From: Planctomycetota bacterium
Lineage (GTDB): Bacteria > Planctomycetota > UBA1135 > GCA-002686595
Length of the DNA: 64,000 nucleotides
Direction: 5' to 3'
NCBI GenBank assembly: GCA_016779225.1
Contig: JADHNZ010000003.1
Span: forward strand, 1-64,000
In this document: positions 1 through 64,000 of the stretch, in pieces
Layout: every line of letters starts with the position of its first letter
How positions within the stretch are numbered: position 1 is the first letter of the stretch
Translations under genes and position numbers: made by a program
The notes under the pieces: generated by a model
What the model was told of the DNA's origin: nothing
What the model saw: only the letters and a program-made list of their open reading frames with translations
Database searches by the model: none

Positions 1-1273
1 CCGCGAGCAGCGCGCTCGCGGGCAGCGCGGGCAGGCGGTAGCGCGGGGTGTACCAGAACACCGTCACCACGCCGAACGCCGCAAGAGCAAGGAGCGCAGC
101 CGGCAGGAGCTCGGGCGCGCGCCGCCTGAGGGCCAGGAGGGCCGCTGCGAGGCCCGCCGCGGCCAGCCAGGCACCCGGCAGCGGGGCGAGCCAGAGGGTC
201 GGCAAGACTGCACCCCGCTCGAGGGTCACGAGGTCGATGTCGCCGTAGTGACGCGCCCCCAGGAACAGCGTGGCCTTGCGCAAGCCGAGGCCCAGCGCCC
301 TGCCCGGCTCGGCGCGCCACCAGGCCAGGCCCTGAGCCAGGAAGTGCCCACTCACCGCGTCCCAGCCGGCCTCAGGACCCAGCGCTCTCCGCGTCTCGGC
401 CAGGGCCTCCTGACGGTGCACGGCCTTGTCCATCGAGAGCCCCGAGCCGCTGATCGTCCCGTCGGCGCCGGGATTGTTGCCGTGGAAGAAGGTCACGCCT
501 GCGTGCGCCGTGACCGGGATCCACACGCCTCCAGCGAGGCGGTTGTGCAGGGTGGCTGGCGCGATGGCCAGGGCGGCGGCAGCCGCGACGATGCCGCCCG
601 AGCGCGCGCCGTAGCGCAGGCCGGCCCAGAGCCCCAGCGCAAGGATCAGCGGCAGCATCACGGGCCACGCCAGGGTGGCGAGACCGGCGGCCAGGCCGAG
701 CAGGAGCGCGCCGCGAGCGGTCGGCGCGCCCGCAAGGGCCGTCGCGCGCTCGAGGACCCATGCGGCCAGCAGGAGCTGGGCGCTGCCCGACAGCACGCGG
801 CCGGAGGTGTGTGCCACATCGGTCGTGAACAGCAGCAGCGCGGCGGCGAGGGCGGGCGCCCAGGGGCTCGCAGGCAGGAGGCGGCCGGCCGCGCGCGCCA
901 CGAGGGCCGCGGCGCCGAGGAGCAGCACGACCTGCACCACGCTCCAGGCCAGCAAGCCGCCGCCTAGCGCGCGCACCAGAGCCGCGAGGTAGGGCACGAG
1001 GGGCGCGCCAAAGAAGGGCGCCTCGTCGATCCAGTCCCCGGCTGCGATGCGCCCGGCCCACTCCCAGTTGTGGCCAGCATCGCTCTGCGGGATGCGGCTG
1101 AAGGGGTTGCTGCTCCAGTCCTGGCTGCGCACCAGCACCTGCACCAGGAGCCCGGCCACGAGCACCAGCGCGAGGCGCGTCCGTGACGCAGACCCAGCCG
1201 CCGCGCGCAGCTCGTCGGCGGACGGCGGAGCCGCCTGCCTGCCGCGGGGTTCGAGGGGCTCGAGCTCGGTCAT
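1..1273 (-). CDS. GT-C fold (PMT/ArnT-like) membrane glycosyltransferase, C-terminus cut by window edge
   Basis: Reverse translation from the ATG at 1273 stays open to the window edge (424 codons), so the 3' end is missing. After a polar N-terminus there is a first membrane segment (LALVLVAGLLVQVLV), then a long loop with NWEWAGRIAAGDW and APFFGAPLVPYL, then several Ala/Leu-rich membrane segments. Near the edge a loop carries HGNNPGAD, followed by another segment and YTPRYRLPALP. This pattern is typical of PMT/GT39-like lipid-linked-sugar transferases that work at the membrane. It starts 2 nt after the stop of the upstream FG-GAP protein, so it is the third gene of a TPR, FG-GAP, GT operon. 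Sugar and acceptor are unknown. Confidence 0.75.
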   Translation of the reverse strand, partial: MTELEPLEPRGRQAAPPSADELRAAAGSASRTRLALVLVAGLLVQVLVRSQDWSSNPFSRIPQSDAGHNWEWAGRIAAGDWIDEAPFFGAPLVPYLAALVRALGGGLLAWSVVQVVLLLGAAALVARAAGRLLPASPWAPALAAALLLFTTDVAHTSGRVLSGSAQLLLAAWVLERATALAGAPTARGALLLGLAAGLATLAWPVMLPLILALGLWAGLRYGARSGGIVAAAAALAIAPATLHNRLAGGVWIPVTAHAGVTFFHGNNPGADGTISGSGLSMDKAVHRQEALAETRRALGPEAGWDAVSGHFLAQGLAWWRAEPGRALGLGLRKATLFLGARHYGDIDLVTLERGAVLPTLWLAPLPGAWLAAAGLAAALLALRRRAPELLPAALLALAAFGVVTVFWYTPRYRLPALPASALLA

Positions 1274-1275
1274 GC

Positions 1276-2955
1276 TCAGGTCCCTTCGACGCGCACGACG
1301 CCCGGCTTGCCCTGTTCAGCGCGGTAGTGACCGCCCGCCTCGAGCGGCCCGAGCTCCTGCTCGCTCCCGTCGTGCCAGCGCACTCGCGCGCGCTCCGCCC
1401 GCGCGGCCTCTCCAAGACCCAGGTGCAGCAGCCGCGGACCGCTAGAGAGGAAGCCTCCCTGCGCCCCGTGGAAGACCACCGAGGTGCGCCCCTCGACGGT
1501 CACCTCCAGGCGCGCACCCAGGGGCTCGCCCAGGCCCCCCGCGGCGCGCAGGTCGAGCCACACCGCCCCCCCCTGCGGAGAGTCGTTGCGCAGCAGGACC
1601 GGGCTGCCGTCCAGGACCCCCATCACGAGATCCAGGTCTCCGTCCTCGTCCACATCCCCCGCGCAGCCGCCCCGCGCGGACCAGCCCGCGGCGAATGCCG
1701 GTCCCCCACCGCCCTCGGGAGCGGCGAAGCGCCCCGTACCGTCGCCCCGGAAGAGCAGCGGCCTCTGCGCGTAGCCGGGACCTCCGGAAACCGCATCCAT
1801 CTGGGGATAGACATGGCCGTTGAAGGCCCACAGGTCGAGGGCTCCGTCGGCGTCGAGGTCGTCGAAGCCGCACGCCCACCCCAGGCTGCTCCAGGTCGGC
1901 GCGTGCAGGCGGGCGCGCGTGGTGCGGTCGCGCCAGAAGCCGTCGCTGCCGCGCTGATAGAGCGTGAAGTAGTCGCTCGAGAAGTTCGTCACGAAGAGGT
2001 CCGGCTGGCCATCGGCCTGGGCATCGCCAAGCGCAAGCCCCATCCCCGCCTGCGGTCCGCCCTCCATGGACAGGGCGCACCCCAGGCGACCGGCGACCTC
2101 CTCGAAGCTCCCGTCGCCACGGTTGCGCCAGAGCTGGTTCGGCGTGGTGTCGTTGGCGACATAGAGGTCCAGCCAGCCGTCCCCGTCTTCATCGAGGACC
2201 AGGGCCTGGAACCCGTAGTGCGGCTCCGCGGTCACAAGACCCGCAGCGGCGGTGGCGTCCACGAAGGTGCCGTCGGCCTCCGCACGGTAGAGGCGATCCT
2301 GCTGACCGTCGAGGCCGGTAGGCCCGTAGTAGACCTCCTGCTCCAGGAAGCGGCTCGGCCCCTTGACCTCCACCGCGGCCCGGTCGAACGCGATGTGGTT
2401 CACCACGAAGAGGTCGAGGTCTCCGTCGCGATCGTGGTCGAGCCAAACCGCGCCCGTGCTCCAGGACGGGTCCGCCAAGCCAAGCTCCTGGGCCACCTCG
2501 TCGAAGGTCCCGTCACCGCGGTTGCGCAGCAGCCGGTTGGGGCCCCGGCGGGTGATGTAGAGGTCCACATCGCCGTCACCGTCGAAGTCCGTGGCGTTGA
2601 CCCCGTAGCTCCACGAGCCGTCGGCCGCAGGGAGCGCGGCGGGCGAGGGTGCGAAGGTCCCGTCACCGCGCCCCAGGTGCAGGCTGTCGGGCACCTCGCC
2701 GCCGATCACGAAGAGGTCGAGGTGGCCGTCGCCGTCGAGGTCGCGCAGGGCGATCCCCGCGCCGAAGGAGTCGGTGACGAAGGGCTTGGTGGGCGCACCG
2801 GTTCGATTGCGGGCGGCAACGAGGCCCTCCTGTGCCACGAACCACAGGGCCGCCCCCTCGGGCGCCGGTGCCGGGCCGCCGCCGCACGCGCTCCAGAGGG
2901 GAGCCGTCCCAAGGAGAACGAGCCACGGGGCCCGCGCGGGGAGAGGCCTCGTCAT
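1276..2955 (-). CDS. FG-GAP/VCBS repeat lipoprotein with C-terminal ASPIC/UnbV domain (CRTAC1-like)
   Basis: This is a 559-residue exported protein. The N-terminus ends in a lipobox-like LWSAC followed by Gly/Pro, so it is probably an outer-membrane or periplasmic lipoprotein. Calcium-binding type repeats recur through the protein: DLDGDGHLDLF, DFDGDGDVDLY, DHDRDGDLDLF, DEDGDGWLDLY, DLDADGALDLW and DVDEDGDLDLV, as expected for a beta-propeller. About residues 470-545 match ASPIC/UnbV (FLSSGPRLLHLGLGEA and RVRWHDGSEQEL). Its ATG overlaps the TGA of the upstream TPR gene (ATGA), so the two are translationally coupled. The family is common in Planctomycetota and is usually taken to mediate adhesion or carbohydrate binding; the ligand cannot be read from the sequence. 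Confidence 0.9.
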   Translation of the reverse strand: MTRPLPARAPWLVLLGTAPLWSACGGGPAPAPEGAALWFVAQEGLVAARNRTGAPTKPFVTDSFGAGIALRDLDGDGHLDLFVIGGEVPDSLHLGRGDGTFAPSPAALPAADGSWSYGVNATDFDGDGDVDLYITRRGPNRLLRNRGDGTFDEVAQELGLADPSWSTGAVWLDHDRDGDLDLFVVNHIAFDRAAVEVKGPSRFLEQEVYYGPTGLDGQQDRLYRAEADGTFVDATAAAGLVTAEPHYGFQALVLDEDGDGWLDLYVANDTTPNQLWRNRGDGSFEEVAGRLGCALSMEGGPQAGMGLALGDAQADGQPDLFVTNFSSDYFTLYQRGSDGFWRDRTTRARLHAPTWSSLGWACGFDDLDADGALDLWAFNGHVYPQMDAVSGGPGYAQRPLLFRGDGTGRFAAPEGGGGPAFAAGWSARGGCAGDVDEDGDLDLVMGVLDGSPVLLRNDSPQGGAVWLDLRAAGGLGEPLGARLEVTVEGRTSVVFHGAQGGFLSSGPRLLHLGLGEAARAERARVRWHDGSEQELGPLEAGGHYRAEQGKPGVVRVEGT

Positions 2956-3959
2956 CGGCCCTCGCGTTGGCGGAGCAGATCGAGGAGCGCGGTGCGCAGG
3001 GAGGCAGCCTCCTCGCTGCCGTTGTCCCGCAGGAGTGCGTCATCGCAGGCAACCACGGCTCCGACGAGGTCATCCAGTGCCGCCAGCACGCGCGCGTGCG
3101 CGAGGAACACGCTGGGGTCCGCCTCGGCGCGCCGCGTAGCCTCGAGGGAGCGCTCCCGCGCAAGGGCGCTGTCTCCGGCGGCCAGGGACAGGAGTGCCAG
3201 CTCCATCCACGGGCGCGGGTCGTACTCGCTCGCAGCGATCACGAGCTCGAAGTGCACCTCCGCGGTGACGGGGTCCCCCTGCAGCGCAGCCAGCCGGCCA
3301 GCGGCCTGATGGGCCTCCGCGCTGTCCCGGTCGAGCTCAAAGGCGCGGTCCACCCAGCGCGAGGCGCCAGCAAGGTCCATGAGCTCGAGGCGGGCGGTCG
3401 CGGCCGCCGCGGCCACGCGGGGATCGCCCGGCGCAGCGGCCGCCGCGGCTTCGAGCTGCACCACGCGCTGCTCGGCCAGCTTCAGGCGCTCGAACTCAGC
3501 CAGGGAGGCCTCGGCGTCGAGATCCTGTCCAAGGCGCCGCTGGGTCTGTGCCAGCCGGAACCAGGCCTCGCGCCGCATGGGCTCGCGCTCCAGGGCCGCC
3601 ACGAAGGCGAGGGCCGCCTCCCGGTCCTGCCCCTCGGCTTCGAGGGCCTCACCGCGGGTCTGATGGAAGCGCGCGCTGTCGAGGCCCAGGGCCGCGGCCC
3701 GCTCGAGAGCCTCCAGCGCTCCGGGGAGGCCGGAGAGCACCCGCATCTCGCCCAGGCGGTGCCAGGCGCCCACATGGGTCGGGTCCAGCGCCAGCGCCTG
3801 CTCGAGGAGAGCGGCGGCCTCGGGGGTGTCGCCGGTTCCGGCCACCTCCTGGGCGCGCTGGATCAGGGTCCGCGCATCGGCCGGCTCGGAGGGCCCCGGT
3901 GCGTCTCCCCCGCCGCAGGCGGCCAGGAGGAGGATCAGCCAGAGAGGAGTACGGGACAT
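2952..3959 (-). CDS. TPR-repeat lipoprotein
   Basis: This is a 335-residue protein starting MSRTPLWLILLLAACGGG, a short signal sequence with a lipobox (LLAAC). Helical tetratricopeptide repeats follow, for example ALDPTHVGAWHRLGEMRVLSG, cut here to its core HVGAWHRLGE, and later AEAHQAAGRLAALQGDP. In-frame ATG codons further upstream would bury the signal sequence and lie above a promoter-like TAGAAT (minus strand, 3975-3970), so 3959 is preferred. TPR proteins are scaffolds for protein complexes. Coupling to the FG-GAP/UnbV gene suggests the two work at the cell envelope. Planctomycetes often pair TPR and ASPIC/UnbV proteins, but the partner complex is unknown. Confidence 0.85.
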   Translation of the reverse strand: MSRTPLWLILLLAACGGGDAPGPSEPADARTLIQRAQEVAGTGDTPEAAALLEQALALDPTHVGAWHRLGEMRVLSGLPGALEALERAAALGLDSARFHQTRGEALEAEGQDREAALAFVAALEREPMRREAWFRLAQTQRRLGQDLDAEASLAEFERLKLAEQRVVQLEAAAAAAPGDPRVAAAAATARLELMDLAGASRWVDRAFELDRDSAEAHQAAGRLAALQGDPVTAEVHFELVIAASEYDPRPWMELALLSLAAGDSALARERSLEATRRAEADPSVFLAHARVLAALDDLVGAVVACDDALLRDNGSEEAASLRTALLDLLRQREGR

Positions 3960-3969
3960 CGCGGCGGCG

Positions 3970-3975
3970 ATTCTA
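3970..3975 (-). promoter_or_regulatory. Putative -10 element TAGAAT of the TPR operon
   Basis: The minus strand reads TAGAAT, close to TATAAT, 10 nt before the ATG at 3959. Transcription 7 nt downstream would leave a leader of only 3-4 nt. No clear -35 box is seen. Confidence 0.45.
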
Positions 3976-4135
3976 GCCGCTCGCACGCCTGCGCCACGCC
4001 CCCAGGAGAGGGATCGCCACAGGGGGATCACCGAGCCGTCCCGCGGACCGGATGCGAATGAAGCGTGCGCCTGCGCGTAGGTTGGGGCAGGCGCCCCGCG
4101 AACCCACCCGGCGAGCTGGCGGCGTCCGAGGACCC

Positions 4136-5020
4136 ATGCAAGCCCCCCGCACGCACACGAACGAGCTCCCCTTCACCCCCGTCGGAGGCTGGCCCGCCTT
4201 CGGCACCTGGCTCCTGCTCCTCGCGGGGACCATCGCCCTCCTCGTCTCGGGAGCGGGGAGCGGCTCTCCGCCGCTGGTGATCAGCGGCGTCCTGATGATC
4301 CCCGTGTGCATCCTCGGCCTGGTGGGATTCTTCATCGTGAATCCCAACGAGTCCCGGGTCCTGGTCCTCTTCGGCCGCTACCGCGGGAGCGTGCGGCGCG
4401 AGGGGTTCTTCTGGACCAACCCGTTCACTGCGAAGCACCGGATCAGCCTCCGTGACCACAACCTCGAGGGCTCGCGGCTGAAGGTCAATGACCTGCTCGG
4501 CAACCCCATCGACATCAGCGCCGTCGTCGTGTGGCGCGTCTCGGACACGGCGCGCGCGCGCTTCGATGTGGAGGACTACGAGCACTATGTCCATGTGCAG
4601 TCGGAGGCCGCGGTCCGGCACCTCGCCACCCGCTACCCCTACGACGACCTGGAGCTGGAGGACGCCGAAGTCACCCTGCGCGGCAGCTCCGACGAGATCG
4701 CCGAGCAGCTCCAGGAGGAGCTCTCCCAGCGGCTTGCACGCGCGGGCATCGAGATCGTCGAGGCCCGGCTCAACCACCTGGCCTACGCCCCCGAGATCGC
4801 GAGCGCCATGCTCCAGCGCCAGCAGGCCAAGGCCATCATCGCGGCCCGCCGCCAGATCGTGGAGGGCGCGGTCAGCATGGTCCATATGGCCCTCGAGCAG
4901 CTCGACGAGGACGGGACGGTCAAGCTCGACGCCGAGGACAAGGCCTCCCTCGTCGGCAACCTGCTCGTGGTGCTCTGCGGCCAGAGCCACGCCCAGCCGG
5001 TGATCTCCGCCGGGGGCTAG
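4136..5020 (+). CDS. SPFH/Band 7 (stomatin-prohibitin) family membrane protein
   Basis: A 294-residue protein with two N-terminal membrane segments (about residues 15-65: [16 protein letters not shown] and [16 protein letters not shown]). The SPFH core follows: [27 protein letters not shown], then [17 protein letters not shown], and a helical region with [18 protein letters not shown] and [15 protein letters not shown] that is highly characteristic of the family. SPFH proteins form large membrane rings that organise microdomains or control membrane proteases. An upstream in-frame ATG at 4052 would add a very basic extension, so [12 protein letters not shown] at 4136 is preferred. It stands alone and converges on the next gene. 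No protease partner is adjacent. Confidence 0.88.
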
Positions 5021-5032
5021 GACCGCCTGCGC

Positions 5033-5677
5033 TCAGAACCCGAAGCGCAGCCCGGCGAGGACCACCGTGCCCTCGAGGTCGATCTCGACCTGGCCCTGGA
5101 CATCCTGCGAGGGGAACAGGGGCGCGATGTGGTTGAGCTCGACGAAGGGGGCGAGGCGCAGGCCGCGCCACTCGGCCAGACGGTCCACGGGAACCTCGAT
5201 CCCCACCCCGGCGCGCAGGCTGAGCTGGGGGCCAAGGGCATCCCCGAGGGGATTCACGACCCGGAACTCGGGATTCGCGAGGGTGACCCAGGAGAGGACA
5301 TAGGCGCGGAAGGGGCCGGCCGGCGAGAAGTAGTACCGGCCGCCCGCACCCACCTCGGGGGACTCCACCTCGTAGGTCGAGATGACCTGGCCGTTGAACT
5401 CCTGGATGAAGGTCAGGTTCCCGCGGGCAGCGCGGAAGCCCAGGAAGGCGCGCTTCTCGAAGTGCTTGCCCGAGGGCACCAGCAGGTCGGCGCCAACCTC
5501 CACATCCTCAGAGTCGTACGGCGTGGGGCCCGCGTTGAGGACATTGGTCCGAACCGAGACGGTCAGGTCCTCGGCCACGGGCTGGCCCACGGAGACGGCC
5601 GGGCGCCAGCGGCTGCCCTCAGGCAGCGCACAGGCTGGCAGCAGGCTGGCGAGGGCGAGGAAGAGCGCGAGGCGCAT
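5033..5677 (-). CDS. Small outer-membrane beta-barrel-like lipoprotein or exported protein
   Basis: 214 residues. The N-terminus MRLALFLALASLLPACALP is a signal peptide with a possible lipobox (LLPAC). The rest is a series of amphipathic strands (GRYYFSPAGPFRAYVLSWV, LSLRAGVGIEVPV, LAPFVELNHI) and the protein ends in a terminal aromatic, GLRFGF, the usual last strand of an outer-membrane barrel. A family name cannot be assigned. The ATG is preceded 6 nt upstream by TAGTCT, so the mRNA may be leaderless. It is convergent with the SPFH gene (12 nt apart). Function is unknown; a small porin or envelope-stability protein is possible. Confidence 0.7.
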   Translation of the reverse strand: MRLALFLALASLLPACALPEGSRWRPAVSVGQPVAEDLTVSVRTNVLNAGPTPYDSEDVEVGADLLVPSGKHFEKRAFLGFRAARGNLTFIQEFNGQVISTYEVESPEVGAGGRYYFSPAGPFRAYVLSWVTLANPEFRVVNPLGDALGPQLSLRAGVGIEVPVDRLAEWRGLRLAPFVELNHIAPLFPSQDVQGQVEIDLEGTVVLAGLRFGF

Positions 5678-5683
5678 GGAGGA

Positions 5684-5689
5684 AGACTA
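5684..5689 (-). promoter_or_regulatory. TAGTCT -10 element, leaderless-type promoter
   Basis: The minus strand has TAGTCT, then six nucleotides (TCCTCC), then ATG at 5677. Initiation 7 nt after the hexamer falls on the A of the start codon. The same TAGTCT-N6-ATG arrangement precedes the gene at 37309. Confidence 0.5.
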
Positions 5690-5740
5690 GGACTCTGGCG
5701 CAGCCCAGGCGAGCGAGTGGGCCAAGTTGGCCGCCTTGGG

Positions 5741-7120
5741 TCACGCCGGGGTGCCCGCAGCGGCCCCGCCACTCCGCGCCAGCAGCAGGTACGCCAGCAG
5801 CGCGCCGCCAAGGGAGGCGAGGTAGGGATAGGGCCAGAGGCCCAGCGAGTCCCCGAGCACCCACAGGAGCGCGCCCGTGAGCAGGGCCGCGAGGGCTGAG
5901 CGCTGGCCGCCGTAGCGCGTGAAGAGGCCCATCACCACGCACACCAGGACGCCCGAGCTGCCGAAGGCCGAGGCCAGCTCGACCAGGGCGAACACGCCCT
6001 CGGAGCCGGCAGCAAGCCACCAGGCCGCGCCGGCTGCTCCCAGGACCGAGAGACGAGCGACCCGCAGGCGCTGGGCGTCCGAGGCCGAGCCGCCAAGGAT
6101 CAGGTTGCGCTCCACGAGCGAGCCCACCACGAGGAGTGCGGAGTCCACGGTGGAGAGGATGGCGGCCACCAGCGCGCCCGAGAACAGGACGAAGAGGCCG
6201 ACGGGGAGGTGCTCGCGCGCCAGGGTCGGGAGGAGCTGCTCGCCGTCCTCGAGGCCCGGCACGAGGCGCGCCCCCACGAGGCCGAGCACCACCGGAATGA
6301 CCCCAACCGCGAGGTACAGGCTGCCTCCGGCGAGGGCGGCGCCGCGCGCGGTCGCAGCGCTGCGCGCGGCGAGCGAGCGCGACACGACCTCCTGTGCGAC
6401 CACCGAGCCGCAGATCGGGATCGCCCAGGCCTCGATCACCTCGAGCAGGCCGTGTCCCTCGGAGGGGCCCGCGGCCGCCAGGCGCTCGGTCGCGGCCGCG
6501 ACCAGCTCCGACGCTCCGCCGAGCTGACCCATGACCGCGAAGAGCAGCAGCACGAGGCCGATCACGAGCACCGCGCCCTGGACCAGGTCGGTGACCACAT
6601 CAGCCAGCAGGCCGCCAAGCATCGTGTAGATCCCTGCCAGGATCGCAGCCACCGCCACGCCGGTCGCAGGGTCGATCCCTGGAGCCGCGCCCGCCAGGAC
6701 CGCGCCGAACGCGCGGATCTGCGCGGCGGCCCACAGGATCGAGGCCGGCATGAGGACCAGGGCCGCGGTCTTCTCAGTGCCTCCACCGAACCTGCGCGCG
6801 AAGAAGTCCGGCAGAGTGGTGATGCCCAGGCGCCACAGGGGGATCGCGAACACGAGCCCCATCGCCAGCAGGCAGATCCCATAGGCGAACGGCTCGACCG
6901 AGAGTGCGCCGAGCCCCTCGTCGTGCACCTGGCCGGCAGCCCCGACGCAGGTCTCCGCGCCGAACCAGGTCGCGAACACCGAGGCTCCCGCCATCCAGGG
7001 CCCGAGCCGACGCCCGGCGACGAAGAAGTCGTCCTCGGTCTGCACCCGCCGCGCAACCCACAGGCCGAGCGCCAGCTGGGCCAGGACCCACAGGGAGAGG
7101 AGGAGGAGCTCGGTCGTCAT
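5741..7120 (-). CDS. Sodium:solute symporter (SSS family)
   Basis: 459 residues, almost entirely hydrophobic helices. SSS hallmarks are present: RRVQTEDDFFVAGRRLGPW after the first helix, then ASVFATWFGAETCVGAAGQV, TLPDFFARRFGG, a helix with AGIYTMLGGLLADVVTDLVQ, and AAILSTVDSALLVVGSLVERN, the conserved Ser-rich sodium-site segment. The start at 7120 (MTTELLLL) is chosen because the in-frame extension upstream is Arg/Pro-rich and overlaps xdhC. It lies 47 nt downstream of the XdhC-like gene on the same strand, so co-transcription is likely. The substrate cannot be deduced; sugar, proline, pantothenate and sialic-acid-like carriers share this fold. Confidence 0.9.
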   Translation of the reverse strand: MTTELLLLSLWVLAQLALGLWVARRVQTEDDFFVAGRRLGPWMAGASVFATWFGAETCVGAAGQVHDEGLGALSVEPFAYGICLLAMGLVFAIPLWRLGITTLPDFFARRFGGGTEKTAALVLMPASILWAAAQIRAFGAVLAGAAPGIDPATGVAVAAILAGIYTMLGGLLADVVTDLVQGAVLVIGLVLLLFAVMGQLGGASELVAAATERLAAAGPSEGHGLLEVIEAWAIPICGSVVAQEVVSRSLAARSAATARGAALAGGSLYLAVGVIPVVLGLVGARLVPGLEDGEQLLPTLAREHLPVGLFVLFSGALVAAILSTVDSALLVVGSLVERNLILGGSASDAQRLRVARLSVLGAAGAAWWLAAGSEGVFALVELASAFGSSGVLVCVVMGLFTRYGGQRSALAALLTGALLWVLGDSLGLWPYPYLASLGGALLAYLLLARSGGAAAGTPA

Positions 7121-7167
7121 CAGCGCGGCGGGAAGATAGCCGCGCGGCTCCTCGAGGGGGAGCCCAA

Positions 7168-7959
7168 TCAGCCGCGGGCCGCCGGGAGGGCCTCCAGCAG
7201 CTCCGCAGCCGCGCCCAGGGCGATGACTCCGGGCTCCTTCGAGGTGCGGGAGCCGCCGATGGGGCAGCGGACGCGGGCCAGCTGGGCCTCGTCGAGGCCG
7301 CGCTGCAGGAGGCGGCCGCGGAAGCGCTGCCACTTGCGCTCGGAGCCGATGAGCCCGAGGTAGGGGAAAGGGCGCCGCAGGGCGGCCGCCACGAGCTCCA
7401 GGTCGAGCGCGTGGTCGTGGGTCATGATCAGCACGCAGGCGCCGTCGGGCAGCTCGTCCAGCTCCGCCTCGGGGGCGCCCGTGAACACCACGGTGAACGG
7501 GCGCTGTGCGGGCAGGCGCGGCTCGAGGGAGGCCTCATCGCGCGTGTCCACGAGCCGCACCTCGGCCCCCATCCAGGGCGCGAGGCCGCCGAGGGCCTGC
7601 CCCACATGGCCTGCGCCGAACACGGCGACAACGGGACGCGTCCAGGTCCACGCCTCGAGGAGCAGGGTCACCTCGCCGCCGCAGCACTGACCGGCACGCT
7701 CCGCCAGGGGCAGGCGCAGGGTCTCGGAGACGCTGCGGCCGGCGGCGAGCAGCTCGCGCGCGCGCTCCATGGCGAGGTGCTCCAGCCGGCCGCCGCCGAT
7801 CGTGCCGAACGCGAGGCGCTCGGCCGTGACGACCATGCGGGTGCCGATGTCCCGCGGCGCGCTTCCCACCACGCCCGTGACCGTCACGAGGGCGCAGGGC
7901 GTGCCCGCCTCGCGCAGGGCCGCGAGGGCACCGATCCAGTCGTGCTGATCCGCGGCCAT
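7168..7959 (-). CDS. xdhC: XdhC/CoxI family molybdoenzyme accessory protein
   Basis: 263 residues. The N-terminal XdhC part has GSAPRDIGTRMVV, GTIGGGRLEH and GQCCGGEVTLLLE. The C-terminal Rossmann part has VFGAGHVGQALG, VLIMTHDHALD and YLGLIGSERKWQRF, and ends with RCPIGG. XdhC binds molybdenum cofactor, promotes its sulfuration and hands it to xanthine-dehydrogenase-type enzymes in the cytoplasm. No molybdoenzyme subunit is encoded within the window, so its client lies elsewhere. It precedes the symporter, which could import a purine or related substrate; that link is inference. Family assignment is firm, the exact client is not. Confidence 0.9.
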   Translation of the reverse strand: MAADQHDWIGALAALREAGTPCALVTVTGVVGSAPRDIGTRMVVTAERLAFGTIGGGRLEHLAMERARELLAAGRSVSETLRLPLAERAGQCCGGEVTLLLEAWTWTRPVVAVFGAGHVGQALGGLAPWMGAEVRLVDTRDEASLEPRLPAQRPFTVVFTGAPEAELDELPDGACVLIMTHDHALDLELVAAALRRPFPYLGLIGSERKWQRFRGRLLQRGLDEAQLARVRCPIGGSRTSKEPGVIALGAAAELLEALPAARG

Positions 7960-7989
7960 TGCGAGCAGGGTAACTCCCCCCCGGGAGCC

Positions 7990-9396
7990 TCAGGCCAGCC
8001 AGGGCCGAACGACTCGGCCCGCGACATCCGTCAGGCGGTAGTCCCGCCCCTGGAAGCGGAAGAGCAGGCGCTCGTGGTCGAGCCCCAGCAGGTGCAGCAG
8101 GGTCGCGTGCAGGTCGTTCACATGCACGGGTCGGTCGACGGCCGCATACCCCAGCTCGTCCGTCCCCCCGTAGCTCGTGCCGCCGTCGATGCCTCCCCCC
8201 GCGAGCCACAGCGAGAAGCCCTTGATGTGGTGGTCCCGCCCGTTGCCCTGGGCCATGGGCGTGCGCCCGAACTCGCCGCCCCAGATCACCAGGGTGTCCT
8301 CCAGGAGCCCGCGGCGCGCGAGGTCCGTGAGCAGGGCGCCGGTGGCCTGATCCACCTCGCGCGCGGTGATCTCCATGCTGCGCTTGATGCCCCCGTGGTG
8401 ATCCCAGCCGCGGTGGTAGAGCTGGATGAAGCGCACGCCGCGCTCGGCCAGCCGCCGCGCCAGCAGGCAGTTGGCGGCGTAGGAGCCGTCCGCGCCCTCG
8501 GTTCCGTACAGCTCGAGGGTCTCGCGGGACTCATCGCCCAGGTCCATCAGCTCGGGCACGCTGGTCTGCATGCGGAACGCCATCTCGTACTGGGCGATGC
8601 GGGTGGCCAGCTCGGGATCGCCGGTGCGCGTGGCCTCCGCCCGGTCGAGGGCTGCAGTGGCATCCACGAGGCGCCGCTGGTCCTCGAGGCTGGAGCCCGC
8701 GGGCGGGCGCGCATAGAGCACCGGGTCACCGCTCGAGCGCAGGTGCACCCCCTGGTGGCGACCGGGGAGGAAGCCCGCGCTCCACTGGCGCGCGGCGATC
8801 GGCTGCATCTGCCCCCCACGGCCGATGGAGGTCAGCACGACATAGCCCGGCAGGTCCTGGGTCTCGCTCCCAAGGCCCCAGGTGGTCCACGAGCCCATGC
8901 TCGGCCGCCCGCTCAGGCCCGAGCCCGTGTTCATCAGGGTGTGCGCCGGATCGTGGTTGATCTGGTCGGTCGTCATCGAGCGCACGATGCAGAGCCGATC
9001 CGCGTGCGCCCCGATCGACGGGAACAGGGCGCTGATGCGCTGCCCGGAAGCACCGAAGGTCTGGAAGGGATGCTGCGGTGCGAAGCAGCGCAGGGCCTGA
9101 CCCTGCAGCTGGGCGAGCTGCTGGCCGCGGGTGAACGACTCCGGCATGGGCTCGCCGTCACGGCGCGCCAGCTCGGGCTTCTCGTCGAGGGTCTCGAGGT
9201 GGGAGGGCCCCCCCGCCATGCACAGGTGGATCACGCGACGCACCCGCGGGGAGTGGTGCAGCCTCGAGCCGAGGGCCGCGCCACCGCCTCGAGCCAGAGC
9301 ATCGCGCCCCAGCAGGCTGGCCATCGCCCCCGCCAGGAGGCCGCCCCCCGCGTAGCCGAGGAGCCCGCGGCGGGTGAAGAGGACTTGCTGGCTCAT
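7990..9396 (-). CDS. DUF1501 family Tat-exported protein (partner of PSD1-type protein)
   Basis: 468 residues, starting with a twin-arginine signal (FTRRGLLGYAGGG). The body shows DUF1501 landmarks: RRVIHLCMAGGPSHLETLDEKP, QINHDPAHTLMNTG, SMGSWTTWGLGS, LLARRLAERGVRFIQLYHRGWDHHGG, DTLVIWGGEFGRTPM and GRDHHIKGFSLWLAGGG. The fold is related to alkaline phosphatase/sulfatase. DUF1501 genes are nearly always paired with PSCyt1-DUF1549-DUF1553 genes in Planctomycetota and Verrucomicrobiota, as here. Its ATG overlaps the upstream TGA (ATGA at 9393-9396). Work is expected in the periplasm; the enzymatic activity of the family is not settled. Confidence 0.92.
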   Translation of the reverse strand: MSQQVLFTRRGLLGYAGGGLLAGAMASLLGRDALARGGGAALGSRLHHSPRVRRVIHLCMAGGPSHLETLDEKPELARRDGEPMPESFTRGQQLAQLQGQALRCFAPQHPFQTFGASGQRISALFPSIGAHADRLCIVRSMTTDQINHDPAHTLMNTGSGLSGRPSMGSWTTWGLGSETQDLPGYVVLTSIGRGGQMQPIAARQWSAGFLPGRHQGVHLRSSGDPVLYARPPAGSSLEDQRRLVDATAALDRAEATRTGDPELATRIAQYEMAFRMQTSVPELMDLGDESRETLELYGTEGADGSYAANCLLARRLAERGVRFIQLYHRGWDHHGGIKRSMEITAREVDQATGALLTDLARRGLLEDTLVIWGGEFGRTPMAQGNGRDHHIKGFSLWLAGGGIDGGTSYGGTDELGYAAVDRPVHVNDLHATLLHLLGLDHERLLFRFQGRDYRLTDVAGRVVRPWLA

Positions 9397-12383
9397 GAGC
9401 GCGTCACCGCCTCCCCGGTGTTCAGCACAAGGCGTGCCGCCTGGGTCCAGGCTGCAAGCTCCGCCGGATCCGGGCCGTCCAGGGCCGCGGACTCGCCCAC
9501 GGCGAGGAGCGCCCGCGCGGCGTCCGGGTCGGCGACATAGCGCTGCTGCTCCGCCGCCACGAGCTCGAGCACGAGGGCCACCTCCTCAGCGCGCGGCGCC
9601 CGCGTCAGGACTCGCTCGAAGAGGTGCGCCACGCGCTCCTGCGGCCGCGCCTCACGCGCCACGACCGCCTGCGCAAGCACGCGTGCGGCCTCCACGAAGG
9701 ACGGGTCATTGAGGAGGACCAGGGCCTGCTGGGGCGTGTTGGCCCGGTTCCTTGCGCTGACGCACTCCTCGCGGCTCGGCGCGTCGAAGGCCAGGAGCGC
9801 GGGGTGAGTGAAGGTCCGACACCAGAAGGTGTAGAGGCTGCGGCGATGCAGGCCCTCTCCCGCGTCGGCGCGCCAGCGGCGCAGGGGGAAGTTGAGCTGC
9901 GCCCAGTAGCCCTCGGGCTGGTACGGCTTGACGCTCGGACCGCCAAGGGTTGCGGCCAGCAGCCCGCTGCTCGCGAGGGCACCGTCACGCACGAACTCCG
10001 CGTCCAGGCGGAAGCGCGCCTGCCGCGCCAGCAGGCGGTTGTAGGGATCCCGCTCCGCGAGCTCGGGCGTGAGGCGCGACGAGCGCTGGTAGGTGCGGGT
10101 GAGCACGAGACGCCGGATCAGGGCCTTCACATCCCAGCCGCCGGCGACGAACTCCACCGCCAGGGCATCAAGCAGCTCGGGGTGGGTCGGGCGCCCGCCC
10201 TGGGTGCCCAGATCCTGGGGGTCCGCCGCCAGGCCCGCGCCGAAGAGCAGGCGCCAGATGCGGTTGACGAAGGCGCGGGCGGCGAGCGGATTCGCGTCGG
10301 AGACCGTCCAGCGCGCGAGATCGAGGCGCGTCGCCCTGCGCTCCGTGGGGAATGCTCCCTGGGGCAGGAAGGCCGGCACGGCGGGCTGCACCACCGGCCC
10401 CGAGTCGTCCATCCAGTTGCCCCGCGGACGCACGCGCACCTCGCGCGGCGCCACGGAGACCGTGGCCACCATGCGCGGCAGGGAGGCGTCGAGCGCGTCG
10501 TGGTCCGCGCGGGCGCGCTCCAGGGCCTCACGCTGCTCTGCGCGCAGGGGCGTCTCCGCGAGGAAGCGTGCGTCGAGCTGGGCGGCCTGCGCGGAGTCGC
10601 GCTCCCCCTCCCCCGCCAACAGGGCCGCGCGTGCGGCCGGCGGCAGGCCGCCGAACACCAGGTCCGGCACCCGCGTCTCCACGCCCGCCTCGGCCCAGTG
10701 GACGCGCCCTCCAAACTGGGTGAACGCCATTCCGTCCACGGGGCTGCCTTCGAGGAGCCCCAGGCTCGCCGGGTCCACCTCGAGTCGGACCCACTCGCCC
10801 ACGGGAGGCAGCGCGCCCTGCGGGCGCCGGGCCGGCGCGTCCTGGCCAACGGGTCCGAACGGAATGCGCGGCCCACCCCAGACAGCCCGGTGCTCCCAGG
10901 TGCCGTCGCGGTGGAACTGGAGCATCAGCTCCTGGGGCGGGTCCTCGGGATCGATCCGAACCCACGCGAAGAGCAGGTCCCCCTCCCCCAGCGTGAGGGT
11001 CCGATCGGCACCGAGGAAGAAGTGCTGGACGGTCTCGGCTCCCTGCTGCACGCGGGTGCGGACCTCGCCCCGTCGCACGGAGTCGTCCCAGCGCCAGTCG
11101 CCCTGGTCACGCCCCCCGTTGCCCTGGGAGGCTCCGACCCACTCGACCTCGCGGCGCTCGCCGGAGCGGGCGCGATCGAGGAGGTCACGCTCCCAGAGGG
11201 CACGCGCCTCCCGCAGATCGTCGTCCCATACCGTCGCCTCCCGCTCGGCGCCCACGAGCGCGCGGGCCAGCGCATCGAGTCGCGCCTGGTCCGCGGGGTA
11301 GGCCACGCGCATCTCCGGCGGGACCTTGCGGCCCTGGAAGTTGCCGTACACGCCCACCTCGTCGATGTCCGCGAAGAAGGCGGAGAGGGCGTAGAAGTCG
11401 CGGGTCGTGTACGGATCGAACTTGTGGTCGTGACACTCGGCACAGCCCACCGTCGAGCCCAGCCAGATGCTCGAGTAGTTGCGGACGCGGTCGGCCGCGT
11501 ACTTGAGCAGGAACTCCTTGGGCTGGGAGCCGCCCTCGAAGGTGACCATGTTCAGGCGGTTGTAGGTCGCCGCCACGCGCTGCCCCATCGTCGCGTCCGG
11601 CAGGAGGTCCCCCGCCAGCTGCTCGACCGTAAAGCGGTCGAAGGGCATGTTCTCGTTGAACGCGCGCAGCACCCAGTCCCGGTACGGCCACACCGTCCAC
11701 TCCTGATCCCCGTGGTAGCCCACCGTGTCGGCGTAGCGCACGAGATCGAGCCAGTGCTGGGTCATCCGCTCGCCGTAGTGGGGTGAGGCCAGGAGCTGGT
11801 CCACGAAGCCCTCGAGGGCGAGCTCCCCGCGCTCGAGCCTCCGCAGGTCCTCGAGGTCCGCAGGCAGGCCGGTCAGGTCCCAGGACAGGCGTCGGACCAG
11901 GGTGCGCAGGTCCGTGGGCGTTCGGGGCTCGAGCTGCGCCGCCTCGAGGGCCGCGTCGATGTGAGCATCCACATCGACGGCGCCTGAGCCCTGCGGCGCG
12001 CTCCAGGCCCAGTGGCCCTCCCACGGCGCTCCCTGCTCGATCCAGCGGCGAAGGAGGTCCACCTCACCCGCCAGCAGAGAGTGCCGGGAGGTCGAAGGCG
12101 GCATGCGCTGAAGAGGATCCTCGTCCGTGATGCGCTGGAACAGGACGCTGTCCTCGGGCCGGCCCGGGGCGACCACGGGCACGCCATGCGCAGTCCCGAA
12201 GAGGCCCTCGCGCTCGTCCAGCCGCAGGCCCGCCTCGCGCGCGTTCGCGTCCGGACCGTGGCACTCGAAGCAGCGATCCGAGAGGAGCGGCCGCACCTCG
12301 CGGTCGAAGCTGACGACCGCGTCCTCGCTGGCCGCGCCGTCGCCGGGGACAAGGGCTAGGAGGAGGAGGGAAAGACCAGTCAT
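9393..12383 (-). CDS. PSCyt1-DUF1549-DUF1553 (PSD1-type) cytochrome-like secreted protein
   Basis: 996 residues with a short signal sequence (MTGLSLLLLALVPG). PSCyt1 (about 25-110) carries the CxxCH haem motif in SDRCFECHGPD and ends with MPPS. DUF1549 (about 150-360) has LVRRLSWDLTGLP, RYADTVGYHGDQ, WPYRDWVLRAFN, VEQLAGDLLP and a second CxxCH in VGCAECHDHKFDP. A central beta-rich insert (about 440-560) looks like a carbohydrate-binding module. DUF1553 at the C-terminus has FVNRIWRLLFGAGL, HPELLDALA, TYQRSSRL and NTPQQALVLLNDP. The family is thought to take part in extracellular polysaccharide breakdown, possibly redox-linked. The start at 12383 is the first Met with a signal peptide. It is translationally coupled to the DUF1501 gene. 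Confidence 0.92.
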   Translation of the reverse strand: MTGLSLLLLALVPGDGAASEDAVVSFDREVRPLLSDRCFECHGPDANAREAGLRLDEREGLFGTAHGVPVVAPGRPEDSVLFQRITDEDPLQRMPPSTSRHSLLAGEVDLLRRWIEQGAPWEGHWAWSAPQGSGAVDVDAHIDAALEAAQLEPRTPTDLRTLVRRLSWDLTGLPADLEDLRRLERGELALEGFVDQLLASPHYGERMTQHWLDLVRYADTVGYHGDQEWTVWPYRDWVLRAFNENMPFDRFTVEQLAGDLLPDATMGQRVAATYNRLNMVTFEGGSQPKEFLLKYAADRVRNYSSIWLGSTVGCAECHDHKFDPYTTRDFYALSAFFADIDEVGVYGNFQGRKVPPEMRVAYPADQARLDALARALVGAEREATVWDDDLREARALWERDLLDRARSGERREVEWVGASQGNGGRDQGDWRWDDSVRRGEVRTRVQQGAETVQHFFLGADRTLTLGEGDLLFAWVRIDPEDPPQELMLQFHRDGTWEHRAVWGGPRIPFGPVGQDAPARRPQGALPPVGEWVRLEVDPASLGLLEGSPVDGMAFTQFGGRVHWAEAGVETRVPDLVFGGLPPAARAALLAGEGERDSAQAAQLDARFLAETPLRAEQREALERARADHDALDASLPRMVATVSVAPREVRVRPRGNWMDDSGPVVQPAVPAFLPQGAFPTERRATRLDLARWTVSDANPLAARAFVNRIWRLLFGAGLAADPQDLGTQGGRPTHPELLDALAVEFVAGGWDVKALIRRLVLTRTYQRSSRLTPELAERDPYNRLLARQARFRLDAEFVRDGALASSGLLAATLGGPSVKPYQPEGYWAQLNFPLRRWRADAGEGLHRRSLYTFWCRTFTHPALLAFDAPSREECVSARNRANTPQQALVLLNDPSFVEAARVLAQAVVAREARPQERVAHLFERVLTRAPRAEEVALVLELVAAEQQRYVADPDAARALLAVGESAALDGPDPAELAAWTQAARLVLNTGEAVTRS

Positions 12384-12457
12384 CGGAGTGGGCTGCGGCG
12401 GGCCGTGGCGCGATCGATTCCAGGGAGGCGGAACTGCGCCGCACGCAGGGCGCGACC

Positions 12458-12463
12458 TATCGT
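12458..12463 (+). promoter_or_regulatory. Putative -10 element TATCGT for the ATP-grasp gene
   Basis: TATCGT fits TAnnnT and lies 16 nt before the ATG at 12480, giving a leader of about 10 nt. It sits in the 96-nt divergent gap between the PSD1-type gene and the ATP-grasp gene. No convincing -35 box. Confidence 0.3.
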
Positions 12464-12479
12464 AGGGCCCACGCGCCGG

Positions 12480-13388
12480 ATGCGCGTCCATGCCATGCAC
12501 ATCGCCCTCGCCGACTGCGACCCGAACTCCCTGGCACGCACTGCCACCGGAGTCGCCTCCGAGGCTCCCCTGCACGAGGCCCTGCGCAGCCGGGGCGCCA
12601 CCTTCGCCTGCCCCGCCTGGGAGGACCCCGGCGTCGACTGGGCGAGCTTCGACGCCGTGCTGATCCGCATGACCTGGACCTACCACCACCAGCCGGAGGC
12701 CTTCCGCGCGTGGCTGGACCGCGTGGCCGAGCAGGTCAGGGTGCTCAACGCCCCCGAGATCGTCCGCTGGAACATGCGCAAGCACTACCTCCGCGACCTC
12801 GAGGGCGCGGGCGTGCCCATCGCGCCCACCGAGTGGCTGGAACGCGGCAGCCGGCTCGACCTGCCCGAGGTGCTCGCGCAGCGCGGCTGGACGCAGGCCT
12901 TCGCCAAGCCGGTGGTGGGCGCCACGGCGAGCGACACGGTGCGCATGCGGAACCCAGCCGAGCTCGAGGAGGGGGCCGCGTTCCTGGCTCGACAGCTCGC
13001 GCGGCAGGACATGTTCCTCCAGCCCTACCTCAGCCGCGTGGAGACCGACGGCGAGGTCTCGCTGATGGTGGTCGAGGGAGAGGTCACCCACGCGGTGCGC
13101 AAGCGGCCTGTCCCCGGCGACTATCGCGTGCAGGACGACTTCGGAGCGACCGACGAGCCGACGGAGGTCACTGCAGAGCTGGCGGAGCTGGCCCAGCGCG
13201 CGATGGCGGCCGTGCCAGGACCCGAGACCCCGGTCTACGGCAGGGTGGACTTCCTGTTCCTCGAGGACGGTGCCCCGGTGCTGAACGAGCTGGAGCTCAT
13301 CGAGCCCATGTTCTTCATGCACCACGATCCCCGCTGTGGCGAGCGCCTCGCCGACGCGCTGCTCGAGCGGATCGCCCGTTCGCGCTGA
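12480..13388 (+). CDS. ATP-grasp domain ligase (RimK/DcsG-like)
   Basis: 302 residues if started at MRVHAMHIALADCD (12480); the ATG at 12495 is an equally good alternative. Features of ATP-grasp enzymes: an N-terminal pre-ATP-grasp part (FDAVLIRMTWTYHH), then VRWNMRKHYLRDLEGAGVPI, the nucleotide-binding strand AFAKPVVGATASDT, MFLQPYLSRVETDGEVSLMV, GEVTHAVRKRP and the metal-binding end YGRVDFLF and VLNELELIEP. Such enzymes use ATP to join a carboxylate to an amine or thiol through an acyl phosphate. The closest remembered relatives are glutathione-synthetase/cycloserine-pathway-like proteins, but the substrate is unknown. It stands alone, divergent from the PSD1-type gene. Confidence 0.82.
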   Translation: MRVHAMHIALADCDPNSLARTATGVASEAPLHEALRSRGATFACPAWEDPGVDWASFDAVLIRMTWTYHHQPEAFRAWLDRVAEQVRVLNAPEIVRWNMRKHYLRDLEGAGVPIAPTEWLERGSRLDLPEVLAQRGWTQAFAKPVVGATASDTVRMRNPAELEEGAAFLARQLARQDMFLQPYLSRVETDGEVSLMVVEGEVTHAVRKRPVPGDYRVQDDFGATDEPTEVTAELAELAQRAMAAVPGPETPVYGRVDFLFLEDGAPVLNELELIEPMFFMHHDPRCGERLADALLERIARSR

Positions 13389-13675
13389 CCTCGAAGGGGC
13401 TCGGCCAAAAAGGGACCCAAGAGTTCGAATGCTTGGAGAGCCACCGCGTAGGGTCGGCCACGCAAGTTCCTCGCGGCCTTGGGTGGCCTGCTGCGGGTCC
13501 GGATCAGCTTGGTCCAGAGCCGCGGTCTCCTCACTGGGGTGCCGTCCCTGGAATGTCCCTATGGGGACGCCCTGACGGCCACGCCCCGACCGGGGCGCCT
13601 CCCCCGTGCTGCCCCCCTGGTGCGGCCCGCGTAGTGCTGCCGCAACCGCGTCTCCCCCACGGTGTGCCCTACGCC
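13389..13675. other. Intergenic region with a GTCCC/GGGAC palindrome
   Basis: 287 nt between two plus-strand genes. A near-perfect 14-bp palindrome, GTCCCTATGGGGAC, lies at 13555-13568 and could be an operator for the acyltransferase gene. I see no convincing ORF, RNA gene, TAnnnT promoter at the usual distance, or sigma-54 promoter here. Confidence 0.35.
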
Positions 13676-15352
13676 ATGACGAGCCAGACCCCCAGTGCTC
13701 CCCAGCCCCCGCGGCGGCACGACCTCGACGCCCTGCGCGGCGGGGCCATGCTCCTCGGAATCGTCCTCCACGCCTCACTCTCGGTTGCAGGCGTGCCCTG
13801 GATGATCCGCAGCGAGCAGTCCTCGGCAGCCCTCGAGCATGTGTTCCACTTCATCCATGTGTTCCGCATGCCGCTGTTCTTCCTCCTCAGCGGCTACTTC
13901 AGCGTGATGCTGTGGCAGCGGCGCGGCGTCAGCGGCCTTGCACGCCAGCGCCTGCTGCGAATCGGCCTGCCGCTCCTCATCGGGGCCTTCACCGTCGTGC
14001 CCCTGACAGAGACGGCCATGGAGTACGGCATGGAGCTGCAGCGGAGGGAGACCCGCGTGGGCACCGCTAGCCTGCCTGCCGCACGCACGGCGTCATGGAC
14101 CCGGGGGGAAGCCTCCCTCAGCGCAACGGACCTGACGGGCGCCGCGAAGCGGGGGGACCTCCAGCGACTGACGGAGCTCCTCGATGCGGGGGCCGACGCG
14201 AACGCCCCCGACAAGTTGGACCTCACGGCCCTGCACTGGGCGGCAGCCTGGGGGCACGCCGACGCCTGTCAACTGCTCCTCGAGCGCGGGGCGAAGATCA
14301 GCCCCCGGGACGGAGAGGGGTCGACGCCGCTGCACACGGCGACCTTCTTCGGGCGCGCCGACGCGGTCCGCGTCCTGCTCGAAGGCGGCGCCGATCCGGA
14401 CTTGATGGATCAGAACGGCACGACCCCCGCCGACCTCGTGTCCTGGTCCTGGGACGAGACGCGCGCAGGCCTGACGCGCTTCGTAGCGGGACTCCTTGGG
14501 GTCCCCCTCGATGAGACGACCATCGAAGCCGACCTGGCCGCAACGGCTGCGGTCTTCCAGCCGAGCGCGCCCATGCGCCTGCTGGATGACCTGGCCAGAT
14601 TCAGCCTGGGACACCTGTGGTTCCTGTGGTTCCTGGTCCCGCTGTCGGCTGCCCTGGCCCTAACCCTCGGGATTCTCGGTCTCGTGGGCCGCGCGGCTCC
14701 GGGCACCTGGACGGTCTCCCCCGCGTTCGTCGCACTCGTCCTCGTTCCAGCCACGGCCATCACGACCGCGATGCAGCGCGGTGGCCTGAACATGCCGGGC
14801 TTTGGCCCGGACACCTCGTTCACCCTGGCGATCGATCTGCATGTGCTCCTCCACTACGCGGTGTTCTTCGCGTTCGGCGGGCTGGTGCGCGGAGCCGACC
14901 CGGACACCCGCATCCTCACGCGGCGCTGGCCCCTGCTGCTCCTCATGGGCGTCGCGGCCTATTGGCTGACCATCGACGCCGCCCTCGCGGCGCCCGCCAA
15001 GCAGGGCGACGACACCGTCCTCGGCGTCATGCTCGGAGAGTCCATCTGCGCCTGGGGTCTGGTCCTCGGGAGCATGGGCCTTGCCCAGGCGGTGCTCACC
15101 CGCGAGCGGCACTGGGTGCGGGTGGTCGCGGACGGCTCCTACTGGGCCTACCTGATGCACATGTCGCTCGTGTTTGTGCTCCAGGGTCGGCTGGCCGCAA
15201 CGGACCTGGGTCCGTGGGTCCAGGTAGCCCTCACCTGCACCGTCACCTTCCTCGCCATGGGCGCGAGCTATCTGATCCTCGTGCGGCCCACCCTCATCGG
15301 TGTCCTGCTCAACGGTCCGCGCGGCGGGAGGGCCGCGGCTCAGCCATCCTGA
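13676..15352 (+). CDS. Acyltransferase-3/OpgC-like membrane protein with inserted ankyrin repeats
   Basis: 558 residues. The N-terminal third is an acyltransferase-3 membrane domain: DLDALRGGAMLLGIVLHA carries the conserved His of helix 1, and FRMPLFFLLSGYFSVML is equally typical. After the third helix, about residues 150-265 are soluble ankyrin repeats (LTALHWAAAWGHADACQLLL, STPLHTATFFGRADAVRVLL, TTPADL). The membrane domain then resumes (LGHLWFLWFLVPLSAALAL) with about seven further helices, ending SYLILVRPTLIGVLL. The family transfers acyl groups to extracytoplasmic sugars or glucans. The ankyrin insert is intact and in frame, not an assembly artefact as far as can be read. Its last 13 nt overlap the convergent esterase gene. 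Confidence 0.85.
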   Translation: MTSQTPSAPQPPRRHDLDALRGGAMLLGIVLHASLSVAGVPWMIRSEQSSAALEHVFHFIHVFRMPLFFLLSGYFSVMLWQRRGVSGLARQRLLRIGLPLLIGAFTVVPLTETAMEYGMELQRRETRVGTASLPAARTASWTRGEASLSATDLTGAAKRGDLQRLTELLDAGADANAPDKLDLTALHWAAAWGHADACQLLLERGAKISPRDGEGSTPLHTATFFGRADAVRVLLEGGADPDLMDQNGTTPADLVSWSWDETRAGLTRFVAGLLGVPLDETTIEADLAATAAVFQPSAPMRLLDDLARFSLGHLWFLWFLVPLSAALALTLGILGLVGRAAPGTWTVSPAFVALVLVPATAITTAMQRGGLNMPGFGPDTSFTLAIDLHVLLHYAVFFAFGGLVRGADPDTRILTRRWPLLLLMGVAAYWLTIDAALAAPAKQGDDTVLGVMLGESICAWGLVLGSMGLAQAVLTRERHWVRVVADGSYWAYLMHMSLVFVLQGRLAATDLGPWVQVALTCTVTFLAMGASYLILVRPTLIGVLLNGPRGGRAAAQPS

Positions 15353-17235
15353 GGCTCGGGGTCGTCCCCGAGCTCCTCGAGGAGGGCGCGCGCCTCGGCT
15401 CGACGGCGGCGCAGGTCGTCCTGGCGCAGGGCCTCGCGGATGCGGTTCTGGTCCCGACGGCTGAGCTTGCCCTCGGGCACCTCCTCGAGCACGCCGCGAG
15501 GAGCCTCGGCGAGGCCCCATGCGTCGCTGCGCTGGGTCGCGAAGGGCAGGTCCTTGTTGCCCATGAGCTGCAGGTTCCCCATGGGGTTGCGGCCCCAGGC
15601 GTAGCGGAAGTGCTGCGGCGCGGGGACCAGCGGACTCGACAGGACCAGCTGTCTGCGATCGAGGCGCGGCCGGCCGCGGTCATCGACCCCGACCTGCAGG
15701 TGCTCCGCCAGAGCCGGCTGGAAGTGGCCATCCTCGCCTGCGATGGCAAAGCCCTCGATGGCGCCATCCATGGGATCCCCGACCTCGGCATCGAGGCGCA
15801 GCACGAGGCGGCCCTCCTCCTGCACGAGCTCCAGCAGGGCAGGCGGCTTCCACGGGAGCTGCCCACCGAAGCCGTACTGGGTCGAGAGCGCCCAGCGCGC
15901 AATGCGCTCGCCGGCGGGCAGCTTCACCTGCGGGTGGTACCAGCGGCGGCGCAGGTCAAAGGTGCTGGCGAAGCCGATGTTGCGGTCGCCGGCCTCCCAG
16001 AGGTCGAGGAAGGTCCGGTACTGGGCGGCGCGGATGTAGATGCCCGCGTTGAACATCATCTCGCAGTAGTCGTCGCGCGTCTGGGGGTAGCCGTCCGTGC
16101 ACAGGGAGAGCAAGCCGAAGGGCAGCTCGGGGTTCCCGAAGGCCTCGCGCCAGGCCGCGATCATGGCCGGCAGCACCTCCTCGTAGAGGCGCACGCCGGG
16201 CATCCCGTCGAGGGCGTTGTTGTAGCCCTGGTGGAAGATCGCGCCGCGAATGGAGAGGCCCCGCAGCGGGCCGATCATGCCCGCGTAGCAGCTGCCCGGC
16301 AGGTTGTGGTCCGCGATCGGGCCCGGCCGCAGGTCAGTCGGATCCTCCCGCTGGTCCTCGGGGATCGGCTTGCCCTCGGCCTCGAGGCGCGCGCGCCGCT
16401 CCTGGGCCTGACGGACCCTCGTCGCCAGGTCTGCCTGCGGGTCCCAGGTGGCCACGCGCTCGTCCCAGTCGGCGAGGCGCTCCTGGACAGCCGCGCCGGG
16501 CAGGCCGTCGAGGACCTCACGAGGCGTCCAGGTCTCAACCGTGGTGCCGCCGCGGGAGGCATCGATCACGCCGATGGGGACGCGGGTCGCCATGTGCAGC
16601 CGGCGGGCGAACACGAACCCGATGGCAGAGAGCTCGCGCGCCACCTCGGGGCGACACACATCCCAGTCGCCCTTGCGGAAGTGCCGGCCGAACCAGCTGC
16701 TCCACTCGTGCAGCCGCGCGAAGCCGCGCTGGATCCGCGGGCCCTCGCCGTAGGGAACGGTGAGGATGCGCAGCTGGTCGTAGTTCGCCGTCGCGATCTC
16801 GAGCTCGCCGTTCTCCACCTTGGCGAGCTCGAACTCCATGTTGCTCTGTCCGCCGAGGACCCACACATCCCCCACCAGGACATCCTCAAGGAGCAGCTCG
16901 GCGTCGCCGGAGCGCACAGCCAGAGTGCGGCCCTCAGCGCTCGCCTCAAGCGCCGGCAGCTCCACGCGCCAGGCTCCGTCCTGACCGCACTGCGCCGTGG
17001 CCTCGGCGTCGGCGAACGACACCGTCACGGACTCGCCCGGCTCACCCCAGCCCCACAGCGCAACCGGCCGCTCGCGCTGAAGCACCATGTGGCTCTGGAA
17101 GAGGTTGCTGACGCACAGGCCCTCAAGCCGAGCCGGCACCTCCACCACATCCTCGCGAGGAAGCTTCTGGGCCATACCGGCCGTGGCGGTCAACAGGAGG
17201 ACGAGTGCAGGAGCGAGAGGGCGGAGGTTCAGCAT
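15340..17235 (-). CDS. Sialate O-acetylesterase (SASA-domain SGNH esterase)
   Basis: 631 residues with signal peptide MLNLRPLAPALVLLLTATAGMAQ. An N-terminal beta domain (SNLFQSHMVLQRERPVALWGWGEPG) leads into the esterase core: VWVLGGQSNMEFEL contains the nucleophile Ser of the SGNH family, followed by IGVIDASRGGTTVETWT and GAIFHQGYNNA. The enzyme would be periplasmic or extracellular and remove O-acetyl groups from sugars, a frequent partner of planctomycetal sulfatases and PSD1 proteins. The end is an unusual Arg/Glu-rich helix (DQNRIREALRQDD). The start at 17235 is set by the signal peptide. A plausible TACCGT -10 box is at 17280-17275. It converges on, and overlaps by 13 nt, the acyltransferase gene. 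Confidence 0.88.
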   Translation of the reverse strand: MLNLRPLAPALVLLLTATAGMAQKLPREDVVEVPARLEGLCVSNLFQSHMVLQRERPVALWGWGEPGESVTVSFADAEATAQCGQDGAWRVELPALEASAEGRTLAVRSGDAELLLEDVLVGDVWVLGGQSNMEFELAKVENGELEIATANYDQLRILTVPYGEGPRIQRGFARLHEWSSWFGRHFRKGDWDVCRPEVARELSAIGFVFARRLHMATRVPIGVIDASRGGTTVETWTPREVLDGLPGAAVQERLADWDERVATWDPQADLATRVRQAQERRARLEAEGKPIPEDQREDPTDLRPGPIADHNLPGSCYAGMIGPLRGLSIRGAIFHQGYNNALDGMPGVRLYEEVLPAMIAAWREAFGNPELPFGLLSLCTDGYPQTRDDYCEMMFNAGIYIRAAQYRTFLDLWEAGDRNIGFASTFDLRRRWYHPQVKLPAGERIARWALSTQYGFGGQLPWKPPALLELVQEEGRLVLRLDAEVGDPMDGAIEGFAIAGEDGHFQPALAEHLQVGVDDRGRPRLDRRQLVLSSPLVPAPQHFRYAWGRNPMGNLQLMGNKDLPFATQRSDAWGLAEAPRGVLEEVPEGKLSRRDQNRIREALRQDDLRRRRAEARALLEELGDDPEPQDG

Positions 17236-17385
17236 CACGGAGGCGCACAGGGACCCCGTCGAGGGGGAGCCCCGACGGTAGGGCCCGGCGGGCGCGAGCG
17301 CATGGCCCACGATCGCGGCCCCGCCCGCGCCGCCCGATCTGCAGCGGCCCGCAGGTCCCAGCGGTGAAGCGCTCTCCCTCAGGAG

Positions 17386-17421
17386 GTCAGTGGAGCCCGC
17401 CAGTGGAGCCCGACCACTGAC
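17386..17421. repeat. Paired direct and inverted short repeats upstream of the esterase gene
   Basis: The motif CAGTGGAGCCCG occurs twice in tandem (17388-17399, 17401-17412) and the segment is bounded by GTCAGTGG (17386-17393) and its exact inverse CCACTGAC (17414-17421). It lies about 150 nt upstream of the esterase start and could form a stem or bind a regulator; purpose unknown. Confidence 0.5.
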
Positions 17422-17489
17422 ATTCACCTCGTCGAAGCCCGGAGTGGAGGCCTAGCAGCAGAGCAGGCAGCCGCGGGGGCCTCGAGCAA

Positions 17490-17510
17490 CCGACCGAAGG
17501 ACCCGGTCGG
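17490..17510 (-). terminator. Hairpin downstream of tRNA-Val
   Basis: CCGACCG (17490-17496) pairs perfectly with CGGTCGG (17504-17510) over a 7-nt loop. It lies 18 nt beyond the tRNA 3' end on the minus strand. No T-run follows, so termination by this stem is only plausible. Confidence 0.4.
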
Positions 17511-17527
17511 GGAGGCGCAGCGCGCGG

Positions 17528-17603
<76 letters not shown>

Positions 17604-17680
17604 GGTGGGGCGGGGATCTTAGCGGCAGGGGGCCGCGGTCCGTCAAGGGGGCCCGCAGCGAATCGTGGGGCCCGTAGGGC

Positions 17681-19576
17681 TCAGCCCGGGACGCGCAGGG
17701 TCATGACCGCGCTGGGCTTGAACCCGATGCGGTGGGCGAAGGCCTCGACAGTCGCTCCCGGTGCGAGCTCGACGCGCGGGAGGGTGTCCCCGGGGCGCCA
17801 GCCCTCCTGGCCCGGGAGGCGCCAGCCAAGGGAGGCGCCGTCGGTCGCGCAGCGGAGGGTGGAGGCCCCGTCAGGCCCCGTCACGAGCGTGGGCTCCGCC
17901 GTCCGGGGCTGCCCCCCCGCGCTTGGCCACAGGCGCGTGCGCACCATCTCGAGCTCGGGCAGCAGGCCCAGGTCCCCGGTCTTGGCCATCCAGCCCTCGA
18001 GCGCCACGCGAAGCCGCGAGACGCGCTCCGCATGCTCGGGCGCGGCGGCGAGGTTGTGCACCTCGTGCGGATCGGAGTGCCGGTCGTAGAGTTCGAGGGG
18101 TGGCTTGACCCGGTCGATCATCTGCCACTGCTCCGGCCGATCGCCGCCGCGCTCCGCCAGGGCGTGCAGGTCTGGCATGAGCGGCACGCCCTCGGCGTAG
18201 GCCACAGGATAGAGGCGCGGCCGGTCGGTGAGGCCATTCCACACGAGGCGGTAGCGCCCGTCGGTGACGGCCCGCGTCCTGTCGAGCTCCGCGTCCATGC
18301 GATCCGCATGCAGGAACACGAAGGGCGGCGGCGGAGCGGCATGCGCACCGAGTACGGCGCGGCCGTCCATCCACCCGGGCGTGGCCAGCCCAGCAAGGGA
18401 CAGCACCGTCGGCCCGAGGTCGATGAAGCTCAGCAGGCGATCGGTCACGCCCGGAGCCAGGCCCGGCGCGCGGACCACGAGCGGGACATGGGTGCCGGAG
18501 GCGTAGATGGCGCGCTTGCCCCTGGGCAGCCCCACCCCGTGGTCCGTGAACCAGAACACGATGGTGCTGTCCGCGAGGCCGTCCTCCTCGAGCTGGTCGA
18601 GCAGGTTGCCCACCTGCCGGTCCATGGCGGCGATGTTGTCGTAGGTGCGCGCGAGGACCGCGCGCACGGCGGGCGTGTCGGGGTAGTACGGCGGCACCTC
18701 GACCTGGGCAGGATCCGTCACCTCGGGCTGCCGGCGAGTGCGCTCGAAGGTCCCGCTCTCGTGCGTGACCCCCAGGTTGAACACCGCGAAGAAGGGCTGC
18801 TCGGGGTTTGGGCGGTTGCGCCAGTGGGCCTTGCCTCCGCTCTGATCCCAGACGGTCGCCGGCGCCTTGAACTGATAGTCGGTCTTGGCGCGATTGGTGC
18901 ACCAGTACCCGGCGCTGCGCAGGAGCTCGGGGAAGCAGCGCACCTCCGGCGGCGGGGTGGCCTCGTAGCTCGGAATGCCGGCGTAGGCCTCAGGGTCCGC
19001 ATCCAGGCTGGCCTTGCTCGGGTTGCCGGTGCGCATGTGCATGGCACCGATACGAGTGGCGTAGCAGCCGGTGATGAGGGCCGCGCGCGCCGGCGCGCAA
19101 ACGGGAGTCGTGGCGTGGGCGTTCGTATAGCGCAGACCCTGCGCAGCGAGGGCATCCACCCGTGGCGTCTGGGCGACGGGGTCGCCGTAGCAGCCCAGCC
19201 AGGGAGACATGTCCTCCACGGTGATCCAGAGGATGTTGGGGCGCACGGGCCAGCCGCCCTCGGGCACCAGGGCGCTCCAGGCTGGGGAGGACTCGCGCGG
19301 GTCCTCCGGCCCTGCGGACCCCATGCCTCGAACCTGCGGCGTGCGCTCCGCCTCGGCTGCTGCCCCTGCCGGGGTCAGGACCGGCAACGCCGGGAGGGCG
19401 GCGCCGAGGGCTCCGACGGCGGCCTTGGGTCCGGCCCCGTGCAGCGCCGTTCCCTCCGCCGCCCCGCCAGCCGCGGCCCGCTCTTCGGGTCCTCCGCCGG
19501 GGACGAGGGCGAGTGAGGTCCCGGCGCCTGCGAGCGCGAGCCCGGCAAGCAGGGCCGCGGCGTGGTCCAGCCTCAT
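17681..19576 (-). CDS. Type I (formylglycine) sulfatase
   Basis: 631 residues. An N-terminal signal-like helix is followed by a low-complexity Ala/Gly stretch to about residue 105. The sulfatase domain then begins: RPNILWITVEDMSPWLGCYG supplies the metal-binding acid pair. TTPVCAPARAALITG contains the CxPxR signature with Cys160 as the residue to be converted to formylglycine, and IVFWFTDHGVGLPRGKR follows. It should hydrolyse sulfate esters outside the cytoplasm, most likely on sulfated polysaccharides. The modifying enzyme is not in the window. Its ATG overlaps the TGA of the ECF sigma gene (19573-19576), so the sigma factor and sulfatase are made together, an unusual direct pairing. Confidence 0.93.
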   Translation of the reverse strand: MRLDHAAALLAGLALAGAGTSLALVPGGGPEERAAAGGAAEGTALHGAGPKAAVGALGAALPALPVLTPAGAAAEAERTPQVRGMGSAGPEDPRESSPAWSALVPEGGWPVRPNILWITVEDMSPWLGCYGDPVAQTPRVDALAAQGLRYTNAHATTPVCAPARAALITGCYATRIGAMHMRTGNPSKASLDADPEAYAGIPSYEATPPPEVRCFPELLRSAGYWCTNRAKTDYQFKAPATVWDQSGGKAHWRNRPNPEQPFFAVFNLGVTHESGTFERTRRQPEVTDPAQVEVPPYYPDTPAVRAVLARTYDNIAAMDRQVGNLLDQLEEDGLADSTIVFWFTDHGVGLPRGKRAIYASGTHVPLVVRAPGLAPGVTDRLLSFIDLGPTVLSLAGLATPGWMDGRAVLGAHAAPPPPFVFLHADRMDAELDRTRAVTDGRYRLVWNGLTDRPRLYPVAYAEGVPLMPDLHALAERGGDRPEQWQMIDRVKPPLELYDRHSDPHEVHNLAAAPEHAERVSRLRVALEGWMAKTGDLGLLPELEMVRTRLWPSAGGQPRTAEPTLVTGPDGASTLRCATDGASLGWRLPGQEGWRPGDTLPRVELAPGATVEAFAHRIGFKPSAVMTLRVPG

Positions 19577-20247
19577 GCGCCGTCCCCGAGGACCCGGCGC
19601 AGCTTGTCCCCCAGCTTCGCCTCGGCGCGGCGCAGCATCATGCGCACGGCGTCCTCGGTCCGGCCACCCATGCGCTCACCCGCCTCGCGCAGGGGGAGGC
19701 CCTGGAAGAAGACCAGAGCGATGGCCTGCCGGTGCTCATCGGAGAGCTCCTTCAGGGCCTCGTGCAGGATGACGAAGGACTCGTCACGAGCCACCACGCG
19801 CGTCACGGACAGGTCGTCCGAGGGCAGCTCGAACGCGCCGCGCTCATCGTCTGCCGTCGCCTCGAGGGGGCGCTCCTTGGCGGTGTTGCGCTTGCCGGCG
19901 CTGTAGTACTCCGCCCGGTCGCGGATCTTGTTCTGCAGGATCGTCTGCAGCCAGCGCAGCAGCGAGCCCTCACCCCGGTACTCGTAGCGCTCGAAGTCAC
20001 GCGTCGCCTCGCGGAAGGTGGTCTGAGCCAGATCCACGGGCTCCTCCTTCGAGCGCAGCCGCGCGCCGAGCTTCTTCTGGGCCAGCTGCACCATGGTCTG
20101 GTGGTAGCGCGCAAAGAGCTCGTTCAGGGCATCGGCATCCCCGCTCTGGGCGCGCTCGACCAGGGCCGCGACCTCGTCGTCGGCCTGGAACTCCTCGGGC
20201 AGCTCGAGGCCCGGAGGCTCGGGGTTGGGTGCACCGTCGTGGGCCAT
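19573..20247 (-). CDS. ECF-type sigma-70 family RNA polymerase sigma factor
   Basis: 224 residues. Region 2 (about 25-105) reads DADALNELFARYHQTMVQLA, then EPVDLAQTTFREATRDFERY and SLLRWLQTILQNKIRDRAEYY. Region 4 (about 160-215) reads ELSDEHRQAIALVFFQGLPL, EAGERMGG and DAVRMMLRRAEAKLGDKLRR, a helix-turn-helix for the -35 element. Region 3 is missing, as in ECF sigmas. The start at 20247 (MAHDGAPNPEP) is preferred over in-frame starts in the basic upstream extension. No anti-sigma gene is adjacent; instead it is coupled to a sulfatase. Planctomycetes have many such orphan ECF sigmas. Confidence 0.93.
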   Translation of the reverse strand: MAHDGAPNPEPPGLELPEEFQADDEVAALVERAQSGDADALNELFARYHQTMVQLAQKKLGARLRSKEEPVDLAQTTFREATRDFERYEYRGEGSLLRWLQTILQNKIRDRAEYYSAGKRNTAKERPLEATADDERGAFELPSDDLSVTRVVARDESFVILHEALKELSDEHRQAIALVFFQGLPLREAGERMGGRTEDAVRMMLRRAEAKLGDKLRRVLGDGA

Positions 20248-20452
20248 ATGCGGGTCCGTCACAGGGCCTGCGGAGCGGCCCCCTCGAGAGCGGCGGGCCA
20301 CAGGCAGGTCGCGCGACGCAGGGCAGTCTACGCATGCGAGCGCATCGTGTTTGCGCCCGCACACCCGCGATGGCCCTCGTCCCGCTTCCAGGATCGCCGC
20401 GCAGCGGCGCTCCTGCGCCCCAAGGCAGCCTCCCTGCCCCCTTCGGGGGTCT

Positions 20453-20536
20453 GCTCGCGCCCTCCGGCGGCTTGCCTGCGCCGTCCGGCGGTCTGCCTGC
20501 GCCGTCCGGCGGTCTGCCTGCGCCGTCCGGCGGTGT
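20453..20536. repeat. Four-copy 21-bp tandem repeat between ligA and the ECF gene
   Basis: Three near-identical units with core GCCTGCGCCGTCCGGCGGTC lie at 20474-20494, 20495-20515 and 20516-20536, preceded by a diverged unit at 20453-20473. The array ends 3 nt from the ligA stop. A small CCCC-TTCG-GGGG hairpin (20438-20449) follows on the ligA-downstream side. The 291-nt gap 20248-20538 holds nothing else recognisable. Confidence 0.8.
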
Positions 20537-20538
20537 CC

Positions 20539-22749
20539 TCAGGCCTCCGCCGCTGCGTCCTCGAGGGGCTCGAGGCCGAGGCGCGCGCGGAAGTCGGGCT
20601 CCAGCAGGACCGTGACGCCCGCCTCCTCCGCCTTCTTCGCCTTGGAGCCGGGCTTCCCCCCCTGAACCAGGAAGTCCGTGCGCGCGCTCACGGAGGAGGC
20701 CACGCGGCCCCCGGCGTCCTCCACGAGCTTCTTCGCCTCCGCGCGGGTGGTGCCTACGAGGGTGCCGGTGAAGACCACCGACTTGCCCTCGAAGGCTCCG
20801 CCTCCCGCGGCCCGGTCGGGGTAGACCAGCTCCACTCCCCCGGTGAACAGGCGCTCGAGGAGGGCCTCGCTCTCCGGGCGTGCGAACCAGCCCACGATCT
20901 TCGCGGCGTCCTTGGGCCCGATCCCGTCCACCACCTGCAGGGCCTCCTCGTCCGCAGCGCGCAGCTCCTCGAGGCTCGCGAAGCTCCGTGCGAGGAGCTT
21001 CCCGGTCGCCTCGCCGAGGCCTGGGATCGACAGGGCCGCAAGGAACCGCGCAAAGGGTGCGCGCCGGCGCTCCTCCAGCTGGGCCATCAGGTTGCTCGCG
21101 CTCTTCTCACCCCAGCGCTCCAGCCCGACCAGCTGCTCCTGCGCGAGGTGAAAGAGGTCGCCCGGGCCCTCGATCAGGCCCTCGTCGAAGAGCTGCTGCA
21201 CGAGCTTCTCCCCAAGGGCCTCGATCTCGAGGCCGCTGCGCCCAGCGAAGTGCACGGTGCGCCCGACCCGCTGCGGTGGGCAGCCGTGGGTGTTGGGGCA
21301 CTGCACATACTTGCCCTCGCGCACGACCTCCGTGCCGCACGCGGGGCAGAGGTCCGGCATGGTGAAGGCCTCGGCCCAGCGCCAGGTCACCCCCGGGCGC
21401 ACGCGCGGCTCGCCGTCAAAGGCAAGGCCCTCCTGAGCGGGCGCGCCGGGCGCCGCCTCGTCCGGCCCCAGGCAGAGGGCCTCGGGCACGCGCTCGAGCC
21501 AGTCGGCAGGCGCCTTGCCCTTCGCCTTGCGCGTCACGCCGACGACCTGGGGGATGACATCTCCCGCGCGCTTGAGGGACACGCGATCTCCCGCACCAAG
21601 CCCCAACGCATGCACATGATCCTCGTTGTGCAGGGTGGTGTGGCGGACCACGACTCCCATCACCTCCACCGGATCGAGGTGAGCGCGCGGAGTCAGGCGG
21701 CCGTTCACGCCCACCTGGACCTCGATCGCGCGCAGGGTGGTCACAGCCTCGAGGGCGGCGAACTTGTGCGCGTACTGCCAGCGCGTCGTGCGCGCCGTGG
21801 TGCCCAGCCGGTCGCGCAGGTCGAGACGCTCGAGCTTGCACACGACGCCATCCACCTCGAACGGAAGCTCCGCGCGCCTCGACTCCAGGTCGGCGTGGTA
21901 GGCCAGGCAGGCCTCGAGCCCCTCGACCGTACGCCCGAAGCCCGAGTCGGGGAGCCCCCAGTCCGCAAGGGCGGCGGAGAGCTCGCGCTGGGTCTTGAAG
22001 GAGAGGTCCTGCTCCTCGCCCTCGGCTCCCTCCACCCGCGGAGCCGCATAGGTGTGGAACTCGAGCGGGTAGCGCGCCACCTCGAGGGGATCGTTGCGCC
22101 GGATGGCACCGGCGGTCGCGTTGCGCGGATTCGCGAGGCGGGCCTCTCCGCGGCCCTCCCGCTCGGCATTGAAGGCCTCGAAGCGCGCGCGCGCGATCAG
22201 CACCTCTCCCCGCACCTCGAGCAGCCGCGGCACGGGCCGCCGGCTGCCGTCGAGGGCCAGCGGCAGGTTGCGGATCGTGCGGAAGTTCGCCGTGACCTCC
22301 TCCCCCACGACGCCGTCACCGCGGGTCACCCCCCGCACCAGGCGCCCTTCCTCGTAGATCACCGAGGCGCTCACCCCGTCGAACTTGGGCTCACAGGACC
22401 AGGAGAGGACCTCGTCGGCCTCGAGGCCCAGGAAGCGCTGGATCTTCTCCACGAAGTCCTGCACCTCCTCCACGGCGAAGAGGGACTCGATGGAGAGCAT
22501 CGGCACCGCGTGCTCGACCTTGTCGAAGCCCTGGCCCTCGGGCAGGGCCGAGCCCACGCGCTGGGTCGGACTCTCGGGGACGACGAGCTCGGGGTGCTCC
22601 GCCTCTAGCCCCTTGAGCTCGCGGAAGAGGCCGTCGTACTCCGCATCCGACACCTCCTGCGCGCCCTCCACATAGTAGAGGCGGTCGTGACGCAGGAGCT
22701 CGGCGCGCAGCGCGGCGGCGCGCTCCATGACGGATCGAGGGAGGGGCAT
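20539..22749 (-). CDS. ligA: NAD-dependent DNA ligase LigA
   Basis: 736 residues, somewhat longer than typical LigA (about 670). Domain Ia with HDRLYYVEGAQEVSDAEYD binds the NMN part of NAD. The adenylation domain has the catalytic lysine at about residue 122 in CEPKFDGVSAS, plus RGDGVVGEEVT and FEVDGVVCKLE. The OB fold follows (KRAGDVIPQV), then a four-Cys zinc finger (CPACG and CPNTHGC), helix-hairpin-helix repeats (SIPGLGEATGKLLA, VDGIGPKDAAKIV) and a C-terminal BRCT domain (GKSVVFTGTL, AGGRVASSVSARTDFLV). It seals nicks in replication and repair. The extra length lies in the OB/Zn linker (about residues 415-450). Confidence 0.98.
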   Translation of the reverse strand: MPLPRSVMERAAALRAELLRHDRLYYVEGAQEVSDAEYDGLFRELKGLEAEHPELVVPESPTQRVGSALPEGQGFDKVEHAVPMLSIESLFAVEEVQDFVEKIQRFLGLEADEVLSWSCEPKFDGVSASVIYEEGRLVRGVTRGDGVVGEEVTANFRTIRNLPLALDGSRRPVPRLLEVRGEVLIARARFEAFNAEREGRGEARLANPRNATAGAIRRNDPLEVARYPLEFHTYAAPRVEGAEGEEQDLSFKTQRELSAALADWGLPDSGFGRTVEGLEACLAYHADLESRRAELPFEVDGVVCKLERLDLRDRLGTTARTTRWQYAHKFAALEAVTTLRAIEVQVGVNGRLTPRAHLDPVEVMGVVVRHTTLHNEDHVHALGLGAGDRVSLKRAGDVIPQVVGVTRKAKGKAPADWLERVPEALCLGPDEAAPGAPAQEGLAFDGEPRVRPGVTWRWAEAFTMPDLCPACGTEVVREGKYVQCPNTHGCPPQRVGRTVHFAGRSGLEIEALGEKLVQQLFDEGLIEGPGDLFHLAQEQLVGLERWGEKSASNLMAQLEERRRAPFARFLAALSIPGLGEATGKLLARSFASLEELRAADEEALQVVDGIGPKDAAKIVGWFARPESEALLERLFTGGVELVYPDRAAGGGAFEGKSVVFTGTLVGTTRAEAKKLVEDAGGRVASSVSARTDFLVQGGKPGSKAKKAEEAGVTVLLEPDFRARLGLEPLEDAAAEA

Positions 22750-22815
22750 GGCAGGAGGCTGCGGTGCGGTTCGAGGAGCTCCGGTCCCGGTGCTTGAGCG
22801 TTCTCCCAGGAAGCG

Positions 22816-22831
22816 GCCAGCGGCCGCTGGC
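22816..22831 (-). terminator. Perfect 16-bp palindrome/hairpin after cdd
   Basis: GCCAGCGGCCGCTGGC is fully self-complementary and can form a six-base stem with a GGCC loop. It lies between the cdd stop and the ligA start on the same strand. No T-run follows, so it may be a weak terminator or a protein-binding site. Confidence 0.4.
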
Positions 22832-22865
22832 AGAGGCCCGGGGATGGGGAGTTGGACGGCCCTCT

Positions 22866-23309
22866 CTAGGCCCCAGGATCCCCACTCGGGCGGGTCCTGT
22901 CCACGGCGAGGAAGCCCCCATCGAAGGCCCCCGGCAGGAGCTCACCGAGCCGGGCTCGACCCACGACCCCACCGCTCCCGACCCAGGCCACGGGCAGGTC
23001 CGGCGCGAACTCCGCAAGGACCTGACGGCACGCGCCGCAGGGCGGGACCACGGGCTCCTTCGCGAAGGCGATCACGAGGCCCTGGAAGGTGCGCGCGCCG
23101 AGGGTGACCGCGTGGGCCACGGCCGTCCGCTCGGCGCAGATCGTCAGCCCGAAGCTGGCGTTCTCGACATTGCAGCCCACATGGATCCGACCGTCGGCGT
23201 CGAGCAGAGCCGCCCCCACCGCATAGCCCGAGTAGGGCGCGTGCGCCTGAGCGAGGACCGCGCGGGCGGCCTCGACAAGACGATCCTCCTCAGGGATGGG
23301 CTCGGTCAT
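22866..23309 (-). CDS. cdd: Cytidine deaminase
   Basis: 147 residues, the usual size for the small tetrameric enzyme. It deaminates cytidine and deoxycytidine to uridine and deoxyuridine in pyrimidine salvage. Signature segments: HAPYSGYAVGAALLDADG, GCNVENASFGLTICAERTA with the zinc-ligand Cys and the proton-shuttling Glu of CAE, and VVPPCGACRQVLAEF with the other two zinc-ligand cysteines. The C-terminus runs slightly longer and Gly/Pro-rich. The gene lies upstream of ligA on the same strand, but a palindrome separates them. Confidence 0.96.
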   Translation of the reverse strand: MTEPIPEEDRLVEAARAVLAQAHAPYSGYAVGAALLDADGRIHVGCNVENASFGLTICAERTAVAHAVTLGARTFQGLVIAFAKEPVVPPCGACRQVLAEFAPDLPVAWVGSGGVVGRARLGELLPGAFDGGFLAVDRTRPSGDPGA

Positions 23310-23393
23310 GGAGGACGAGCATCCCGCGACCGAGCGAAGGGATCAACGCGTTCGGGCCGGAACCAAGGACCCCGCTGCAGATCGCCCCGGGGA

Positions 23394-23421
23394 GTCGCCC
23401 CCTGAGGAAGCGCGGGGCGAC
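23394..23421 (-). terminator. Hairpin downstream of the DUF669-like gene
   Basis: GTCGCCCC (23394-23401) pairs perfectly with GGGGCGAC (23414-23421) over a 12-nt loop, 39 nt after the DUF669-like stop on the minus strand. No T-tract. Confidence 0.45.
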
Positions 23422-23459
23422 AGCAGCTGCAGGATGCAGGTGCCCCAGAGCCCCGGCCA

Positions 23460-24029
23460 TCAGAAGGGCGAGTCCTCGAGGGTGCAGGCCCCCTCCGGGA
23501 TCGACAGGGCTGCCACTGGGCCTTGGCCCCGAGCACCGCCGGAGCCGGCGGACTCGGCCCGAGCCCCTCGGGGCGTGGCGTCGAGCGGGGCCGCCGGGGA
23601 GTCGCCACCCGAGCTTCCGAGCAGCGGCTGCGCCTCGGCAAGGCTGCGCCAGCCCGCGTAGGGAACGGTCAGCTGCTGACGGCGGATGCCCCGCTGCGGG
23701 TCCTCCCAGGTCTCCTCGGCCAGCTCCACGAGGGCACGACGGCCCACGAGCTCGCTCGGCTCGACGGCGAGGACGCCGTCCACCTCGAAGCCCAGGGCGG
23801 CTAGGACGCTGCGCACGCGGTGGACGCCGCGCTCGCTCCAGGTCAGGGAGTCCCACGCCGCGTGGCGCCCGGCGAGCTCGCCCTCGGCCACCTCGAGCCG
23901 CAGGCTCCAGCGGGGGGAGCCATCGCGGGCCTTGCCCTCGCGCACCTCGCGGATGCGACAGGGATAGGAGCCCTCGGGAACGGTGCGGAGATCGGTGGGG
24001 TCTTCGAGCTGGCTGAAGTCGTACTGCAT
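23460..24029 (-). CDS. DUF669-like protein (phage-type single-strand-DNA-associated family)
   Basis: 189 residues starting MQYDFSQLEDPTDLRTVPEG. The first 130 residues form a compact beta-rich domain with YPCRIREVREGKARDGSPRW, LRLEVAEGELAGRHAAWDSL and GVHRVRSVLAALGFEVDG, resembling DUF669. That family is best known from phage replication/recombination modules, where it is thought to bind single-stranded DNA. The last 55 residues are Gly/Ala/Ser-rich and end in an acidic tip, LEDSPF. An acidic, Phe-terminated tail is the classic protein-interaction tip of SSB proteins. No other phage genes are nearby. Neighbouring ligA and cdd fit a DNA-metabolism role, but this is inference. Confidence 0.6.
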   Translation of the reverse strand: MQYDFSQLEDPTDLRTVPEGSYPCRIREVREGKARDGSPRWSLRLEVAEGELAGRHAAWDSLTWSERGVHRVRSVLAALGFEVDGVLAVEPSELVGRRALVELAEETWEDPQRGIRRQQLTVPYAGWRSLAEAQPLLGSSGGDSPAAPLDATPRGARAESAGSGGARGQGPVAALSIPEGACTLEDSPF

Positions 24030-24180
24030 CGGGGAACCGGAGGTCAGCGGGGTGCGGCAGAGAAGGGCCGCGCACTCGCGGCCACGCACCCAGGACGCGC
24101 CCCGGCCTTCACGGTTGCAGAAAAAGTCCGCGACACGCCGAAGGCAGCCCCGCAGCCAGCTGAAGAGTCAACTCGGCAAG

Positions 24181-24260
24181 AGCCACCGCTCTGCATCAGG
24201 AGCCACCGCTCTGCGGCAAGAAACACCGCTCTGCGGCAAGAAACACCGCACCTCACAGCG
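24181..24260. repeat. 20-bp tandem repeat array upstream of the DUF669-like gene
   Basis: Four consecutive 20-bp units lie at 24181, 24201, 24221 and 24241 around the core CACCGCTCTGCGGCAAG. Units 2 and 3 differ in two positions; units 1 and 4 are more diverged. The preceding 20 nt ends in a similar CTCGGCAAG. Being 20 bp, the array is not a coding repeat and matches two DNA helical turns. The gap 24030-24329 otherwise shows nothing. Confidence 0.8.
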
Positions 24261-24329
24261 CGAGGGGTCGCTCGTGAAGCGGCCCAGGCGAGCGAATCCA
24301 CCGCGCGCGAGCACGCCCCAGGAGTTCCG

Positions 24330-26036
24330 TCACCGCGGCGGCGTCAGCGCCAGCACGCGCACGACCCGCTCCGCGCCGGTGGCGCGGATCCAGCGCAGGA
24401 CCGCGAGCTCCTGCTCCCGCCACCCCGCCTCCACCAGCACGGCCCGCTCGCGCGCGATCCAGGCGCGCCGACCGGTGGTCAGATCGGGCGGGTCCGTGGC
24501 CCAGAGGAGGTCGAAGCCCTGCGCCCAGCTCAGGACCTCCTCGGCCGGAGGCTCGGGGTCGGCCTGGTCCAGGGTGAACAGCCGCTGGTCCAGGTCCCGC
24601 GCCGCGAGGAGCGCCCGGGCCCGCGCGTCGCCGGGATGCAGGGCCTCCAGGCCGACGCCCCACGCCGCTGGCGGGAACGCCTGCGAGAGGCCGAGCCAGC
24701 CCACCCGTCCCGACTCCGGCCAGCTCTCGGCCAGCACCTCGATCAGCTCGTCGTGCACCGCGCGCGGCAGGCCGTTAGTGGGCAGCGGCCGGTCGAAGGC
24801 GACGCTGCGCCGCTCCTCGAGGACCGCCAGCTGATAGTCGCGCGCAGCCGGGTTGGCGAGGCTCAGGGCGTGCAGCACCGCCATGGAATCCGCAGCCGGC
24901 GCCACGAAGCCAGAGCCCAGGAGCAGCACGCCCACCGCGACTCGCACCCCGCCCAGCCGCGCCAGGAACCTCGACGCTCCCACCGCTGCCAGCACGAACA
25001 GGAACGGCGCCGCGGGCAGGAGGAACCGGTCCAGGTGGAAGGGATGCCTCCAGACGGGCAGGCCGCTCACGAGCAGAACCAGCAGCGCGACGCGGATGCC
25101 GCGATCCCCCACTGCACGCAGGGCGAGGAGGGCCGCGACAACGACCCAGACCAGCACCCGCGGGGACGGCACCAAGAAGGTGGTCCAATCGAACCAGCGC
25201 AGCTGGCGCGGGGTGACGCCGAGCTCGAGGTTGCCGCCGAGGAAGGACGCAAAGGCCGCGCGGTGGGAGGCCGCGGTCTCCGCGCCCGCCGGCCACGGCA
25301 GGAGGAACCACCACGCGCACGCGAGGGCCGTGGGCAGGCCCAGGCGCAGGACGCTGGCCGCGGCCCCGCGGCCGTCCTGCACGCGCACGCGCGCCACGAC
25401 CTCCAGCACGAGGTCCACCGCGAGGCCCGCGCCCAGCAGCAGCCCGTAGTTCCACTTGGTGAACAGGCAGGCGGCCAGGAGGACGCCGGTGCCGAGCTCC
25501 AGGCCGGGGCGGCTCCTGCGCGCGCGGGTGATCCAGCCCGCAACCGCCAGGGTGCCGAGGGCCGTGAAGGGCACCTCCAGGAACAGGGTCCCGCCGAACG
25601 CAAGAGCCATGGGGCACAGCACCCACAGCGCGAACGCTATGGCGGGTGCGCCTCCAACGCCGGGCGGAAGCTCGTCGTCGGGGTCGCGACCGCACACGGC
25701 GCGCGCGAGCAGGAACATGCCCAGGGCCCCGAGCGCCCAGAACCATCGCTGGGTGCGACGCATCACCAGCTCGGTGGGCTCGAAGGCCGCGCCCACCAGG
25801 CCGTGGATCGCGGGCACGAGCGGCGGGTACCGCTCGCAGGAGAGGACCGCGACCGCGGCCTCGTCGAGCTCACCCTCACGCAGGGCCTCGGCGATCTGCA
25901 CGGCCGGAGCGGCGAGGTGCATGGCCTCGTCCCAGCCCATGGTGCGCTCCATGGAGACGCCCAGGGAGGCGAGCAGCCCCAGCAGGAACGCTGCCAGCGC
26001 ACCCGTCCAGGGACTCCACGACCATCCGCGCTCCAT
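24330..26036 (-). CDS. GT-C fold membrane glycosyltransferase (PMT/ArnT-like)
   Basis: 568 residues from the second ATG (26036); the first ATG at 26042 lies upstream of the predicted transcription start. About ten membrane helices with a first loop carrying MGWDEAMHLAAP, the acidic Asp-Glu pair that defines GT-C enzymes of the PMT/GT39 group. Further on are PPLVPAIHG, SFLGGNLELGV and DRFLLPAAPFLFVL. The final about 170 residues are soluble and periplasm-facing. It would move a sugar from a polyprenyl phosphate donor onto an extracytoplasmic acceptor. Acceptor unknown. It shares architecture with the truncated protein at the window start but is not a close copy. Confidence 0.8.
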   Translation of the reverse strand: MERGWSWSPWTGALAAFLLGLLASLGVSMERTMGWDEAMHLAAPAVQIAEALREGELDEAAVAVLSCERYPPLVPAIHGLVGAAFEPTELVMRRTQRWFWALGALGMFLLARAVCGRDPDDELPPGVGGAPAIAFALWVLCPMALAFGGTLFLEVPFTALGTLAVAGWITRARRSRPGLELGTGVLLAACLFTKWNYGLLLGAGLAVDLVLEVVARVRVQDGRGAAASVLRLGLPTALACAWWFLLPWPAGAETAASHRAAFASFLGGNLELGVTPRQLRWFDWTTFLVPSPRVLVWVVVAALLALRAVGDRGIRVALLVLLVSGLPVWRHPFHLDRFLLPAAPFLFVLAAVGASRFLARLGGVRVAVGVLLLGSGFVAPAADSMAVLHALSLANPAARDYQLAVLEERRSVAFDRPLPTNGLPRAVHDELIEVLAESWPESGRVGWLGLSQAFPPAAWGVGLEALHPGDARARALLAARDLDQRLFTLDQADPEPPAEEVLSWAQGFDLLWATDPPDLTTGRRAWIARERAVLVEAGWREQELAVLRWIRATGAERVVRVLALTPPR

Positions 26037-26044
26037 CGCCATCG

Positions 26045-26050
26045 AGTCTA
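26045..26050 (-). promoter_or_regulatory. TAGACT -10 element for the membrane glycosyltransferase
   Basis: TAGACT on the minus strand; a start 7 nt downstream falls at about 26038, two nt before the ATG at 26036 and beyond the ATG at 26042. It therefore supports the second ATG and a nearly leaderless mRNA. Confidence 0.4.
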
Positions 26051-26097
26051 GCCCTCGACACCCTGCGGGGCCGCGGCCCTTGCACGGGGTTCCCGCA

Positions 26098-27231
26098 TCA
26101 GGAGCCCGCGGCCTCGGCGGACAGGGGGCTCAGCGGCACCCCGGCCGCCGGGCGCGTGGCCGCCTCGAACACGCGCTGGGAGTTGGTGAAGAACACGCGT
26201 GCGACCTCGTCCTCCGCGAATCCCCGGCGGAGCATGCCCGCCGCCAGCTGCGGATAGCAGCTGGCGTCCTCGAGGCCTGCAGGCGTGCGCTCGATGCCGT
26301 CGTAGTCCGAGCCGATCCCCACCGCGTCGACCCCCGCCACCTCGACCGCGTGGCAGAGGTGGTCGAGGACGCGCTCCATCGGGAGCGGCGTGGCGTGGGC
26401 CTGCATCCACTGGGCCTGGCGCAGGAAGAGCTCCGTTGAGTTCGCCCCCGTGAGGCCCTGGTACTCGGCGCTGGTGCGCAGGCGCACCTCCTCGGCGCGC
26501 GCGTCGGCGTCGAGGAACGGCGTGCAGAACACCATCCCCACCACGCCGCCCTGGTCGGCGAGGGCGCGCAGCTGGGCGTCCTTGAGGTTGCGCGGATGGT
26601 CGTGCAGGGCGAAGCAGCCCGAGTGGCTGGCGAGGACGGGGGCGCTGCTGGTCTCGAGCGCGTCATAGAAGCTGCGCTCGCCCGCGTGCGACAGGTCCAC
26701 GACCATCCCGAGCTGGTTCATGCGCGTGACAACCTCGCGCCCGAACGGCGAGAGGCCCTCGGGGATGCCCGGCCCCGCTCCGTCCTGGCAGGATCGGATC
26801 CAGTCAAGGTGGTTGTTCCACACCAGGGTCAGCACGCGGACGCCGGCGTGAAAGAAGGCCTCGAGGCGCTCGAGGCTTCCCTCCAAGGAGTGTCCGCCCT
26901 CGATGCCGAAGGTGGCCGCGATCCGGCCTGCCTCGCGCGCCGCGGAGAGCGTGGCGCCATCCCCCGCCCAGGCCACGCGCTCGGGGTGGCGCGCCAGCAG
27001 CCGGTGGCCGGCCCCGAGCAGGTCCCAGGTCCTGCGGGCTGCGCCCCCCTCCTCGATGAAGGCCGGGTCGCACCAGCACACGAACACCAGCGCGCCGAGG
27101 CCGCCCTCGGCGCCGCGGACGAGGTCCAGGTGGCCCTGGGTGCGGGTGCCAAGGTCCTGACCCAGATCCAGGTCGCGCTGGAGGGCGTCGGAGTGGGTGT
27201 CGAACACCGGCCAGGGCGCGGAGGTGGGCAT
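26098..27231 (-). CDS. Membrane dipeptidase family (peptidase M19)
   Basis: 377 residues from MPTSAPWPVFDTHSD. Renal-dipeptidase landmarks: FDTHSDAL (first metal-binding His-x-Asp), ATFGIEGGHSLEG with the bridging Glu, MVVDLSHAGERSFYDALE and VLASHSGCFALHDHPRNL with the next metal-binding His residues, and VAGVDAVGIGSDYDGIE. The dizinc enzyme cleaves dipeptides, including those with a C-terminal D-amino acid, or beta-lactam-like bonds. No signal peptide is seen, so a cytoplasmic role in peptide turnover is likely. It is divergent from the response-regulator gene with a 219-nt gap. Codons upstream of 27231 encode Pro/Arg-rich text unlike the family. Confidence 0.93.
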   Translation of the reverse strand: MPTSAPWPVFDTHSDALQRDLDLGQDLGTRTQGHLDLVRGAEGGLGALVFVCWCDPAFIEEGGAARRTWDLLGAGHRLLARHPERVAWAGDGATLSAAREAGRIAATFGIEGGHSLEGSLERLEAFFHAGVRVLTLVWNNHLDWIRSCQDGAGPGIPEGLSPFGREVVTRMNQLGMVVDLSHAGERSFYDALETSSAPVLASHSGCFALHDHPRNLKDAQLRALADQGGVVGMVFCTPFLDADARAEEVRLRTSAEYQGLTGANSTELFLRQAQWMQAHATPLPMERVLDHLCHAVEVAGVDAVGIGSDYDGIERTPAGLEDASCYPQLAAGMLRRGFAEDEVARVFFTNSQRVFEAATRPAAGVPLSPLSAEAAGS

Positions 27232-27280
27232 GGGACCTATGCTGCCAATCCGACAGGTCCGGGCGAAGCCCCCGGAGGAG

Positions 27281-27297
27281 GCTGCCAGAACGGCAGC
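27281..27297. promoter_or_regulatory. 17-bp inverted repeat, possible enhancer or operator
   Basis: GCTGCC-AGAAC-GGCAGC is a perfect 6+6 inverted repeat in the dipeptidase/response-regulator divergent gap. It is centred about 131 nt upstream of the predicted sigma-54 transcription start at 27420, a normal distance for an activator-binding site. Confidence 0.4.
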
Positions 27298-27393
27298 AGG
27301 CCTCGACCAAGGGGCCGCCGGGCGCCGCCACGAACCCGCGCCCAGGGCGGCCTGCGGGCCCCTCGGACCCCTGGAGTGCCCCGGCGGCCCCCT

Positions 27394-27408
27394 CGGCACA
27401 GCACTTGC
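27394..27408 (+). promoter_or_regulatory. Sigma-54 promoter (-24/-12) of the response regulator gene
   Basis: CGGCACAGCACTTGC followed by A: GG (27395-27396) and GC (27407-27408) are separated by exactly 10 nt, and the -12 box TTGCA is perfect. Only the first base and the seventh base of TGGCACG differ. The predicted start at about 27420 gives a 31-nt leader to the GTG at 27451. Confidence 0.7.
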
Positions 27409-27450
27409 ACCGGGGGGACAGCCCAGCGGCTCCCCCAGCCCGCGCCTCCC

Positions 27451-27834
27451 GTGCAGCCCCACCGCATCCTCATCGCCGACGACGACACCGAGATTCGCCT
27501 CGGTGCCGTGGAGCTCCTCTCCGGAGAGGGCCGGCAGGTGGTCGAGGCCAGCAACGGGCTAGAGGCGGTGGAGCTGCTCAAGAGCGGCCCCCTGCACCTC
27601 GCCCTGCTCGATGTCCACATGCCCGGTCGCACCGGGCTCGAGGTCTTCGAGTGGGTCCGCGAGCGCAGCCTCAATGTCCCCTGCCTGTTCTGGTCGGGCG
27701 AGGCCGAGGAGGGCACCGCCCACTGGCTGCTGGAGTCCGGCGCCGCCGCCTTCCTGCGCAAGCCCGTGCGTCCCGACGAGCTGCGCGCCTGCGTGCGCGA
27801 GACCCTCGAGCGCCACTGGGGCCACGCGAGCTGA
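27451..27834 (+). CDS. Stand-alone receiver-domain response regulator
   Basis: 127 residues, all receiver domain. The acidic pocket is IADDDTEIRL, the phosphoacceptor is Asp54 in LALLDVHMPGRTG, the switch residue is in FWSGE, and the conserved Lys is in FLRKPVRPDEL. There is no output domain, so it signals by protein contact or as a phosphate relay. No in-frame ATG exists near the domain start; GTG at 27451 encodes the first residue of the first strand (V-QPHRILIADDD). A sigma-54-type promoter 43 nt upstream supports that start. The chaperonin operon begins 89 nt downstream on the same strand. No cognate kinase is adjacent. Confidence 0.9.
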   Translation: MQPHRILIADDDTEIRLGAVELLSGEGRQVVEASNGLEAVELLKSGPLHLALLDVHMPGRTGLEVFEWVRERSLNVPCLFWSGEAEEGTAHWLLESGAAAFLRKPVRPDELRACVRETLERHWGHAS

Positions 27835-27923
27835 CAACCACCCGCCGGCGCATCGTGTGCAGCGCTTGGCGGACCCCCTGATCCAAGACCCATCCCCTGA
27901 CCACCCACCTGACTCAACCTGTC

Positions 27924-28238
27924 ATGGCCACCACCAAGTCCAAGAAGCAAGCCGCCATCCGCCCCCTCGGTGACCGCGTCCTCGTCCAGCGTGTCGAGGC
28001 CGAGGACAAGACCGCCGGCGGGATCCTGCTCCCCGAGTCCGCCAAGGAGAAGCCCAAGGAGGGCATCGTGATCTCCGTCGGCGCGGGCAAGACCCTCGAC
28101 AACGGCGAGAAGAGCAGCTTCTCGGTCGCCGTCGGCGACCGCGTCCTGTTCACCTCCTACGCCGGCACCGAGGTCAAGTTCGGTGGCGAGGACTACCTCA
28201 TCATGCGTGAGGACGACATCCTCGGGATCGTCGGCTGA
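27924..28238 (+). CDS. groES: Co-chaperonin GroES
   Basis: 104 residues, the normal length plus a short basic N-terminal extension ([11 protein letters not shown]). [19 protein letters not shown] is the canonical first strand; [15 protein letters not shown] is the mobile loop that binds Gro[23 protein letters not shown] and [10 protein letters not shown] complete the fold. It caps the GroEL ring during ATP-driven folding of cytosolic proteins. groEL follows after 38 nt. No CIRCE operator or heat-shock-type promoter is visible in the 89-nt upstream gap, and no Shine-Dalgarno precedes its ATG. Confidence 0.98.
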
Positions 28239-28263
28239 GGCCGGCTCCTCCACCCCTAGCAGC

Positions 28264-28270
28264 AGAGGAG
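28264..28270 (+). promoter_or_regulatory. Shine-Dalgarno sequence of groEL
   Basis: AGAGGAG ends 6 nt before the groEL ATG at 28277. It stands out because few genes in this window have a recognisable ribosome-binding site. Confidence 0.75.
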
Positions 28271-28276
28271 TCCATC

Positions 28277-29893
<1,617 letters not shown>

Positions 29894-29912
29894 TCGGCGT
29901 TCGCGCCAAGGC

Positions 29913-29949
29913 AGCGCCCGCCCGGATCCTCGCGATCCGGGCGGGCGCT
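29913..29949 (+). terminator. Strong hairpin terminator of groES-groEL
   Basis: A perfect 16-bp stem: AGCGCCCGCCCGGATC (29913-29928) and its inverse (29934-29949) over a 5-nt loop CTCGC, starting 20 nt after the groEL stop. It is followed by a short GCTTTC, so the U-tract is weak but the stem is very stable. Confidence 0.8.
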
Positions 29950-29996
29950 CGCTTTCGGGGCTCGCGTGGGTCCCTCCCGGGGCGCGAGGCGGCCCC

Positions 29997-30002
29997 TATG
30001 CT
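29997..30002 (+). promoter_or_regulatory. TATGCT -10 element, leaderless-type promoter
   Basis: TATGCT, six nucleotides (GGGGGC), then ATG at 30009; predicted transcription start on the A of ATG. The same string CTATGCTGGGGG recurs at 35028 upstream of the M3 peptidase. Confidence 0.55.
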
Positions 30003-30008
30003 GGGGGC

Positions 30009-33000
30009 ATGGTCCCCGGCGCGCTCCTCCCGCTCCTCCTTCTGGTCCCGTCGGCGGGGCTCCACTCGGCCTCAGGAGGCGTGGGCACGGGCCACGCGAG
30101 CGGGGAGGTCGAGTTCGGGCGCGATGTGCGGCCGATCCTGAGCGAGCACTGCTTCGCCTGCCACGGTCCCGATGAGGCCGCGCGGGAGGGGGACCTGCGG
30201 CTGGACGAGGAGGCAGCAGCGCGGACGGCGGGCGTGTTCGAGGGGGAGCTGGTGCGGCGCATCTCCCTGGGCGCAGACCATCCCGCACACATGCCGCCCG
30301 TGGAGCTTGGGAAGCCCCTCAGCGCGGAGCAGGTGCAGGTCCTCACCGACTGGGTCGCAGCCGGCGCACCCTATGACCGCCACTGGTCGTTCCGCACGCC
30401 CGAGCGGCCCGGCCTGCCCGAGGTCCAGGAGCAGGCCTGGGTGCGGAACCCGGTCGACGCCTTCGTGCTGGCTCGCCTGGAGGAGGAGGGCCTCGCACCC
30501 GCACCCGAGGCGGACCGGCGCAGCCTCGCCCGACGCCTGGCCCTCGATCTGACCGGCCTGCCCCCCGCTCCGGCCGAGGTGGAGGCCTTCGTGCAGGACC
30601 CGCGTCCGGACGCCTACGAGCGGCTGGTGGAGCGCTGGCTCGCCAGCGACGCCTGGGGTGAGCACCGCGCGCGCGGCTGGCTCGATGTGGCGCGCTACGC
30701 CGACACCCACGGGATCCACTTCGACAACTACCGGGACATCTGGCCCTACCGCGACTGGGTCATCGAGGCGTTCACGGCGGATGTGCCCTACGACACCTTC
30801 TCGATCGAGCAGCTGGCCGGAGACCTGCTCCCCGAGCCCACCATCCCCCAGCGCGTCGCCACGGGCTACCTGCGCTGCAACATCACCACCAACGAGGGCG
30901 GACTGATCGACGAGGAGTACAAGGTCCTCTACGCCCGCGACCGCACGGAGTCCTTCGGGCAGGCCTGGCTCGGGCTCACCGTGGGCTGCGCGGTCTGCCA
31001 CGACCACAAGTACGACCCGCTGACCCAGCGCGAGTTCTATGGGCTGTCGGCGTACTTCGACAACACGCGGGTCCCGATCCGCGACGGCAACGCACAGGAC
31101 CCGCCCCCCATCCTGCGCGTGACCCCGCCCGAGCAGCGGGCGCGCCTCGCCACCCTCACGGGCGAGCTCGAGGCGGCACGCGGCGCCCGCGCAGCGCGCG
31201 AGGCCAGCGCAAGCGAGGACCTCGCCGCCTGGCTCGCGAGCCCTGAGGCCGCACGGGCCGTGGAGCGCGTGCCCGCAGGAGAGGAGCACCTCATCGTGCG
31301 CGCGGCCGGCGCAGGCGCTCCGGCACAGGTGGTGCTGGAGGGCGCCGCTCGCGAGGTCGCCCTGGAGGAGGGCGCGTCGTGGGAGGAGGGCCCCAGCGGC
31401 GGCGGGCTGCGGTCCGAGGGCGCGTCCCTGGTGCTCCCCGATGCCGGCGACTTCGACACGGCGGACGCCTTCAGCTGCTCCGCGTGGGTCCGGCTGCAGC
31501 CCAACGATCGCTCCGGCGCCCTGGCCTCCCGCATGGACATGGGCAACGCCTACCGCGGCTGGGACCTGTGGCTGCAGGGCCGGCGCGTGGGGACCCACAT
31601 CATCGCGGCGTGGCCCCAGCAGGCCCTCAAGGTCGTGGCCAAGGCGCAGGTCCCGGCAGAGCGCTGGACCCATGTGGCCATCACCTACGACGGCAGCGCC
31701 AAGGTCGGAGGCGTGCGCGTCTACTACGACGGCGTCGAGCAGGAGGTCAATGTCGAGGCCCAAGGCCTCGAGGGCTCGATCCGCACTACGGTCCCCTTCC
31801 GCCTCGGCAGCCGCACGCCCGGCAATGCCTCCGGCGCGGCCGTCGCCGATCTGCGCCTGCACGCGCGGGTCTTGGACGCGGGAGAGGTGGCCTCGCTGGC
31901 CCTGGCTCCTCTGCTGACTGACGCGGTCGCGCAGGGGCTCGAGCCCCTCGATGAGGGCACGCGCAGCTCCCTGCGCGACTGGTGGCTGCGCGCGGTCGAC
32001 GAGGACTGGCAGCGCTGGGACGGCGAGGCGCAGCGCCTCGACGGCGAGCGGCGGGCCATCGAGGCCAGCAGCCCCACCGCCCATGTGTTCGCGGAGGCGG
32101 AGGGCGCCCCGATGGCCTTCGTGCTGGACCGCGGGGAGTACGACCGGCGCGGGGAGCAGGTGCAGCCGGGAACGCCGGCCTTCCTCCCCCCCATGGCCTC
32201 GGGCGCTCCAGCCAGCCGCCTCGCCCTGGCGGAGTGGCTGTTCCAGGCGGACCACCCCCTCACCGCGCGCGTGGCCGTGAACCGCTTCTGGCAGGAGCTC
32301 TTCGGCACGGGGCTCGTCGCGACGAGCGGCGACCTGGGGCTGTCCGGCGAGTTCCCCTCGCACCCCGAGTTGCTGGACTGGCTGGCGGTCGAGTTCCGCG
32401 AGTCCGGCTGGCGCGTGAAGGACCTCTTCCGCCTGCTCGTGACCTCCGCAACCTACCGCCAGGCCGCGGGCGCTCCGGCGGCGAAGCGCGCCCTGGACGG
32501 GGACAACCGCCTGCTCTCGCGCGGCCCGCGCTTCCGCATGGACGCCGAGATGATCCGCGATACGGCCCTGGCCGCGAGCGGCCTGCTGGTGCCGGAGATC
32601 GGAGGCCCGAGCGTGCGGCCCTACCAGCCGCCCGGGGTCTGGGAGGCCGTCGCGATGCGCGAGAGCAACACCCACACCTACCGCATGGACGCCGGCGAGC
32701 GCCTGTGGCGGCGCAGCATGTACACCCTCTGGAAGCGGGCGGCCCCGCCGGCCTCGATGGAGATCTTCGACGCTCCGAACCGAGAGACCTGCGCCGTGCG
32801 CCGCATCCGCACCAACACGCCCCTCCAGGCGCTAGTCACCCTCAACGACCCGCAGTTCGTCGAGGCCGCCCGCGCGCTGGCGGTGAGGGCCCTGCGTACC
32901 AGTGAGAGCTATGCCGCGCGCATGGACGCGATGATGCTGGGGCTCGCCTCCCGCCCCCTGGCAGACGAGGAGCTTCGCACCTGCGGCGCCGTGCTCGCCG

Positions 33001-33158
33001 ACCTGCGCGCCCACTACGCCGCGGAACCGGAGGCGGCCAAGGCCCTGGCGGAGGTCGGTGAGAGCCCCGCTCCCGAGGACCTGCCTGCCGCCGAGCTCGC
33101 GGCCTGGACCATGCTGGCCAACATGCTGATGAACCTGGATGAGGTGGTGACCAAGTGA
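30009..33158 (+). CDS. PSCyt1-DUF1549-LamG-DUF1553 (PSD1-type) secreted protein
   Basis: 1049 residues with signal peptide MVPGALLPLLLLVPSAGL. PSCyt1 (about 35-120) has the CxxCH motif in SEHCFACHGPDEA and DHPAHMPP. DUF1549 (about 150-360) has RLALDLTGLPP, VARYADTHGIHFDNY, WPYRDWVIEAF, IEQLAGDLLPEP and a second CxxCH in VGCAVCHDHKYDP. Residues about 470-620 are a LamG/concanavalin-like domain (SCSAWVRLQPND, WTHVAITYDGS). DUF1553 (about 740-1000) has VNRFWQELFGTGLV, HPELLDWLA and TNTPLQALVTLNDP. Probably extracellular glycan processing with the coupled DUF1501 partner. The LamG insert distinguishes it from the paralogue at 9393-12383. Confidence 0.93.
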   Translation: MVPGALLPLLLLVPSAGLHSASGGVGTGHASGEVEFGRDVRPILSEHCFACHGPDEAAREGDLRLDEEAAARTAGVFEGELVRRISLGADHPAHMPPVELGKPLSAEQVQVLTDWVAAGAPYDRHWSFRTPERPGLPEVQEQAWVRNPVDAFVLARLEEEGLAPAPEADRRSLARRLALDLTGLPPAPAEVEAFVQDPRPDAYERLVERWLASDAWGEHRARGWLDVARYADTHGIHFDNYRDIWPYRDWVIEAFTADVPYDTFSIEQLAGDLLPEPTIPQRVATGYLRCNITTNEGGLIDEEYKVLYARDRTESFGQAWLGLTVGCAVCHDHKYDPLTQREFYGLSAYFDNTRVPIRDGNAQDPPPILRVTPPEQRARLATLTGELEAARGARAAREASASEDLAAWLASPEAARAVERVPAGEEHLIVRAAGAGAPAQVVLEGAAREVALEEGASWEEGPSGGGLRSEGASLVLPDAGDFDTADAFSCSAWVRLQPNDRSGALASRMDMGNAYRGWDLWLQGRRVGTHIIAAWPQQALKVVAKAQVPAERWTHVAITYDGSAKVGGVRVYYDGVEQEVNVEAQGLEGSIRTTVPFRLGSRTPGNASGAAVADLRLHARVLDAGEVASLALAPLLTDAVAQGLEPLDEGTRSSLRDWWLRAVDEDWQRWDGEAQRLDGERRAIEASSPTAHVFAEAEGAPMAFVLDRGEYDRRGEQVQPGTPAFLPPMASGAPASRLALAEWLFQADHPLTARVAVNRFWQELFGTGLVATSGDLGLSGEFPSHPELLDWLAVEFRESGWRVKDLFRLLVTSATYRQAAGAPAAKRALDGDNRLLSRGPRFRMDAEMIRDTALAASGLLVPEIGGPSVRPYQPPGVWEAVAMRESNTHTYRMDAGERLWRRSMYTLWKRAAPPASMEIFDAPNRETCAVRRIRTNTPLQALVTLNDPQFVEAARALAVRALRTSESYAARMDAMMLGLASRPLADEELRTCGAVLADLRAHYAAEPEAAKALAEVGESPAPEDLPAAELAAWTMLANMLMNLDEVVTK

Positions 33159-34609
33159 GCGACCCCGGCCACACCGATCCCCTCGCTGGCGTTCGCGAGA
33201 CCCTGACGCGGCGCCACTTCCTGCGCACGGGCTCCCACCTGCTGGGGGGCGCCGCCCTCGCGAACCTGGCGGCCGGCCGGCCGCTCGGGTCCGATGCGCT
33301 CGGCCCCCACTTCGCCCCGAAGGCCAAGCGCGTGATCTACCTGCACATGGTCGGGGGCCCGCCGCAGATGGACCTGTTCGACCCGAAGCCGGGCATGGTC
33401 GACTGGTACGACAAGGACCTGCCCGAGTCGGTCCGCAACGGCCAGCGGCTGACGACCATGACCTCGGGGCAGGCGCGCTTCCCCATCGCTCCGAGCCGGT
33501 TCAGGTTCGACCGCCACGGCGAGTGCGGCATGGAGCTCTGCGAGCTGCTGCCGAACCTCGGCAAGACGGCAGACAAGATGTGCTTCGTGCGCACGGTGCA
33601 CACCGACGCCATCAACCACGAGCCCGCGATCACCTTCCTGCAGACGGGCAACCAGCTCACCGGCCGCCCCTGCCTCGGCGCGTGGGCGTCGTACGGGCTG
33701 GGCTCGATGAACGACGACCTGCCGACCTTCGTGGTGATGGTCGCGCGCCCGACGAACCAGGAGCAGATGCAGGCGATCTCGGCGCGCCTGTGGGCCGCGG
33801 GCGCCCTGCCCGGCGCGCACGCCGGGGTGTCCTTCCGCTCGAGCGGCGACCCGATCCTGTTCCTGCAGAACCCCGACGGCGTCAGCGACGCGGTGCGCCG
33901 GCGCACCCTCGACGGCATCGCCGCGCTGAACCAGCGCCTGCTGGACGACCTAGGCGATCCCGAGACGCGCACGCGCATGGAGCAGTACGAGCTCGCCTAC
34001 CGCATGCAGGCCTCGGTGCCCGAGCTCGCGGACCTCACCACCGAGGGCGAGCACACCTGGTCCCTGTACGGCGAGGAGGCGCGCAAGCCGGGCACCTTCG
34101 CCAACAGCGCGCTGATGGCACGCCGTATGGTCGAGCGCGGAGTCCGCTTCGTGCAGGTCTACCACAACAACTGGGACACCCACGCGAATGTGGCGGGCCG
34201 GCTTCCGGACCAGTGTCGTGACATCGACCGCCCCTGCCACGCGCTGATCCTCGACCTCGAGCGGCGTGGCCTGCTGGATGAGACCCTGATCGTCTGGGGC
34301 GGCGAGTTCGGCCGGACGATCTACTCCCAGGGCGGCGTGAGTCGCGAGAACTACGGGCGCGACCACCACCCCCGCTGCTTCACGATGTGGATGGCGGGCG
34401 GCGGGATCCGGCCGGGCCACATCCACGGAGAGACGGACGAGTTCTCCTACAACATCGTGCGGGACCCGGTGAATGTGCACGACCTGCACGCCACCTTCCT
34501 GCACCTGCTTGGGATGGACCACGAGCGCCTGACCGTGCGGCATCAGGGCCTGGACCTGCGCCTCACGGGCGTGGAGCCGGCGCGCCCGATCCCTGCGCTG
34601 ATGGCCTGA
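33155..34609 (+). CDS. DUF1501 family protein, GTG start coupled to the PSD1-type gene
   Basis: 484 residues; the GTG start overlaps the upstream TGA (GTGA, 33155-33158). A Tat-like signal follows (LTRRHFLRTGSHLLGG). Conserved stretches: KRVIYLHMVGGPPQMDLFDP, AINHEPAITFLQTG, CLGAWASYGLGSMNDDLP, MARRMVERGVRFVQVYHNNWD, ETLIVWGGEFGRTIYS and GRDHHPRCFTMWMAGGG. It is a sulfatase/alkaline-phosphatase-fold relative of unknown activity, periplasmic. It is a paralogue of 7990-9396 with the same partner type but opposite strand, so the pair is duplicated as a unit in this genome. Confidence 0.92.
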   Translation: MSDPGHTDPLAGVRETLTRRHFLRTGSHLLGGAALANLAAGRPLGSDALGPHFAPKAKRVIYLHMVGGPPQMDLFDPKPGMVDWYDKDLPESVRNGQRLTTMTSGQARFPIAPSRFRFDRHGECGMELCELLPNLGKTADKMCFVRTVHTDAINHEPAITFLQTGNQLTGRPCLGAWASYGLGSMNDDLPTFVVMVARPTNQEQMQAISARLWAAGALPGAHAGVSFRSSGDPILFLQNPDGVSDAVRRRTLDGIAALNQRLLDDLGDPETRTRMEQYELAYRMQASVPELADLTTEGEHTWSLYGEEARKPGTFANSALMARRMVERGVRFVQVYHNNWDTHANVAGRLPDQCRDIDRPCHALILDLERRGLLDETLIVWGGEFGRTIYSQGGVSRENYGRDHHPRCFTMWMAGGGIRPGHIHGETDEFSYNIVRDPVNVHDLHATFLHLLGMDHERLTVRHQGLDLRLTGVEPARPIPALMA

Positions 34610-35093
34610 GCGCGCGCCTCGTGAGCGCCGCTCAGGCGAGGTGAGGGTGCGGCTCCCAGGCGCCGAGGCGCCCGGGAGCCGCGAGGGACCGGAGCTGGAG
34701 ATCTTGCCCGGTCCCTGGTCGAGGTCATGTGGTGGGAGGCGCTCCTGGGTGAGTCCTTGGATTCCGTGCGGGTCTGGGATGGTCGAGGGGTGTCGACGCC
34801 GCCGCCGTGGGCGGGGTGCGAGCGGCCAGGCCGATGCACAGGGTAGGGGCTTGGGGCTCCTGGGCTCGACCCGCCACGCGGCGGCGTCCCTCACTCCTGA
34901 GCTGGCGCCCCGCGAGCGGACAGGAATCCGAACGAATTCCGGGCTGGCCTCTGAGCCAGCCTCTGTGTGTGTGCCCTCGAGCTGGCCCGTCCGGCCTCAC
35001 GGGCACGCCGCTGCGGGCGCGGATCGGCTATGCTGGGGGGCTGGAGAGAAGCGCCCCAAACGGTCAGTCAGACCCCTGGGAGCCCCTGATCCC
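34610..35093 (+). other. 484-nt intergenic region with hairpin and TATGCT promoter
   Basis: Contains a hairpin (34649-34682), a partial inverted repeat GGAAT...AATTCC near 34921-34944, and TATGCT at 35029-35034, a likely -10 box giving a leader of about 53 nt for the M3 peptidase. I see no RNA gene signature (no RNase P, SRP, 6S or tRNA features) and no convincing ORF. Confidence 0.4.
34649..34682 (+). terminator. Hairpin downstream of the DUF1501 gene
   Basis: GCGGCTCCC (34649-34657) pairs with GGGAGCCGC (34674-34682); inside, GGCGC pairs with GCGCC across a CGAG loop, with one A/C mismatch between the two stems. It begins 40 nt after the stop. No U-tract. Confidence 0.5.
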
Positions 35094-37175
35094 ATGACCA
35101 GCGCCCCGACCCAGAATCCCCTGTTCACCTTCGGCGAACACCCCCGCTTCGAGGCCATCACCCCCGAGGCCGTGCGCGAGGCCATCCCTGCCCTGCTCGA
35201 GCAGGCCAAGGCGGGCTTCTCCGCCCTGGAGGAGAGCGTGGAGCCCACCTGGGCGAGCCTGTTCGACCGCCGCCGACGGGTCCTCGAGCCGCTTGGGTAC
35301 GCGTGGGGCATCACCGGGCACCTGATGGGCGTGCGCAACTCCGACGAGCTGCGTGCGGCCTACGAGGAGCTGCAGCCGACCGTGGTGGCGTTCTTCACCT
35401 CGCTGGGCCAGAGCGAGCGCATGTACCGCGCTCTGGAGGACCTCCGCAACGGAGACGGGTGGGGCTCCCTGGATGCCACGCGCCAGCGCCTCGTCGAGAA
35501 GGAGCTGATGGACATGCGCCTCTCGGGGATCGGCCTCGCGGGCAAGGAGCGCGAGCGCTTCAACGAGATCCAGCAGCAGCTGGCCGAGCTCGCCACCGGC
35601 TTCTCCAACGCGGTCCTCGACAGCCGCAAGGCGTTCTCGCTGCTGCTGACGGACGCCGCGGATGTGGAGGGACTGCCCGCGACGCTGCTCCACATGACCG
35701 CGGCCTCGGCGGCCGCCAAGGGCCACGAGGGCGCGACGCCCGAGGCCGGCCCGTGGCGCATCACCCTGGACTACCCGGTGGCCGGCCCGTTCCTGCAGCA
35801 CTGCCGCAAGGCGGACCTGCGCGAGAAGGTCTACCGGGCCATGGTCTCCGTGGCCTCCGAGGGTGACCTCGACAACCGCGGACGCATCCAGTCGATCCTG
35901 GCCCTGCGCAAGGAGCGCGCGGGCCTGCTGGGCTTCACCTCGCACGCCGAGATCTCGGTCAGCACCAAGATGGCCGAGCGCGTGGACGCCGTGGATCAGC
36001 TCACCGAGGACCTCCGCAGCGCGGCGTTCCCCCGCGCCGAGGCCGAGTACGAGGAGCTGGTGGCCTTCGCCCGCGAGCAGTCCGGTGACGCGGACCTCGA
36101 GCTGCGCCACTGGGATGGCCCCTTCTGGTCGGAGCGCATGCGCGAGGCGCGCTACGCCCTCTCGGACGAGGAGCTGCGCCCCTACTTCCCCTTCCCGAAG
36201 GTCCTCGAGGGCCTCTTCAGCGTGACGGAGCGGCTCTTCGGGGTGCGCGTCGTCGCAGCGGACGGTGAGGTCGAGGTCTGGCACCCTGATGTGCGCTTCT
36301 TCCGCATCCAGAGCGCCGAGGGCGCCGAGATCGCGAACTTCTACCTCGATCCCTACTCACGCCCCGAGGACAAGCGCGGCGGAGCGTGGATGAACGACCT
36401 CATGGGCCGCGAGACCCTCGAGGACGGCAGCCTGCAGGTCCCCACGGCAGTGCTGGTGTGCAACCAGACCCCGCCCGCAGGCGCGCGGCCCTCGCTCATG
36501 TCCCACGGCGAGGTGGAGACCCTCTTCCACGAGTTCGGCCACGGCCTACAGCACATGCTGACCACGGTCGAGGTGCCGGAGGCCGCTGGGATCAACAGCG
36601 TCGAGTGGGACGCGGTCGAGCTGCCGAGCCAGTTCATGGAGAACTGGACCTACCACGAGGCCACGGTCATGGGCTTCGCCGCGCACTACGAGAGCGGCGA
36701 GCCCTTGCCGAAGGAGCTGTTCGACAAGCTGGTGGCCGCCAAGAACTACCGCTCGGCCACGGCCATGCTGCGCCAGCTCTTCTTCGGGGCGCTGGACATG
36801 GAACTGCACCACCGCTTCCAGCCGGGCGAAGCCGAGAGCCTCGAGGAGGCGAAGCAGCGCGTGGTCGACCGCATGTCCGTCGTGCCGCCGCTGCCCGAGG
36901 ACCGGTTCGAGTGCTCGTTCGCCCACATCTTCGCGGGCGGCTACTCCGCTGGCTACTACAGCTACAAGTGGGCCGAGGTCCTCTCGGCCGACGCCTTCGG
37001 CGCCTTCGAGGAGGCAGGGCTCGGGGACGAGGCTGCCCTCGCGGCGACCGGGGCGCGCTTCCGCGACACGGTCCTGGCCCAGGGCGGGAGCCGACACCCC
37101 ATGGAGGTCTTCCGGGACTTCCGGGGCCGCGAGCCCTCCACCGAGGCCCTCCTTCGCCACACGGGCCTGGCCTGA
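35094..37175 (+). CDS. prlC: Oligopeptidase A-type zinc metallopeptidase (M3 family)
   Basis: 693 residues, full length for oligopeptidase A/dipeptidyl carboxypeptidase. Conserved N-terminal part NPLFTFGEHPRFEAITPE; catalytic zinc motif HEFGH at residues 479-483 in VETLFHEFGHGLQHML; then NSVEWDAVELPSQFMENW with the third zinc ligand region, and the substrate-binding Tyr/Gly segment FAGGYSAGYYSYKWAEVLSA. It degrades oligopeptides, including signal-peptide fragments, in the cytoplasm. No signal peptide. The gene is apparently monocistronic. Long in-frame codons upstream of 35094 are low-complexity and include the predicted promoter, so they are not coding. Confidence 0.95.
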   Translation: MTSAPTQNPLFTFGEHPRFEAITPEAVREAIPALLEQAKAGFSALEESVEPTWASLFDRRRRVLEPLGYAWGITGHLMGVRNSDELRAAYEELQPTVVAFFTSLGQSERMYRALEDLRNGDGWGSLDATRQRLVEKELMDMRLSGIGLAGKERERFNEIQQQLAELATGFSNAVLDSRKAFSLLLTDAADVEGLPATLLHMTAASAAAKGHEGATPEAGPWRITLDYPVAGPFLQHCRKADLREKVYRAMVSVASEGDLDNRGRIQSILALRKERAGLLGFTSHAEISVSTKMAERVDAVDQLTEDLRSAAFPRAEAEYEELVAFAREQSGDADLELRHWDGPFWSERMREARYALSDEELRPYFPFPKVLEGLFSVTERLFGVRVVAADGEVEVWHPDVRFFRIQSAEGAEIANFYLDPYSRPEDKRGGAWMNDLMGRETLEDGSLQVPTAVLVCNQTPPAGARPSLMSHGEVETLFHEFGHGLQHMLTTVEVPEAAGINSVEWDAVELPSQFMENWTYHEATVMGFAAHYESGEPLPKELFDKLVAAKNYRSATAMLRQLFFGALDMELHHRFQPGEAESLEEAKQRVVDRMSVVPPLPEDRFECSFAHIFAGGYSAGYYSYKWAEVLSADAFGAFEEAGLGDEAALAATGARFRDTVLAQGGSRHPMEVFRDFRGREPSTEALLRHTGLA

Positions 37176-37296
37176 GGCCCCGCCCCGAGGCGCGGTTCTG
37201 CCTGCGCGACGGGCAGGTTGCCCCATTGCGCGACAAGCTGTCGCGCCGACCCGCTGCGCGCCCCTCTCCCCCGCACCTGGGAGGGAGGGGTGCTGG

Positions 37297-37302
37297 TAGT
37301 CT
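37297..37302 (+). promoter_or_regulatory. TAGTCT -10 element, leaderless-type promoter
   Basis: TAGTCT, six nucleotides (TGAGGG), then ATG at 37309. Same hexamer and spacing as at 5684-5689. Confidence 0.55.
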
Positions 37303-37308
37303 TGAGGG

Positions 37309-38946
37309 ATGGGACCTTCCCCCATGTCCGTCCTGCGGAGAGCCATGCTGCTCCTCGCGCTGACCCCCTCGGCCCTCGCCCAGCTGGGCCCGCCCCTGAT
37401 CCCGGCGGAGAACCCGATCACCGAGCCCAAGCGCCTGCTCGGCAAGGCGCTCTTCTGGGACGAGCAGCTCTCCAGCGACAACACCACCGCCTGCGGGACC
37501 TGCCACATCCCCGGCTTCGGTGGCTCCGATCCGCGCGCGGATCTGTTCGGGCGCGACCCGGGCCTGGACGGGGTCAGCGGCACGGCGGACGACAAGGTCG
37601 GCTCGCCTGGCGTCATCGCGACCGACGCAGAGGGCGACTACAGCCCCCACCCTGTCTTCGGGCTCCAGCAGCAGATCACGCGCCGCTCGGCCTCGAGCCC
37701 CATCGGCGCGGGCCACTTCTTCGAGCTGTTCTGGGACGGGCGCGCGGAGGGGACCTTCGTCGACCCCGAGACCGGGCAGGTGTCGATCACGCAGTACGGC
37801 GCCCTCGAGAGCCAGGCGGTCGGCCCCATCGTCTCGTCGGTGGAGATGGCCTGGCCGGGCCGCACCTGGGACGATGTGCGTGAGAAGCTCGAGCGCGTCG
37901 AGCCGCTCGCCCTCGCCAGCGACCTGAACCCGGACCTCCTCCAGATCCTCGGGATCGCGCCCAGCTATCCCGCGCTGTTCAGCCTCGCGTTCGGCGATCC
38001 AGAGATCACGGCCGAGCGCATCGCCTATGCCCTCGCCACCTACCAGCGCACGCTCAACCCCGACCAGACCCCCTGGGACCAGTGGGTGCTCGGCGTCCCG
38101 GGCGCGATGACCTCCCAGCAGATGGCGGGCTGGCAGGCCTTCCAGAACGGCTCCCTGCGCTGCGCCGTGTGCCATGTGCCGCCCCTGTTCTCCGACGGCT
38201 CGTACCGCAACCTGGGCCTGCGCGACATCGCCGAGGACGCGGGTCGCCAGGAGGTGACGGGCGAGTTCTCCGACCGCGGCAAGTTCAAGACGCCCTCCCT
38301 GCGGAACGCCGGCCTGCGGCCGCGCTTCTTCCACAACGCCGACCCAACCTGGTCGAACCTGTTCCTGTCGGTGTTCTTCTACAACCAGGGCGCCGGCCTG
38401 TTCACCGACAACAAGGACCCGCTGCTCAGCACGATCTTCATGTCGCCGCAGACGGCGGCGGACATCACGGAGTTCATCGGCGGCGCGCTCACCGATCCGC
38501 GCGTCGAGGCCGAGCTGCCGCCCTTCGACCGGCCGAAGCTCTTCAGCGAGGGCACCCAGGCGCCGGTCGTGACGGGTACGGGCGTCGCCGGCAGTGGCGG
38601 CCTCGTCCCGCGCATGATCGCGGTCACTCCGCCCAAGGCGGGCAACGCCGAGTTCCGCCTGGGCCTGACCCAGGCGCGCGGGGGCGCGCGGGCCGTCCTG
38701 GCGTATCGCGCCAGCGCTCCGGGGACCGTGACCGGCGGCCTCCAGGCAGGGACCTGGTTCCTGCAGGGCTCCCAGCAGACGCTCCCGGGCAGCGGCCCCG
38801 GACAGGGCTACGCGACCTGGCGGCGCCCGCTCCCCGCCGACCCGGCCCTCGTGGGCACCGAGCTCTGGCTGCAGTGGCGCATCCTCGACCCCCAGGCGGG
38901 CAAGGGCATCGCGCGCTCTCCGTGGGCGCATGTGACGGTGTTCTAG
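37309..38946 (+). CDS. MauG/cytochrome c peroxidase family dihaem protein with extra C-terminal module
   Basis: 545 residues, signal peptide ending SALAQ; MSVLRRAM at 37324 is an alternative start. First haem site TTACGTCHIPGFGG, second LRCAVCHVPPLFSDGSYRNLG, both CxxCH. GKFKTPSLRNAGLRPRFFHN and LATYQRTLNPDQTPWD are typical of the cytochrome c peroxidase fold. About residues 420-545 are an added beta domain (FRLGLTQARGGARAVLAYRA, YATWRRPLPADPALVGTELW, WRILDP) of a kind found at the ends of secreted planctomycetal proteins. It should reduce peroxide or oxidise a substrate in the periplasm. AlkB follows after 11 nt, likely co-transcribed. Confidence 0.92.
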   Translation: MGPSPMSVLRRAMLLLALTPSALAQLGPPLIPAENPITEPKRLLGKALFWDEQLSSDNTTACGTCHIPGFGGSDPRADLFGRDPGLDGVSGTADDKVGSPGVIATDAEGDYSPHPVFGLQQQITRRSASSPIGAGHFFELFWDGRAEGTFVDPETGQVSITQYGALESQAVGPIVSSVEMAWPGRTWDDVREKLERVEPLALASDLNPDLLQILGIAPSYPALFSLAFGDPEITAERIAYALATYQRTLNPDQTPWDQWVLGVPGAMTSQQMAGWQAFQNGSLRCAVCHVPPLFSDGSYRNLGLRDIAEDAGRQEVTGEFSDRGKFKTPSLRNAGLRPRFFHNADPTWSNLFLSVFFYNQGAGLFTDNKDPLLSTIFMSPQTAADITEFIGGALTDPRVEAELPPFDRPKLFSEGTQAPVVTGTGVAGSGGLVPRMIAVTPPKAGNAEFRLGLTQARGGARAVLAYRASAPGTVTGGLQAGTWFLQGSQQTLPGSGPGQGYATWRRPLPADPALVGTELWLQWRILDPQAGKGIARSPWAHVTVF

Positions 38947-38957
38947 GGCCGCCTCGC

Positions 38958-39629
38958 ATGGGTCCTCCCGCGGCACGCCCCAGCGCCGCCGCGCACGACG
39001 GCCAGGGGCCCGGCGCCGCGGCCTCGAGCCCGGCGGGAGGTCAGCTGTTCCCGCACCGCCTGGACTGGGTCGACGGGTCCTGGGTCGGTCCCCTGCTAGC
39101 CCCCGCTGAGGCGAGTGCTCTCCTCGGCCACCTGCTCACGGGCGTTCCCTGGGGTGACCACTCGATGCGCATCCTCGGCCGGGAGGTCCCGATGCCGCGG
39201 CGCATCGCCTGGTTCGGGGAGCACGCGATCGGCTACTCGGGCCTCGTCCATCCGGCGCGCCCGCTACCTGAGGCCCTGCGCGCCCTGGCCGAGCGCCTCG
39301 AGGAGGCCACGGGTCAGCCCTACAACGGCGTCCTGCTGAACCTCTATCGCGACGGCGACGACGCCATGGGGTGGCACTCGGACGACGACTTCGATGCCGG
39401 CCCCCACCGCGGCATCGCCAGCGTCAGCCTCGGCGCCACGCGCCGCTTCCGCGTGCGCGCGCGCCGAGGCGGAGGCCCCAGCGTGGGCGTCGACCTGGAG
39501 CACGGGAGCCTGCTCTGGATGCCGCCCGGCTTCCAGGAGCTCCACCAGCACGCCGTGCCGCGGACCCGGCGGGCCGTGGGCCCGAGGATCAACCTGACCT
39601 ACCGCTGGATGGCGGCACCCAGCGGGTGA
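38958..39629 (+). CDS. alkB: AlkB-family 2-oxoglutarate/Fe(II) dioxygenase
   Basis: 223 residues. Core elements: RRIAWFGEHAIGYSGLVHPA, YNGVLLNLYRDGDDAMGWHSDDD with the HxD iron ligands, GIASVSLGATRRFRVR, GSLLWMPPGFQELHQHAVP with the distal iron His, and PRINLTYRW with the Arg pair that binds 2-oxoglutarate. It resembles eukaryote-type ALKBH2/3 and bacterial AlkB2-like proteins, which remove methyl groups from damaged bases. The start at 38958 is the first ATG after the peroxidase stop; the first about 35 residues are a disordered Pro/Ala stretch. Pairing with a peroxidase is curious but may be only positional. Confidence 0.93.
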   Translation: MGPPAARPSAAAHDGQGPGAAASSPAGGQLFPHRLDWVDGSWVGPLLAPAEASALLGHLLTGVPWGDHSMRILGREVPMPRRIAWFGEHAIGYSGLVHPARPLPEALRALAERLEEATGQPYNGVLLNLYRDGDDAMGWHSDDDFDAGPHRGIASVSLGATRRFRVRARRGGGPSVGVDLEHGSLLWMPPGFQELHQHAVPRTRRAVGPRINLTYRWMAAPSG

Positions 39630-39635
39630 AGCGGC

Positions 39636-40349
39636 TCAGCCGTCCCTGCGCTCGGCGGGGATGTGCGCGCCCTCGTGGGGCGTGAAGGGGCGCAGCTTGG
39701 CGTGGATCACCGAGAGGGTCTCCAGATGGGTGCCCTCCACCACCTTGAAGCCGTCCGGGACGCGCTGGATCTCCGCCATGAAGGCGTCGTCCTCGAAGTA
39801 ATAGTCCCGGAAGGGTCCGTCCATGGAGGCGACGACCCGCGCGTCGAAGCCGTTCTCATCGAGCCGTGCGAGGGTCTTGGCCACATCCGCCATCGAGGAC
39901 TGGATGAAGACGAGCTCGCCGCCCGGACGCAGGCGCTTGTGGGCGTCGAGGATCAGCGAGTCGATGAAGTAGCGCCGGTTCTGCTTGCCGCTCTTGCAGA
40001 AGGGAGGGTTCGTGACGACCAGGTCGAAGGTCCCCTCGGTCGAGAGCCAGTCGGCCACGCGATACTCGATGGGCTGGTTCGCTCCGCAGTTGCGCTCCAC
40101 ATTGGCGCGGGTCGAGTCCAACAGCTCGGGCAGGATCTCCGTGGCGACGAGGGAGCGAGGCTCCTGCCGAAGGAGCAGGATGGTGTGGTTGGCGACTCCG
40201 GCACCCAGCTCGAGGACATCCTTGCCCCCGGCGAAGGGGTGCTCCGCGAGCACCTGGGCGAGGAAGCGGCCGTGCGGGGTGGGCCGCCAATCGTCCCCTC
40301 CTGCGGAGAGGTCCAGGTCGAGGTCGGCGTCAGCGTGGGTTCCAGTCAT
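39636..40349 (-). CDS. Class I SAM-dependent methyltransferase with NPPF motif (RsmC/RlmG-like)
   Basis: 237 residues from MTGTHADADL; the start is chosen because 13 residues upstream lack conservation signs. The SAM-binding motif I is VLELGAGVANHTILLL, the acidic loop is ATEILPELLDSTRANVERN, motif IV is DLVVTNPPFCKSGKQN, and HKRLRPGGELVFIQSS follows. NPPF marks enzymes that methylate exocyclic or ring nitrogens, such as rRNA guanine N2 (RsmC, RlmG) or protein Gln (PrmC). Substrate cannot be assigned. Convergent with alkB (6 nt apart). A TAGACG box lies 7 nt before the ATG. Confidence 0.8.
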   Translation of the reverse strand: MTGTHADADLDLDLSAGGDDWRPTPHGRFLAQVLAEHPFAGGKDVLELGAGVANHTILLLRQEPRSLVATEILPELLDSTRANVERNCGANQPIEYRVADWLSTEGTFDLVVTNPPFCKSGKQNRRYFIDSLILDAHKRLRPGGELVFIQSSMADVAKTLARLDENGFDARVVASMDGPFRDYYFEDDAFMAEIQRVPDGFKVVEGTHLETLSVIHAKLRPFTPHEGAHIPAERRDG

Positions 40350-40666
40350 CGGGTTGCGTCTAGGTTGGGTGGGCCCGACCGGAGGCAATGGAGGAGTCGA
40401 CGACTCGGGTGGGGTCGGGCGAGGACCACGCGCTCACGGCGCGCAGGGACGGCTGGTCCGGCTGCACCCTAGGCGCGCCCTCCGGGAGAGCCCGGAGCGC
40501 AGATCGAGCCGCGGGGCTCGGAGCCAGGAGCTGCTTGCGGTCGCGGTCGCCATGAGCGGCCGCCGGCCTCGGCCAGCGAGAGCCTCAGTCTAGGGGCTCG
40601 TGCCCCCCGGTACCACGAAGGGAGGAAGAAGACGCTCTGCGGCCTGGCGGCGGCGGCGCCTTCGCG
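40350..40666 (-). other. 317-nt intergenic region with a hairpin
   Basis: Between ApaG and the methyltransferase, both on the minus strand. CTCCGGG (40480-40486) pairs with CCCGGAG (40491-40497) over an AGAG loop and may end the apaG transcript. An 11-nt string CGCTCTGCGGC near 40640 matches the core of the 20-bp repeats at 24181-24260. Nothing else recognisable. Confidence 0.4.
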
Positions 40667-41080
40667 TCAGCCCTCGCTGACGATCGAGTTCTCAGCTGCC
40701 GGCACGAGGAAGAAGCGTCCCACCGTCGCCTCGAAGCCCTCGCCCGCGGGATCTGCGAAGGCGTAGCTGCCCTCCATGGTTCCCCACGCCGTGCGGAGCG
40801 GGCAGTAGCTCCGGTACTCGAAGGACTCGCCAGGAGCCAGGATCGGCTGCTTGCCGACAACGCCCTCGCCGACGACCTCCTCGCGGCGGTTGTTGGCGTC
40901 GAGGATGACCCAGCGCCGGGAGAGCAGCTGGACCGTGCGCGCGGAGTCGTTCTCGATTCGGACTCGGTAGACGAAGAAGTACCGCCCGCGGTCGGGATCG
41001 GACTCTCCCTCCAGGTACTGCGCCTCCGCACGGACGCGAATGCCGTGGGTGGTGGTGTCGGAGTTGGGATCCTGGCTCAT
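40667..41080 (-). CDS. apaG: ApaG domain protein
   Basis: 137 residues, the usual size. Conserved parts: THGIRVRAEAQYLEGESDP, YFFVYRVRIENDSARTVQLLSR (shown in two pieces, YFFVYRVRIEN and VQLLSRRW), ILDANNRREEVVGEGVVGKQ, LAPGESFEYRSYCPL and GTMEGSYAF. ApaG is a small immunoglobulin-like beta protein linked to Co2+ resistance and Mg2+ efflux in enterobacteria and found in some F-box proteins; its biochemistry is unsettled. The start MSQDPNSDTT is the only Met giving normal length. Divergent from the lipoprotein gene. Confidence 0.95.
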   Translation of the reverse strand: MSQDPNSDTTTHGIRVRAEAQYLEGESDPDRGRYFFVYRVRIENDSARTVQLLSRRWVILDANNRREEVVGEGVVGKQPILAPGESFEYRSYCPLRTAWGTMEGSYAFADPAGEGFEATVGRFFLVPAAENSIVSEG

Positions 41081-41140
41081 GGCTGGGAGGAGGCGAGCGT
41101 TGCGGGCGCACGGGGTGAGGGATCCGCCGCGTGCCTGCCG

Positions 41141-41146
41141 TAGGAT
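41141..41146 (+). promoter_or_regulatory. TAGGAT -10 element for the DUF885-like lipoprotein
   Basis: TAGGAT fits TAnnnT and would start transcription at about 41153, leaving a 35-nt leader before the ATG at 41188. Confidence 0.35.
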
Positions 41147-41187
41147 AGCGGGCCCAGGGTGCGCATGCGGGCCCACCGTGGCCCCGG

Positions 41188-42822
41188 ATGCAGACTCGAA
41201 AGCACCTCGTCTCAGTCCTGTGCACGGCAGCCGCTTGCGCGCTGCTCGCGAGCGGCTGCGGCCTGCCGCGGAGCCCTCTCGTCCGCGCCGAGCTGGGGAG
41301 CGCGCGCGAGCGAGACCGCAGCGGCCTGGCCGCCGAGCTGCACGCGATGCGAAGCGACGAGCGTCCAGAGCCCGGGGAGCGCTTGCACGGAAACGCACCC
41401 GGTGCAGGCTGGGGGCCACAGCCCTGGGAGCCCGCGCTGGTCGGCCCCACCGACGCCGTCGACGCGGCACGGCGCGCGCTCTTGGAGCGCGCGCTCGAGG
41501 ACGCGGACCCCGCGACGCAGCTCACGCTGGAGCGCATCCGAGCCGAGCTCGAGCGCGACCGGCTGGAGACGGCTCTCGCTCCCGCGCGTCCGCTGCTCGG
41601 GCCGCGCCGTGGGTTCCCCCGCCGCGCGGCCCTGCACCTGCTCTTTGGACACGGGCTGGCCACCTCGGAGGCCTCGGCGCGCTGGGTCCTGCGCCTGGAG
41701 GCACTCGTCGCCGCGCTCGAGGCCGCGCCCGATCCAGCCCTCGCGGTCGCAGCGCCCACTCCGACGACCACGCGCGCCTGGGCGAGCCTTGGCAGCGAGG
41801 CCCTGACCGAGCTCCTACTGGAGCGCTTCGATGCGGGGACGCGCCTCGTGCCGGACCTCGAGCGCGGCACCCGCCGCGACCTGCTGCGGCGGGCGGAGGC
41901 GCTCCTCGAGGGACCCCTGCAGGCCGGCCTGGAGGGCGCGGCTGGCCGGGGGATCGACCCGGGGGCGGCAACGATCCGGGGCCTCTCGCTGCAGCTCGGA
42001 GGGCTGACGCTGCACCGGGATCGGGCGGCCGCGCTGGTGCAGCGGCCATTCGAGCTGCGCGGCCTGGCGGAGGCCTGGGAGGAGCGCCTGCGCGTCCTCG
42101 ACGAGGCGCTCGCCAGTGAAGAGCCCCAGGGGGCCACCCACCGAGACACCCTTGCCGCCGCTCTGGGACCCGACGGACCGAACCTCGCCGAGGGACTCGC
42201 GGAGGTTCCAAGGCCCGCGGCTCTGGCGGAGCTGCTCGAGGAGCCGCTCTCCTTGGGGCTCACCCGCGGCGCACGCCCGCGGCTCCGCGTGGTGGTTCCG
42301 GCGCCAGCCGGCTCGCGCTCGTTCCGCCAGGAGCAGGCCGTGCTCGAGGTCCTTGCCCTCGAGACCGCTCGCGTCCTGCGCGCGGATGCCCCGGCATGGC
42401 TGCTCGAGGCGAGCTGGCCCGGCTGGGAGGCGGCCGTCGCGATCCTGATGCAGCAGCTCGCTGGCCGGGAGGCCACGGTTGCCGCGAGTGCTCTACGCGC
42501 AGAGCGTGAGCTGCTGGTCCGCGGACGCATGGACCTGGGCCTGCACCGGGAGCGCTGGTCGCGCGAGGAGGCGGTGAGGTTCCTGGAGGAGCGCCTGGAC
42601 GCGCCGCACCGCGAGGCCGAGTGGTGGGTGGACCTGGCCCTCGATGAGCCCGCGCTGCTGCTGGCCCCCGTCGCCTACCTCGATGCCCTGCGCGGCCTGG
42701 GCGAGAGCCTCGGCTGGACGCGGGGCTCGATCGAGCGCGCGCAGCGCTTCCTTCGCGCCGTGCTCCTGGCGGGGCCAGCGCCCGTCGAGCTGCTGTCGGC
42801 CGCGGTCCTCGAGCAGCTCTGA
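41188..42822 (+). CDS. Lipoprotein, apparently a degenerate DUF885 family member
   Basis: 544 residues with a clear lipoprotein signal: LCTAAACALLASGCG, Cys in the lipobox. The C-terminal 180 residues resemble DUF885 metallopeptidase-like proteins: GRMDLGLHRERWSREEAVRF matches the family's G-H-x3-W-S-x-E-x-A segment, and the spacing to the end agrees. At the place where DUF885 proteins have an HExxPGHH-like metal motif, this protein reads LLEASWPGWEAAV, keeping E and PG but losing the histidines. It is probably catalytically dead and used for binding. This reading rests on remembered family patterns, not an alignment. Apparently monocistronic; convergent with the GNAT gene. Confidence 0.65.
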   Translation: MQTRKHLVSVLCTAAACALLASGCGLPRSPLVRAELGSARERDRSGLAAELHAMRSDERPEPGERLHGNAPGAGWGPQPWEPALVGPTDAVDAARRALLERALEDADPATQLTLERIRAELERDRLETALAPARPLLGPRRGFPRRAALHLLFGHGLATSEASARWVLRLEALVAALEAAPDPALAVAAPTPTTTRAWASLGSEALTELLLERFDAGTRLVPDLERGTRRDLLRRAEALLEGPLQAGLEGAAGRGIDPGAATIRGLSLQLGGLTLHRDRAAALVQRPFELRGLAEAWEERLRVLDEALASEEPQGATHRDTLAAALGPDGPNLAEGLAEVPRPAALAELLEEPLSLGLTRGARPRLRVVVPAPAGSRSFRQEQAVLEVLALETARVLRADAPAWLLEASWPGWEAAVAILMQQLAGREATVAASALRAERELLVRGRMDLGLHRERWSREEAVRFLEERLDAPHREAEWWVDLALDEPALLLAPVAYLDALRGLGESLGWTRGSIERAQRFLRAVLLAGPAPVELLSAAVLEQL

Positions 42823-42870
42823 GGGTTCGAGCCGTCCAGGTGGAGCCGTCCGCCCAGGGCCGAGGAGGCG

Positions 42871-43338
42871 CTAGCCGAGGTCGAGCGCGTAGTGCAGCTC
42901 GTCGGTGTCGCTCAGGTCGTCGAGAGCGCGCACCCCGCCCGTGAAGACGAAGCCCAGGCGCTCGTAGACCCGGTGCGCCGTCGTGAAGCGCGTGTCCGTC
43001 CACAGCTCGACCCGGCGGGCCCCCGCCTCACGCGCGCTGTCGAGGACCTGCTCCACCAGGCGCCGGCCCCAGCCGCGACCCCGCAGCCTCGCGTCGAGAT
43101 AGCACTTGCGCAGCATCACGACGCCGTCGTCCCGCGTCGTGAGCGCGATGCAGCCCCGAGCGTGGCCCTCATGCTCGACCACCCAGCCACGCTCGAGCGC
43201 GGAGGCCGGCGCGCGCAGCCAGGGCTCCTCGGCGTCCACATCGAGCACGCAGCCGGGGTACTCGGCGAAGACGCCGCCGAGGAGCCGGATCAGGTCAGGC
43301 CCATCCCGGTCCTCGATCTCCCGCAGGAAGGCGTCCAT
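42871..43338 (-). CDS. GNAT family N-acetyltransferase
   Basis: 155 residues from MDAFLREIEDRDGPDL. The fold is GNAT throughout: GWVVEHEGHARGCIALT, then the acetyl-CoA loop VVMLRKCYLDARLRGRGWGRRLVEQVL with the R/Q-x-x-G-x-G/A signature, here RGRGWG, and AGARRVELWTDTRF, AHRVYERLGFVFTGG. It transfers an acetyl group to an amine; the substrate is unknown. It lies 34 nt downstream of the sulfatase-like gene on the same strand and is probably the last gene of the long glycan operon, although its link to the pathway is not shown. Confidence 0.9.
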   Translation of the reverse strand: MDAFLREIEDRDGPDLIRLLGGVFAEYPGCVLDVDAEEPWLRAPASALERGWVVEHEGHARGCIALTTRDDGVVMLRKCYLDARLRGRGWGRRLVEQVLDSAREAGARRVELWTDTRFTTAHRVYERLGFVFTGGVRALDDLSDTDELHYALDLG

Positions 43339-43372
43339 GCGCGCAGGGTAGCGCGAGGCGGGGTCGCGGCCC

Positions 43373-45214
43373 TCAGTCCCCGTAGCCAATGGCGCGCAGG
43401 TGCTCGAGCTCCTCGGAGCTGAGGGTGGTGCTGTCGGCGGAGGTCCAGATGCGCCGCTGGACGAACGCTCGCACGAGGGGCGGCAGCAGCTCGGTTCCCT
43501 GGGCATCATCCAGCGCCGACAGCTCTCCGGGATCGCGCTCCAGGTCGAACACGATCAGCTCGTCGCGCTCGCGTGCCGCGCCGGAGAACCAGCGCGCCAC
43601 CGTCTCGCGGTCCAGGTCGCGGTCGTCGGCGTAGTCCTCACGCACGGAGGGCGGCACGCGCAGGTCCTGCCCTCCCACCGTCCACACGCCCTCGGAGGGG
43701 GATCCACCGAAGGCCCCACGCAGCTCCAGCTCTCCCTCGCCTGCAGCCTTGCCGTAGAGCTTGAGCTTCTGGCAGAGCAGGCCGTCCGCGTCGCCCCGTC
43801 CGACCGCCTTGACGAGCTCGCCGGCCACCCAGGCCGGGGCGTCCGCGGTCCGTCCGCCGGTCTCGCCGTAGAGCTCCCAGCCCTCGCCAAGCTCGAGCGG
43901 GATGCCGGCGATCGAGAGCCTTCGGCCTCGGACCTCGAGCGGACCCTTGAGCTCGGTCCGCGGGTCGTCCTCCTCGTCGTCCTCGTCGATCTTGGTGGCC
44001 ACCAGCGCGCGTCCGCTGCGCTCGAGCTCCACCTCGAGGCGCAGGCCGCGGGCAGGCAGGGCGCCGTCGGCAAGCTCGCCCGGGCGCGGTCGGAAGCGCT
44101 CGATGAACTTCCTACGCGCCACGGTGAGGGAGCGCTCGTAGCGCCCGGGCTCGAGGTGCTCGGCGAAGGCGGGGCGAGCCGCCGCTCCGGGCGCGAGCTG
44201 GTCGATCCCCTCGGTGTCTGGCGCCTCGACGCCCATGACGCCCAGGAGGGTCGGCATGAGATCGAGCAGGCTGGCGGCGTGCTTGACCCGGCGCCCCGCC
44301 TGGCCGGGGATCGAGAGGATCCACGGGACATGCAGGAGCCCCTGGTAGAGCCCGTGGCCGTGCCCGATGCGGCCGTGCTCGCCGAACTCCTCGCCGTGGT
44401 CGCTGATCAGGGCCACAGCGGTGTCCTCCATCAGCCCCTCGCGCTCGAGGAACGCGAGCAGGCGCCCCAGCTCGTGGTCCAGGTAGGAGATGGCTCCGTC
44501 GTAGAGGGCGATCATCTCGTCCCGCTCGACGCCCACGAAGGGCCGCTCACCGTGGTTCACCTCGTCCCGGAGGGCCTTCCAGTCCTTGCCGCGGAAGCGC
44601 TCGACCGCCTCGGCGCTGGCATAGCGCGTGGCGAACTCGTCCGGCACCGGGTACGGCCAGTGCGCATCGAGCATGTGCAGATACAGCAGGAACGGACGCT
44701 CGGGGTCGCGCTCGAGCAGGAAGTCCATGGCCTTCCAGCGGATCTCCCGCGCGTCGCCACCCTGGTCGTCGTAGGAGTCGAAGCCCTGCTCGATGCCCTG
44801 GCCGCGGCGCAGCTGCGCGTTGCGGATGACCGCTGCGGTCTGGTACCCAGCCCCCTGGAGCACCTCCGCCAGGGTCACCGAGGCCTCCGGCAGCACATCG
44901 CTCACGACGCCCGCGGCATCCTTCGAGGAGCCCCGGTAGACCCCGTGCTGCAGGGGCAGCGTGCCGGTCATGTACGACGGCACGCTCGGCTTGGTCCAGC
45001 AGGCGCAGGCCGTCACATCCTCGAAGACGGTCGCCCCGGCGGCCCAGCGGTCGAGGTGCGGCGTGCAGCCCTCGCGGTCGTGGCCGTAGGGCCCGAGGTG
45101 GTCCGCGCGCACCGTGTCCCAGCAGATGAGGATCAGGTTGCGCGGGGCGGCCGAGGCCGCCTCCGAGGTCGCCTGGGGTGCGAGGGCCGCCGTGAGCAGG
45201 AGGGGAAGGAGCAT
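43373..45214 (-). CDS. Sulfatase/alkaline-phosphatase superfamily hydrolase without the formylglycine Cys
   Basis: 613 residues with a signal peptide (MLLPLLLTAALAPQA). The core is intact: NLILICWDTVRADHLGPYG (metal acids), YLHMLDAHWPYPVP, YDGAISYLDHELGRLLAFL, ALISDHGEEFGEHGRIGHG. At the nucleophile site it reads ACACWTKPSVPSYMTG, where Thr74 takes the place of the Cys of CxPxR and the Arg is absent. Formylglycine cannot form there, so it is more likely a Thr-nucleophile phospho- or sulfo-hydrolase/transferase, as in phosphoethanolamine transferases. It follows the porin gene by 13 nt. It could trim or decorate the operon's glycan; that is inference. Confidence 0.85.
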   Translation of the reverse strand: MLLPLLLTAALAPQATSEAASAAPRNLILICWDTVRADHLGPYGHDREGCTPHLDRWAAGATVFEDVTACACWTKPSVPSYMTGTLPLQHGVYRGSSKDAAGVVSDVLPEASVTLAEVLQGAGYQTAAVIRNAQLRRGQGIEQGFDSYDDQGGDAREIRWKAMDFLLERDPERPFLLYLHMLDAHWPYPVPDEFATRYASAEAVERFRGKDWKALRDEVNHGERPFVGVERDEMIALYDGAISYLDHELGRLLAFLEREGLMEDTAVALISDHGEEFGEHGRIGHGHGLYQGLLHVPWILSIPGQAGRRVKHAASLLDLMPTLLGVMGVEAPDTEGIDQLAPGAAARPAFAEHLEPGRYERSLTVARRKFIERFRPRPGELADGALPARGLRLEVELERSGRALVATKIDEDDEEDDPRTELKGPLEVRGRRLSIAGIPLELGEGWELYGETGGRTADAPAWVAGELVKAVGRGDADGLLCQKLKLYGKAAGEGELELRGAFGGSPSEGVWTVGGQDLRVPPSVREDYADDRDLDRETVARWFSGAARERDELIVFDLERDPGELSALDDAQGTELLPPLVRAFVQRRIWTSADSTTLSSEELEHLRAIGYGD

Positions 45215-45227
45215 GGTTCGAGGAGGA

Positions 45228-47045
45228 TCAGAACTTGATGCGCAGCTGCACGCGCAGGAGCTGGGCGGAATCGGCGCCGCGGAACGCCTCGCCGGGCTCG
45301 AAGTGGCAGAACGCCACCTCGATGTCCAGCGCGGGGTTGGCGCGGTTGCCGTAGACGAGGTCGAGCTCCCAGCCGAGGTCGTCCGACACTCCGTCGGCGC
45401 GCTCGGAGAGCTCGCCCACGCGGACTGCGTCCGGGACCGGCTGGCGATAGTCGTGGTAGATGAGGTCGATCGAGGTGCGCTTGGAGAGGGTCGCCCCCAT
45501 GCTCAGGGTGCGGATGGCGAGGTTCGAGAGGTCGGGCTCGAGCAGCTCGCCGTAGTACTTCACGCTGGTCGCGCCGCCGAGGTCGTCGTTGTTGTCGTGG
45601 TAGCCGGTCTGCCGGAAGGTCCGGTTGACCCCGTCCCCCGGCTGGTCGTCCCCCGCGCCATAGGCGAGCCCGATCGCGAAGTGGAACGGCTCCAGCGCCT
45701 TCGGCTGCCACACGGTTCCAAGGTCCAGCCCCCAGGCACGCAGGTTCTCCGCGCGCCGCACCTCGGTCGGACCCCCGTCCGCCTGCAGGTCCACATCGGC
45801 GCCGTCGGTGTACCCGGTGACATGGGCCAGCTCGAGCCAGCAGTCCGTGTCCGGGAGCCACTCCCCCAGCGCGCGCACGCCCATGAAGAGCGGATAGTCG
45901 TACCCACGGAAGCCCTTGCCGTTCGAGCCGAGGTCCTCATAGCCGAGGTCGATGCGCCGGTCGAGGATGTACGCGCCCAGGGTGCGGTCGCTGTCCGTCC
46001 AGGTGTACGACGCCATCAAGTTGGCGCTGTTGCGGTCCACGGCGCTGCCGTTGGACCAGGTCGTCATGGCGGCCAGCTGCAGGCTGTGGGGCCCCTCGCT
46101 CCAGCCCAGGCGCGCCGCGTCCAGCTCCTGGTCCCAGAGCCACTCGCGCGGCTCCTCGAAGTCCTGACGGCCCACCTGCACGGTGGTCCCCCAGGGCAGC
46201 CGGTCCCAATAGCCGAAGGCCTCGACCAGGCGCGCGTCGCGCTGGATCGAGTCGCCGTCCTGCTCGTCCATGCGGTCACGCCAGAACAGGCGCCCGCTCG
46301 CCACGGCGGTGAAGCGCCCGGGGGGTGCCCAGGTCACCTCCGCACGCAGAGATGCGTCGAAGTCCTCGCGGTCCTCGTCGTCGCTCTCGGACAGGTTGAA
46401 GTCGTCCTCGCGCCGAAAGTTGGTCTCCGCCCGCAGCCCGAGGAAGAGGTCGGGCGACACCTCGCGACCGGGGATGCGGTCCTCGTCGCGCATGCGGATG
46501 GGCTGGGCCTGGTGGCGTGAGCGCGGCGCGAGGCGAATGGCCTCGAGCTCCTCCTCCAGCTCGACCCCCTCCTTGGACGGGATGAACGCGCGAAAGCGCT
46601 GCACGCGCAGGGAGAGGCCGTCGTCCTGCGCCCGCAGGGAGTCGATGCGGCCCTCGATGCGCGCGCGCCCGCCCTTGCGGAAGCGCAGCTGGCGGGCCTG
46701 GAAGTCCTGAGGTCCCTCGTAGTGGCCCTCGACCCGCACGAGCTGGCCCTCGACCGGCGGTCCGTCCGGGAGGTCCGTGCGCGCATCCGTCGTGACCGGC
46801 TGCCCCAGGACGAGGAACTCGTAGCCGGCCTTCACCTCGCGCAGGTTCTCGACGACGCCCACCAGGGACTCCTCGTCATCCGGCTGGGTGAGCTCGACCT
46901 CCTCCACCAGGAACGCATCCAGGCCAGAGAGCTCGCCCGACAGGACGACCCAGTGCCCCTCGCGCAGGCTGCCCAGGGGCACCTCCTCCTGGGCAGGGGC
47001 GACAGCAGCCAGGAGCGGCAGCAGCGCGAGCAGAGGCCTAAGCAA
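45228..47045 (-). CDS. AlgE-like outer-membrane porin with N-terminal OB-like domain
   Basis: 605 residues, signal peptide ending AVAPAQ. Residues about 25-190 form a compact beta domain (GHWVVLSGELSGLDAFLVEE, GQLVRVEGHYEG, RARIEGRIDSLR) resembling DUF5666/OB folds. From about 200 there are many alternating strands with aromatic girdles: WAPPGRFTAVASGRLFWRDR, VQVGRQDFEEPREWLWDQEL, SYTWTDSDRTLGAYILDRRI, GYDYPLFMGVRALGEWLP; the last strand ends LRVQLRIKF. This matches alginate-export-type 18-strand barrels. Its start overlaps the kinase gene by 8 nt. In the operon it is the obvious candidate for passing the glycan, or a nutrient, across the outer membrane. Confidence 0.82.
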   Translation of the reverse strand: MLRPLLALLPLLAAVAPAQEEVPLGSLREGHWVVLSGELSGLDAFLVEEVELTQPDDEESLVGVVENLREVKAGYEFLVLGQPVTTDARTDLPDGPPVEGQLVRVEGHYEGPQDFQARQLRFRKGGRARIEGRIDSLRAQDDGLSLRVQRFRAFIPSKEGVELEEELEAIRLAPRSRHQAQPIRMRDEDRIPGREVSPDLFLGLRAETNFRREDDFNLSESDDEDREDFDASLRAEVTWAPPGRFTAVASGRLFWRDRMDEQDGDSIQRDARLVEAFGYWDRLPWGTTVQVGRQDFEEPREWLWDQELDAARLGWSEGPHSLQLAAMTTWSNGSAVDRNSANLMASYTWTDSDRTLGAYILDRRIDLGYEDLGSNGKGFRGYDYPLFMGVRALGEWLPDTDCWLELAHVTGYTDGADVDLQADGGPTEVRRAENLRAWGLDLGTVWQPKALEPFHFAIGLAYGAGDDQPGDGVNRTFRQTGYHDNNDDLGGATSVKYYGELLEPDLSNLAIRTLSMGATLSKRTSIDLIYHDYRQPVPDAVRVGELSERADGVSDDLGWELDLVYGNRANPALDIEVAFCHFEPGEAFRGADSAQLLRVQLRIKF

Positions 47046-49347
47046 GGCAGACCTCCTTGCGCAGGCCCCCTCGCGCCAGGTCCATGAGCCCCGGGACCAG
47101 TCCTACCCAGCGCGGCCTCATCCGGTAGACGAGCGCGAGCCGCAGGGCCGTCGAGCGCTCGTAGAACTCGAGCGCGATGGGGTCGAGGACGCCGCCCGTA
47201 GCGTCGTGCCCCTCAAGGAGGGCAGCGCGCGCGCTCCAGGCCTCCTCCACCGAGCCTCGTCCCTGCCACGCCCGCAGCACCAGGTGGACGCCGAGGTTGC
47301 CGAGGTCGAGCTCCGGGGCGCCGGCGCTCAGCAGGTCGAGGTCGAGGAGCAGGATCGAGCCGTCCCCCGCCTGCAGGAGCTGGCCGTCGTGCAGGTCCCG
47401 ATGCACCGCGGTCCAGACCGGCACGGCCGGCAGGAGGTCGGTCAGGTCCACATGGACGCGCTCGATCCCCAGGGGCAGGTCGAGGCCTGCAAGGGCCTGG
47501 CGCATGCCGAGGGTCTCGATGACCTGCAGCTCGTCCTCGGGCCCGTGACGGGGCAGGTCCTGGTGCGGCACGAGCCGCTGCAGGTCCGCGATGGCCGCCC
47601 CCACGGCACGCCAGGCAGACGCGTGGCCAAGCTCCAGGGGGCTCCCCGTGCTCCACGCGAACTCCACCAGGCCCTCGCGGCGATCGGCACCCAGGACCTC
47701 GGGCACCCGCAGGGTCGCGGCCTGCTCCGCCGCCGCCGCACAGCGCGCGAAGCGATCCAGCAGGACATCGAGCTTCTTGGGGCGCACGGCCTTCACCGCT
47801 CGCGAGCGGTCCGCGCTGCGCCAGGCCGCCCGTCGCCCGGGCCGCCACGCCAGCAGCTCACCCTCTCCGAGCGCGGTCCGCCCGGGCAGGGCCTCGTCGT
47901 CCTCGAAGCACAGCGGCTCCCACTCACCGTCCAGAGGGCGGCCGTGGAAGGTGCGGCCGCTGGCAGCCTCGACCTCCAGGACGAGGCGTCCGCTCTTCTG
48001 AGCCTCGGCACGAACCACCGCGTCTCCATCCACGCCCTCGGGGAGCGGGATGCCCAGGCTCCCCACCGGGGTCAGCCGCGCAAGGTGCTCCAGGCGGCGG
48101 GCGTCGTCGAGCAGGGCACGGGCGCACGCCTCGGCCCCCTCCTCCATCCTGCGCAGGGTGTTGGCCGCGCGCACGATGCAGGCCCGCAGCAGCAGCTGGT
48201 CGATGCGCCGTGAGCTGAGGGGCTGGCCGCCAGCCGCGGCGTAGGCCTCGAGGAGCAGGTCCCGCGCGCGCGAGGTGGGGCCACCATCCAGGTGCAGGTC
48301 CATGAGCCAGTCGGCCACATCCTCCTCCGGCTCTCCACCTCGCAGCGCGTCGAGGTCGAGCAGCACCAGCTCGCCCTCGGGCGTCTCGAGCCACTGGCCC
48401 GCGTGCTGGTCGCCGTGAATGAGGCAGCGCGCGCGCGAGGGCGGAACGCTGGTCAAGAGGCGCACCGCCTCCTCGTGCAGGTCGGGGTCGAGCCGGGCGA
48501 GCAGGCTCAGGTCGGGGCTCGGCGCAGAGGCCTCCAGCTCGCCGCAGCCGCGGCGGTGCAGCAGGGCCAGGGCACGCCCGACCCGCGGCGCGGCCTCGAG
48601 GGTGTCACCCGCCAGGGGCTGGCCCTCGACCCACTCCTCGAGCAGGATCCCCGCCTCCTCGTCCACGCCAAGCAGGCGCGGCGTGCGCGGACCCTCCGCA
48701 GCCCCGAGCAGCGCCCTGGCCTCGACCACCTTGCGGGCCTCCTCCGGCTCGAGGACCCGAACGCCGACGCGACGCGAGGAGCGCTGCCCCTCGGGCCCCT
48801 TGAGCGACAGGTGAGCGACCATCACGGCCCTGCGCTCGGGCTTGTAGCGCAGGGGCTCGAAGTGCGAGCGACGCCGCCGAACATCATGCGGCGCGAACAG
48901 GTCCAGCTCCTTGATCCAGCGGATCGTCCGCTTGTCATCCAGCGCCCGCTCGAGGCCGCGCAGGACCCGGTCCCGCGGGAAGGCGACGAGCTGTGCGCCA
49001 TCCGCGAGCAGCACGGCCGGGCGCAGGCGATGCTCGAGCGCCGCACGCCAGGGGCGCGCTGCCAGGCTCGCCTCGTGGCGGCGGGCCTTGCCCGAGAGGT
49101 GCTTCTTCCAGGTCACCCAGCGCTCGTGTCCGTCGGCCCAGCGCACCGCATAGCAGGTGGCCGCCGCGACCCCGAGCTTCCAGCGCGCGTGGACCTGGCT
49201 GATCTCGACCGGGGGCTCGCTGCCGGGCGCGAGCATCAGCTCGGACACGAGCCGCAGGATCTCCAACTCGGTCGGGGGGACCAGCTCCCCGTCCCCCATG
49301 CGGGCCGGCAGGTGCCGGTCCCGATCCCGTGCACGCAGCCCGGTCAT
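47038..49347 (-). CDS. Tandem APH-fold (aminoglycoside phosphotransferase-like) double kinase
   Basis: 769 residues with two kinase-like halves. The first (about 1-400) has RYKPERRAVM, LLEEWVEGQPLAG, the catalytic loop CLIHGDQHAGQWL and metal loop LVLLDLDALRGG. The second (about 470-769) has AVKAVRPKKLDVLLDRFARC, the loop TAVHRDLHDGQLL and ILLLDLDLLSAG. Both keep the H-x-D and D-x-D residues needed for catalysis. Aminoglycoside resistance is unlikely in this setting. A sugar, lipid or choline-like kinase acting on a glycan precursor fits better. ATG overlaps the ABC transporter stop (49344-49347). An internal duplication with both sites kept is unusual. Confidence 0.82.
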   Translation of the reverse strand: MTGLRARDRDRHLPARMGDGELVPPTELEILRLVSELMLAPGSEPPVEISQVHARWKLGVAAATCYAVRWADGHERWVTWKKHLSGKARRHEASLAARPWRAALEHRLRPAVLLADGAQLVAFPRDRVLRGLERALDDKRTIRWIKELDLFAPHDVRRRRSHFEPLRYKPERRAVMVAHLSLKGPEGQRSSRRVGVRVLEPEEARKVVEARALLGAAEGPRTPRLLGVDEEAGILLEEWVEGQPLAGDTLEAAPRVGRALALLHRRGCGELEASAPSPDLSLLARLDPDLHEEAVRLLTSVPPSRARCLIHGDQHAGQWLETPEGELVLLDLDALRGGEPEEDVADWLMDLHLDGGPTSRARDLLLEAYAAAGGQPLSSRRIDQLLLRACIVRAANTLRRMEEGAEACARALLDDARRLEHLARLTPVGSLGIPLPEGVDGDAVVRAEAQKSGRLVLEVEAASGRTFHGRPLDGEWEPLCFEDDEALPGRTALGEGELLAWRPGRRAAWRSADRSRAVKAVRPKKLDVLLDRFARCAAAAEQAATLRVPEVLGADRREGLVEFAWSTGSPLELGHASAWRAVGAAIADLQRLVPHQDLPRHGPEDELQVIETLGMRQALAGLDLPLGIERVHVDLTDLLPAVPVWTAVHRDLHDGQLLQAGDGSILLLDLDLLSAGAPELDLGNLGVHLVLRAWQGRGSVEEAWSARAALLEGHDATGGVLDPIALEFYERSTALRLALVYRMRPRWVGLVPGLMDLARGGLRKEVCLA

Positions 49348-51134
49348 GACGCCCGCACGGCGGCGCCGCCGTCCCCGAAGTCCTCGCGATACTCCGCGCT
49401 CGCGCGCGCAAGCTCCTGGTGCGAGCCGGACAGGACGGGCGCGCCCTCACGCACCCACACGACCTGGTCGAACCCGTCGAGGTGCTCCTGGTCGTGGGTG
49501 ACGACGATCACGATCGCGCGCTCGGCGCGGGCCCTGAGGGCGTTGAACACATGGCGGGCCGCCGCTGCGTCGAGGCCTGCAAAGGGCTCGTCCACCACCA
49601 GGACCCCCGCCTCGCGCAGGAAGGCCCGCGCAAGGCACAGCCGCCTGCGCTGGCCTCCAGAGAGTCCAAGGCCCGAGGAGCCCAGCACCGTGTCGAGCCC
49701 GTCGGGCATGGCGTCCACCACGCTGCGCGCGTAGGCGTCCTCGAGGGCCCGCTCCAGAGCCGCGTCGTCAGCCTCGGGCGCGGCGAGGAGCAGGTTCTCC
49801 CGCACGCTGGTCCCGAACAGGACCGCGTCCTGGAGGGCCGCGGCGAGGCCCTCTCGGAGGGCGTCGAGCCGGTACGAGGGCAGGGGCTCACCGTCCAGGA
49901 GCACGCGCCCCTCGGTCGGATCCATGAGCCGCAGCAGGAGGGCGATCAGGGTGCTCTTGCCTGCACCGCTCGCGCCGATCAGGGCCGTCAGCTCACCGCG
50001 CCGGAAGCACGCATCCACCCCCTGCAGGGCGACGCGACCGTCGGGGTAGGCGTACTGCACGCCCTGGAGCTCCACCTGCTTGGGATGGGCGGCGGGCTCG
50101 CGGGTGCCCTGGTTCTCGCGCACGGGGGAGCGCTCGGCCATCACCTCGAGCAGGCGCTCGGCGCAGGCCACCCCCTTGGCCACGCGTGCCTGGTGCTTGG
50201 CCGCGGCGCGCGCCGGCTTGAGGAGGCCGCGCACATACGACATGAACACCAGCAGTTCGCCCGGGCTGAGCGCGCCGTCCAGGACACGCTGGCCACCCAG
50301 GGCCAGGGTCACGGCCACGCCCAGGGTCAGGAGCGACTCCACCGAGGCCGACAGGCGCGCCGCCGCCCGAGCCGCCTTGAGCTCCGCCCGCGCGCTGCGC
50401 CGGTTATCGCGCGCGAAGCGGTGTGCGATCTCCTCCTCGCGGCCGAGGGACTGGACCAGGGTCACGGCCCCCACGGCCTCGCCAAGGAAGTCGGCCAGGG
50501 CGCCCTCCTTGCGGCGCTGCTTGCGAATCGCCACCGACAGTCGCCGCGAGAGCACGCGCACGACGATGCCGAGGGCGGGCACCAGCGCCATCAGGGTCAG
50601 GGTCAGGCCGGCATCCACGCGCACCATCACGGCCAGGACCACCAGGGCGTGCAGGCTGCGGGCGAGGAGGTTCGTCGAGGCCTCGACCAGCATGGTCTTG
50701 ACCATCGGAGCATCCCCCATGAGGCGCATCAGCAGGTCGCCGCTGCGCTGCTCGCCGTGGAAGGCCGGCGGCAGCTCGAGCAGCCGGCGGAACAGGAGCA
50801 TCCGCAAGGCGCGCGTGACCCGGTGCCCAACGCGAGCGATCAGCAGGTTGGCGGCGTACTCCGCCACCACCCGTGCGAGGACGACTCCGAGGAGGACTGC
50901 CGCGCAGAGGAGCAGCAGGCGCGTGCCCTCGTCCTCCACTGCAGCGCCTCCGAGCACCGGAGAGAGCACGCGGTCGAACGCCACCTGCATGGGCCAGGGC
51001 TGCAGCACCGACAGCCCCACCACGAGCAGCTGCAGCCCGACGGCTGCAGCAAGGGCCGCGCGATGCGGCGTCAAGACAAAGGCGAGCCGACTTCCGACGC
51101 GCCATGCCTCCAGGGTCCGCGCCAGGGCCTTCAT
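49344..51134 (-). CDS. ABC exporter, fused permease and ATPase (MsbA-type)
   Basis: 596 residues. Residues about 1-320 hold six helices of a type IV exporter (LQLLVVGLSVLQPWPMQVAF, LLLLCAAVLLGVVLARVVAE) and the coupling segment LPPAFHGEQRSGDLLMRLM. The nucleotide-binding domain has Walker A IGASGAGKSTLI, a Q-loop (AALQDAVLFGTSVREN), signature LGLSGGQRRRL, Walker B VLVVDEPFAGLD and the switch His in VVTHDQEH. It should work as a homodimer to flip a lipid or lipid-linked glycan. It lies between glycosyltransferase and kinase genes with ATGA overlaps on both sides, pointing to export of the product made by the same operon. Confidence 0.95.
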   Translation of the reverse strand: MKALARTLEAWRVGSRLAFVLTPHRAALAAAVGLQLLVVGLSVLQPWPMQVAFDRVLSPVLGGAAVEDEGTRLLLLCAAVLLGVVLARVVAEYAANLLIARVGHRVTRALRMLLFRRLLELPPAFHGEQRSGDLLMRLMGDAPMVKTMLVEASTNLLARSLHALVVLAVMVRVDAGLTLTLMALVPALGIVVRVLSRRLSVAIRKQRRKEGALADFLGEAVGAVTLVQSLGREEEIAHRFARDNRRSARAELKAARAAARLSASVESLLTLGVAVTLALGGQRVLDGALSPGELLVFMSYVRGLLKPARAAAKHQARVAKGVACAERLLEVMAERSPVRENQGTREPAAHPKQVELQGVQYAYPDGRVALQGVDACFRRGELTALIGASGAGKSTLIALLLRLMDPTEGRVLLDGEPLPSYRLDALREGLAAALQDAVLFGTSVRENLLLAAPEADDAALERALEDAYARSVVDAMPDGLDTVLGSSGLGLSGGQRRRLCLARAFLREAGVLVVDEPFAGLDAAAARHVFNALRARAERAIVIVVTHDQEHLDGFDQVVWVREGAPVLSGSHQELARASAEYREDFGDGGAAVRAS

Positions 51135-52183
51135 CCCCCAGCCCCCAGGCGCAGGAGGACATCCCGCGCGATCCAGTCCCAGCCATGGCGCTTCGCCTCG
51201 GCCAGGGCCGCCGCCGCCAGCTGGTCCCGGCGCGCAGGATCACGCGCCAGCCCGAGCAGGCGCTCCGCCAGGGCGGCCTCGTCACCGGGCGGATAGACCT
51301 CGCCCGCACGACCACCGAGGACCGCGAGGGGCAGGTCACCCAGGTCCGGGACCACGGGGACGAGGCCCATTGCCATAGCCTCGCGCAGCTTGAGCGGCGA
51401 GAACCAGGCAGCCTCGCGGCTGGAGTGGGCCAGGGCGATCACATCGCAGGCACCCACGCGCCACGCGACCCGCTCCGGCTCGCACCAGCCCGCGAGCCGC
51501 ACCGCCTCGGCCGGCAGGGCCGCGCAGGCCTCCTCGAAGTCTCCCTTGCCCACGCACACGAGCACCAGTGGCGCGCCCAGCGCGCGCGCGCGCGCAGCGG
51601 CCCGCGCCAGCAGCGGCAGGTCGTGCCAGGGGCGCAGGCGACCGTGGAAGACCAGGGCCAGGTCACCCTCCGCAAGCTCCAGCTCCGCGCGTGCGCGTGC
51701 GCGCTCGGCGAGGGGCGCGAAGGTGTCCAGGTCGACCCCGTTGGAGTGCACGCGGGTCGCGCTCGCGCGCGCCCCCAGCTCCTCCACATAGCTCAGCAGC
51801 GGGCGAGAGACCACGGAGACCAGGGTCGCTCCCTCGAAGGCGCGCTTCCAGGCTCGGTGCACCTCCTCGCCGACCGCGGAGCCGCGGTAGCGCTCCTCCT
51901 CGCGGTCCAGGGGTGAGTTGACCTCGAGGCCGTGGGCGATGCCGCGCTCCTGGGCCCAGGCCGCAATGGGGCCCGTCCCGAGGGAGAAGCGCTCGTAGAC
52001 CGCGTCCAGGGCGCCTGCCTCCTCGAGGCGAGCGATGGCGCGCGCCGGATCAGGCTCCTCCACCCGAAGGACCTCGGCACCCTGACGCGCGAAGGCCTCG
52101 CAGAGGCGCGCGACATGCACCGCGGCCCCCTTCTCTCCACCAGACCGGATGCCCGGATCCTGGTGCACGAAGGCGATCCTCAC
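51131..52183 (-). CDS. GT4-type glycosyltransferase, GTG start
   Basis: 350 residues starting with GTG at 52183 that overlaps the upstream TGA (GTGA). The protein begins V-RIAFVHQDPGIRSGGEKGA, the N-terminal Rossmann strand and Gly-rich loop of GT-B enzymes. The C-terminal nucleotide-sugar half has LVFHGRLRPWHDLPLLARAA, VLVCVGKGDFEEACAAL, CDVIALAHSSREAAWFSPLK with the E-x7-E-like acidic pair, and LREAMAMGLVPVVPDLGDLP. It transfers a sugar in the cytoplasm to the growing glycan. No ATG exists near the domain start, which supports the coupled GTG. Sugar unknown. Confidence 0.9.
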   Translation of the reverse strand: MRIAFVHQDPGIRSGGEKGAAVHVARLCEAFARQGAEVLRVEEPDPARAIARLEEAGALDAVYERFSLGTGPIAAWAQERGIAHGLEVNSPLDREEERYRGSAVGEEVHRAWKRAFEGATLVSVVSRPLLSYVEELGARASATRVHSNGVDLDTFAPLAERARARAELELAEGDLALVFHGRLRPWHDLPLLARAAARARALGAPLVLVCVGKGDFEEACAALPAEAVRLAGWCEPERVAWRVGACDVIALAHSSREAAWFSPLKLREAMAMGLVPVVPDLGDLPLAVLGGRAGEVYPPGDEAALAERLLGLARDPARRDQLAAAALAEAKRHGWDWIARDVLLRLGAGG

Positions 52184-53403
52184 GCCTCTCTCCCGGCCAC
52201 GCAGGCCTCCTGCCACCCCTTGAGGGTCTGCGCGATCGTGGGGCCATTGAAGTGAGTGAGCGCGTGGGCGCGTCCCTCCTCGGACAGCCTGGCCCTCTCC
52301 TCGGAGGAGCCCAGGAGCTCGAGCAAGGCGCTCGCCAGCGCGTCGCTGTCCTCCTCCGGCACGAGCCGTCCGACGCGGCCCTGGTCGAGGATCTCCGGGA
52401 TACCGGTCACGGGCGTGGACACGCACGGCAACCCGCAGCCCAGGGCCTCGAGCAGCACGGTCGGGAGGGCGTCGCGGTTCCCGTCGTCCCCCACCCGGCA
52501 GGGCAGCGCGAACACGGTCGCGCGCTGCATCAGCGCGAGCACCTCACCCTGATGGAGCGCGCCCTCGAGGCGCACGAAGGCTCCGGCGTCGCGCTCTTGA
52601 ATGCGTGCCTCGAGCGCCTCGCGGGCATCGCCCTGGCCCACGATGACGCAGCGCGCTGCCGGCCGCGCGGCGCGAACCTGCACCATGGCGTCAACGAGCA
52701 GGTCGAGGCCCTTCTTCTCCACGAGCCGCCCCACGGAGAGGACCAGGTCCTCCTCGCGCGGGGCGTCGCCGGGCTGGAAGTGCTCCAGGTCGATGCCGTT
52801 GAAGAGCTTGCGCAGGCGCGGCTGGGCAGCCTCGCCGAGGAACCCGCGCAGGTGCTCGAGGTTGGCCTCGCAGACGGTGGTGGTGAACGAGCTGTCGGCG
52901 ACGATCCGCGTCAGGAGGCGCGGGTCCACCGTCGAGCGGTAGATGTCCTTCGCGTGGGCCGTGATGCTGTAGGTCGGGCCGCCGAGCTGGTGCACCAGGT
53001 GCGCGACGATGGCGGACTCGGTGGCGAAGTGGACATGCAGGTGCTGCACGCCAAGGTCACGCGTGCGGTCCAGGACATGGAGGGCCTCCCCCACCAGGCG
53101 GCCGATGCGCGGCAGCCCGAACTCCTGCAGGGGACGCACCACCGGACCCAGGGCCTCGAGCAGGCCTGCCGCCTCGGGGTCGAACACGCGCGACCAGGGA
53201 TCCAGCTCCGACCGTGAGGGCAGCAGCTCGACCTCGGCCCGCAGGCCCTCGAGCGCGGGGTGACGAGGCTCGTCGTCCGGAGTCCGGCGCGAGAACACGC
53301 GCAGCTGAGCGCCGAGGGCCTCCTGCTGGATGAGCTCTCCCAGGATGAAGGTCTCCGACAGGCGCGGGAACTTCTTGAGCAGGTACCCGATCAGAGGTTG
53401 CAT
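52180..53403 (-). CDS. GT4-family glycosyltransferase (colanic-acid WcaL-like)
   Basis: 407 residues. The N-terminus IGYLLKKFPRLSETFILGE is the hallmark of the WcaL/AmsK-like branch. Then HLHVHFATESAIVAHLVHQL, YSITAHAKDIYRS, LFNGIDLEHFQPG, the donor-domain strand LVLSVGRLVEKKGLDLLVDA, VIVGQGDAREAL and the acidic motif region DALPTVLLEALGCGLPCVST. It acts in the cytoplasm on a lipid-linked glycan. The start overlaps the preceding gene by 13 nt, and the stop is used by the GTG of the next gene, so translation of the three glycosyltransferase genes is closely tied. Confidence 0.94.
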   Translation of the reverse strand: MQPLIGYLLKKFPRLSETFILGELIQQEALGAQLRVFSRRTPDDEPRHPALEGLRAEVELLPSRSELDPWSRVFDPEAAGLLEALGPVVRPLQEFGLPRIGRLVGEALHVLDRTRDLGVQHLHVHFATESAIVAHLVHQLGGPTYSITAHAKDIYRSTVDPRLLTRIVADSSFTTTVCEANLEHLRGFLGEAAQPRLRKLFNGIDLEHFQPGDAPREEDLVLSVGRLVEKKGLDLLVDAMVQVRAARPAARCVIVGQGDAREALEARIQERDAGAFVRLEGALHQGEVLALMQRATVFALPCRVGDDGNRDALPTVLLEALGCGLPCVSTPVTGIPEILDQGRVGRLVPEEDSDALASALLELLGSSEERARLSEEGRAHALTHFNGPTIAQTLKGWQEACVAGREA

Positions 53404-54623
53404 GCGTGCCCTCCGAGGGAGTGGACGCGCCCCGAGTCCTCTTCACCCATCAGAGCTCCAAGCAGCTCAGCAGCGCGCTCGGCCCCCCTCAGGTCGAGCT
53501 GCATGCGGGTCGTCCGCCCCTGATCGAGGCAGGCCTCGACCGCGGCGGGGATCTCGGTCATGCCGCTCTTGACCAGGCACTCGGCCAGGCCGAGGGAGCG
53601 GAGCCTCTGAGCGCGGATGAACTGCTCGCGACGGGGCCGGGTGCGCGGGAGGAGCACCGCCGGCGTGTCGGAGTCGAGCAGCTCCGCGCAGGTGTTGTAT
53701 CCGGCCATGGAGACCACGGCATCGGCGTTCGCAATGGCGGAGCGCAGCTGGGGGTCGAACTCGGCAACCTCCACGCGATCGAGACCCGCGGCGAGCTCCC
53801 GGATCCGCTCGGACCGCTGGGGGTCCGCGAGGGGACCGGTCACGATGCGCGAGGTCCAGCGCGCCTCGCGCCCGACCAGCGAGCGCAGGTAGGCCTCGAT
53901 GCGATCGGCACCGTCGCCACCGCCGCCGGTGGTCACCAGGACCTCCGGCACCTCGCGCGACGCGGCCGGGCTCGAGGCCCGGTGCGGGCGCACGACATAG
54001 CCCACATGCTGGACGCGAGAGCGCAGCTCGGGCGGGACCGGGTACTCCTCACGCATGTCGAAGACGCGCGGGTCCCCGTAGACGAGGATGTCCTCGTAGA
54101 GCTCGCGCAGGGCGCGCCGGATCTCGGGCCGACTCCAGTCGCGCGCCACATGCAGGGGCGAGTCGATGATGTCGCGCAGGCCCAGGACGCAGGGGACCCC
54201 AGCCCGGCGGGCCGCCTCGAGGGTCGGGAGGAGCTCGCCGCCGAGCCCCACGGGCGTGTGGTCCACCAGCAGGAGGTCCGGCTCGAAGGCGTCGAAGGCC
54301 GCCCTCAGCGTCGCACAGCGCAGGTCCAACACCGGCCCGAGGGGGCCTCGCAGCTGGAGGGGCTGGTAGGCGGCGCCACGCTTGGTGACCGCCGGCAGCT
54401 TCAGGACATCGACGCCGTCCGGGAGGGGGAAGTGGGTCGCGCAGGGGGAGCCCGTCGCGATGAGGGTGGAGGCGTGGGGGTAGCGGGCCTGGATGGCCGC
54501 GGCCAGGGTCAGGCAGCGCCTCAGGTGCCCGAGGCCGAACGAGTCGTGCCCATACAGCATCACCCGGGGCCCGCCGAGGGGCTCGGCGGTCGGATCGACC
54601 GTGCTGGAGAAGGTGTGGGGCAT
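53391..54623 (-). CDS. GT28/MurG-like glycosyltransferase, first gene of the glycan operon
   Basis: 410 residues from ATG 54623 (MPHTFSSTVDP). A GTG at 54653 is in frame but coincides with the predicted sigma-54 transcription start, so it is rejected. The N-terminal half has RVMLYGHDSFGLGHLRRCLTL, the Gly-rich loop seen in MurG-like and MJ1255-like transferases, then DLLLVDHTPVGLGGELL. The C-terminal half has VLVTTGGGGDG, IVTGPL, NADAVVSMAGYNTCAELL and PAVLLPRTRPRREQFIRAQRL, the acceptor-loop pattern of GT28 enzymes. It likely starts or extends a glycan from a nucleotide sugar. A near-perfect sigma-54 promoter lies just upstream. Confidence 0.88.
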   Translation of the reverse strand: MPHTFSSTVDPTAEPLGGPRVMLYGHDSFGLGHLRRCLTLAAAIQARYPHASTLIATGSPCATHFPLPDGVDVLKLPAVTKRGAAYQPLQLRGPLGPVLDLRCATLRAAFDAFEPDLLLVDHTPVGLGGELLPTLEAARRAGVPCVLGLRDIIDSPLHVARDWSRPEIRRALRELYEDILVYGDPRVFDMREEYPVPPELRSRVQHVGYVVRPHRASSPAASREVPEVLVTTGGGGDGADRIEAYLRSLVGREARWTSRIVTGPLADPQRSERIRELAAGLDRVEVAEFDPQLRSAIANADAVVSMAGYNTCAELLDSDTPAVLLPRTRPRREQFIRAQRLRSLGLAECLVKSGMTEIPAAVEACLDQGRTTRMQLDLRGAERAAELLGALMGEEDSGRVHSLGGHACNL

Positions 54624-54664
54624 GACGAGAGGGCGTGAGGGTCCCGCGTTCACGGTCCTTTAGT

Positions 54665-54679
54665 GCAAGGCTCGTGCCA
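54665..54679 (-). promoter_or_regulatory. Sigma-54 promoter of the glycan operon
   Basis: The minus strand reads TGGCACGAGCCTTGC then A: every base of TGGCACG-N4-TTGCW is matched, with 10 nt between GG and GC. The predicted start at about 54653 gives a 30-nt leader to the ATG at 54623. Confidence 0.88.
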
Positions 54680-54711
54680 GGGCTAGGGGGCCGTGGCAGG
54701 GGCCGAGGCCT

Positions 54712-54748
54712 GTCTAAATTCTGGACACTGGGTCCGAAACCTGGACAC
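54712..54748. promoter_or_regulatory. Tandem GTCY-N7-GGAC palindromes: shared enhancer between divergent sigma-54 promoters
   Basis: GTCTAAATTCTGGACAC (54712-54728) and GTCCGAAACCTGGACAC (54732-54748) agree at 13 of 17 positions and are exactly 20 bp apart, on one DNA face. Each core is an imperfect palindrome, as Fis-type activators bind. Site centres lie about 66 and 86 nt upstream of the left start and 97 and 77 nt upstream of the right start, normal for sigma-54 enhancers. Confidence 0.75.
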
Positions 54749-54789
54749 GCATCCGGTTCGTGAGGGGGGTATCAAGAGTTTGTGGCCCA

Positions 54790-54804
54790 TGGCACGGGGG
54801 TTGC
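54790..54804 (+). promoter_or_regulatory. Sigma-54 promoter of the secreted-protein gene
   Basis: TGGCACGGGGGTTGC: TGGCACG and TTGC are exact and GG-N10-GC spacing is right; the next base is G rather than A/T. Predicted start about 54816. This rules out upstream in-frame start codons at 54782 for the gene that follows. Confidence 0.85.
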
Positions 54805-54850
54805 GCTGGACCTTCCAGCCGACCGCCCCGGAATGGCTCACCTCTCTCCG

Positions 54851-56437
54851 ATGAACTCAGCAGCTCTCTCCCTCGCCGGCCTGCTCCTGGCAGCAGCACC
54901 GGCCTCCGCAGACCTCCTCTCCGGCCGCGTCCTCGATGCCGCGGGGCTCCCCCTCCCCGCCTGCAACCTGGATGTCATCGATGTCGTGACGGGCAACGAC
55001 ATGGCTCTGGCCGGCGACACGACCGACGCCTCCGGCCTCTTCTCCATCGATGTCCCCACCGGGCTGTACCTGGTTCATGTGACGCCGCCTCCCGGCAGCC
55101 TCCACCTCGTGGGCGAGGTGGACGGAGTGGCGGTCATCGGGCCGACCGCCATGGGCGACATCCAGCTCGTCTCCGGCGCCCTGCTGAGCGGCATGATCCT
55201 CCTGCCCGGCGGCCTGCCGGCGGTGGGCGCCAACCTCGATATCGAGCTGGCCAACGGAGACGAGTACTTCCCCGCCGGCGACACCACCGACGATACGGGC
55301 CTCTTCTCGATGGTCGTGCCCCTGGGCGAGCTTGCGCTCCAGGTGAGGCCCGAGACCCTCACCGCCACGCTGCTGGCGCCGGTGGAGCAGGAGCTCGTGA
55401 TGGCTGCCTCGCAGGATGTGGGCACCATCCAGCTGGTCGAGGGCTTCTGGACCAGCGTCACGGTGCAGACCCAGGCGGGCGCACCCGTGTTCGGGGCCGA
55501 CCTGGATGCGTTCGACGCGGTGACGGGGACGAAGCTCTTCACCCCGGGTGACAACACGAACACCCTCGGGTTCGCGGATGTGGTCCTCCCTGCGGGGAGC
55601 TACCTGGTGGAGGTGCAGCCGCGCTTTGTGGACCGGCTGGCCGCCACCACCCTCGGCCCCGTCTCCGTGGCGGCCACCACGAGCCTCGGGACCATCCAGG
55701 TCGAGCCGGGCTTCGTGGTCACAGGGACCGTGACGGACGCCGGCGGCCAGCTCGTGGCCGAGGTCGATGTGGACGCGTTCCTCGCAGGCACGCTGACCGA
55801 GCAGACCCTCTTCGCGGACAACTCGAACGCAAGCGGCGTCTACGCCGTGATCCTCCCGGCGGGCACCTTCGACCTCGTCTTCACCCCCGATCCCCTGCTC
55901 AGCCCGGGCCTGGGGAGCGCGACGGTCACCGCCGTCAGCATCAGCGGGGACCTCGTGGTGGATGTGCAGCTCGGCTCCGGCCCCCCGGCACCGACCCTGT
56001 TCTGCGACCCGGCCAATGCCAACAGCACCGGACAGCCGGTGACCCTGGCGAGCTCCAGCTTCTCGGGCTCTGGCGTGTTCCACCTCGAAGCCACGGGCGG
56101 ACCCGCCAACCAGTTCGGCGCCTTCGTGGTCGCGGCGACTCCGAACCTCACGGGCGTCACCATCAGCCAGGGCCTCCTGTGCCTCGCTCCGCCCCTGGGG
56201 CGCTACACCTCGGCTGCTGGCGCGACGCTGAACTCCGTCGGGCGCTTCGACGCGACGGGGGTCTTCCAGAACCTCTTCGGGACCTCGACGGTCGGGACGG
56301 GCTTTGATGTGCCCGCCACCCTGCCGGCGCCCCCCGGGGGCTCCATCACGAGCGGCTCCACCTGGCACTTCCAGCTGTGGTACCGCGACCTCGGCGGCGT
56401 CTCCAACTTCTCCAACGGCATCACCGTGAGCTTCTGA
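54851..56437 (+). CDS. Secreted protein with four carboxypeptidase-regulatory-like repeats and lineage-type C-terminal domain
   Basis: 528 residues from MNSAALSLAGLLLAAAPASA, a clean signal peptide; ATG 54833 is a possible alternative start. Four related repeats of about 85 residues follow (near 24-110, 110-195, 195-280, 280-365), each with a beta-sandwich pattern such as GRVLDAAGLPLPACNLDV, AGDTTDASGLFSIDVPTG and LVEVQPRF. The last about 145 residues (from PPAPTLFCDPANANSTG to GGVSNFSNGITVSF) are a separate beta domain with GGPANQFGAFVVA and GSTWHFQLWYRDLGG, the type that ends many secreted planctomycetal proteins and may be a sorting or surface-attachment module. It is the likely target gene of the sigma-54 activator. 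Confidence 0.88.
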   Translation: MNSAALSLAGLLLAAAPASADLLSGRVLDAAGLPLPACNLDVIDVVTGNDMALAGDTTDASGLFSIDVPTGLYLVHVTPPPGSLHLVGEVDGVAVIGPTAMGDIQLVSGALLSGMILLPGGLPAVGANLDIELANGDEYFPAGDTTDDTGLFSMVVPLGELALQVRPETLTATLLAPVEQELVMAASQDVGTIQLVEGFWTSVTVQTQAGAPVFGADLDAFDAVTGTKLFTPGDNTNTLGFADVVLPAGSYLVEVQPRFVDRLAATTLGPVSVAATTSLGTIQVEPGFVVTGTVTDAGGQLVAEVDVDAFLAGTLTEQTLFADNSNASGVYAVILPAGTFDLVFTPDPLLSPGLGSATVTAVSISGDLVVDVQLGSGPPAPTLFCDPANANSTGQPVTLASSSFSGSGVFHLEATGGPANQFGAFVVAATPNLTGVTISQGLLCLAPPLGRYTSAAGATLNSVGRFDATGVFQNLFGTSTVGTGFDVPATLPAPPGGSITSGSTWHFQLWYRDLGGVSNFSNGITVSF

Positions 56438-56520
56438 GCCCCGACGCCAGCCATGACCACCGGCACCGCCGGGCCCGGACCAGTGAGAGGGGTACGGGCA
56501 AGACGGAGCCGGTCACCGCA

Positions 56521-56550
56521 AGCCCCCGTTCGCCTTGTGCGGCGGGGGCT
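56521..56550 (+). terminator. Hairpin between the secreted-protein and beta-helix genes
   Basis: AGCCCCCG (56521-56528) pairs with CGGGGGCT (56543-56550), with a smaller CGC/GCG stem inside the loop. It lies 83 nt after one stop and 13 nt before the next start, so it may attenuate transcription or mask the start region. No U-tract. Confidence 0.4.
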
Positions 56551-56562
56551 CGCACCTTCACC

Positions 56563-58908
56563 ATGCCTCCCATGCGCACCGCTGCTGCTCTGTCCCTGCT
56601 CCTGCTCCTCGCGAGCTGCGACCGGACCTCCTTCGAGCCGGCGCCCGGTGGCGGCGGGTCGAGCGGAGGAGGCGGCTCGGGAGGGGGCGCGGTCGACGCC
56701 GCGGAGGCCCCCAAGCGTGCCTCGCTCGTGGCCGCCGCAGCGGGCGAGGACCTGGCCGTGCTGTCCTGGACCACCGCCGATGCGCCGACCCTGGGCCGCG
56801 AGTTCGCCCTGCGGGTCGCCCCCGTCGGCGTGGACCTGTCGAGCGTCACGGGGCTCAGCGGCCCAAGCCCGCTGGTCGTGGAAGGCCTCCCGCCCCTGAC
56901 GGAGCACCACGCCCAGCTGTTCCAGCGCGAGGGCCAGGGCACCTGGTCCCCCACTGGGACCCGCATGCGCTTCCGCACGGCGCCCGTGTACTTCGTCGAT
57001 CCTGCGGCCTCCGCAGCTGCCCCTTCGACGGACCCAGCGAACCCCGGGAACAGCCTCGTCTTCGCGGCGCTGTTCGCATCCCAGTCCAGCGCCAATGTCT
57101 GGGTGACCCAGGGCGACTTCGTGCAGGCGACCACGCCCACCAACGGCAGCATCCTCACGGCCCGCGGCATCTCGATCTACGGCGGCTTCGCGCAGGGCTT
57201 CACGCCGTACCTGCGCGACCCCGCGGCCCGCAGGACCCGGCTGCGGGTGGATCCAGCCACCAGCGGAGTGGTGAGCCTCGTGACCGTGGTGGCTCCCGGT
57301 GACGGCGCCGGCCTGGGCTACACGATCCTCGACGGGATCACCCTGGACGGCGGCGGCACGGCCCAGGAAGCCCTCGACACCAGCTCCGAGGTCGAGTGCC
57401 GCTCGGTCCACGCGACGGGCTGCAACCGCGGCTTCGTCCTCGAGAAGAGCACCCTCAACAGCCCGGAGTCCGCCCTGCTGTCGCACTGTAGGGCCACCGC
57501 GAACGACCTGGAGGGCATCCTCGTCCGCGGCTCGTGGCGCATGGACCTGTTCGCCTGCATCGCCACCGACAACGCGCAGGAGGGCTGTCAGTTCGACCCC
57601 CTGCAGTGCCCGCGCGGCACGAGCACAGCCTTCACGGCCAAGGCGGACCTGCGCGACTGCACCTTCGCGCGCAACGGCAGCGACGGGCTCGACATCGACC
57701 TGCGTGGACCGGAGGAGCTGACCGACGACCAGCTGCCCGGCGGCCGCTTCGAGGTGCGCGTCGAGAATGTCCTGTGCGCCGAGAACGGGGCGCTGGGGTG
57801 CCTGGTGGACATCGACTACGAGGCCTTTCGGCTCTGGTCGGTGGACCTGCTGCTGGACCATGTCGAGGCGCGCGCCAACGGCTCGGACGGGGTGCGGCTG
57901 GACCTGGACGACGGGGTGAGCGCGACGGATCCAACGCCGACCCTGGCCCTCGTCCGCGCGTCGCGGGCGAGCGCGAACCTCGGGGACGGGTTCCATGTGA
58001 GCAGCGAGAGCGAGCGAGTGCTGGTGTCCTTCGCCGGCTGCCTCGCCCAGGGCAACCGTGGCTTCGGCTTCGGGCACTCCGAGGGCGCGGCCGGCGGGAA
58101 CGCCAGCATCGTCACCAGCCACTGCGCCGTGCTCGGCAACGCGGAGGGCGGCTTCGAGGCCCATCCCCTGCAGGGCTTCCACGCCAACCCTGCGGCCTGG
58201 ATCCAGGGGAGCCCCTGGCCCGCGGGGCGCGACCTGGCGGGACTCTCCCTCAACGCCGGAGCCCTGCCGTTCGTCACGGCCGCGCGGCAGGTAGCGCGCC
58301 TCTCGGGCACGCCGAGCGCTCCGACCACCCTCGACGCCCCCCTCTTCGGAGTCGGCGCTCGCGTCGAGTGGAACGACGACGGGATCGAGCGCATCGTGTC
58401 CGCGCTCGGGACCACCAGCGTGATCCTCGACCCGTCCCCCAGCGCCCTCCCCGTCACCCTGGCCTGGTTCGAGTCCGTAGGCGTGCTTGAGGACCTGAGC
58501 CCCTCGGCGGGCTCGCCCCTTGCGAGCGCGGGAGTGACCGCGCCCGGGATCCCCGGTGCGGACCTCGGACCTGGGGGCCTGGGGCTGGCCGCGCCGGGCC
58601 TCGGCCTCGAGGAGCCCGCGGTCGCCTTCATCGGGCACCTGGCGAGCGAGGGCACCGAGCGCCGGCTGCTCGTCGTCGGCGGACTGATCGACCCGGCGTC
58701 CTTCAACGGGCGCGTGCGCGTCATGGATGGCAGTGGCGAGGACATCACCTCCGCGGCCACCCTCGTGGACGGCGGAGCGGCGATCCTGCTGACCGAGCCG
58801 AGCGGGGGCTGGAGCACCGCCGCCCGCATCGAGGTGCTCGCCGGCCTGCAGACCCTGGAGGGCGTGCCGCTGCTTGCTCCCGTGGGGCTGCGACCCGAGC
58901 TTCCCTGA
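56563..58908 (+). CDS. Parallel beta-helix lipoprotein
   Basis: 781 residues starting MPPMRTAAALSLLLLLASC, a lipoprotein signal; ATG 56572 is an alternative. A Gly/Ser linker (PGGGGSSGGGGSGGG) follows, then a fibronectin-like domain (about 50-140: LAVLSWTTADAPTLGREFAL) and a long right-handed beta-helix (about 150-560) with recurring turns such as LDGITLDGGGTAQ, LSHCRATANDLEGILV, LRDCTFARNGSDGLDI and VLCAENGALGCLVDI. C-terminal part is beta-rich with LLVVGGLIDPASFNGRV. Helices of this kind bind or cleave polysaccharides, but no pectate-lyase catalytic set is recognisable, so binding or adhesion is likelier. Probably part of the sigma-54 unit upstream or partly insulated by the hairpin. Confidence 0.82.
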   Translation: MPPMRTAAALSLLLLLASCDRTSFEPAPGGGGSSGGGGSGGGAVDAAEAPKRASLVAAAAGEDLAVLSWTTADAPTLGREFALRVAPVGVDLSSVTGLSGPSPLVVEGLPPLTEHHAQLFQREGQGTWSPTGTRMRFRTAPVYFVDPAASAAAPSTDPANPGNSLVFAALFASQSSANVWVTQGDFVQATTPTNGSILTARGISIYGGFAQGFTPYLRDPAARRTRLRVDPATSGVVSLVTVVAPGDGAGLGYTILDGITLDGGGTAQEALDTSSEVECRSVHATGCNRGFVLEKSTLNSPESALLSHCRATANDLEGILVRGSWRMDLFACIATDNAQEGCQFDPLQCPRGTSTAFTAKADLRDCTFARNGSDGLDIDLRGPEELTDDQLPGGRFEVRVENVLCAENGALGCLVDIDYEAFRLWSVDLLLDHVEARANGSDGVRLDLDDGVSATDPTPTLALVRASRASANLGDGFHVSSESERVLVSFAGCLAQGNRGFGFGHSEGAAGGNASIVTSHCAVLGNAEGGFEAHPLQGFHANPAAWIQGSPWPAGRDLAGLSLNAGALPFVTAARQVARLSGTPSAPTTLDAPLFGVGARVEWNDDGIERIVSALGTTSVILDPSPSALPVTLAWFESVGVLEDLSPSAGSPLASAGVTAPGIPGADLGPGGLGLAAPGLGLEEPAVAFIGHLASEGTERRLLVVGGLIDPASFNGRVRVMDGSGEDITSAATLVDGGAAILLTEPSGGWSTAARIEVLAGLQTLEGVPLLAPVGLRPELP

Positions 58909-58923
58909 GTGGGCCAGGCCTAG

Positions 58924-58955
58924 GGGCGCCCCTGCCTCGGAGCGGGGCAGCGCCC
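58924..58955 (+). terminator. Hairpin terminator after the beta-helix gene
   Basis: GGGCGC (58924-58929) pairs with GCGCCC (58950-58955); inside, CCC pairs with GGG. It starts 16 nt after the stop and precedes the activator's own promoter, separating the two transcripts. Confidence 0.5.
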
Positions 58956-58960
58956 GTCGC

Positions 58961-58975
58961 GTCCGAATCTTGGAC
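58961..58975. promoter_or_regulatory. GTCC-N7-GGAC site over the activator's own promoter
   Basis: GTCCGAATCTTGGAC agrees at 13 of 15 positions with the enhancer copy GTCCGAAACCTGGAC at 54732-54746. It ends 2 nt before a TAGGCT -10 hexamer, covering the -35 region, so binding would block RNA polymerase and cause self-repression. Confidence 0.7.
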
Positions 58976-58977
58976 GG

Positions 58978-58983
58978 TAGGCT
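58978..58983 (+). promoter_or_regulatory. TAGGCT -10 element of the activator gene
   Basis: TAGGCT fits TAnnnT, 9 nt before the ATG at 58993; predicted leader is 2-3 nt. No Shine-Dalgarno is present. Confidence 0.45.
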
Positions 58984-58992
58984 GTTCATAGG

Positions 58993-61900
58993 ATGGACAG
59001 CGCGGCGCGGACCCTGCCCGACGGGACCCCCCTCCCCGACGGCCTCGTGCACGAGGCCGTTCTCGCCCAGCGACCCGAGAGCCTCGTGCTCAAGGTCCGC
59101 GACGGGGAGCGCCCTCTGGTCCTGCGCGTGTTCCCCGCGGCGGCGGATCTCGGCCTGCTCGCCGGGCGGCTCGCCAGAATCCGCCACCCGCACCTCGCCC
59201 TCCCCGAGCGCTGGGGCACCACGGCCAGCGGCGGCGCCTGGGTGGCGCGCCCGTTCCACGAGGGGCACACGCTCGAGGCCGGTGCACCCCTGGACGGGGA
59301 GGCCCTCGCGCGCGTGGCAAGCGAGGTCCTGCTCGGGCTCGAAGCCCTCCACGACCACGGCCTCGTCCACCGCGACCTCAAGCCGGCGAATGTGCTGCTC
59401 ACGGAGAGTGGCGCGCTGCTGATCGACATGGACCTGGTGGGCGTGGCGAGCGAGGGCCGGGGAGCAGGGACCCCCGGCTTCCTTGCGCCCGAGGTCTTGG
59501 GGGGCAGCGCAGCGCGCCCCGCGAGCGACCTCTTCGCCCTCGGCGTGACCGTGGTCCACGGTGCGGGGCTCCTTCCGGACCGCGGCCTCGAGCTCCGCTT
59601 CCCCGCGGCCTCCTGGTGGGAGGCTGCACGCCTCGACCCGGCTCAGCTGCCCGCCGAGGTGCGCGCCTTCGTGGAGGCGGCCGTCCACCGCAGCCCGGGT
59701 GCCCGCCCCCTCGATGCGCGCAGCGCGCGCCTGCTGCTCCCCGGCGCCCCCCAGGGGCTCCGCCGGATCCCACCGCTGCCGGATCTCCCAAGCGATGGAG
59801 CCCGGATCCACCAGGCCGCCCGAGTCCTGCAGGACGGCGGCTCGGTCCTCCTTCGCGTGGCGTTCCCCGAGGAGCTGGAGTCCGCCCAGCGCGCCCTGCA
59901 GGCAGCCGCCGTTCAGCTCGGGCTGCGCCCCGAGCTGCTCTCGGCCGCGGCGGCTGCGGACCTGGCTCGCCCTCAGCGTGGCCACCGCATCGTGCTGGCG
60001 CGGCCGCGGCTCTCCACCGAGGCGCTGGCCGCGGACCTGGTGCGCCGGACCGAGTCCCCCACGGCGTGGGTCGTGGGTCCCGAGCACGGTGCGCACCTGG
60101 ATGCCGCGCTGCGGCAGGCCGGTGTGCGCTGCGCCGTCGTCGAGGTCGGACGCGTCGAGGCACGCGAGCTCGCGACACACCTGGACGCCGCGACCGGACA
60201 CAGTCAGCCCGCCGCCGCCGCCGCGCTGGCGCGCGACCTCTGCGAGCGCTCGGAGGGCCGCGCGAGCGTGCTGGCCCTTGCCCTACGCACCGCCGTCGAG
60301 GTGGGCGCGGCCGAGGTGCAGGGGGATGGCCTCGTCCTGCGCGCGGACCGCTGGCCCTCGTCCCTCGAGGCCACCGGCCCCCCGCTGCCCGAGGATCCCG
60401 AGGCCGTCGCCCTGCTCCAGGCCCTGGCCGTACTCGGCCGCCCTGTCGCCGCCGAGCCCCTGGCCCGGCTGCTCGACCGCTCGGTGAGCAGCATCGAGCA
60501 GGCGGCCCTCGAGCTGCGGCGTGAGGGCTGGCTGAACCAGGACGGCAGCGGCCTCGTGGGCCTGGGAACGGGACTGACCTCCGAGGCCGCCGCGACCTCC
60601 CTCTCTCCAGAGCTCCGCGGGACCCTGGCCGCGCGGTGGCTCGAGGCCGAGGCCGGGCTCAGCGCGGTCGAGCGCGCCGAGCTGAGGCTGGCCGCGGGCC
60701 TCGAGCTCGATCAGGTGGCGGCTGAGGCCGCACGCCTCGCGACCGAGGGGCGGGCAGCCACGGCGCAGCGGCTGGTGGACGGCCTCCTCGCTGGCGAGGG
60801 CTCGCGTCAGGCCTTGCCCTCCGCCGTACGCGAGCGCGCGGCAGTCCTGGCGGGACGTCTGCTCCTCGCACGCGGCAACCGCGACGGCGCTCTGGGCCTG
60901 CTTGAACCGGGGGGCGCGCTCGAGGGCGCCCGCTCGGCCCCAGCTCTCCTCCTCCGCGCGGAGCTCTCCGAGGACGCCAGCGAGGCAGCAGGCCTGCGCG
61001 CGGCCGCCCTGCAGGAGCCCTCGGCCACAGCCGCCGAGCGCGATCGGGTGCGCGTCGCCGAGGCCCACGCGCAGTACCTCGCGGGAGAGCACGCCGCCGT
61101 GGTCACGCTGCTCGACGCGCTCGAGAGCCCCGAGCCCGACACCGCCGGCACGGCGGCCATGCTGCGCTTCGCCTGCGCAGCAAGCCAGGCGGACTGGCAC
61201 AGCGCCACGGTCGCCCTCGACGCCATCCCCGCAGAGCACCTGGAGCGCCTTCCCTCACTGCGCGGGCGCGCGGCCCTCAACCGCGCCTTCATGGCCCGCA
61301 GGCGCGCCCATCTTCCAGAGGCGATCCGCTCCCTGCGCGACGCGGAGGCAGCCTTCGCCCTCTGCGACGACCGCCGACAGGAGGCCCTGGCGGCCAACAA
61401 CCTTGGGGTGGTCCTCCGCGACGCAGGCGAGCTGGTGGAGGCCCGGCGCAGCCTGGGCCGCGCCCTGCGCCTCCGCCGCCAGCTGGGCGACGCGCACGGC
61501 GAGGGCTCGACCCTGGGCAGCCTGGCGCTGGTCGAGCTCGAGGCGGGACACCTGGCGCGGGCCTCGCACCGCGTGCGCGAGGCCGTGCGCGTGCTCGAGG
61601 CCGGTGGACATGTGCGGGAGCTGCAGGCCCTCGCGCCCGCGCGCCTGCTCATGGTCCTCTTCCTGCGCGGACCCAGCGCGGCGCGGGGCGCGGACCTTGC
61701 GCGCACCCTGGCGGCGGCACGCAGCGACGCGCGCGGAGCCGTCGCGCGAGCTCTCGCAGAGCTCGCCCTGGCGGAGGGACGGCGCACTGCCGCCCTGCGG
61801 CTGCTCCGCCTGGGCGCGATGGCCGCGGCCGGTGCCAACGAGGCGGAGCACTTCCGCTGCACGGCGCGGCTGGCATCCCTGGGCGCAGGATCCCGCGAGG

Positions 61901-63747
61901 CCCTCGAGGCTCTTGCCGCGCAGCTGGGCGAGGGCCGCCGCCTGGAGGCTCGCTGGCGCGGAGAGCGCTCGCTCGGCCCCGACGAGCTGCTGGCGATCCT
62001 CGCCCAGCTGCAGGCGCGAGGGCGCACCGACCTGGCCGCGGCGCTCGCGCGCAGCCTCGTGAGGGCCGCGGCCGCCAGCGGAGACGCCGACGGTCGGCGC
62101 CGCGCCGCCGCGCGGCTGGAGGAGGCCCGCCGTCAGCTCACCGAGGACCTCGACGAGGCCCTCGCCGACCAGCACTTCGAGCGCGCGACCCTCTCCGCGG
62201 GCTGGCAGCCCGGGGCCGGCTCGGGCGCATCGGACGACCAGGTCGAGTGGATCCTCGAGTGCGTGCGCACCCTGGCGTCCTCACGCGACCAGCGCGAGCT
62301 GCTCGAGCGCATCCTCGACCGCGCTCTCCTGCGGACCGGCGCCCGGAGGGGCTATGTGGTCCTGGCGAAGGGCGATCGCATCGAGACGAGCGCAGCGCGC
62401 GGGCTTGAGCTGGGAGATCCGGGCAGCGGCGACGCGGCGCTCTCCAGCTCGGTGATCCGTGCGGCCCTCGAGGACGGCGAGCCGATCTCCACCGCGAACG
62501 CCACGGGCGACTCCCGCTTCCAGGGAGAGCAGAGCGTTCGGCACCTGCAGCTACGCTCCGTGCTGTGCGTGCCGTTCCATGACCAGGGGCTCGTGCGCGG
62601 AGCGATCTATGTGGACCATGACCGTGCGGAGGCGCGCTTCGACGACGAGGATGTGCGCGCGCTGCAGGCCCTCGCCGATCCCGCGGCCATCGCCCTCAAC
62701 CAGCTCGAGGAGCGCACGCGCATCGAGCACCTGAATCGCCGGCTCGAGGAGCGCGTCGAGCTGCAGGCCAGCGAGCTCGCCCTCACGCGCCAGGTCCTCG
62801 AGCAGCGCGGCGAGCCGCGGCCTCTCCCAGGGGTGATCGGCCGCAGCCCGGCCATGAAGGCGCTGGCCGCCATGGTCGGGCGGCTGGCCCCGACGGATCT
62901 GCCCGTGGTGGTCACGGGTCCGAGCGGGTCCGGCAAGGAGCTGATCGCCCGCGCGCTGCACCACCGCAGCCACCGGGCGGACGGACCCCTGATCGCCGAG
63001 AACATGGCGGCCCTGCCGGAGGCCCTGCAGGAGGCCGAGCTGTTTGGCGCGCGGCGCGGGGCGTACACGGGGGCCACGGAGGACCGGGACGGGCTCTTCG
63101 CGCGCGCCGACGGCGGCACCCTATTCCTCGACGAGATCGCGGAGATGCCGCTCCCCCTCCAGGCGAAGCTGCTGCGGGTGCTGGAGACCGGCGAGGTGCG
63201 CCCCCTGGGCTCCGACCGGGTGCAGGCCGTGTCCTTGCGCATCGTGGCGGCGACCCACCGAGACCTCGCCGAGCGAGTCCGCGCGGGGGCCTTCCGCCAG
63301 GACCTGTTCTATCGACTCGACGGCGGCGAGCTGCGCCTCCCGCCGCTCGAGGAGCGCCTGGAGGACATCGAGCTCCTCGTGGCCCACTTCGTCGCCGAGC
63401 TCGACCGTGAGGGTGGCCACCAGAAGGCCGTGGCGGCCGAGGTGCTCGCGGCCCTGGTCCGCCGTCCCTGGCCGGGCCAGGTGCGAGAGCTGCGCAACGA
63501 GGTCACGCGCCTGTGGCACCTATCGGGGTCGGCCCTCGACGACCCGAGCCTCGTGCGCGCACCGGCGCGGACCACCCGCGAGGGGGACGGCGCCGGGAGC
63601 GAGAGCCTCCTGCTGGCCGACGCAGAGCGCCGCGCCATCGAGCGTGCGCTCGCGGCGAGTGAGGGCCGCAAGGACCAGGCGGCTCGGCTGCTCGGGATCA
63701 GCCGCTCGGGCCTCTACACGAAGCTGGCCCGGCTGGGGCTCGAGTGA
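58993..63747 (+). CDS. Multidomain sigma-54 activator: kinase-like, STAND-like, TPR, GAF, AAA+, Fis HTH
   Basis: 1584 residues. Kinase-like 20-230: catalytic loop HRDLKPAN (126-133) and APE (165-167) are present, but the beta-3 Lys is Arg45 (PLVLRVF) and DFG is DMD (145-147), so activity is doubtful. Residues 270-600 resemble a STAND ATPase with no P-loop. TPR-like helices run to about 980 (NNLGVVLRDAGELVEARRSL). GAF is about 1090-1240 (RSVLCVPFHDQGLVRGAIYV), then a coiled coil. The sigma-54 AAA+ domain has Walker A GPSGSGKE (1309-1316), GAYTGA (1356-1361), GTLFLDEIAEMPLPLQ, and a C-terminal Fis HTH (DQAARLLGISRSGLYTKLA). AAA+ and HTH look fully functional. It should bind enhancers and remodel sigma-54 polymerase, probably for the operons upstream of it. 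Confidence 0.92.
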   Translation: MDSAARTLPDGTPLPDGLVHEAVLAQRPESLVLKVRDGERPLVLRVFPAAADLGLLAGRLARIRHPHLALPERWGTTASGGAWVARPFHEGHTLEAGAPLDGEALARVASEVLLGLEALHDHGLVHRDLKPANVLLTESGALLIDMDLVGVASEGRGAGTPGFLAPEVLGGSAARPASDLFALGVTVVHGAGLLPDRGLELRFPAASWWEAARLDPAQLPAEVRAFVEAAVHRSPGARPLDARSARLLLPGAPQGLRRIPPLPDLPSDGARIHQAARVLQDGGSVLLRVAFPEELESAQRALQAAAVQLGLRPELLSAAAAADLARPQRGHRIVLARPRLSTEALAADLVRRTESPTAWVVGPEHGAHLDAALRQAGVRCAVVEVGRVEARELATHLDAATGHSQPAAAAALARDLCERSEGRASVLALALRTAVEVGAAEVQGDGLVLRADRWPSSLEATGPPLPEDPEAVALLQALAVLGRPVAAEPLARLLDRSVSSIEQAALELRREGWLNQDGSGLVGLGTGLTSEAAATSLSPELRGTLAARWLEAEAGLSAVERAELRLAAGLELDQVAAEAARLATEGRAATAQRLVDGLLAGEGSRQALPSAVRERAAVLAGRLLLARGNRDGALGLLEPGGALEGARSAPALLLRAELSEDASEAAGLRAAALQEPSATAAERDRVRVAEAHAQYLAGEHAAVVTLLDALESPEPDTAGTAAMLRFACAASQADWHSATVALDAIPAEHLERLPSLRGRAALNRAFMARRRAHLPEAIRSLRDAEAAFALCDDRRQEALAANNLGVVLRDAGELVEARRSLGRALRLRRQLGDAHGEGSTLGSLALVELEAGHLARASHRVREAVRVLEAGGHVRELQALAPARLLMVLFLRGPSAARGADLARTLAAARSDARGAVARALAELALAEGRRTAALRLLRLGAMAAAGANEAEHFRCTARLASLGAGSREALEALAAQLGEGRRLEARWRGERSLGPDELLAILAQLQARGRTDLAAALARSLVRAAAASGDADGRRRAAARLEEARRQLTEDLDEALADQHFERATLSAGWQPGAGSGASDDQVEWILECVRTLASSRDQRELLERILDRALLRTGARRGYVVLAKGDRIETSAARGLELGDPGSGDAALSSSVIRAALEDGEPISTANATGDSRFQGEQSVRHLQLRSVLCVPFHDQGLVRGAIYVDHDRAEARFDDEDVRALQALADPAAIALNQLEERTRIEHLNRRLEERVELQASELALTRQVLEQRGEPRPLPGVIGRSPAMKALAAMVGRLAPTDLPVVVTGPSGSGKELIARALHHRSHRADGPLIAENMAALPEALQEAELFGARRGAYTGATEDRDGLFARADGGTLFLDEIAEMPLPLQAKLLRVLETGEVRPLGSDRVQAVSLRIVAATHRDLAERVRAGAFRQDLFYRLDGGELRLPPLEERLEDIELLVAHFVAELDREGGHQKAVAAEVLAALVRRPWPGQVRELRNEVTRLWHLSGSALDDPSLVRAPARTTREGDGAGSESLLLADAERRAIERALAASEGRKDQAARLLGISRSGLYTKLARLGLE

Positions 63748-63776
63748 GCCCCAGCGCGAGCCGGCCGGCGCGGCCC

Positions 63777-64000
63777 CTACCGCAGCACGCGGCAGGGAAG
63801 GGCCGGCAACGGAAGCGCCACGGTCACTCCGTTCCCACACGCGATCGCCGGCTGCGTCACGCCCGTGGGGGTCGTGACCCCGAGCAGGATGCGGTGTCCG
63901 CTCATCAGGGAGCTCGTCGAGGAGAGATCGCTCGCGTGGGTGCTGTCCAGCCAGGGCTGGTGGACGCCCCCGCGGGTGGAGACCCAGAGCTCGTCGCTGC
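63777..64000 (-). CDS. C-terminal end of a secreted-type hypothetical protein, cut by window edge
   Basis: Minus-strand codons from the edge to the TAG at 63777 are open for 74 residues and read as a beta-rich tail: ELWVSTRGGVHQPWLDSTHA, then LMSGHRILLGVTTPTGVTQP and ACGNGVTVALPLPALPC. The composition matches C-terminal modules of secreted proteins in this genome and no such logic is seen in the other frames. Start and full domain content lie outside the window, so no family is named. It converges on the activator gene; the 29-nt gap holds a GCCGGCCGGC palindrome. Confidence 0.55.
   Translation of the reverse strand, partial: SDELWVSTRGGVHQPWLDSTHASDLSSTSSLMSGHRILLGVTTPTGVTQPAIACGNGVTVALPLPALPCRVLR

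Follow-up and report, generated by a model that had tools for sequence, protein, structure and literature searches.

We propose that the 228-bp intergenic region between two divergent gene sets in a Planctomycetota bacterium (so placed by its named relatives) is a shared enhancer region, from which a large regulator encoded nearby (58993-63747) would activate two sigma-54 promoters facing away from each other (probability about 0.78). The leftward promoter would serve an operon of predicted surface-polysaccharide synthesis and export genes, and the rightward promoter a gene for a secreted repeat protein. The features of the window (the whole stretch of 64,000 nucleotides that was analysed) on which this reading draws are the following.

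42871..43509, minus strand: GNAT acetyltransferase, possible eighth operon gene (Pfam PF00583; overlaps the end of the sulfatase gene)
43373..45214, minus strand: sulfatase-family hydrolase (Pfam PF00884)
45228..47045, minus strand: AlgE-type (alginate export) outer-membrane porin (Pfam PF13372)
47038..49347, minus strand: protein with APH-type phosphotransferase domains (Pfam PF01636, two stretches)
49344..51134, minus strand: ABC exporter, MsbA-like (Pfam PF00664 and PF00005; MsbA model under cut-off)
51131..52426, minus strand: GT4 glycosyltransferase, its real start likely lying downstream of 52426 (Pfam PF13692)
52180..53403, minus strand: GT4 glycosyltransferase (Pfam PF00534; closest NCBIfam model EPS_EpsE, under cut-off)
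53391..54623, minus strand: glycosyltransferase with GT28 C-terminal domain, leading the operon (Pfam PF04101)
54665..54679, minus strand: sigma-54 -24/-12 promoter of the glycan/export operon, TGGCACGAGCCTTGC (11/11 core match; kept in relatives)
54712..54726: operator 1, GTCTAAATTCTGGAC (7/8 arm bases; conserved tandem palindrome)
54732..54746: operator 2, GTCCGAAACCTGGAC (8/8 arm bases; conserved tandem palindrome)
54790..54804, plus strand: sigma-54 -24/-12 promoter of the secreted CarboxypepD_reg protein gene, TGGCACGGGGGTTGC (11/11 core match; kept in relatives)
54851..56437, plus strand: secreted protein with CarboxypepD_reg repeats (Pfam PF13620; N-terminal signal-like sequence)
56575..58908, plus strand: predicted lipoprotein that has a beta-helix region (lipobox-like LLLLASC close to the N-terminus; Pfam PF13229, weak)
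58961..58975: putative autoregulatory operator, GTCCGAATCTTGGAC, upstream of the regulator ATG (motif also at ortholog starts)
58993..63747, plus strand: sigma-54 activator with kinase-like, TPR, GAF, AAA+ (GAYTGA loop) and Fis-type HTH regions, proposed activator of both promoters (Pfam; motif alignment)

A predicted divergent sigma-54 promoter pair around two putative operators

Both -24/-12 elements lie exactly where the original prediction had put them (54679-54665 on the minus strand, 54790-54804 on the plus strand) and agree with TGGCACG-N4-TTGC at all 11 core positions, with the GG-N10-GC spacing and the TGGCAC-N5-TTGC bases that define a sigma-54 promoter. The pair is not expected from the composition of the region (p = 0.001 vs 1000 dinucleotide shuffles), and no sigma-70-like promoter was seen in the intergenic DNA. 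Across the organism's own genome (a 3.24-Mb draft, 77% complete), TGGCACRN4TTGC has four matches and its reversed control pattern none; all four stand directly upstream of gene starts, so a perfect match is a specific signal in this genome, and half of them form the pair described here. The genome also carries rpoN, whose absence the original prediction had named as evidence against itself, in two copies (G000:C89:24510-25913 and G000:C27:5624-6889, the second scoring slightly under the curated cut-off), whose products have the RpoN boxes ARRTVTKYR and ARRTVAKYR. If transcription starts ~12 nt past the GC, the predicted leaders are ~30 nt to the ATG at 54623 (minus strand) and ~35 nt to the ATG at 54851 (plus strand). 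These lengths reproduce the 30-35 nt first given for them, but the consistency check once drawn from them is weak because an alternative in-frame ATG at 54833 would shorten the rightward leader to ~18 nt.

Between the promoters, the two GTCY-N7-GGAC palindromes that had been reported 20 bp apart are indeed present, exactly 20 bp from start to start. Their centres fall ~66-97 bp upstream of both predicted starts, which fits an enhancer common to two divergent promoters. Lone GTCY-N7-GGAC matches are common (the window has 16 vs 8.1 +/- 3.75 expected), and the weight of the operator evidence rests on the tandem pair and its conservation. Genome-wide, the operator alone, searched with 2 mismatches, showed no excess over control (24 vs 31) and so cannot by itself define a regulon; when combined with a -24/-12 element, as the original prediction had suggested scanning for, it occurs in this genome only as the two combinations at this locus. 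When two-site operator scores were compared over 20 loci, a single spacing in the 15-30 bp range stood out, 20 bp (two helical turns), with 12.6/16 vs 10.45-11.3 at the others; some loci have one clear palindrome only. The selected sites also share a purine at position 5 (27/27) and a pyrimidine at position 11 (25/27), two positions that played no part in site selection, and the refined motif, as read from these sites, is GTCCR-N5-YGGAC.

The two remaining perfect sigma-54 elements of the genome lie elsewhere, before genes whose names, dnaK and fliO-like, were read from translations with no family search behind them. One (G000:C72:27084-27098, minus strand; L006, L052) stands ~30 nt upstream of dnaK, with a sigma-54 activator gene immediately upstream in the same orientation; sigma-54-dependent expression of dnaK would be unusual. 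The other (G000:C23:5005-5019, plus strand; L003, L051) precedes the fliO-like flagellar gene, on a contig that also carries flagellin, and has a different tandem palindrome upstream (GTCGGAGAGTCCGAC / GTTGGGAAATCCAAC, 19 bp apart), which suggests that another activator uses the two-turn layout as well.

How the control region is kept across the family

The gene layout (GT28, GT4, MsbA-type ABC exporter, APH-like kinase and AlgE-type porin on one side, secreted CarboxypepD_reg protein and beta-helix lipoprotein on the other) is kept in the genus and in many other genera of the family, in the latter usually without the adjacent regulator. When five genomes of the genus were aligned, the spacer had diverged and both promoters and the operator pair stood out. 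The divergent sigma-54 pair is likewise kept in most of the cluster-bearing genera examined, despite diverged spacer DNA; a central operator is retained too. We compared 17 orthologous intergenic regions with their shuffles: the sigma-54 pair reached p ≤ 0.004 in 15/17 (Fisher 8e-28) and the operator gave a Fisher value of 4e-8, figures that are indicative since related rows among the 17 make the counts overstate independence, and in two of the regions (G029 and Baikal) the best right-hand match runs into the left one, so that no true divergent pair is formed. At matching spacing, a divergent pair was found in 5 of the 154 genomes of the order; four of these are this locus and the fifth (G092) belongs to the same gene cluster, with its own palindromes. 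The convergent control pattern occurred in 0/81 family genomes. Operator arms are partly decayed (12-13/16) in G001, G002 and G004, where the sigma-54 elements have lost little or nothing, and the operators of G013 and G022 are weak. Conservation in relatives that hold the genes, on which the original prediction had staked itself, is thus borne out for the -24/-12 elements and for the operators, weak as the latter are in some.

In other genera, operator and -24/-12 element also occur together before genes for secreted proteins with signal peptides, twice in G022 (G022:C1:4505230 and 4274825; L202, L203) and once each at G026:C687:669 (L201) and G030:C24:197 (L221), and the regulon may be larger there. 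G062, which does not have this regulator, carries an operator-like site before a cytochrome-c-type gene; chance or another activator probably accounts for it. At L082, L083, L110 and L128, in MAGs labelled actinobacterial or Zixiibacteriota, the GT28-GT4-GT4-ABC core recurs, in most cases together with the APH gene and with no sigma-54 pair at any of them. No sigma-54 pair was present at the few GT28-GT4-ABC loci of other phyla that were checked.

The proposed regulator, a putative operator at its own gene and its linkage to the cluster

At 1,584 aa, the regulator carries a kinase-like domain at its N-terminus and an extended TPR region, and combines the AAA+ domain (Walker A/B and a GAFTGA-type loop) and HTH that mark a sigma-54 enhancer-binding protein. 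Its AAA+ motifs are intact (GPSGSGKE for Walker A, GAYTGA for the loop, GGTLFLDE for Walker B) and are followed by a Fis HTH; the loop reads GAFTGA in most orthologs, and Walker A, loop and Walker B are intact in all aligned orthologs but L224, a degenerate paralog. The protein scored under every NCBIfam equivalog cut-off shown. The N-terminus does not match an active Hanks-type Ser/Thr kinase: the VAIK lysine is Arg in 21/22 aligned regulators, and the kinase-like domain of the window regulator (residues ~1-250) keeps HRD and has DMD in place of DFG. Given the lysine replacement, this domain is probably a pseudokinase, here fused to a sigma-54 activator.

A third palindrome, absent from the original prediction, lies 17 bp before the regulator ATG. 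Of 22 regulator genes, 7 have an exact operator near the start (p = 7e-8, with 1.7% expected for each gene), and tandem near-copies ~19-23 bp apart occur at several of the others. At the regulator's own start, the operator overlaps the leader, as is typical of repressor sites, and no sigma-54 element was seen; because such an element is missing there, repression is likelier than activation, and the regulator would most likely limit its own expression.

Among the 81 family genomes, a regulator of this class was detected in 23/25 cluster-bearing genomes vs 16/56 others (Fisher 9e-8, with a class cut of E ≤ 1.6e-84 that was chosen after viewing the list). The query was a 334-aa AAA+/HTH piece, and the weaker cluster match of G030, where the gene order was verified, was counted as cluster-bearing. 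The pairing is not exclusive, since 16 genomes have a regulator of this type and no cluster, and G077 and G078 have the cluster with no regulator detected. The regulator gene adjoins the cluster in the genus and lies near it in G015, G030, G092 and G101; in G005 and G006, the two genomes of that genus that are without the cluster, the regulator is also absent. Altogether, the intact AAA+ domain, the operator at its own gene and its co-occurrence with the cluster support the earlier nomination of the 58993-63747 protein as candidate activator.

Proposed mechanism, rival readings and related systems

The elements with their rarity and conservation, the gene order, rpoN and the intact AAA+ motifs are direct observations; from them we infer transcription, binding, simultaneous activation and the nature of the glycan and of the signal, as follows. 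The 228-bp region would be a bidirectional, enhancer-dependent control region in which regulator dimers occupy both GTCCR-N5-YGGAC operators, two turns apart on one face of the helix. The bound dimers would nucleate an AAA+ oligomer able to remodel RNA polymerase-sigma-54 at the -24/-12 promoter on either side, in response to a single input read by the kinase-like/TPR/GAF portion. Leftward, polysaccharide synthesis and export would be switched on; rightward, the secreted repeat protein and probably the neighbouring lipoprotein. With a shared enhancer, one input should raise glycan synthesis/export and the secreted protein together, and the regulator would also sit on the operator at its own start.

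It is unlikely that both promoters are real and a different activator binds the operators, the linked regulator controlling something else. The genome does encode at least nine sigma-54 activator domains, and the cluster persists in G077 and G078 with no regulator detected, but the regulator gene itself bears the same operator in many lineages, adjoins or neighbours the cluster in the genomes named above, and is absent from same-genus genomes that are without the cluster. Somewhat less probable still are palindromes that act as repressor sites or on one side only, with the two promoters controlled separately: in most loci the operators lie between the promoters at enhancer distance from both, and the two-turn spacing suits cooperative dimers, which weighs against the repression-like position at the regulator's start and the loci that keep one clear palindrome only. 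Finally, common as single GTCY-N7-GGAC matches are, chance in GC-rich DNA is a negligible explanation when two of only four perfect -24/-12 sites in 3.24 Mb fall here and the elements are conserved over many genera, the pair being kept in relatives with diverged spacers.

The proposed activation of both promoters by the linked regulator has a parallel in E. coli, where divergent hyp/hyc sigma-54 operons share an enhancer under FhlA. The common feature is a single activator, here a proposed one, flanked by divergent -24/-12 promoters; the two cases differ in the class of activator, in operator and in cargo. The window regulator shares with enhancer-binding proteins of the NtrC/NifA/NorR type the AAA+ sigma-54 domain (Walker A/B, GAFTGA-type loop), the Fis-type HTH and a GAF domain, and differs from them in its size (~1,580 aa), its kinase-like domain without the catalytic lysine and its long TPR region.

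The nearest published logic is the PrsK/PrsR sigma-54 control of PEP-CTERM genes in Proteobacteria (PMC1569441); an RpoN-dependent PEP-CTERM gene has also been described (PMC9850573). The likeness extends to an operator followed 32-92 nt on by a -24/-12 element, a Fis-type sigma-54 activator, a secreted surface protein tied to exopolysaccharide genes, and matching phylogenetic profiles. In contrast, the window regulator has a kinase-like/TPR/GAF input where PrsR has a receiver, and the promoter region here appears bidirectional and would drive the glycan operon itself. We rejected the regulator as PrsR (249.2 bits vs the TIGR02915 cut-off of 502.6; no receiver domain) and the locus as a member of the PrsR/PEP-CTERM system, given an activator under cut-off and without receiver domain and secreted proteins without PEP-CTERM; NCBIfam models, PEP-CTERM included, gave no match to either of the two secreted proteins. 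A literature search that covered few subscription papers returned no account of this regulator class or cluster in Planctomycetota.

We see an even chance that the locus represents a family-wide regulon, in which a sigma-54 activator of pseudokinase type links the assembly of an uncharacterised exported polysaccharide to the secretion of a protein partner, and to which some genera add secreted proteins. If true, this would be a counterpart of PrsR/PEP-CTERM control that uses another sensor and dispenses with the PEP-CTERM tag. The locus supplies a predicted operator and a predicted target for large kinase-like sigma-54 activators, a class so far unstudied, and defines a candidate cluster for glycan export that is conserved in uncultured Planctomycetota; the operator with its 20-bp spacing offers a direct, testable handle on which secreted proteins work with the glycan. 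The locus is in line with the idea that the cell exterior is frequently under sigma-54 control (PMC3162934).
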